21,741 nucleotides of DNA. Source: a virus. The position numbers and the translations under genes are program-made. Below are positions 1 through 21,741 of this stretch, piece after piece (within the stretch, counting starts at the first letter, position 1; each line of letters starts with the position of its first letter). The stretch spans positions 1-21,741 of the IMG/VR virus record IMGVR_UViG_3300044819_000019. One strand, written 5' to 3'. Under the pieces are notes generated by a model, which did not search any database, had not been told where the DNA came from, and worked only from the letters and a program-made list of their open reading frames with translations.

Positions 1-3000
1 GCACGATCTGACCGCAGTTCAAGCTCTATCATCAGGTGCTTATACGTCGCCGGGATACTTGTCAGATCGATATTTGCAGCCGATGCACCCAGCACGGTCA
101 GGTCAACGAGCTTACGCGCTGTACCTGCATAGGTCGCGTCACCGAACAGACCTCGCACAGCATCGCCCGTTGCCGGGGCTGGGGCCGCGCCCTTTGCGCC
201 GCCCGATCCGCTGTCGGCTGTCATCGTGCCGAGATTAGCGGCGGGGACCGTGCCGGACGTGATGATCGAGCCGGGAAGACCTGGGACAGCCGCAACCGCC
301 ACCAGAATCTGCGCCCATGTCGTCGAGGTCGTGTCAACTGTTACTGTCGGTGCGGTTGTACAGCGCCAGCGCGAATTCTTGTAAGTTGTGCCGCCCGTCC
401 CAGCTTCGACGGTGATCCCTTGCGAAAAAGCGAATGCGTAACCCGCTGCATAATCAGTAGGGCGAACCATCGCATTACCACTGGAAGCAGTCCACAGTCC
501 ATTTTGACTCGGCGTAGATTGATTTGTTAGCAGTACTCGGATTGCACCCAGCGTTGTGGTTACGCCATCAATACTGCTGGGCGCACTGGCGATATTGAGG
601 TTTGTATCCGCAACCGCGTCCACCAGACATTTAAAATTGAACAATATATCGGTCTGGTCAGTTGACTGAAGCATGTTCCTGACTGTGCTGTTTACTAACG
701 AGAACGACATGCTGGTCGTGTCAACCGTTGCCGCCGACAACGACTGGAACTGCCAGAATGTAGCAGCGTTAGTGCCGCTCTGCACAAACACCATTAAGCC
801 TTGCTGAGCCGGGATAACTAACCCTGTCGCATAATCAGTAGGGCGAGTCAGGGCATTACCTGAGCCAGTCCATATCCATATACCATTTTGAGAACCAGTT
901 GACTGACCAGTAAGTAGAACTCGCTGATTGCCGCTGGTGTAGGTCGCTCCACCGATAGTTCCAGGCGCACTGGCGATATTGATGTTAGTTGTGCTTACTG
1001 TTCGTACTTCGCTCTTGAAGACAAAGTTAACCAAGTCACCGTTTAGTACAGGTACTACGGTTAATGCTGCACCGAGCGATGGCTGGACCGGCACGCCGGG
1101 TCCCGTGCCGGACAGGTCCGCGCCGGAGCCGCCGTTGGCGAGTGACAGCAATCCCGTCACCTGTGTCGCCAAATTGAGCAGGACTGTCGCAATGGCAGTG
1201 ATGAGACCTTTGGCGTTCGCCGTGATTGCCAGCGGGCCACTAAACGACCCGACATTGCTGTTTACCGTCACCAGCGTGAGGGCCTGCGATCCCGTCCCAG
1301 GTCCAGCCGTTGCATCGCCCGTCAGTTGGTTGATGCCCGCACCCTGGAACTTGACGAAGGTGATCGCCGTCGTGCCAATCGTGATGGCTGATGAATTGGA
1401 ACATAGATAAGCTGTGTCGGCGTTGACAGTGCCTTGCAGCGCAAAAGCATACGCGCCCAGCAATTCGGCGCTGGTGTTGGCATCCGTAGTGCGGGTGAGG
1501 ATGAACGCCACGCCCAGCGCACCCGCTGTTGTGACTACGTAGTAGCCATTCTGTAACTGCGCCACCTGGTCCTTGACGCCGATGCGCATTCCACTCGTGA
1601 CCGCTACGCCGTCAACCGTCAGAACGCCTGTCGAGACTGCGATCAGGGTTGCGCCGACGCCGGACGAGCCGTTGCTGTAGACGACGGCAGGCAGCGCCGC
1701 GTTGGTCCACAGCGCAAGGTCAGCTTTGGGGGCGAGGCCGTTGATGGCGTTCTGGACAGCGTTATCGGTGTAAGTCTTCGCCGCCTTCTGCGAGGGAACA
1801 AGGCTGTCGCTGTTGCCTGCGAACGTGCCGTCTGTTGAGAGCGAAAGCCCCGTGTCATTGATCGTCGTACCAGCGGTGTCATCCCACATGGCGAAGTCAG
1901 CCACGACGGTAGGCGAGATGCCAGTTACATTGCCGGATCCGGCGCTGCCTGTCTCAGCAATTGCCGCGCTCCACTGTGTCCCGTCATAGGTACATAGCGC
2001 CGCGGCATAGGCGACGTTCAGCACAAGAGTCGCCGCGCCGTTGATATTCCCCGCCGCAGGCGTTATCGTGATATTGTGTGTGGCGGCATCGCCCTTGCCG
2101 TCCCGGATCTCCACGCTCATCCCAGTCGCTGGTGTGGCAGGCAGATTAACCACTGTCGCTGCGCCGCTGGTCTTATTCACTTCCACAATGTCATCGCTGG
2201 TCGCCACAGTGACCGCACCCGCAGCCGTGACCACTCGCGTCTTGCGCACCTTGCCCGACTGCGTGGTTTCAATGCCGGGAATGGTGACGTTATTGCTGTT
2301 GTCAATAAGGACGCCGCTGTCGGCCAGAAGCTGACCCGTCGTGCCATTCCAGCGCGCAGCCGCATGGTCGGTTGACGTGGCGGGGCCTGTCACATTACCC
2401 GTGCCGCTGGCCTGCGTATTGTCGATGAGTTGGCGAATATCCTGCACAATGTCGCCCTGCATAATCTGCGTCTGACCGCCGTACAGGCGAATTGCCGCCA
2501 GCGGAGTCGCGCCTGGATTGGCAACCAGCCCCGCTGTGAGCGCTTCCTGGATGTCGGCCTGGCCCAGCGGCAGATCTGACGTGGCACGGGCTGTCGAGAC
2601 GGCTACTGAGGGCGTGGCGTAATCGCTGTTCAGGAATACAAGAGCGATGAGGTTGTTGCCAGTGGACGGCACCGAGCCAGACAGATCGAAGCCGCCGGAC
2701 GGCGTGCCTGGGTACTCGTAGTAAGTGCCATTGACGATGGGATTCCACGCCTTGATGATCACGGTGAGATCCGGCGTCTGCTCAGGGCAGACCAACGCTG
2801 TAATAACCGACTGCTGGCCCACGTAGCCGCCGCTTTGCAGGGTCGGCGTATTGGCGGCCAGGGTGTTTACGCCTGCCGCCGCGTTAGCCGGATCGCTGTA
2901 ATTGACGATCTTCAGCCGATTATCCGGTGTTGGCTGCAATTCGACCCACGTTCCCACACCAAGTTGCACACTGGTCCCAGATGGTCCGCGCACCGAGTAG

Positions 3001-3170
3001 GGATCGCCCAGCCCATTGGCGTACTGGATTTGCACCCACACGTTGCCGGGGATGGTCGGATCGTAGATGGAACTCGTGCCACGACCAAAGGCCACAACCG
3101 CGTATAACGGCTGAATGCCCATGATTTTGCGAAGGCCGGTCTTGATGCGCCGCCAGCGATAAGTGTTCAT
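1..3170 (-). CDS. Tail fibre protein, 3' end outside the window
   Basis: Reading the minus strand from ATG at 3170 gives an uninterrupted frame of about 1056 codons to base 1, so the gene is 5'-complete and 3'-truncated by the window. The ATG overlaps the stop of the upstream tail gene (ATGA). Residues 1-120 look like a small beta domain that may anchor the fibre to the tail tip. Around residues 450-480 there is a SDSLVPSQKAAKTYTDN segment, a motif common in phage fibre trunks, followed by a module with the signature SGMRIGVKDQ...QNGYYVV. A LANGGSGADLSGTGPG motif, also typical of fibres, lies near residue 690. Two further tandem modules follow (residues about 727-827 and 855-957). Composition is Gly/Thr/Ala/Asn-rich with almost no charged clusters, as expected for trimeric beta fibres. 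Role: host-receptor contact. The binding tip is probably past the window edge. Confidence 0.85.
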   Translation of the reverse strand, partial: MNTYRWRRIKTGLRKIMGIQPLYAVVAFGRGTSSIYDPTIPGNVWVQIQYANGLGDPYSVRGPSGTSVQLGVGTWVELQPTPDNRLKIVNYSDPANAAAGVNTLAANTPTLQSGGYVGQQSVITALVCPEQTPDLTVIIKAWNPIVNGTYYEYPGTPSGGFDLSGSVPSTGNNLIALVFLNSDYATPSVAVSTARATSDLPLGQADIQEALTAGLVANPGATPLAAIRLYGGQTQIMQGDIVQDIRQLIDNTQASGTGNVTGPATSTDHAAARWNGTTGQLLADSGVLIDNSNNVTIPGIETTQSGKVRKTRVVTAAGAVTVATSDDIVEVNKTSGAATVVNLPATPATGMSVEIRDGKGDAATHNITITPAAGNINGAATLVLNVAYAAALCTYDGTQWSAAIAETGSAGSGNVTGISPTVVADFAMWDDTAGTTINDTGLSLSTDGTFAGNSDSLVPSQKAAKTYTDNAVQNAINGLAPKADLALWTNAALPAVVYSNGSSGVGATLIAVSTGVLTVDGVAVTSGMRIGVKDQVAQLQNGYYVVTTAGALGVAFILTRTTDANTSAELLGAYAFALQGTVNADTAYLCSNSSAITIGTTAITFVKFQGAGINQLTGDATAGPGTGSQALTLVTVNSNVGSFSGPLAITANAKGLITAIATVLLNLATQVTGLLSLANGGSGADLSGTGPGVPVQPSLGAALTVVPVLNGDLVNFVFKSEVRTVSTTNINIASAPGTIGGATYTSGNQRVLLTGQSTGSQNGIWIWTGSGNALTRPTDYATGLVIPAQQGLMVFVQSGTNAATFWQFQSLSAATVDTTSMSFSLVNSTVRNMLQSTDQTDILFNFKCLVDAVADTNLNIASAPSSIDGVTTTLGAIRVLLTNQSTPSQNGLWTASSGNAMVRPTDYAAGYAFAFSQGITVEAGTGGTTYKNSRWRCTTAPTVTVDTTSTTWAQILVAVAAVPGLPGSIITSGTVPAANLGTMTADSGSGGAKGAAPAPATGDAVRGLFGDATYAGTARKLVDLTVLGASAANIDLTSIPATYKHLMIELELRSDR
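300..990 (-). repeat. Tandem fibre module, two diverged copies, period about 381-384 bp
   Basis: Two in-frame copies of a module of about 100 residues lie in the fibre gene. Each starts with T-N-[IL]-N-I-A-S-A-P, continues with RVLLT[GN]QST.SQNG[IL]W and RPTDYA, and ends with TVDTTS. Exact nucleotide identity remains in short blocks: gcgcactggcgatattga at 581-598 and 965-982, and gcataatcagtagggcga at 448-465 and 829-846. The offsets are 384 and 381 bases. The rest has diverged, so this is an old internal duplication rather than a recent one. Confidence 0.8.
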
Positions 3171-6100
3171 CCGAGTACGTCCCCTTGTAAGATGTCTGAG
3201 GTGGGGCTAACACGGTTGAACTCACCAGCGTTGGCCCATTTGCTGCTGTAGCCTGAGTCCGTGTCGTCAAAGACGAACAATTGACCCTTGTGGCTTGCGT
3301 TGCGGGGATCATTCCGGCGACTGCGCAGGGTCGCTGTGGCCCCGACGTTCTTCACAAAGGTCCAGGTACAACTCCCGCCGCTGACCAGATCCTCGGCGAC
3401 ATACAATTTGCGTGTCCCACTGACATTGACAATGACAGCGATCTTTTTCCCGCGCAGCATGGCAATGCAGTCGCCCCTGTCGAAAACGGCATTACTGACG
3501 GGGTTGGTGATAGCTGTTGGCGTGGCTGATCCGTCATACCAATACAGGCACGACCCGCTAATTTCGCTGGCAAAGCCCACTACCACCTGCGGCGAACTGG
3601 AGCCTGTTTGAGAAACAGTGGCAGAACCCACCTCATAATAAGGGATGCAAATGCTAATCGGTGTGGCCGTGGGAGTTGCGAAACTCGAATAAGCGCCGCC
3701 CAGCGTGGTTGCCTTGAGGACTTCATTCTTGGCGGGAGCGTAGGAAATGCCGTTGACGCGGGCGAGGTCGAAACCCGCCAGCAGACCGGGGGTATCACCC
3801 AGCGCTAATGGACTGCCTACCGTTGCGCCGTAGTCGCTGCTGTACCGCATGTCGGCGGATGGACACGAGAAAGGATCAACGCCCGTGCCGCTGAAGGTGA
3901 GATTGATGACGCTGTTATTAACATTGACAGATCCAGAGTTGATGCCGATCACAAACCCACCGACGCCAGATCTATCTTCCGTGTGAGTGAAGGATAGATT
4001 CGTCCCCGGTCCAGGAAGAGGAGTAACGGGCGTCCCGTAATCCGTGTAGGGACCCGCATTAACCAGCGGGAAGGTGCGTATATTTACGTTGGATTCCGCC
4101 CCGGCACCACCACCAGAGTTATAGGTAAAATCGATGTGGCTAATGGCAGTCAGGCAATTGAACATTATCTCCAATTCGACATTCCACAACCCGCCGCCGG
4201 GTTCCGGTCCAGTGCCATTCCAGCCCTGACCAATCGTCCATGCTCCGAAGTCAACCTGCATTGCGGAAGCGTGGCTGGCAAGCAGAAAGTCCCAGGAATA
4301 GGACCATGAGGTCACAGGTAGCCCAGGCGTAAAGACTTCGACACTTCCCGGCGTGCCAGCCGCCCGGATCTGTGTGTACGCCCCGGCGAATGGCGTGCCT
4401 GTCTGCGTCCAGGCCGACGTGCCATCTACCACATTGGCGTTATAGAAGATGATGCTGTCCGTGCCGTTGTTCGCCAGGGCATAGACGGCGACTGCCCCGC
4501 CCGTGCTGCCAAGCTGGTCGAAGCAGGCGTCGGCCAGTTTGTAGCCGGACGGCAGCGGCGGCGTATAGGAGCGCCACGTCGGCGCAGCCAGCAGAATATA
4601 GTTCTGGCAGATGTACAGATCTGCGCCGCTGTCGCCCACCTCCAGCACGATCTCGCCCGTTTGGGCTGTTGTCGGCGGGGTGATCGGCGAGGCAGGCAAG
4701 CCGGCATCTGGAATGCTCGTCTCAGGTAACTCGAAGTTGAAGGCGGGCATTGGCGGGATGGTGGTCGGCGGGGTGATCGCCGAGTTGTTGATAATCGGGA
4801 CCGTCGCACCAGGGAAGCCGGACACGACAGGAATATACGTGACCTGCACCTGCCGGGTGCCAGCCTTGTTGTCGTGGCTGACGGTCACCGTCTTGACCAT
4901 CCACAGGGTGCTGCTGTCCAGTGCCTGTCCTGTCGTGCTATAGGAGGCGTCAAGGTCGATGATGAATAACTGGCCGAAGGAGGTCTCAATCCACCAGTAG
5001 CCGTCCGGGTGAGTCATGGTCAGTTCTGTCGTGTTGTTATCAATGACAAACTGAGTCCCGGCAAAAGCGTTCAACTGGGCCTGCGCACCCGCTGGCGTGA
5101 CGCCCGCCTGCAATATCTGGTTATTGAACTGCCCCTGATCCACGCCGCTGGCCTGCGCCAATCCCGGCGCACGGGACAGCACAGGAATAGGAACGGCATT
5201 CCCGCCAGGCCACGAAGCGCCATCGGCATTGATGAAGCCGTACTGTACGTACTGATTCATCTTGAGCGTGAACTGGCCCACAATGTCGTCGCCCGTCCAG
5301 GTCGCCACCTGCGTCAACTCCGAGGAGGGTGCGTCGTAGAAATCGGCGCGGGTGATGAGGGCCATGCGGCCATCCCGTGCAAACTCAATCGCCGATCTTA
5401 TCTGCTGCGCGATACCCTGCTGACCAGACACATTGTCGAACGCATTGCCACCAATGGTAGTGATCGTCGGGAACATGTAGGTATCGGTCAGGTCATTGCT
5501 GGTGAAATCACACAGATGCAGTACCTGAGTGTGCGTCTGGAGAAAGTGGATGCAGGCGCGCCAGGGCGTGTTGTTCTCAAGCTGATCCCAGGCTGTTGGC
5601 GAGGCGGCATTGGTGATCGCCAGAAGCTGCCCTTCGATGCGGGCCAGCCGTGAGCCGACGCCCTGCACCTCGAACTGTACTTCGCTGTAGGCGCTGTAGG
5701 TGGGATCAGTCTGGAACTGGTTTTCCTGTGTCTCAATCCAGCCGATAAGATCAATGTTGCCGAACAGACTGCCGCTGCTGTTGCCGAAGCCTTCATCACT
5801 GTACAACTCGTTCGTCCAGAAGATAGCCAACGTGCCGTTGAGCAGCGTGGATACGCCGTCATAGTATTTAACGCGCGCCGATGGTCCCTGCGCAATGTCG
5901 CGGGTAATCTCCACGCCCTCGAAGCCGTCGTTGGGCGGATAGGCGTCGGAGTGGGCCTTGACCAGGATGTGGCGGAAGTTGGTCACGCCCAGATCGTCGG
6001 TCGCATCGATGCGCACAAAGTATTCGCCAGCCGTAAACTGGTAGGTTACGTTGGCCGTGGCTGGATCGCCCGCAATGACGGTTGCTACGCCAGATCCGGT

Positions 6101-6739
6101 GGGGACAACGCTGTACTGGTAGGAGGCGATGCTGCCGCGAGGACGCGGGCTGGAACTGCCAGTGGCGTCGAAGGCGATGTCGTAATGACCAGCACTGTCC
6201 ACCCAATCGGCATAGGCTGTTTGCAGCGGCGCAGTGTCTGGTCCGCGAATGACGGGGGCCGGCGTCGTGTATGGATGGTTATAGTCTTCTAACTGCACCA
6301 CGTTGGGGGATGTACCAGTGGGCCGCGACAGGGCATCGATGAGGTCATAAGCGTAGAAAGCCCAAACGTGCGCTCCCAGGCCCAAAATATCGCTGAACTC
6401 ATTGACGTACAGAACGCTGCTGGTTGCCACGACATTGGCTACGCCGTCCATGCGGGCGCGCAGCCTGACCGCTGTGGGATAGCGGGGGTCGCTGGTCGGC
6501 GAGACGATGACGACCATGCCCTCGTCGATGTTGGTGTAACTGCCCGTGATGACGCTGGTGTAGGCCAGCGCCGCAGCCGTGCCGCCGCTAACCGCCGGAA
6601 CTGTGGCTGACAACTCGGCCTCGAAGGCGATGACGTTATCGCACAGCGAAATAAGCTGGTCCGCTTGCCAGTGCGCTTGCCGCAGGTGAGTATATTGCGG
6701 GCTGGTGACAGGTTGGTTAAAGGAGTAGGCTGTCGTCAT
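3167..6739 (-). CDS. Large tail hub/adhesin protein with PKD-like and propeller-like regions
   Basis: This 1190-residue protein starts with ATG overlapping the stop of the small tail gene before it (ATGA). Residues 1-160 are a beta-rich N-terminal region. Residues about 165-265 resemble a PKD/Ig-like domain (HYDIAFDATGSSSP ... YFVRIDATDD). Residues 270-640 read like a tail-hub or Tal-type region, with repeated HxD/TxD beta segments and TLWMVKTVTVSHDNKAGTRQ. Residues 655-692 form a Pro-rich linker with PPTT repeats. Residues 695-1190 look like a beta-propeller adhesin, with blade-like signatures such as MRYSSDYGATVG, CLYWYDG and GYSSKW. Residues about 806-957 seem to be a separate lectin or jelly-roll-like domain interrupting the propeller. 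The position between tape measure and fibre supports a tail-tip role in attachment and channel closure. The domain names are inferred from patterns only. Confidence 0.72.
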   Translation of the reverse strand: MTTAYSFNQPVTSPQYTHLRQAHWQADQLISLCDNVIAFEAELSATVPAVSGGTAAALAYTSVITGSYTNIDEGMVVIVSPTSDPRYPTAVRLRARMDGVANVVATSSVLYVNEFSDILGLGAHVWAFYAYDLIDALSRPTGTSPNVVQLEDYNHPYTTPAPVIRGPDTAPLQTAYADWVDSAGHYDIAFDATGSSSPRPRGSIASYQYSVVPTGSGVATVIAGDPATANVTYQFTAGEYFVRIDATDDLGVTNFRHILVKAHSDAYPPNDGFEGVEITRDIAQGPSARVKYYDGVSTLLNGTLAIFWTNELYSDEGFGNSSGSLFGNIDLIGWIETQENQFQTDPTYSAYSEVQFEVQGVGSRLARIEGQLLAITNAASPTAWDQLENNTPWRACIHFLQTHTQVLHLCDFTSNDLTDTYMFPTITTIGGNAFDNVSGQQGIAQQIRSAIEFARDGRMALITRADFYDAPSSELTQVATWTGDDIVGQFTLKMNQYVQYGFINADGASWPGGNAVPIPVLSRAPGLAQASGVDQGQFNNQILQAGVTPAGAQAQLNAFAGTQFVIDNNTTELTMTHPDGYWWIETSFGQLFIIDLDASYSTTGQALDSSTLWMVKTVTVSHDNKAGTRQVQVTYIPVVSGFPGATVPIINNSAITPPTTIPPMPAFNFELPETSIPDAGLPASPITPPTTAQTGEIVLEVGDSGADLYICQNYILLAAPTWRSYTPPLPSGYKLADACFDQLGSTGGAVAVYALANNGTDSIIFYNANVVDGTSAWTQTGTPFAGAYTQIRAAGTPGSVEVFTPGLPVTSWSYSWDFLLASHASAMQVDFGAWTIGQGWNGTGPEPGGGLWNVELEIMFNCLTAISHIDFTYNSGGGAGAESNVNIRTFPLVNAGPYTDYGTPVTPLPGPGTNLSFTHTEDRSGVGGFVIGINSGSVNVNNSVINLTFSGTGVDPFSCPSADMRYSSDYGATVGSPLALGDTPGLLAGFDLARVNGISYAPAKNEVLKATTLGGAYSSFATPTATPISICIPYYEVGSATVSQTGSSSPQVVVGFASEISGSCLYWYDGSATPTAITNPVSNAVFDRGDCIAMLRGKKIAVIVNVSGTRKLYVAEDLVSGGSCTWTFVKNVGATATLRSRRNDPRNASHKGQLFVFDDTDSGYSSKWANAGEFNRVSPTSDILQGDVLG

Positions 6740-7158
6740 GTGGTGGGTTGAATCCTGGTGATGTGGACAGGAGCGGTCTTGTACCAGTTCACGCCCTGAT
6801 AACTATCCGGCGCGTCGAGGATCAGGATGGCATTGCGGCGCACATAGGTCGGCGTGCCGAGCGTCGTGTAGACGGTCACATAACCGCTCAGACCGCCGCT
6901 GCAATAGGTGGTCGAGAGGTAGGCGTAGCCGAGATAGGTGAGGATGCCCTCCAACCATTTGGTGCTTGGATAGCCGAGTGTCTTGACCTTGCCCGTCCCC
7001 GTGATCTTAATGAGACCAGGGTTATAATGCCGTGTCACTTCTGGACCGACAAACCTCATGCTGTCACTCGTCGGCAGGATGGACGTGAAGAGCGTGAGAC
7101 TGATGAGCGGCACATTCCAGCCGACGCCGATGGCGTCCTGTTGATCGGCGATGGTCAT
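6736..7158 (-). CDS. Small distal tail protein (putative)
   Basis: This 140-residue protein lies directly after the tape measure and before the hub/adhesin, with ATGA overlaps on both sides. It is beta-rich with conserved-looking aromatic and Gly positions (FVGPEVTRHYNPGLIKITG, KWLEGILTYLGYAYLSTTY, DAPDSYQGVNWYKT). It has no signal peptide, membrane segment or catalytic motif that I can see. Gene order suggests a distal tail or tail-tip adaptor component that joins the tube to the hub. It is shorter than typical Dit proteins, so it may keep only the tube-like part, or it may be an unrelated minor tail protein. The function is inferred from position. Confidence 0.6.
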   Translation of the reverse strand: MTIADQQDAIGVGWNVPLISLTLFTSILPTSDSMRFVGPEVTRHYNPGLIKITGTGKVKTLGYPSTKWLEGILTYLGYAYLSTTYCSGGLSGYVTVYTTLGTPTYVRRNAILILDAPDSYQGVNWYKTAPVHITRIQPTT

Positions 7159-9875
7159 GGCTTAATCACTCCCTCTAGCATGTCTTGCAGTTTGCCGACG
7201 GCCAGATTGACGATCTGGTCCGGGTTGCTGGCCCCGCTGATCTGGAAGATGGGTTGCAGCACAATCGACTGGCCGCCGCCCCCGCTGTTAGGATTGACGT
7301 TGCCGGAGCCAAAGGGAATCACCAGCGCAGCCGTGTTTGACCCAAAGGACGTTGAGCCGATGTTGACCTGCTCGAAGCCCGATGATCCCGGCTCGTTGAA
7401 GACGAAGGGATCGCCCGCATTGAAGCCGCCGCCGCCTGCGAAGACCGGCACCTGTTTCTTTTGCCCCGCCGAGGTATAGGTCTGCGACGGCGGGTTGGTG
7501 AGGTCGTTGATCGACGCCTGGATAATCGCCATCCGCTGCTGTTCCTGCGTCTGGAGCAGCGCCAATTCATCCTGAAGGCCCTGGCGGAGTACCACCAGCT
7601 TGCGCTGTTCAGTCGTGGTCAGGTCGTCGAGTTGCTGCTGTTCTGCCGTGCGCTGCGTGGCTAGCTTGCGCTCTTCGTTGGTTTGTTGTGCCGTCCAGGC
7701 CTGCTGAGCGGCCAGTTCGAGATCGTCGCGCTTACGTTCCTCGGCCAGCGTCTGCTGCTGTTCTTCCTGCTGGTAGGCGATCTGCTGGTCGCGCTGCGAA
7801 TTGGTCAGATGTTCACGCAAGTCATCGATCTGATTGTTGTAACGCTCATTTTCCTGCGAGACCTGCTGATCGCCGCTCTCTTTATTCTTGGCGAGTTGGA
7901 GAAAGTTGCGGTCCAGAAGCGCCTGCTGATCGCTGTTGTGCGCCTGATTCTGGATGTCAGCCAACTTCTGGAGATGGCTTTCCAGATCTTCGTTCTCGGT
8001 ATCCTGTTCATCGCGCACCGCTTTGGCGCGGTCATTATTGTACTTGGTGGTATCGTCTTCGAGTTGGCGCGCCAGTCCTGTGTTGGCCTGAGCCAGATTA
8101 TCCTGCAGCTTGGCGCGGATATCGGCATCCGCGTCGGCCATCGCCTGCTTGATCTGCGTCTCTTGCCGTGACTCTTTGGTAGCAATATCCAGCCGCGCAT
8201 TGGTATCGGCATCGAAACCAATGGTGTACTGCTGTTCGGCCTTGGCCTCTTTATCTTTGGCGTCAGCCTCGTCCTGTAAGTATTTTGTGTAAGTGTCGCT
8301 CGACTGCTGTATCAACGCAGCGAACTTCTGGTCCTCTGCCGCTGCATCTTTCGCTGCCTGGGCCAGGGCTTTCGTTGTCTCAGTCTGATCGTCGAGCGCT
8401 TTGTCTGCTGGAATAACGGTGCTTGTTAAATAATTTTGCTGCTCGGCATTGTCGGCCAGCGCTTTGTTATTGGCGGTAATGGCTGCCGTGACAGTCGCTG
8501 ATTTATCAGTGCCGTCCTGAAGAACCTTGTTGCTGGCCTCCAGACCTTCCTGTTCGCCCTTGAGATCGTTTAGGCGTTTTGCTGCTGCTGCCGAGGTGAG
8601 GTCGGAGAGCTGGGCGTGTTCTTTAGCCAGCGCTGTGACCTGATTACCCTTGTCAATTAAGTCCTGCTCGGCTTTGGCCTGCGCAGCGGCTGCATCGGCG
8701 GCTGCCCCTGACCCTTTCACACGAGCGGCGTAAACCGTATTATCAAGATCGCCCAGTTGCTGGGTCTGATCCTGCAAATCTTTAATTTTCTTCTCGGCGT
8801 CCTGGTAGCCCTGCGACCCCTGGATCTCATCGTGAGCGACATTGTGGGCCACAGGATCGTTGACGTTGCCGCCGTTTTTGCGGACCTGATCATCAATAAG
8901 CGCATTCTCGCCAGCGCGGAGATCGTCAATCTTCTGTTTGTTAGACTCAATCGTCTGCTGATTCTTGGTGAGATCCGCGTTGGCCTGGTCGCTGTTTTCA
9001 GTCGTGAGTTTGTTGTAATCGTCTTCGTTCTTGACCTGCCGCTCCAACCCGGAAGCAGCCAGATCGGCTTGCTCCTGGAGCGCTTTCAGGACAGCCACAA
9101 TGCCAGCGATTGCCGCAATAACTGCTACCACTGGTAGCGCCAGTGCAGCGATGCCCGCCATGCCAACGCCCATTGCGGTCAGCCCGTCCACCAGTGGCGC
9201 GAGTAAGCCAGGGGTCGTCTCAATGGCAGCGTTCAGTTGTGGGAGCAGGTCCGAGATGGACTGCAAGCCTTTGGTCAGGTACAGAATGTCCGCGCCGCCC
9301 GTGAGTGCCTGTGTGCCAGCGCCGCCCAGTCCGGCCATGTTGGCAAGTCCAGATGCCGCTCGGATGCCGTGCGCCGCGCCGAAGAGCGATCCGCCACCCC
9401 CGCCTCCGCTGCCATCATCCTCGGCAGGGCCAATCATGCCGCCTGTCTCGCCGTAGCCAATATTCTGTGCGCCACCGCCATATTGCCCGTTAACCAGACT
9501 GCCGCCTGCCGCATCATATTGGGCAGTCTGCGTGGCTGCCGATGCTTCATTGCGATAAGCGTCGGCCAATTCGTTGATTTTGTCGATCTGCGCCTGCATG
9601 GCAGTCGTCTGATCAATTGTCCCCTGGCGGAGACTATCTTGCTGCGCAATGATCGTACCCAGGTCTTCGTTCTTGAAGGCTTCGGCCTGCGCGTTAATCG
9701 TATCGAGCAGCGTGTTGGCGGCTTCGGTGGCCTTACTCATCGACTCGGCAGCGGACGTGCCGAAATCTGCAACCGTCTGTTTGGCAGCATCGAGACTCGC
9801 TGCAAACGCCTGACTGTCGAATTCTATGCCGAGACTGGCTAACTCTTCGTTGTCGCCACCTGGGTTATCGCTCAA
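7155..9875 (-). CDS. Tape measure protein
   Basis: This 906-residue protein starts at TTG (9873-9875), overlapping the upstream stop as TTGA, with an AGAGG site 6 bases upstream. No in-frame ATG lies near this point. Residues 1-120 are helical. A Gly-rich, low-complexity stretch follows (about 123-163, including a run of Gly). A long hydrophobic segment at about 229-263 (GMAGIAALALPVVAVIAAIA) is typical of tape measures that insert into the host membrane. Residues about 270-800 are almost wholly charged, Gln-rich heptad-like helix with many QQ and KDE clusters. The C-terminal 100 residues are a globular-looking Gly/Asn-rich region. With the common rule of about 1.5 Å of tail per residue, the tail would be near 130-140 nm. 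It sets tail length and is thought to help DNA entry. Confidence 0.92.
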   Translation of the reverse strand: MSDNPGGDNEELASLGIEFDSQAFAASLDAAKQTVADFGTSAAESMSKATEAANTLLDTINAQAEAFKNEDLGTIIAQQDSLRQGTIDQTTAMQAQIDKINELADAYRNEASAATQTAQYDAAGGSLVNGQYGGGAQNIGYGETGGMIGPAEDDGSGGGGGGSLFGAAHGIRAASGLANMAGLGGAGTQALTGGADILYLTKGLQSISDLLPQLNAAIETTPGLLAPLVDGLTAMGVGMAGIAALALPVVAVIAAIAGIVAVLKALQEQADLAASGLERQVKNEDDYNKLTTENSDQANADLTKNQQTIESNKQKIDDLRAGENALIDDQVRKNGGNVNDPVAHNVAHDEIQGSQGYQDAEKKIKDLQDQTQQLGDLDNTVYAARVKGSGAAADAAAAQAKAEQDLIDKGNQVTALAKEHAQLSDLTSAAAAKRLNDLKGEQEGLEASNKVLQDGTDKSATVTAAITANNKALADNAEQQNYLTSTVIPADKALDDQTETTKALAQAAKDAAAEDQKFAALIQQSSDTYTKYLQDEADAKDKEAKAEQQYTIGFDADTNARLDIATKESRQETQIKQAMADADADIRAKLQDNLAQANTGLARQLEDDTTKYNNDRAKAVRDEQDTENEDLESHLQKLADIQNQAHNSDQQALLDRNFLQLAKNKESGDQQVSQENERYNNQIDDLREHLTNSQRDQQIAYQQEEQQQTLAEERKRDDLELAAQQAWTAQQTNEERKLATQRTAEQQQLDDLTTTEQRKLVVLRQGLQDELALLQTQEQQRMAIIQASINDLTNPPSQTYTSAGQKKQVPVFAGGGGFNAGDPFVFNEPGSSGFEQVNIGSTSFGSNTAALVIPFGSGNVNPNSGGGGQSIVLQPIFQISGASNPDQIVNLAVGKLQDMLEGVIKP

Positions 9876-10390
9876 AGCCCAACCTCTTTAACTGCCTGTC
9901 TCACACAGCGCGTCCAGAAATCAATCGTCACCCGCTTGGTGTTGGCGAGAATGAGCTTCTGCGCCTCCTGGTACTGGCTACCCCAGCCCGTGTTGGCATG
10001 GCCCTGCACCTGGTACTTGGGGCCGTACACGTACTTCGCAGCCCAGTTCATGGAGATTACGCTGATTCGCGCGCTCAATGCCCCATAACTGACCTCCACC
10101 TGCCAGCTATTCTCCAACTCGCCTGACCGAATCCAGTGGCTACCATCACTGGCTGCACTGAATACACTGGAAGTAATCAGCCAGAAGTAGAAGCGCGCAC
10201 TCTTCTCCGTCGCAAACTCAAACGGCGAAGACGGCGGACCTGGTGGTTCACCAATCACGGCGCGCACCTGCTCTTGCAGATCTGGCGAGATCTCAGTGCC
10301 GATGCCCTCACGGAAGATACGCGCTGCCGTCTCTGGTATCTGCGCCAGCTTGGCCCACGCCCCGCCCAGCGTAAACGTCGTGCCAAACAC
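9872..10390 (-). CDS. Putative tail-completion/minor tail protein (HK97 gp10-like appearance)
   Basis: This 172-residue protein starts at GTG (10388-10390), with GGAGG 10 bases upstream, and overlaps the tape-measure TTG start. A short alpha N-terminus is followed by a segment with W-I-R-S-G-E-L-E-N-S-W (around residues 86-96), a beta stretch, and MNWAAKYVYGPKYQVQGHANTGW. That arrangement (tRSG-L..SW, then A-x-Y-V-x-G) resembles the HK97 gp10-like/minor tail gpZ-like families that act at the head-tail joint. I did not confirm the family. The location between the chaperones and the tape measure is not where gp10-like proteins usually sit; they are normally before the tail terminator. Confidence 0.5.
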   Translation of the reverse strand: MFGTTFTLGGAWAKLAQIPETAARIFREGIGTEISPDLQEQVRAVIGEPPGPPSSPFEFATEKSARFYFWLITSSVFSAASDGSHWIRSGELENSWQVEVSYGALSARISVISMNWAAKYVYGPKYQVQGHANTGWGSQYQEAQKLILANTKRVTIDFWTRCVRQAVKEVGL

Positions 10391-10393
10391 CCG

Positions 10394-10786
10394 CTACGTT
10401 CCTCCCAGCATAATAGCCAGCATCTGCCCCTGGACGGTGTTGTTGTGCGCCGCTACCGCCGGATCCAGATCAAGGCCGAGAATTTCCTCCATGCTGTGGA
10501 GTAGATTGCCGTTCTCGTCCCGTTCGTTCGATCTGTTCTCAGCCCACGTCCCGAAAGAACGCACGGCATTGTCGAAGTTGCGTGCCGTCCAGCAGTCTCG
10601 CATTCCGATGACGTTACTGGCCCACGGCGTTATTCTTAACGACTTCGACGGTAGGACGCCCATCTGCTTTTGCAGGAGGTACAACTGCCACAGGTTTAGT
10701 CTGTTGGTCACGAAATGCTCTGAGGATGTTCGCAGGACGGCCAAAGAGACCATAGAGGAAGCATTTATCGGCATAGCCGACTTCAT
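10394..10786 (-). CDS. Frameshift extension of tail assembly chaperone (T part of G-T)
   Basis: The open frame here is +1 (equivalently -2) relative to the preceding chaperone gene and overlaps its last 173 bases. Only the part after the upstream stop (about 10616-10394, about 74 residues, containing RNFDNAVRSFGTWAENRSNE and SMEEILGLDLDP) looks like real protein. The overlapping part reads as out-of-frame sequence. No Shine-Dalgarno site precedes the ATG at 10603 or the ATGs farther up. This matches the widespread phage arrangement in which ribosomes slip to make a fused G-T chaperone that binds the tape measure. I see no canonical X_XXY_YYZ heptamer; +1 or -2 slippage would be needed. The slip site is not located. 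Confidence 0.62.
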   Translation of the reverse strand: MKSAMPINASSMVSLAVLRTSSEHFVTNRLNLWQLYLLQKQMGVLPSKSLRITPWASNVIGMRDCWTARNFDNAVRSFGTWAENRSNERDENGNLLHSMEEILGLDLDPAVAAHNNTVQGQMLAIMLGGT

Positions 10787-11090
10787 CTATGCCAATCTCA
10801 TTGTCAGCCTGTGGGTCATCCACCACCTTTGGGTTAACGAACGAAAAACGCACCAGACTATCCAGGAACTTCAGCCACTCCTCATTCTTCTCGATGGTCG
10901 GCATCTTGGCCTGTCCTGTGGCGATCATCTCATTGATGAATGGGGCCAGGAAGTCAGGAATCATGCCTTGCTTGAAGAAAAAGGCCTCGTCCATCGGGCG
11001 AATGGCAACCCAGTCTCCGTATTCGGGAAACTGGATTTCCACGCCCGCATCGCGTTTATTGCGGCGTTCTGCCGCGCTCGTGACTGCCAT
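10614..11090 (-). CDS. Tail assembly chaperone (G-like)
   Basis: This protein of about 158 residues lies just after the tail tube gene, the usual place for tail assembly chaperones. It starts with an Arg/Lys-rich segment (AAERRNKR), then a compact core with beta strand VEIQFPEYGDWVAIRPMD, and helices (WLKFLDSLVRFSFV, YADKCFLYGLFGRPANILRAF). A disordered Pro/Lys/Val-rich tail follows. The core resembles the domain of phage chaperones that hold tape-measure coils before tube assembly. I chose the ATG at 11090, five bases past the stop of the tube gene. A GTG at 11105 in the same frame would add five residues and overlap that gene; neither has a strong ribosome site. Its C-terminus overlaps a second frame that probably supplies a frameshifted extension. 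Confidence 0.72.
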   Translation of the reverse strand: MAVTSAAERRNKRDAGVEIQFPEYGDWVAIRPMDEAFFFKQGMIPDFLAPFINEMIATGQAKMPTIEKNEEWLKFLDSLVRFSFVNPKVVDDPQADNEIGIDEVGYADKCFLYGLFGRPANILRAFRDQQTKPVAVVPPAKADGRPTVEVVKNNAVGQ

Positions 11091-11095
11091 GGCGC

Positions 11096-11656
11096 TTACG
11101 CCCACGCCGGTGGGAACACGGGCGCGGACAGTTTCGTTGCATGGTTTTTGACCTGCAACATGAAATTCAGGGTTGGCTCAATGATGCCGTCGCCCTTGAA
11201 CACCGGGGAAATATATTTCCCGAAGTCGAGTTTCCAGGTGAAGCCATCGGTAACCTTGCTATACGGCAGCAGGATGCAGGTGTCGTCACCATGCTCACCC
11301 CACGCCTGGGCCACAATAGCCATGTAAGGCATGAGCGCGTTGGGGAACGTCTGCGTATCAATCTGCGTTGATGTGCCACCGCTGGCCGTGCTGACCGCCT
11401 GCCCGGTGAGGACCGCGATGATGTTGGGATCGAAGTTGACGCCATCGATCTGCCACATGCACTCGATGATCTGAGCTGCGATGCCGGTGATGGCGCTGTT
11501 GCCCTGCGCCTTGTCCGAGATGTACTTGAGGTCCAGCGACAGGGTTTTGGCGCTGGGGAACTGGTAGGCTGTGCCATAAGTCCCATCGCCATTGGCCGCT
11601 GCGATCCAGGCTTGCTGGAGCGAGAATTTATAAGCTGATCGTAAGATCTCCGCCAT
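11096..11656 (-). CDS. Major tail tube protein
   Basis: This 186-residue protein starts with ATG at 11654-11656 behind a perfect AGGAGG site 6 bases away (11663-11668), one of the two strongest sites in the window, which fits a high-copy virion protein. The sequence is beta-rich with alternating hydrophobics (TLSLDLKYISDKAQG, FTWKLDFGKY, EPTLNFMLQV) and a central DGVNFDPNIIAVLTG motif, like the tube folds of siphophages. It lies after the tail terminator and before the chaperones, the canonical order. Only one such gene is present and no sheath gene precedes it, which argues for a non-contractile tail. Confidence 0.83.
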   Translation of the reverse strand: MAEILRSAYKFSLQQAWIAAANGDGTYGTAYQFPSAKTLSLDLKYISDKAQGNSAITGIAAQIIECMWQIDGVNFDPNIIAVLTGQAVSTASGGTSTQIDTQTFPNALMPYMAIVAQAWGEHGDDTCILLPYSKVTDGFTWKLDFGKYISPVFKGDGIIEPTLNFMLQVKNHATKLSAPVFPPAWA

Positions 11657-11662
11657 GCTTTA

Positions 11663-11668
11663 CCTCCT
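11663..11668 (-). promoter_or_regulatory. Strong ribosome binding site of the tail tube gene
   Basis: AGGAGG, 6 bases before the ATG at 11656, sits across the stop codon (TAG) of the preceding gene. It differs from the weak sites or direct stop-start coupling at most other genes here. Confidence 0.85.
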
Positions 11669-12137
11669 AGGTGAAGCTCTCAGAGCCGTAGACCTTGAAG
11701 CGCACTACATAGAATGCCGCTTCCTTCAGGTCTGGCTCACGCTTGTCTTTGATCGTCCCGTCGTACAGAATCTGAAACATGTTGGTCAACTGCGTAAAGG
11801 CCAGCAACTGGTAGATGCGGGCTGCTGCCGCCTTGATGTTCTCGTAACCCGTGTCCGTTGTGCCGCGGTCATAGATCCAGATGTTTATCGGCGTCACCGT
11901 TGAGTTGTAACCGTCGGTGGGATTCACGATCTGGTTATCGTTGACGCTCTTCAGTTGCAGCACCACTGCCGCTGGCTTTATCATGCCGTCCACCTCGCTG
12001 AAGGCCACCGGGGCCAGCAGCTTGGTCAGCCCCTTGCGCCCGGTATCGGGATAGTTATAGACGCCGCCTGTGACAATTGCCGCCAGGGTCACATCCGTCT
12101 TGAGATACGTGACAATCTGCTGCGCGTAATCGCTCAT
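11667..12137 (-). CDS. Tail terminator protein (putative)
   Basis: This 156-residue protein starts at ATG overlapping the previous stop (ATGA). It begins with a helix (SDYAQQIVTYLKTDVTLAAIV), then beta segments (PINIWIYDRGT) and an amphipathic helix (ENIKAAAARIYQLLAF), and ends on a beta strand (AAFYVVRFKVYGSESF). That helix-beta-helix-beta pattern and its place just before the tube gene fit the lambda gpU/SPP1 gp17-type tail terminators that cap the tube and dock to the neck. Family membership is inferred from pattern and order, not from a search. Confidence 0.65.
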   Translation of the reverse strand: MSDYAQQIVTYLKTDVTLAAIVTGGVYNYPDTGRKGLTKLLAPVAFSEVDGMIKPAAVVLQLKSVNDNQIVNPTDGYNSTVTPINIWIYDRGTTDTGYENIKAAAARIYQLLAFTQLTNMFQILYDGTIKDKREPDLKEAAFYVVRFKVYGSESFT

Positions 12138-12535
12138 GGCGTCAGATCCGTAGAGAACATCAGCCTACCGGGCAACGTGTCGATTATCTCCTGCACCTCG
12201 TAGACGCGGTTCTGAAAGTAAAACGTGTCGCCGCGCTGCACGTCGGTGTTGGGAATGGTCGGATGGCTGCGATAGCCCATGGCTACGACGTACTGCTTCG
12301 AGATGGCAACCATAGCGTCCCGGTTCTCACCTGAGTCGCGGATGCTCTGTACCACTTCGAGACGCACCGTCTGCGGCTCAAGCGTGATATAAGTGCCATC
12401 GCCCAGGTCACGCTTGACGACGATGGTGCTGGGGCGCTCAGCAATGCGGTTGGCCGTATCAACGGCCAGTTGCTCCACATTCGGCTGCTGCGCAAAAGTC
12501 TGCACGCCAGACCAGATCGCCCCGCGATTACTCAC
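12134..12535 (-). CDS. Head closure/stopper-like neck protein
   Basis: This 133-residue protein starts at GTG (12533-12535), overlapping the previous stop as GTGA. It is mostly beta (PSTIVVKRDLGDGTYITLEP, VRLEVVQSI, DTFYFQNRVYEVQEIID), with a typical [FY]-x-[NV]-R-V-Y-x-V near the C-terminus, as in small neck proteins that plug the connector (stopper, HK97 gp7/SPP1 gp16-like). The size and the location between connector and tail terminator fit. There is no membrane or catalytic feature. The start has only a weak ribosome site, so translation may depend on coupling to the glycosyltransferase gene. Confidence 0.62.
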   Translation of the reverse strand: MSNRGAIWSGVQTFAQQPNVEQLAVDTANRIAERPSTIVVKRDLGDGTYITLEPQTVRLEVVQSIRDSGENRDAMVAISKQYVVAMGYRSHPTIPNTDVQRGDTFYFQNRVYEVQEIIDTLPGRLMFSTDLTP

Positions 12536-13629
12536 AGCGTCACCGCTTCCTTGTGCTTGCCGTTGGTGTGGACTACCGTCCCAGATGTCAGCGGATGATG
12601 AACTTCTTCGGCTGGCGGTGGTCCGCCCAGATGCTTGCCCATGACCTTCACCAGCTTCTGGGCAGCCATCTCATAGGTCTGGTTGTCACGCAGCCATTTG
12701 GCCGCTCGGATCGCCCTGGACCGCGCTTCGTCCTGGTGTCCGTAGACCCACAGCATCTTCTCGCAGATCTCGTCCAGGGACGGTTCGGCCCAGTCGCCGC
12801 CGCAGCCCTTCATGCCGCTGTCGCGCAGAGTGAAGTTGTCGAGCGGGATGGCCCAGGCATCGGCGTCATCCGCCGTGCCGCTCCAGCGCGTGACAATGGT
12901 CGGCACACCGCAGGCCGAGGCCTCGCGTGGCGGCATCCCATAGCCTTCACAGCGCGACGGGAACACGAAACAGTCCATCTGTGAGTAGACATCGGCCACG
13001 TGATCCACGTCTGCCTTCCAGATGGTCAGGCGATCATCCGTCGAGTACGAGAAGTCAAGGTTGGGCAGACTCCCCGGACGGCACTTGGTGAGCAATCTAA
13101 CCTCACGGTTGCGATGGTCGAAGGCGCGGTAGAACGCGGTCCAGACCTTATCATAGCCCTTGCGGTTGCCGCGATCTGCCAGACAGCCGAAGGTGAAAGG
13201 CCGATGCGGGTTGGGATGCGAAATCTTGCATTCGTCAGGGTCAATGCCCCCTGGTACAACCTCAATAGGAACTTTGACGCCTGCCTCTTCCATTACCGGG
13301 ATCAGCCAGGGCGATGGCACAAGGCACCACTGCGACTTATTGTTGATGTGTTCAGCCCAGTGGTCAGGCAAGCGCGTGCTTTCGTGCATGGTAAAGCAGA
13401 AGTTTCGGCCAGGGATATCGCGCATCTCATGCGGCGGCGTAATCATGACGGTTGCCACGCTGAAGTCCAGACCCGCAGCCCGCTGAAACCAGGCTGGCTT
13501 GTCCAGCGCCTCAATCTCAAACGGATAGAACTGGTGACCCAGCCGATTCAGCGCCTCGGCGAAACCGAGCGTAAAACGTCCGTAGCCGTCGTACCAAAGC
13601 CATTTGTAGCCGCCGATGTTCCCGCGCAT
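12532..13629 (-). CDS. Glycosyltransferase, GT4-type (GT-B fold)
   Basis: This 365-residue protein is a retaining GT-B glycosyltransferase by motif. The nucleotide-sugar domain has FGCLADRGNRKGYD (residues 148-160, with the basic R156-K157) and the family E-x7-E motif FPSRCEGYGMPPREASACG (E228 and E236), followed by GVPTIVTRWSGTADD. I placed the start at ATG 13627-13629, which overlaps the previous stop as TAATG and has AAGGAG 6 bases upstream. An upstream ATG at 13785 would add 52 residues inside the preceding gene and is not needed. It probably transfers a sugar from a nucleotide donor; acceptor and sugar cannot be read. In the neck operon it could glycosylate a virion protein or alter the host surface. 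It is not an assembly gene in known phages, so it looks like an inserted 'moron'. Confidence 0.85.
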   Translation of the reverse strand: MRGNIGGYKWLWYDGYGRFTLGFAEALNRLGHQFYPFEIEALDKPAWFQRAAGLDFSVATVMITPPHEMRDIPGRNFCFTMHESTRLPDHWAEHINNKSQWCLVPSPWLIPVMEEAGVKVPIEVVPGGIDPDECKISHPNPHRPFTFGCLADRGNRKGYDKVWTAFYRAFDHRNREVRLLTKCRPGSLPNLDFSYSTDDRLTIWKADVDHVADVYSQMDCFVFPSRCEGYGMPPREASACGVPTIVTRWSGTADDADAWAIPLDNFTLRDSGMKGCGGDWAEPSLDEICEKMLWVYGHQDEARSRAIRAAKWLRDNQTYEMAAQKLVKVMGKHLGGPPPAEEVHHPLTSGTVVHTNGKHKEAVTL

Positions 13630-14372
13630 TATCCTCTCCTTCGCACGCCCCACGGTCCAGGACCGTAGGGCGGTAGATACTGTAGTGATGTGGACGGCAC
13701 GCCGACCGACCAGGGGTAGGCTACCAATGGTGGTGGCACTCGCACCAGCGAGGCGAACTGCACCTGCCGATCTGCCTGCGCCCACTGTTCCCAGAACTCG
13801 GCCTGCTGCCTGACCTGATCGAACACCTGGCTTTTCTTTTCCTGGCTCTGTCCGGCCACGTAGTCATTCAGCCGACTCAGGTCAGCAGCCAGCGCGCGAT
13901 AGTCATACATGACGCCGAGATTGACGTTGAGCTTGGCGATGCCGTAATTGAGATTGAGTTCAGCGTCGGTGAAGGCGTACACGCCGCCCAGAGCGACCAC
14001 CATGATGGTCACGATGATGCCCACGCCGACCAGACCGCTGCTGTCAACCGTGATAACGGGTTGCGCAGCGTTAGCAAGTGTGCCGACGAAGTAGATGCTG
14101 TACGGCGCTGTGTTATTGATGGTTGAGCCGTTGTTCGGTCCATTGTTGACCATAACATTGCCCAGACCGACATTCGACAGTGCCGCCAGCGCGTTCTGTA
14201 CATCGCCCGGCGTGGCGTTATAGGCGAGGGCAGATGTGGTCTGACCAGCATACGAGATGGTGAAAGTGCCACTTGTCGCCCCGATGATGAGCAGTGTTTG
14301 CACTGCGCTCGATCCGGGGTCGGAGAGCTGCATCCGCACATACGCCAGTTGGTCAGCCGTCATGCTTGCCAT
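13629..14372 (-). CDS. Head-tail connector-like protein with inserted beta domain
   Basis: This 247-residue protein starts at ATG 14370-14372 with AAGGAG 6 bases upstream, set within the stop codon of the capsid gene. Residues 1-20 (MTADQLAYVRMQLSDPG) and 131-200 (VYAFTDAELNLNYGIAKLN, then long helices) together read like a small helical head-tail connector/adaptor (HK97 gp6-type). Between them lies a foreign block, residues about 22-130: a beta domain with GTFTISYAGQTTSALAYNAT and DVQNALAAL, a repeat type common in phage structural proteins. It closes with a hydrophobic run, LVGVGIIVTIMVVALGG. The C-terminus is Pro/Tyr-rich. Position after the capsid gene supports a portal-docking role. Confidence 0.68.
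   Translation of the reverse strand: MASMTADQLAYVRMQLSDPGSSAVQTLLIIGATSGTFTISYAGQTTSALAYNATPGDVQNALAALSNVGLGNVMVNNGPNNGSTINNTAPYSIYFVGTLANAAQPVITVDSSGLVGVGIIVTIMVVALGGVYAFTDAELNLNYGIAKLNVNLGVMYDYRALAADLSRLNDYVAGQSQEKKSQVFDQVRQQAEFWEQWAQADRQVQFASLVRVPPPLVAYPWSVGVPSTSLQYLPPYGPGPWGVRRRG
13636..13641 (-). promoter_or_regulatory. Ribosome binding site that fixes the glycosyltransferase start
   Basis: AAGGAG with 6 bases to the ATG at 13629. It lies inside the last codons of the connector gene, whose stop overlaps the ATG (TAATG). This site supports the short start over the ATG at 13785. Confidence 0.8.
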
Positions 14373-14382
14373 CGCCTACTCC

Positions 14383-15555
14383 TTAGTTGATCGTCGGATT
14401 CGCGTAGGCGACAACGCCCGCGCCGAACTCGCCAGCCGCACCCGCATAACGGGTTGCGCCGCACGACACACCGAACTCCAGTTCCAGGTCCACTTCCTTC
14501 AAGGGGAAGGTCGTGTTCCAGTCCGGGACTTCCAGGATCTTGACACCCAGGCCGAACTCAGGACGGTAGTTAACCGCCAGGGCGTTGGTCAGGCTGCCCT
14601 GATCGCCTGGGCAGTACACCCCGGCATAGCCCGCTGGTATGCGGTACGTCGCGTACATGCGGATGTTGCCATAGCCGCTGTTGTACGTGCCGATGTAGCG
14701 TCCACCGGACGGCGGGGTCGAGCCGAAGCTGCCCTTCTCGAAGAACTGGTTTCCAGTCGTCGCACCACCGCGATCAATGATCGCAATGTTCTCGACGGGC
14801 TTGATATAGTTCGTGAGATTCAGGATGGTTGCCACGTCGCTCTCGGACACGAAGGCCTTGTAGTCACCCGCGAGGCCATGCTCGTTGATGGTCTTAGCCA
14901 GCCCTGACAGCATGTCGCCGTAGGTGTAGGCCACGCCCGTGTCGGGGTTGGTCGTGCTGGAGTTGAAGGACAGGTAGTGGTTGTGCGATGACGTGAAGAC
15001 CTGGCCGTTCCACTGTGGCGGGGCGTACTTGACCGTCCCGGTGCTGCCATTGCAGAACGGCACGTCGTAGCCCGTCGATCCCAGCAGGTTTTCAGTGGTG
15101 GTAAAGAAGCGAGTGAGCAGCTTCACGTCCCACAGGTTGCGCAGCATCTGGTTGCCTGCGCGGATGGACGCCAGAATATAATCTGCCGTCATGTCGGCCA
15201 TGGCGCGCCAGTCGCCGCCGATGCCGTAGCCGTACACCTGACGGTCGATCATGTGACCGGCGATGTCGCCACGGATGAGTGGAACGCGCGATCCGCCGGA
15301 CAGCGCTTCCAGGGAGGGCAGTGTACCGCCATTGGGGTACATGACCTCGATCTTCTGTGTGGGGTAGAACAGGTCGCCCCAGACAGTGACCATCTCTTCG
15401 TTGAAGTCCTGCGCCGCAGCGCCAGCCATTGCCCGCAACTGCTCGTAGGTGGTTCCGCCCTTGAGCATCACGATTGCGAGTCTGCCGCCGTCTACACCAG
15501 TCGGGATAGGCTGGTTTTGGGCCAAGACACCATGGAATGCTTGTGCTAATGCCAT
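14383..15555 (-). CDS. Major capsid protein
   Basis: This 390-residue protein is preceded by a perfect AGGAGG 5 bases before the ATG (15553-15555), as expected for the most abundant virion protein. It lies after the protease/scaffold and decoration genes and before the connector. The sequence has no signal or membrane segment. Notable parts are an extended N-terminal region (AQDFNEEMVTVWGDLFYPTQ), a helix-rich middle (DWRAMADMTADYILASIRAG, MLRNLWDVKLLTRFF), and a beta-rich C-terminal half with GGRYIGTYNSGYGNIRMYAT. This fits an HK97-fold capsid protein. No N-terminal delta domain is evident, consistent with a separate scaffold. Confidence 0.86.
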   Translation of the reverse strand: MALAQAFHGVLAQNQPIPTGVDGGRLAIVMLKGGTTYEQLRAMAGAAAQDFNEEMVTVWGDLFYPTQKIEVMYPNGGTLPSLEALSGGSRVPLIRGDIAGHMIDRQVYGYGIGGDWRAMADMTADYILASIRAGNQMLRNLWDVKLLTRFFTTTENLLGSTGYDVPFCNGSTGTVKYAPPQWNGQVFTSSHNHYLSFNSSTTNPDTGVAYTYGDMLSGLAKTINEHGLAGDYKAFVSESDVATILNLTNYIKPVENIAIIDRGGATTGNQFFEKGSFGSTPPSGGRYIGTYNSGYGNIRMYATYRIPAGYAGVYCPGDQGSLTNALAVNYRPEFGLGVKILEVPDWNTTFPLKEVDLELEFGVSCGATRYAGAAGEFGAGVVAYANPTIN

Positions 15556-15560
15556 GTTAA

Positions 15561-15566
15561 CCTCCT
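15561..15566 (-). promoter_or_regulatory. Strong ribosome binding site of the capsid gene
   Basis: AGGAGG, 5 bases from the ATG at 15555, in the 15-base gap after the decoration gene. With the tube gene site it is the best Shine-Dalgarno match seen, matching the two highest-copy proteins. Confidence 0.85.
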
Positions 15567-15570
15567 ATCC

Positions 15571-16008
15571 TTAAACGCTAGCCGGCGTGGTCTGGCCCGG
15601 ACGGACGAAGATGGCGTCGGCACCGACTGCGTTGCCGACGATGAAGTCATAGACGCCGCCACTTGGGGCTGCCGTGTCCATGCCGCCTGCGACAGTCTTG
15701 GAGACATAGATCACCTGACCATCGATCAGGCTGACCCAGCCGTAGACTGGTCCATGCACGCACACTGCGACCCAGCCACCAGCGTTTTCCTGCGTCTCGG
15801 CATAGAAGTTGGTCACACCAACCACGATACCAAGCGCGTGCGCCGTCTTGGAGGCTGAACCGATGGCCTGCTGGACCTGATTGTTGTCATCCAGATACAC
15901 GCAGTCACCGATATTGACGGTGCCGCCTGCGATATAGTTCAGGATGGTTGCGCCACGGTCATAGGAGGCCGAGGGGGAATGAGTGCTATAGGCTGCAACT
16001 GCGGTCAT
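15571..16008 (-). CDS. Capsid decoration-like protein
   Basis: This 145-residue beta protein starts at ATG 16006-16008 with GGAGGG 10 bases upstream and stops 15 bases before the capsid ATG. Motifs include GGTVNIGDCVYLDDNNQ, HALGIVVGVTNFYAET, VAVCVHGPVYGWV and AIFVRPGQTTPASV. Short Gly/Ala/Val-rich beta repeats of this kind occur in DUF2190-like and other decoration/head-stabilisation proteins encoded beside phage capsid genes. Likely role: trimeric cement on the mature capsid surface. It has no catalytic pattern. The family call is by appearance and gene order. Confidence 0.7.
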   Translation of the reverse strand: MTAVAAYSTHSPSASYDRGATILNYIAGGTVNIGDCVYLDDNNQVQQAIGSASKTAHALGIVVGVTNFYAETQENAGGWVAVCVHGPVYGWVSLIDGQVIYVSKTVAGGMDTAAPSGGVYDFIVGNAVGADAIFVRPGQTTPASV

Positions 16009-16012
16009 TCAG

Positions 16013-16687
16013 CTACCCTCCCATCACTTGTGCGCGCGCCTGCTTGGCAGACTCCTCGGTGTAGCGACCCGTCTTGGGGTCGTAACCGAAGTTATTCTGC
16101 GTCTGCTCAGCAACGCTTCCCTGCACGCCGACGATCACGTTGCCACCTGACAGGGAGGTGCGCAGCAACGCGGCTTGTGGCTCATACTTGGGCCACGCGG
16201 CAGTAGCAGCGGCATCAATGTTCTCTTTCTTGTTGCCGCCGTCCATCCCGGCCATCTGGGCCACGATGTACATCTTGAAGTTATCACGCGCCGACACGAT
16301 GGCCGCCTTGCCCTGGTCCGTGGTGACGTTCCAGCCAGCAAAGGGCGCTGCCGCTGCTTTGTCCAGAGTGTCGTCAAACTCACGCTGACGATACTCGGCA
16401 AGCTGCGTGCGGTTCTCAGCGTCACGTTTTTCCAGTTCGGTCACGCGCGTGGTCATTTCCGAGATCTGCTTCATCTCGGCAGCGGGCATCGTCTGCCCGA
16501 ATTCCTTGACAAAGCATTCATGCACGCCCTGACGATGTGCTGCTGGCAGCATCTCGTACACGGCGCTGGGTTCCATCTCCCGCACACGCATCTCCGCGCA
16601 ATGCTGGCGCTGTTCGGCGCTCATCATTTCGTGAAGTTCGTGGGGAGCCATCTGCTTGACTCGCTCCCGAAGTTCTTCTGGAGTCAT
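16013..16687 (-). CDS. Scaffold protein, probable nested in-frame gene
   Basis: The last 224 residues of the protease polyprotein can be made separately from an internal ATG at 16685-16687. It has an AAAGGAG site 8 bases upstream, better than the site of the full-length gene. The region is a long, charged, Met/Glu-rich helix (EELRERVKQMAPHELHEMMS, TTRVTELEKRDAENRTQLAE), as in phage scaffolds, ending in a Gly/Asn-rich tail. This copies the lambda C/Nu3 and related arrangement, in which the protease carries the scaffold as its C-terminal domain and the scaffold is also translated alone. The scaffold lines the procapsid and is removed on maturation. The internal start is inferred from sequence only. 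Confidence 0.66.
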   Translation of the reverse strand: MTPEELRERVKQMAPHELHEMMSAEQRQHCAEMRVREMEPSAVYEMLPAAHRQGVHECFVKEFGQTMPAAEMKQISEMTTRVTELEKRDAENRTQLAEYRQREFDDTLDKAAAAPFAGWNVTTDQGKAAIVSARDNFKMYIVAQMAGMDGGNKKENIDAAATAAWPKYEPQAALLRTSLSGGNVIVGVQGSVAEQTQNNFGYDPKTGRYTEESAKQARAQVMGG

Positions 16688-18166
16688 CTCGCTTACTCCT
16701 TTATTGCTCATTTCCGAAGTTGTCTCGAACTTCCCTCCCAGGGCGTCAAGCGACGCGCGCTCAGCCGGGGCGAAGTCGATGGTTTCGAGGTCCAGATTGC
16801 GCAGCCGCTGCGTCCCATCTGCATTCGTCTCGAAGTTCCCCTTGCCCCAGATACTGTTCGAGAGCGTGCTGCCCGCGGCTTTACGCTTGAGAACCATCTG
16901 GTGAAACGGGGTTTTTGGGTAGATGTAGGCCTTGCCAAAGAGGGTATCTCCCTGCCGCAGCGCACCTACCCACAGCGCCACGTCATCTGGGAACTCCCAG
17001 GACGATGCTTCCTCACTGACATGCCCCTGCCGCGCAGCGGGCTTCTTGGTGAGAACCTGCTGCTCGATCTCACGCAGCAACTGATCGTCGTACTTCAAAC
17101 CGTTATCTGAGACGGCATTCAGAACGCCCAGTGGTCGCACCACGAAAAGCGGTTCTGTGCTGGCGGCCCTGTCTTCTGCCGTCAACTTATCGAAGTCAAC
17201 CCCTGGCGCAAGAGGAACGTCAGGGTACTGACCGCGAAAGGCAAAGACAGGGGTGGACAGACGTATCTCTTTTACGCTGCCCGTGCTAGCCGTCGTTTCA
17301 TCGGGCTTTTTGCCCGTGTGAAGCCAATCTAAAAGGCGCTTTTGATCATCGCCACTGAAGAATTTGCGCACGGCAGTTGCCACGCGCTCCTTGATAGCAC
17401 CCGTGGCCGACTCTGGAATATCCAGTTCGTTGCCACGGTATGCGCCGTTGGCAACCGCTTCAACCGCGTCGTGGACATGCGCAGCATCGCCGATCTTCAG
17501 TTTGCGGCCAGACGGTGGACCGTCCTTGGGAATATAAGCCCACACTTCGTCTGGACTGTCGGCATCGTAACCAGTCTCTGAGACAGAGACATCGTAAACG
17601 CCTGCTTCTGAAACTTGGTTCGTCATAAGTGTTCTGTCCTTAAACTCGGATAAAGAGGTGCTGCCCAGCAGCGGATAGTCGCTGCGCTTGTTGGCTAGCG
17701 TCAGCGTGAAAGAGTCGACCTGACACGGGATGGGGGTCAGATCCATCTCCGGCGTCGGAATATCCTTCGGCAAGTAACCAATGGTGACGTGAGGGGTAAA
17801 CCCGTGGTTCAACACTGGATCAATATCCTCACTGCGTGCCGAACTGAGCAGTAAGCCACGCAGGGCAGCCAGTCCAGGCGCGTCGAAGTTCAGGACCAGC
17901 GGGTTGGGATCGCTGTCCACAAAGCGCGTGATGCCGTTAATCGTTCCCTGGAGCGGGGCAATGTTCTCGGCCACGCTAGTCAGATCCCGCTGCATCTCGG
18001 CCACGTCGTCTGGATTCAGATCTGCCGCCTCACCCAGATAGGCGAGGGTCAGGTGCATATCCTTAGGCTTCTCGGCGTACTTCGGCAGATACTTCTCGGC
18101 CAACGCGACAAGCTGGTCGGTCACAGAAGCAGGCGGGAAGAAGGCGATCATTGCGCCGGTGTTCAC
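16013..18166 (-). CDS. 2H phosphoesterase / prohead protease / scaffold polyprotein
   Basis: This 717-residue protein starts at GTG (18164-18166), overlapping the previous stop as GTGA, with GGAGG 6 bases upstream. Four parts are visible. Residues 1-165 form a 2H phosphoesterase (2'-5' RNA ligase-like) domain with the paired motifs H38-L-T40 and H126-V-T128. Residues about 190-290 contain a helical DUF6582-like stretch (IGDAAHVHDAVEAVANGAYR). Residues about 335-485 look like a prohead protease, with a GH (H382), a conserved SNSIWGKG (S436/S438) and a hydrophobic LETIDFAPAE strand; catalytic H and S are plausible there. Residues 494-717 form the scaffold. A second possible internal start is M181, with AAGGA 10 bases upstream; it would drop the 2H domain. 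Position before the capsid gene fits a maturation protease/scaffold. Confidence 0.8.
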   Translation of the reverse strand: MNTGAMIAFFPPASVTDQLVALAEKYLPKYAEKPKDMHLTLAYLGEAADLNPDDVAEMQRDLTSVAENIAPLQGTINGITRFVDSDPNPLVLNFDAPGLAALRGLLLSSARSEDIDPVLNHGFTPHVTIGYLPKDIPTPEMDLTPIPCQVDSFTLTLANKRSDYPLLGSTSLSEFKDRTLMTNQVSEAGVYDVSVSETGYDADSPDEVWAYIPKDGPPSGRKLKIGDAAHVHDAVEAVANGAYRGNELDIPESATGAIKERVATAVRKFFSGDDQKRLLDWLHTGKKPDETTASTGSVKEIRLSTPVFAFRGQYPDVPLAPGVDFDKLTAEDRAASTEPLFVVRPLGVLNAVSDNGLKYDDQLLREIEQQVLTKKPAARQGHVSEEASSWEFPDDVALWVGALRQGDTLFGKAYIYPKTPFHQMVLKRKAAGSTLSNSIWGKGNFETNADGTQRLRNLDLETIDFAPAERASLDALGGKFETTSEMSNKGVSEMTPEELRERVKQMAPHELHEMMSAEQRQHCAEMRVREMEPSAVYEMLPAAHRQGVHECFVKEFGQTMPAAEMKQISEMTTRVTELEKRDAENRTQLAEYRQREFDDTLDKAAAAPFAGWNVTTDQGKAAIVSARDNFKMYIVAQMAGMDGGNKKENIDAAATAAWPKYEPQAALLRTSLSGGNVIVGVQGSVAEQTQNNFGYDPKTGRYTEESAKQARAQVMGG
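16696..16702 (-). promoter_or_regulatory. Internal ribosome binding site for the nested scaffold
   Basis: AAAGGAG lies 8 bases before the in-frame ATG at 16687, inside the protease coding sequence. Such a well-spaced site inside a gene is unlikely to be there for the protein sequence alone, and it precedes exactly the start of the charged helical region. Confidence 0.72.
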
Positions 18167-19671
18167 AGCTTGCCTCCAAACAGGAGACTGAGGAACTTGC
18201 GGCTGAGTGGCCCGATAAGATCGGCAATGGAGCGCTTGTCGCCAGCGTTGGCGCGCTTGACTTCCTCGCGGATGCGCTCGGTCACGGCTGCCGGATCGTC
18301 TACTTCAATCCACTCCTCGCCACACAGGCATTCGGGGTGATAGGTCGGCAAATGCTCTGTGTCATCGGCTGGATAGGGTCCGCCAGCGACCATCTCATCG
18401 CAGATGTCGATGCCCTTGTGGGCGGGCGAGGTATAAGGCTGGTACATCGCCACATAGGGATTCTGGCGCGCCGCTTTGAGATCGGTGCGGCTGTAGACTT
18501 TGGCCGTGTCAGATCGGGCGAGGCGCAGCGCCTCATAACCGCCAGATCCGTTGATAAGATAGTCTTGCAGATCATGGTCAATCTCTGCTGTGGGCAAGCC
18601 ACGACCAATGGCCTCACGCAGGAAAGTATCAATGCGCCGCCGCAGATCACCCGCCACGCCCCAGATGCGGTCCACCAGGCGCTTGCCGTCTGGCCCAGGC
18701 CACTCGTGGATCGGCTCGTCCATCTCCTGTACGCCTGCTACGAAGGGATCAACCGTCGCGTATTCAAGGGCGCGCTGGAGATCCGGGGGCAGGTACTTGC
18801 GCATAATCGCCGCCTGTTTGGCGCGCGCTGCTTCAGCCGCTTTCCAGAACAGTTTCCACAGCGTGGCAAAGTAGACTGAATTCGGAGAGACCTGACCGCG
18901 CAGGGTCGTGTAGGGCTGGAACATGCCGTCCTGCGTCGGTTGGCCCAGGATAACCTGTACCACAGCCCGCGCCGCTTCGAGACGCACCGACTCCAGCCGC
19001 TCCAACGGCACAATACCTTTGGGTCCAGTGTTCTGCTGCAAGATGTGGCCGATCTGGGCGTGGATAGCTAGCAGCACGTCCCGTCGGATAGCCGTTTCGA
19101 CCTCGGTCAGCACATCCAGGCGCTTGGCCTCATGCGAAGTCTGGACCATTTCATGGATGCGCATGGGATGTACGCGGCTGTAGATGAAACCAAAGCGTGC
19201 GGCAAGGCGTTCAACGGCCAGATTGCGTGCTTCGCGCTCCAGTTCTGGCGGGGCGTAGTCATGGCCGGCCAGTTCGGCCTGCGCGCGTTCGACTTCGCTG
19301 TCGAAGCGATCCAGGATGGCCTGCGCCAGCGGCTCAGAGTAGGTCGGGAATTTGGCCGTGTACTCGTAATATTGGTGCGTGTCGGGCGTGATGCCGACAG
19401 CGCGGATAGTCAGGCCGTAGCGGGCAGCCAGCGCCAGATCGTCTTTAGATAGCGGCTTCCCCTCTGGGTGGTTATGGGTCAACACGCCCAGGCACGCCTG
19501 ATTTAGTTCGGCGGGGGTGAAGGTCACCTCGTCGATGCCGCCGGTCCGCTCAACGATGGTTTTTCCCTGAGCGTCAAGCAGCAGGGCATGTTCCTGCTGG
19601 TGATCTGAGCGGTAATGCTGCTCGAAAGCGGCAATCTTGCTGGGTGCGCTGGTCTGGCTGTTATTGCTCAT
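18163..19671 (-). CDS. Minor head (morphogenesis) protein with N-terminal JAMM/RadC-like domain
   Basis: This 502-residue protein starts at ATG overlapping the portal stop (ATGA). The C-terminal part (about 330-452) fits the Mu gpF/SPP1 gp7 head morphogenesis family: RLARSDTAKVYSRTDL, ICDEM (C424-D425) and H445-P-E-C448-L-C450, a typical Cys/His ending. The first 100 residues are unlike that family. They read E27-H-A-L-L-L-D, then a beta segment, VLTHNHPEGKPLSKDDLA (H66, H68, S75, D78) and a following helix, which matches the RadC/JAMM order E...HxHP...SxxD. The spacing from the second H to S is six residues, one less than the usual seven. The middle (110-330) is helical. The gp7/gpF proteins sit inside the capsid by the portal and may leave with the DNA. 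The peptidase or deamidase activity of the N-domain is inferred. Confidence 0.78.
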   Translation of the reverse strand: MSNNSQTSAPSKIAAFEQHYRSDHQQEHALLLDAQGKTIVERTGGIDEVTFTPAELNQACLGVLTHNHPEGKPLSKDDLALAARYGLTIRAVGITPDTHQYYEYTAKFPTYSEPLAQAILDRFDSEVERAQAELAGHDYAPPELEREARNLAVERLAARFGFIYSRVHPMRIHEMVQTSHEAKRLDVLTEVETAIRRDVLLAIHAQIGHILQQNTGPKGIVPLERLESVRLEAARAVVQVILGQPTQDGMFQPYTTLRGQVSPNSVYFATLWKLFWKAAEAARAKQAAIMRKYLPPDLQRALEYATVDPFVAGVQEMDEPIHEWPGPDGKRLVDRIWGVAGDLRRRIDTFLREAIGRGLPTAEIDHDLQDYLINGSGGYEALRLARSDTAKVYSRTDLKAARQNPYVAMYQPYTSPAHKGIDICDEMVAGGPYPADDTEHLPTYHPECLCGEEWIEVDDPAAVTERIREEVKRANAGDKRSIADLIGPLSRKFLSLLFGGKL

Positions 19672-21428
19672 CGGTAGCCGCCTGGCTCACCCTCCCACAC
19701 CTGCGGACCCACGAGACTCCACTTATTACCCGTCGCGGTCAGGCTCTTATTGGAGTGGACCGTCACCCAGTCGGTACTGAACGGCTCACCGTTATCGTTG
19801 TCGGGCTCCATCTGGGCCTGCGCCTGCGCCAGCCGCGCCGCCCGTAGTTTGGCGTCGTATTCGTCATAGTTGGGATTGCGTTGCGGGTTGCCCTGTGCGC
19901 GCTCGACGACAGCGGCAGGGTCATCCCAGAAACCAGCCAGGGCGATGGTGTCTTCGTCGGTGATCTTGCCCGCGCTGGACAGGTAGCTGCCCCACATGTA
20001 CTTGAACTGGCTGTCACCGTCGTCGATGTCGGGCCAATCAATGCGCACCGCACCCACCACGATGGCCGGGTTGAGCAGTTTCATCGTGCGCAGCCAGATG
20101 TCAATAAGCGCCAGATAACCGCCGCGCGCTGCAATGCCAAGGGCAGGCATCGCGCCTTCGCCTTCGAGCTGCAAACGGCGATATTCAATGTAACGGATGA
20201 ACGGCGGAAGTTGAGTCTCCGCCGATGCCTTGCTGCTAGAGATGGCACCACCCCACACAAATTCGGGGATGCGCGTGTGGTTGAGGAGAAGGAGGAAAAG
20301 CTGGCGCAGCGTGTCCAGGCTGTCTTTGGTGAAGCCGACCGGCGGTGCGCCGAACTTGAAACTGCCGCCCTTGCCAATGAAGATCCCAGCATTACGGTCA
20401 AAGCGCAGCAGATTGCGGGTCTGGGTATTGCCCTCGGCGTCGGTATACTGTTCCTGGGTGCTGTTGAGGGCCAGCGTTTCGCCGGGGTTGTCAAGCCCCT
20501 CGAAGATGGGCAGTGGATTGCCCATGAGTTCCACGCCGTCGCACGTCTTATACATGAGATCGTCGTAGCGGCGCATAATGGGCAGCGCCGCTTCGTAGAT
20601 GGGCCTGCCGTGAATTTCGTTGGGGCCACGATCTGTGGCGAAATGCACCATTGGTATACGACCAATGAGATTGTCGAATTCTTTGTCCACGTCGGCGCGG
20701 GCATCATAGTAATGGATGTGGACCGTGCGCTTATCGTCGGTGTAGGTATCGGTGACTGTGGAATCAACGTACTTGGTGAGGACAATGACCCGTAGCAACC
20801 GCCGATAGTCCGATGCGCTGTACTCGCAGGTTACCGTATCCGGCGAGGCTACCGAGAAGGTGCCGTCCGGGTTGACAAATACATATTGCTCGGCCAGACA
20901 GTAGGCATCTACCGTAGTGGACTGGAAAAGCGCCTGATTCGACTCCATCATGGTCCGCAGCAGCATATTGGTGTAGGCAACGGGATCGCCGTCTGAATTC
21001 AGCGGCTTGGCCTGTGGCACTGCGGCCGCCTGCTTCAGGTTGGCAGTGGGCTTGCCGTCCTGATGGACGCTCTCAACGTCTTTTTTGGGAATAGAACTTC
21101 CCATGAGCGAGGCGGACATGCCGTCGCCCATGACGTAGGCCGTGATAGTCTGGGCAATGGGCAGGCAGAACAGACCGCCGATCTCGTAACCCGCCGCCTT
21201 GCCGCGCCGGATGGAGTCCCAAAATACGTAGTCGGGCCAGGTCGTATCCTTGCTAAGCAGGATGCGGGCAGCCCACATCGGCTTAACAAGGGTCCACTGG
21301 CCGATAATTTCAGCAACGCGCTTACCGACCCCTGTACGTCCTAACCCACCAATGGTTCGCAATGCTTGTTCTGCGAACCGCTGAAGCGGGGAGCGTTTTA
21401 TGAGAATTGGAGTCGGTTCTGTTGCCAC
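19668..21428 (-). CDS. Portal protein
   Basis: This 586-residue protein starts at GTG (21426-21428) with GGGG 6 bases upstream; no ATG lies near in frame. It has the portal layout: a basic N-terminus, a helical body with IRRGKAAGYEIGGLFCLPIA, a beta wing region (residues about 180-270), then a stem/crown region containing GAPPVGFTKDSLDTLRQLF and IPEFVWGGAISSSKASAETQ. The latter resembles the serine-rich loop before the clip seen in many portals. A charged, disordered C-terminus follows (residues about 520-586). It overlaps the minor head gene (ATGA). It forms the dodecameric DNA gate and the attachment site for the terminase and connector. No terminase gene lies beside it in the window. Confidence 0.84.
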   Translation of the reverse strand: MATEPTPILIKRSPLQRFAEQALRTIGGLGRTGVGKRVAEIIGQWTLVKPMWAARILLSKDTTWPDYVFWDSIRRGKAAGYEIGGLFCLPIAQTITAYVMGDGMSASLMGSSIPKKDVESVHQDGKPTANLKQAAAVPQAKPLNSDGDPVAYTNMLLRTMMESNQALFQSTTVDAYCLAEQYVFVNPDGTFSVASPDTVTCEYSASDYRRLLRVIVLTKYVDSTVTDTYTDDKRTVHIHYYDARADVDKEFDNLIGRIPMVHFATDRGPNEIHGRPIYEAALPIMRRYDDLMYKTCDGVELMGNPLPIFEGLDNPGETLALNSTQEQYTDAEGNTQTRNLLRFDRNAGIFIGKGGSFKFGAPPVGFTKDSLDTLRQLFLLLLNHTRIPEFVWGGAISSSKASAETQLPPFIRYIEYRRLQLEGEGAMPALGIAARGGYLALIDIWLRTMKLLNPAIVVGAVRIDWPDIDDGDSQFKYMWGSYLSSAGKITDEDTIALAGFWDDPAAVVERAQGNPQRNPNYDEYDAKLRAARLAQAQAQMEPDNDNGEPFSTDWVTVHSNKSLTATGNKWSLVGPQVWEGEPGGYR

Positions 21429-21442
21429 TTTGCCCCATAGAC

Positions 21443-21482
21443 AAAAAGAGAGAGTCGCTACGGATTAATGTATGCGACCCTC
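21443..21482 (-). terminator. Intrinsic terminator before the portal gene
   Basis: Read on the minus strand, a stem gagggtcgc-a-tac / gtagcgactctc (12 pairs, one bulged A, one G-U pair) with the loop attaatcc is followed by tctttttg. That is a good rho-independent terminator, and it is unidirectional because no T-run follows on the other strand. It ends 14 bases before the portal GTG, so it must be read through, or bypassed by antitermination, for the late genes to be expressed from upstream. Confidence 0.82.
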
Positions 21483-21509
21483 TGAATCCTGTCCAGAACA
21501 AAGAAAAGG

Positions 21510-21538
21510 ATAATATTATAGGTAGAATTTTAGGTCAA
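21510..21538 (-). promoter_or_regulatory. Candidate sigma70-type promoter upstream of the terminator
   Basis: On the minus strand TTGACC (21533-21538) and TATTAT (21510-21515) are separated by 17 bases, five of six consensus matches each. The -35 box includes the stop codon of the upstream gene. A start near 21503 would give a leader of about 60 bases that runs straight into the terminator at 21482-21443. The AT-rich block makes a chance match easy, so this is moderate evidence. Confidence 0.5.
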
Positions 21539-21741
21539 TCGGCCTGACTCTTATCCACAATAACCAGATGGGCCATTTTGACCGATCTCGTCTTGTCTAC
21601 AATGATGTAGCCTTCGCCGACCAGGCGATCATACCAGTGATTGAAGGTGCCAATGGTCAGATCCGGGTAGCGGGCCTTATCCATTTTGCGAGTCACCGGA
21701 TTCCACTGTTCCTCGGCCATATATTTGAACAGGGCATTCTG
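21535..21741 (-). CDS. Small winged-helix-like protein, 5' end outside the window
   Basis: The minus frame is open from the window edge to TGA at 21535-21537. A Met at 21720 could be a start, but seven codons upstream are also open, so the true start may lie beyond 21741. The 60-odd visible residues include DLTIGTFNHWYDRLVGEGYI followed by beta-like VKMAHLVIV, a helix plus wing pattern like winged-helix DNA-binding domains. The preceding motif WNPVTRKMDKARYP is basic. It could be a small regulator or a replication-type domain, but I cannot assign a function. It ends 106 bases before the portal start. Confidence 0.6.
   Translation of the reverse strand, partial: QNALFKYMAEEQWNPVTRKMDKARYPDLTIGTFNHWYDRLVGEGYIIVDKTRSVKMAHLVIVDKSQAD

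Follow-up and report, generated by a model that had tools for sequence, protein, structure and literature searches.

The minus strand of the window (the whole 21,741-base virus record analyzed here; G+C content, 58.5%) encodes two adjacent head proteins, each with an enzyme domain at its N terminus: a JAB/JAMM domain in the minor head protein P1 and a 2H phosphoesterase domain in the protease/scaffold-like protein P2. Both domains were identified by conserved motif residues and by fold, are encoded in one operon, and recur in fusion with phage head proteins. The best reading of these observations, to which we give a probability of roughly 60%, is that P1 and P2 are head-assembly proteins doubling as carriers of injected enzyme cargo. 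The idea of phage heads as vehicles of injected enzymes consists mostly of predictions so far; P1 and P2 offer a pair of small domains that fold well and whose putative catalytic residues are pinpointed, on carriers whose location is well understood.

Head module of the window

The genes follow the order portal, P1, P2, small protein, and major capsid protein (Table 1), with the portal gene immediately upstream of P1. The minus-strand open reading frames (ORFs) of P1 and P2 given in the first-pass annotation were confirmed. The portal and P1 genes (ATGA) and the P1 and P2 genes (GTGA) overlap by 4 nucleotides, as genes of a coupled operon do, so translational coupling of the three is probable. 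Both proteins had been expected in or at the capsid, which agrees with the membership of the two carriers in a portal-MuF-protease-capsid module. P1 has a recognizable MuF domain and follows the portal gene directly, as a minor head protein of the MuF/SPP1 gp7 type; its MuF region matched phrog_1657 and seven other PHROGs at E values of ≤0.001, and its matches to TIGR01641 and PF04233 were below cutoff. The small protein is possibly a decoration protein, given its place in a gene order that matches Micrococcus phage Kurnik, and the major capsid protein resembles those of Kurnik and Predator. Exact-peptide scans revealed no close IMG/VR relatives of P1 and P2, and tblastn searches with the portal gave no match in phages. 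Elsewhere in the window, a family-4 glycosyltransferase (PF13692; also PF20706, “GT4-conflict”) is encoded among the tail genes (12532-13785, minus strand), overlapping the tail gene at 13629-14372.

Table 1. Head-module features of the window; residue numbers refer to the protein named
Feature	Coordinates	Strand	Evidence
Major capsid protein	14383..15555	-	phrog_3990 7.8e-14
Small protein between P2 and major capsid genes	15571..16008	-	no family match
P2, 2H phosphoesterase plus head-protease/scaffold-like protein, 717 aa, GTG start	16013..18166	-	
P2 C-terminal scaffold-like region, 490-717	16016..16699	-	between protease-like region and capsid genes
P2 protease-like region, about 295-480	16727..17284	-	phrog_3219
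P2 phrog_19463-like segment, 203-274	17345..17560	-	
P2 2H domain, 1-170 (H38xT40, H126xT128)	17657..18166	-	PF13563, left-out profile, AF2, Foldseek
P1, minor head protein of 502 aa; JAB module N-terminal, MuF domain C-terminal	18163..19671	-	
P1 MuF (SPP1 gp7/Mu F) domain, 327-452	18316..18693	-	phrog_1657 3.2e-19, phrog_4728, phrog_115
P1 full transferable JAB module, 10-166	19174..19644	-	tblastn matches
P1 JAB/JAMM domain, 10-113 (E27, G36, H66, H68, S75, D78, R90)	19333..19644	-	left-out profile, invariant residues, AF2, Foldseek
SPP1-type portal protein, 586 aa	19668..21428	-	PF05133 E=3.1e-7, phrog_64

Proposed delivery of the two domains

The MuF prototype, gp7 of SPP1, is targeted by the portal to the procapsid interior and helps infection to start; of the virions lacking it, only about 25% are infectious (PMC6316719). 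By analogy with gp7, the MuF domain of P1 would bind the portal and place P1 within the procapsid, bringing the N-terminal JAB module, a hydrolase of the Zn-dependent type, into the head. P2 would act as an internal protease/scaffold-like protein of the head, with its 2H domain entering the procapsid alongside. Trapped with the DNA, both domains would reach the host at injection. The 2H domain would probably hydrolyze a 2',3'-cyclic, 2'-5', or cyclic-oligonucleotide phosphodiester (RNA ends or a defense second messenger) and the JAB domain a peptide, isopeptide, or nucleotide-type bond, and we infer that the phage benefits from these activities.

Several observations support the cargo model: the conservation of the motifs, the folds, the switching of 2H domains between carriers, and the presence of JAB domains on MuF, portal, and MuF-InPase proteins. 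In addition, the injection of 2H domains fused to MuF or portal proteins was independently predicted (Iyer et al. 2017, PMC5512222; PMC9503650). Against it, several JAB ORFs have no MuF within the stretch fetched, some JAB domains lie in non-head regions, and the MuF domain of P1 is below the Pfam cutoff. Since maturation often entails the cleavage or expulsion of head proteases and scaffolds, the 2H domain of P2 may be absent from the mature virion.

The 2H domain of P2 and its relatives on phage head proteins

The first-pass annotation described P2 as a 2H domain before a protease. The 2H domain is real, with H38, T40, H126, and T128 all at the positions reported there; what follows is a phrog_19463-like segment, a protease-like region, and a scaffold-like C terminus. 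P2 scored above the cutoffs of Pfam families PF13563 (E = 3.1e-12) and PF02834 (E = 1.3e-8). The HxT/HxT motifs are invariant in 24/24 aligned 2H domains, and the collection scan had queried stretches of the domain other than these motifs. AlphaFold2 modeled the domain with a pLDDT of 94.3 and a pTM of 0.87, and the closest fold was the Deinococcus radiodurans CPDase (5h7e; E = 6.4e-10; TM score, 0.71), followed by a Thermus 2'-5' ligase and Escherichia coli LigT, with Acb1 farther away (7t26; E = 2.1e-5; TM score, 0.55). A profile search of PDB sequences ranked the folds in the same order. With two HxT motifs and a 2H fold, P2 belongs to the 2H phosphoesterase superfamily, and it falls short of the ThpR equivalog TIGR02258 (33.3 versus 65.7 bits).

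In the rest of P2, residues 203 to 274 are 30% identical to the corresponding segment of a polyprotein joining 2H and capsid (L069). The protease-like region matches phrog_3219, which is of unknown function, with no Pfam protease hit; sister 2H proteins match the S78 and S78_2 protease families. His382 and Ser433 or Ser438 are candidate catalytic residues, and residues 490 to 717 appear scaffold-like from their position and composition.

Fusions of 2H domains to MuF or portal proteins, with a proposed role against nucleotide-activated defense, have been described (Iyer et al. 2017, PMC5512222; PMC9503650, 2022), so 2H domains on phage head proteins have been predicted before, and that of P2 is a new carrier arrangement of this prediction. 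P2 shares with these polyvalent proteins a 2H domain on a head protein, the late-gene context, and the predicted packaging and injection; in contrast to them, its 2H domain is N-terminal on a protease/scaffold-like protein. Carriers of this type are also present in Arthrobacter and Microbacterium phages and in two further records (L093 and L096). Overall, 2H domains were found at the portal C terminus (L074, L075, L077, L079, L083, and L085), between portal and MuF in a single protein (L072, L073, and L088), with an S78_2 protease (Edmundo gp18, ValentiniPuff gp7, L093, and L096), with an S78 protease plus capsid (L068), in capsid polyproteins (L069, L081, and L086), and after MuF (BayC gp11). 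The nearest relative of the window's head module, L074, has a portal that is 29% identical to that of the window and ends in a 2H domain, a MuF gene without JAB, and a protease-scaffold-like gene that is 25% identical to P2 residues 295 to 527 (E = 1e-17) and lacks 2H. A 2H domain on the portal and none on the protease-like gene is what would be expected if delivery by the head matters and the carrier does not, and the movement of 2H among several head proteins likewise suggests that head delivery, rather than any one carrier, is selected.

An alternative is that the 2H domain is not injected and works late inside the cell as an RNA end-healing enzyme or RNase, its fusion to the protease serving expression or release by maturation cleavage. 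The closest 2H folds and profiles are indeed RNA 2',3'-cyclic phosphodiesterases, and fusions to proteases and protease-capsid polyproteins suggest release by cleavage. However, Pfam revealed no RNA ligase or kinase among the 20 ORFs scanned in the window, which may be a partial contig; the C-terminal fusions to portals put 2H on a permanent part of the virion; and in the survey of Iyer et al. (PMC5512222) these 2H versions were never linked to RNA ligases. We consider this alternative unlikely, though it fares better than the others discussed below.

Some of the 2H carriers have unusual architectures. Single ORFs of ~900 to 1,140 amino acids combine 2H with the major capsid protein (L067, L068, L069 to L071, L081, and L086/L087), with the S78 protease of L068 lying between the two. 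The window also encodes a 172-amino-acid protein without a Pfam match (9872-10390, minus strand), whose relatives (31 to 36% identical) adjoin the 2H-capsid polyproteins of L067 to L071. In L091, the halves of a 2H domain, with one HxT each, lie in different overlapping frames (4941-5300 and 5264-6472), reflecting either a sequencing error or a frameshift.

The JAB domain of P1 and its phage clade

The JAMM-like N-terminal domain attributed to P1 proved genuine, with E27, H66, H68, S75, and D78 all in place, and these metal-site residues (Glu and HxH...S..D), together with the JAB fold, assign it to the JAB/JAMM superfamily. Its boundary had to be redrawn from residues 1 to 110: the transferable module reaches about residue 166 and consists of JAB plus a helical tail that also occurs in JAB modules at the C termini of other MuF proteins, with tblastn matches to residues 12 to 166 in L020, L023, L034, and L043. 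The profile searches and structure predictions proposed in the first-pass annotation recovered both domains. Profiles built without the window scored the JAB domain of P1 at E = 6.9e-20, using other phages only (0/1,000 shuffles scored), and the 2H domain of P2 at E = 6.2e-37; AlphaFold2 gave the expected JAB and 2H folds, the former with a pLDDT of 91.0 and a pTM of 0.82. The best PDB folds for the JAB domain were RadC (2qlc; probability, 0.99; E = 1.7e-3) and Pyrococcus furiosus JAMM1 (5ld9; probability, 0.94). The TM scores against them are modest (0.41 to 0.46), indicating a divergent JAB. Among predicted viral structures, it matched RadC proteins and several “minor capsid proteins.” The JAB profile retrieved only designed beta-propeller artifacts from PDB sequences, and phmmer searches of the PDB with P1 gave nothing meaningful.

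P1 shares the JAB fold and the E...HNHPxG...S..D signature with RadC-type JABs (PF04002; Chlorobaculum tepidum RadC, 2qlc), and hhalign aligned its JAB to a RadC with a probability of 86.5 (E = 4.5e-6). However, it does not belong to RadC proper: its score is below the Pfam cutoff (E = 0.0059; 17.0 versus 22.1 bits), its HxH-to-S gap is shorter by one residue, it lacks the HPREV stretch, and it is carried on MuF/portal-type proteins. It belongs to a recurrent phage clade. A DNA pattern for THNHPxGxx[FL]SxxD found 50 viral loci, and E27, G36, H66, N67, H68, P69, G71, S75, D78, and R90 are invariant in 39/39 aligned JAB domains, even though E27, G36, and R90 lie outside the search pattern. Collection scans used smaller alignments, because the 39-member JAB alignment and an eight-member 2H alignment were too diverse for this purpose. 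The clade has the spacing HxH-x6-S-x2-D, one residue shorter than that of RadC (x7). In a second genome scan, with the peptide THNHP[SE]G as the sole requirement, 7 loci resembled the phage clade in having the x6 spacing and an ExRA stretch; the other 18 had HxH-x7-S-x2-D, nearly all with a RadC HPREV-type stretch. Only two of the 49 phage-type JAB proteins, the window and two phage records included, matched Pfam RadC at an E value of ≤0.01, and at least 22 matched head-morphogenesis PHROGs. No Pfam family matched the clade above cutoff, and the JAB half of the pair points to a recurrent phage family lacking a Pfam family of its own.

The JAB domain is usually C-terminal on MuF, and the N-terminal order of the window is rare: a locally built MuF profile identified 20 MuF-JAB ORFs, two JAB-MuF ORFs (the window and L052), and no MuF in the rest, although this profile misses some (L006 is above the Pfam MuF cutoff and not above the local one). 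The other carriers are portals (L055/L066) and MuF plus InPase (L051/L057). Some JAB domains occur elsewhere, near tail genes (L061) or as a secreted protein (L122). The latter is short, has an apparent signal peptide and THNHT in place of THNHP (1220-1735, minus strand; G003), and is encoded by a phage that also carries a 2H-capsid polyprotein. In L035, L052, L055, L066, L060, and L102, a linker-like motif, F-D/N-P-x-Q-P/A-R-D-x-x-G-R/K-W-x-x-GGG, was observed near JAB, portal-JAB, and ART-like domains, where it might serve as a signal for processing or for targeting to the head.

The JAB domain is the more novel half of the pair and seems to represent a widespread, apparently undescribed phage enzyme family. 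The survey of Iyer et al. (2017, PMC5512222) placed RadC only in the polyvalent proteins of conjugative elements. We found no mention of JAB on MuF in the literature, which is weak evidence given the thin coverage of subscription papers. Tentatively, the clade may consist of widespread metallohydrolases that are delivered by the head, are exchanged between MuF, portal, and InPase carriers, and act on incoming phage or on host defense during entry, here along with a 2H nucleotide hydrolase.

Alternatively, the JAB domain might serve as a maturation or self-processing peptidase of the head, for instance by cleaving P1 or another head protein, and not as an effector aimed at the host. It has a metallopeptidase fold, and phage polyvalent proteins commonly include peptidases that act in processing. 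Nevertheless, a protease-like region is already present on P2, the related head modules of L074 and Edmundo have no JAB on MuF, and the module switches termini and carriers, which does not resemble a maturation enzyme dedicated to a single cleavage site. We regard this role as improbable.

Counter-defense and co-occurrence of the two domains

A counter-defense role for the JAB domain of P1 and the 2H domain of P2 is plausible. The specific form suggested in the first-pass annotation, a pair in the style of Cap2/Cap3 and Acb1, did not hold up. P1 matched none of the PADLOC families, Cap3/BilB and other defense JABs among them, at an E value of ≤1. P2 had no match to the Pfam Acb1 family (PF23474), for which some relatives gave weak scores below cutoff, and was nearer to LigT/ThpR.

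Nor is the pair conserved. The survey for co-occurrence, also proposed earlier, found both domains in only two other lineages, in each case unlinked. Within the fetched 10-kb stretches, JAB and 2H occur together in the window only; the suggestion that only the window has both was ruled out by searches of whole records. A JAB was found in 3/36 2H records (three near-identical phages with the secreted JAB and the changed motif THNHT), and a 2H in 1/52 JAB records (a portal-2H fusion about 17 kb from the JAB). These counts are lower bounds, since most records are fragments. Adjacent, head-linked JAB and 2H domains were present in the window only, among the records searched.

These results bear on a virion-borne anti-CBASS pair, in which an Acb1-like 2H would act on cyclic oligonucleotides and a Cap3-like JAB on conjugates made by Cap2. 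Acb1 and a LigT-like enzyme of avian poxvirus, both of the 2H/LigT fold, degrade cGAMP; Acb1 structures are among the fold matches of P2, and related phage 2H domains gave weak Acb1 Pfam scores (L010, 0.0011; L081, 0.00047). However, P2 is nearer to LigT/ThpR in both sequence and fold, P1 is nearer to RadC, for which the absence of a ubiquitin-tail groove has been argued, JAB and 2H are rarely in one record and then unlinked, and PMC10097602 weakens the argument from Cap3. Iyer et al. (2017, PMC5512222) inferred that nucleic acids or nucleotides are likelier substrates of RadC-type JABs than are ubiquitin-like proteins. Such a pair is thus doubtful, slightly more so than a maturation peptidase. 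Finally, inactive enzyme domains do occur in MuF proteins (Mu F has an inactive PBECR domain), but JAB and 2H domains that had lost catalysis and served as structural or binding modules are very improbable here, with all motif residues invariant in 39 JAB and 24 2H domains at about 20 to 40% identity.

Comparison with known systems

P1 and P2 are best filed under phage head-cargo (polyvalent) proteins: their architecture and gene order join disparate enzyme domains to virion proteins in a late operon. Other enzyme domains have been noted on similar carriers, such as Nudix domains fused to MuF, portal, and capsid protease (PMC9503650, 2022). The ADP-ribosyltransferases T4 Alt and Alt-VIP2 fused to MuF follow the same logic of head-packaged, injected enzymes, which is predicted here for P1 and P2, whose enzyme classes are different. 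MuF polymorphic toxins (Jamet et al. 2017, PMC5576092) likewise add an effector domain to MuF, but theirs is C-terminal and followed by a small immunity ORF, whereas the effector of P1 is N-terminal; P2 comes next with a 4-nucleotide overlap, so no small immunity ORF follows P1. A toxin-immunity arrangement was therefore ruled out for P1. In the case of Acb1, an anti-CBASS nuclease, P2 shares the 2H fold with HxT/HxT; unlike Acb1, it has no match to the Acb1 profile, is nearer to LigT/ThpR, and is not a stand-alone protein.

ADP-ribosyltransferases were also observed near 2H genes. Gordonia phage Chidiebere (L010, 4737-6817) has a stand-alone 2H gene close to the portal gene; the gene directly after the 2H gene carries the annotation of a VIP2-like ADP-ribosyltransferase. 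In L124 (7712-10318; G075), a portal-2H fusion is followed by a single gene for two ADP-ribosyltransferase-like repeats, both of which come after an identical peptide, HYGPGPHPGTGTSQDVHGGDG.
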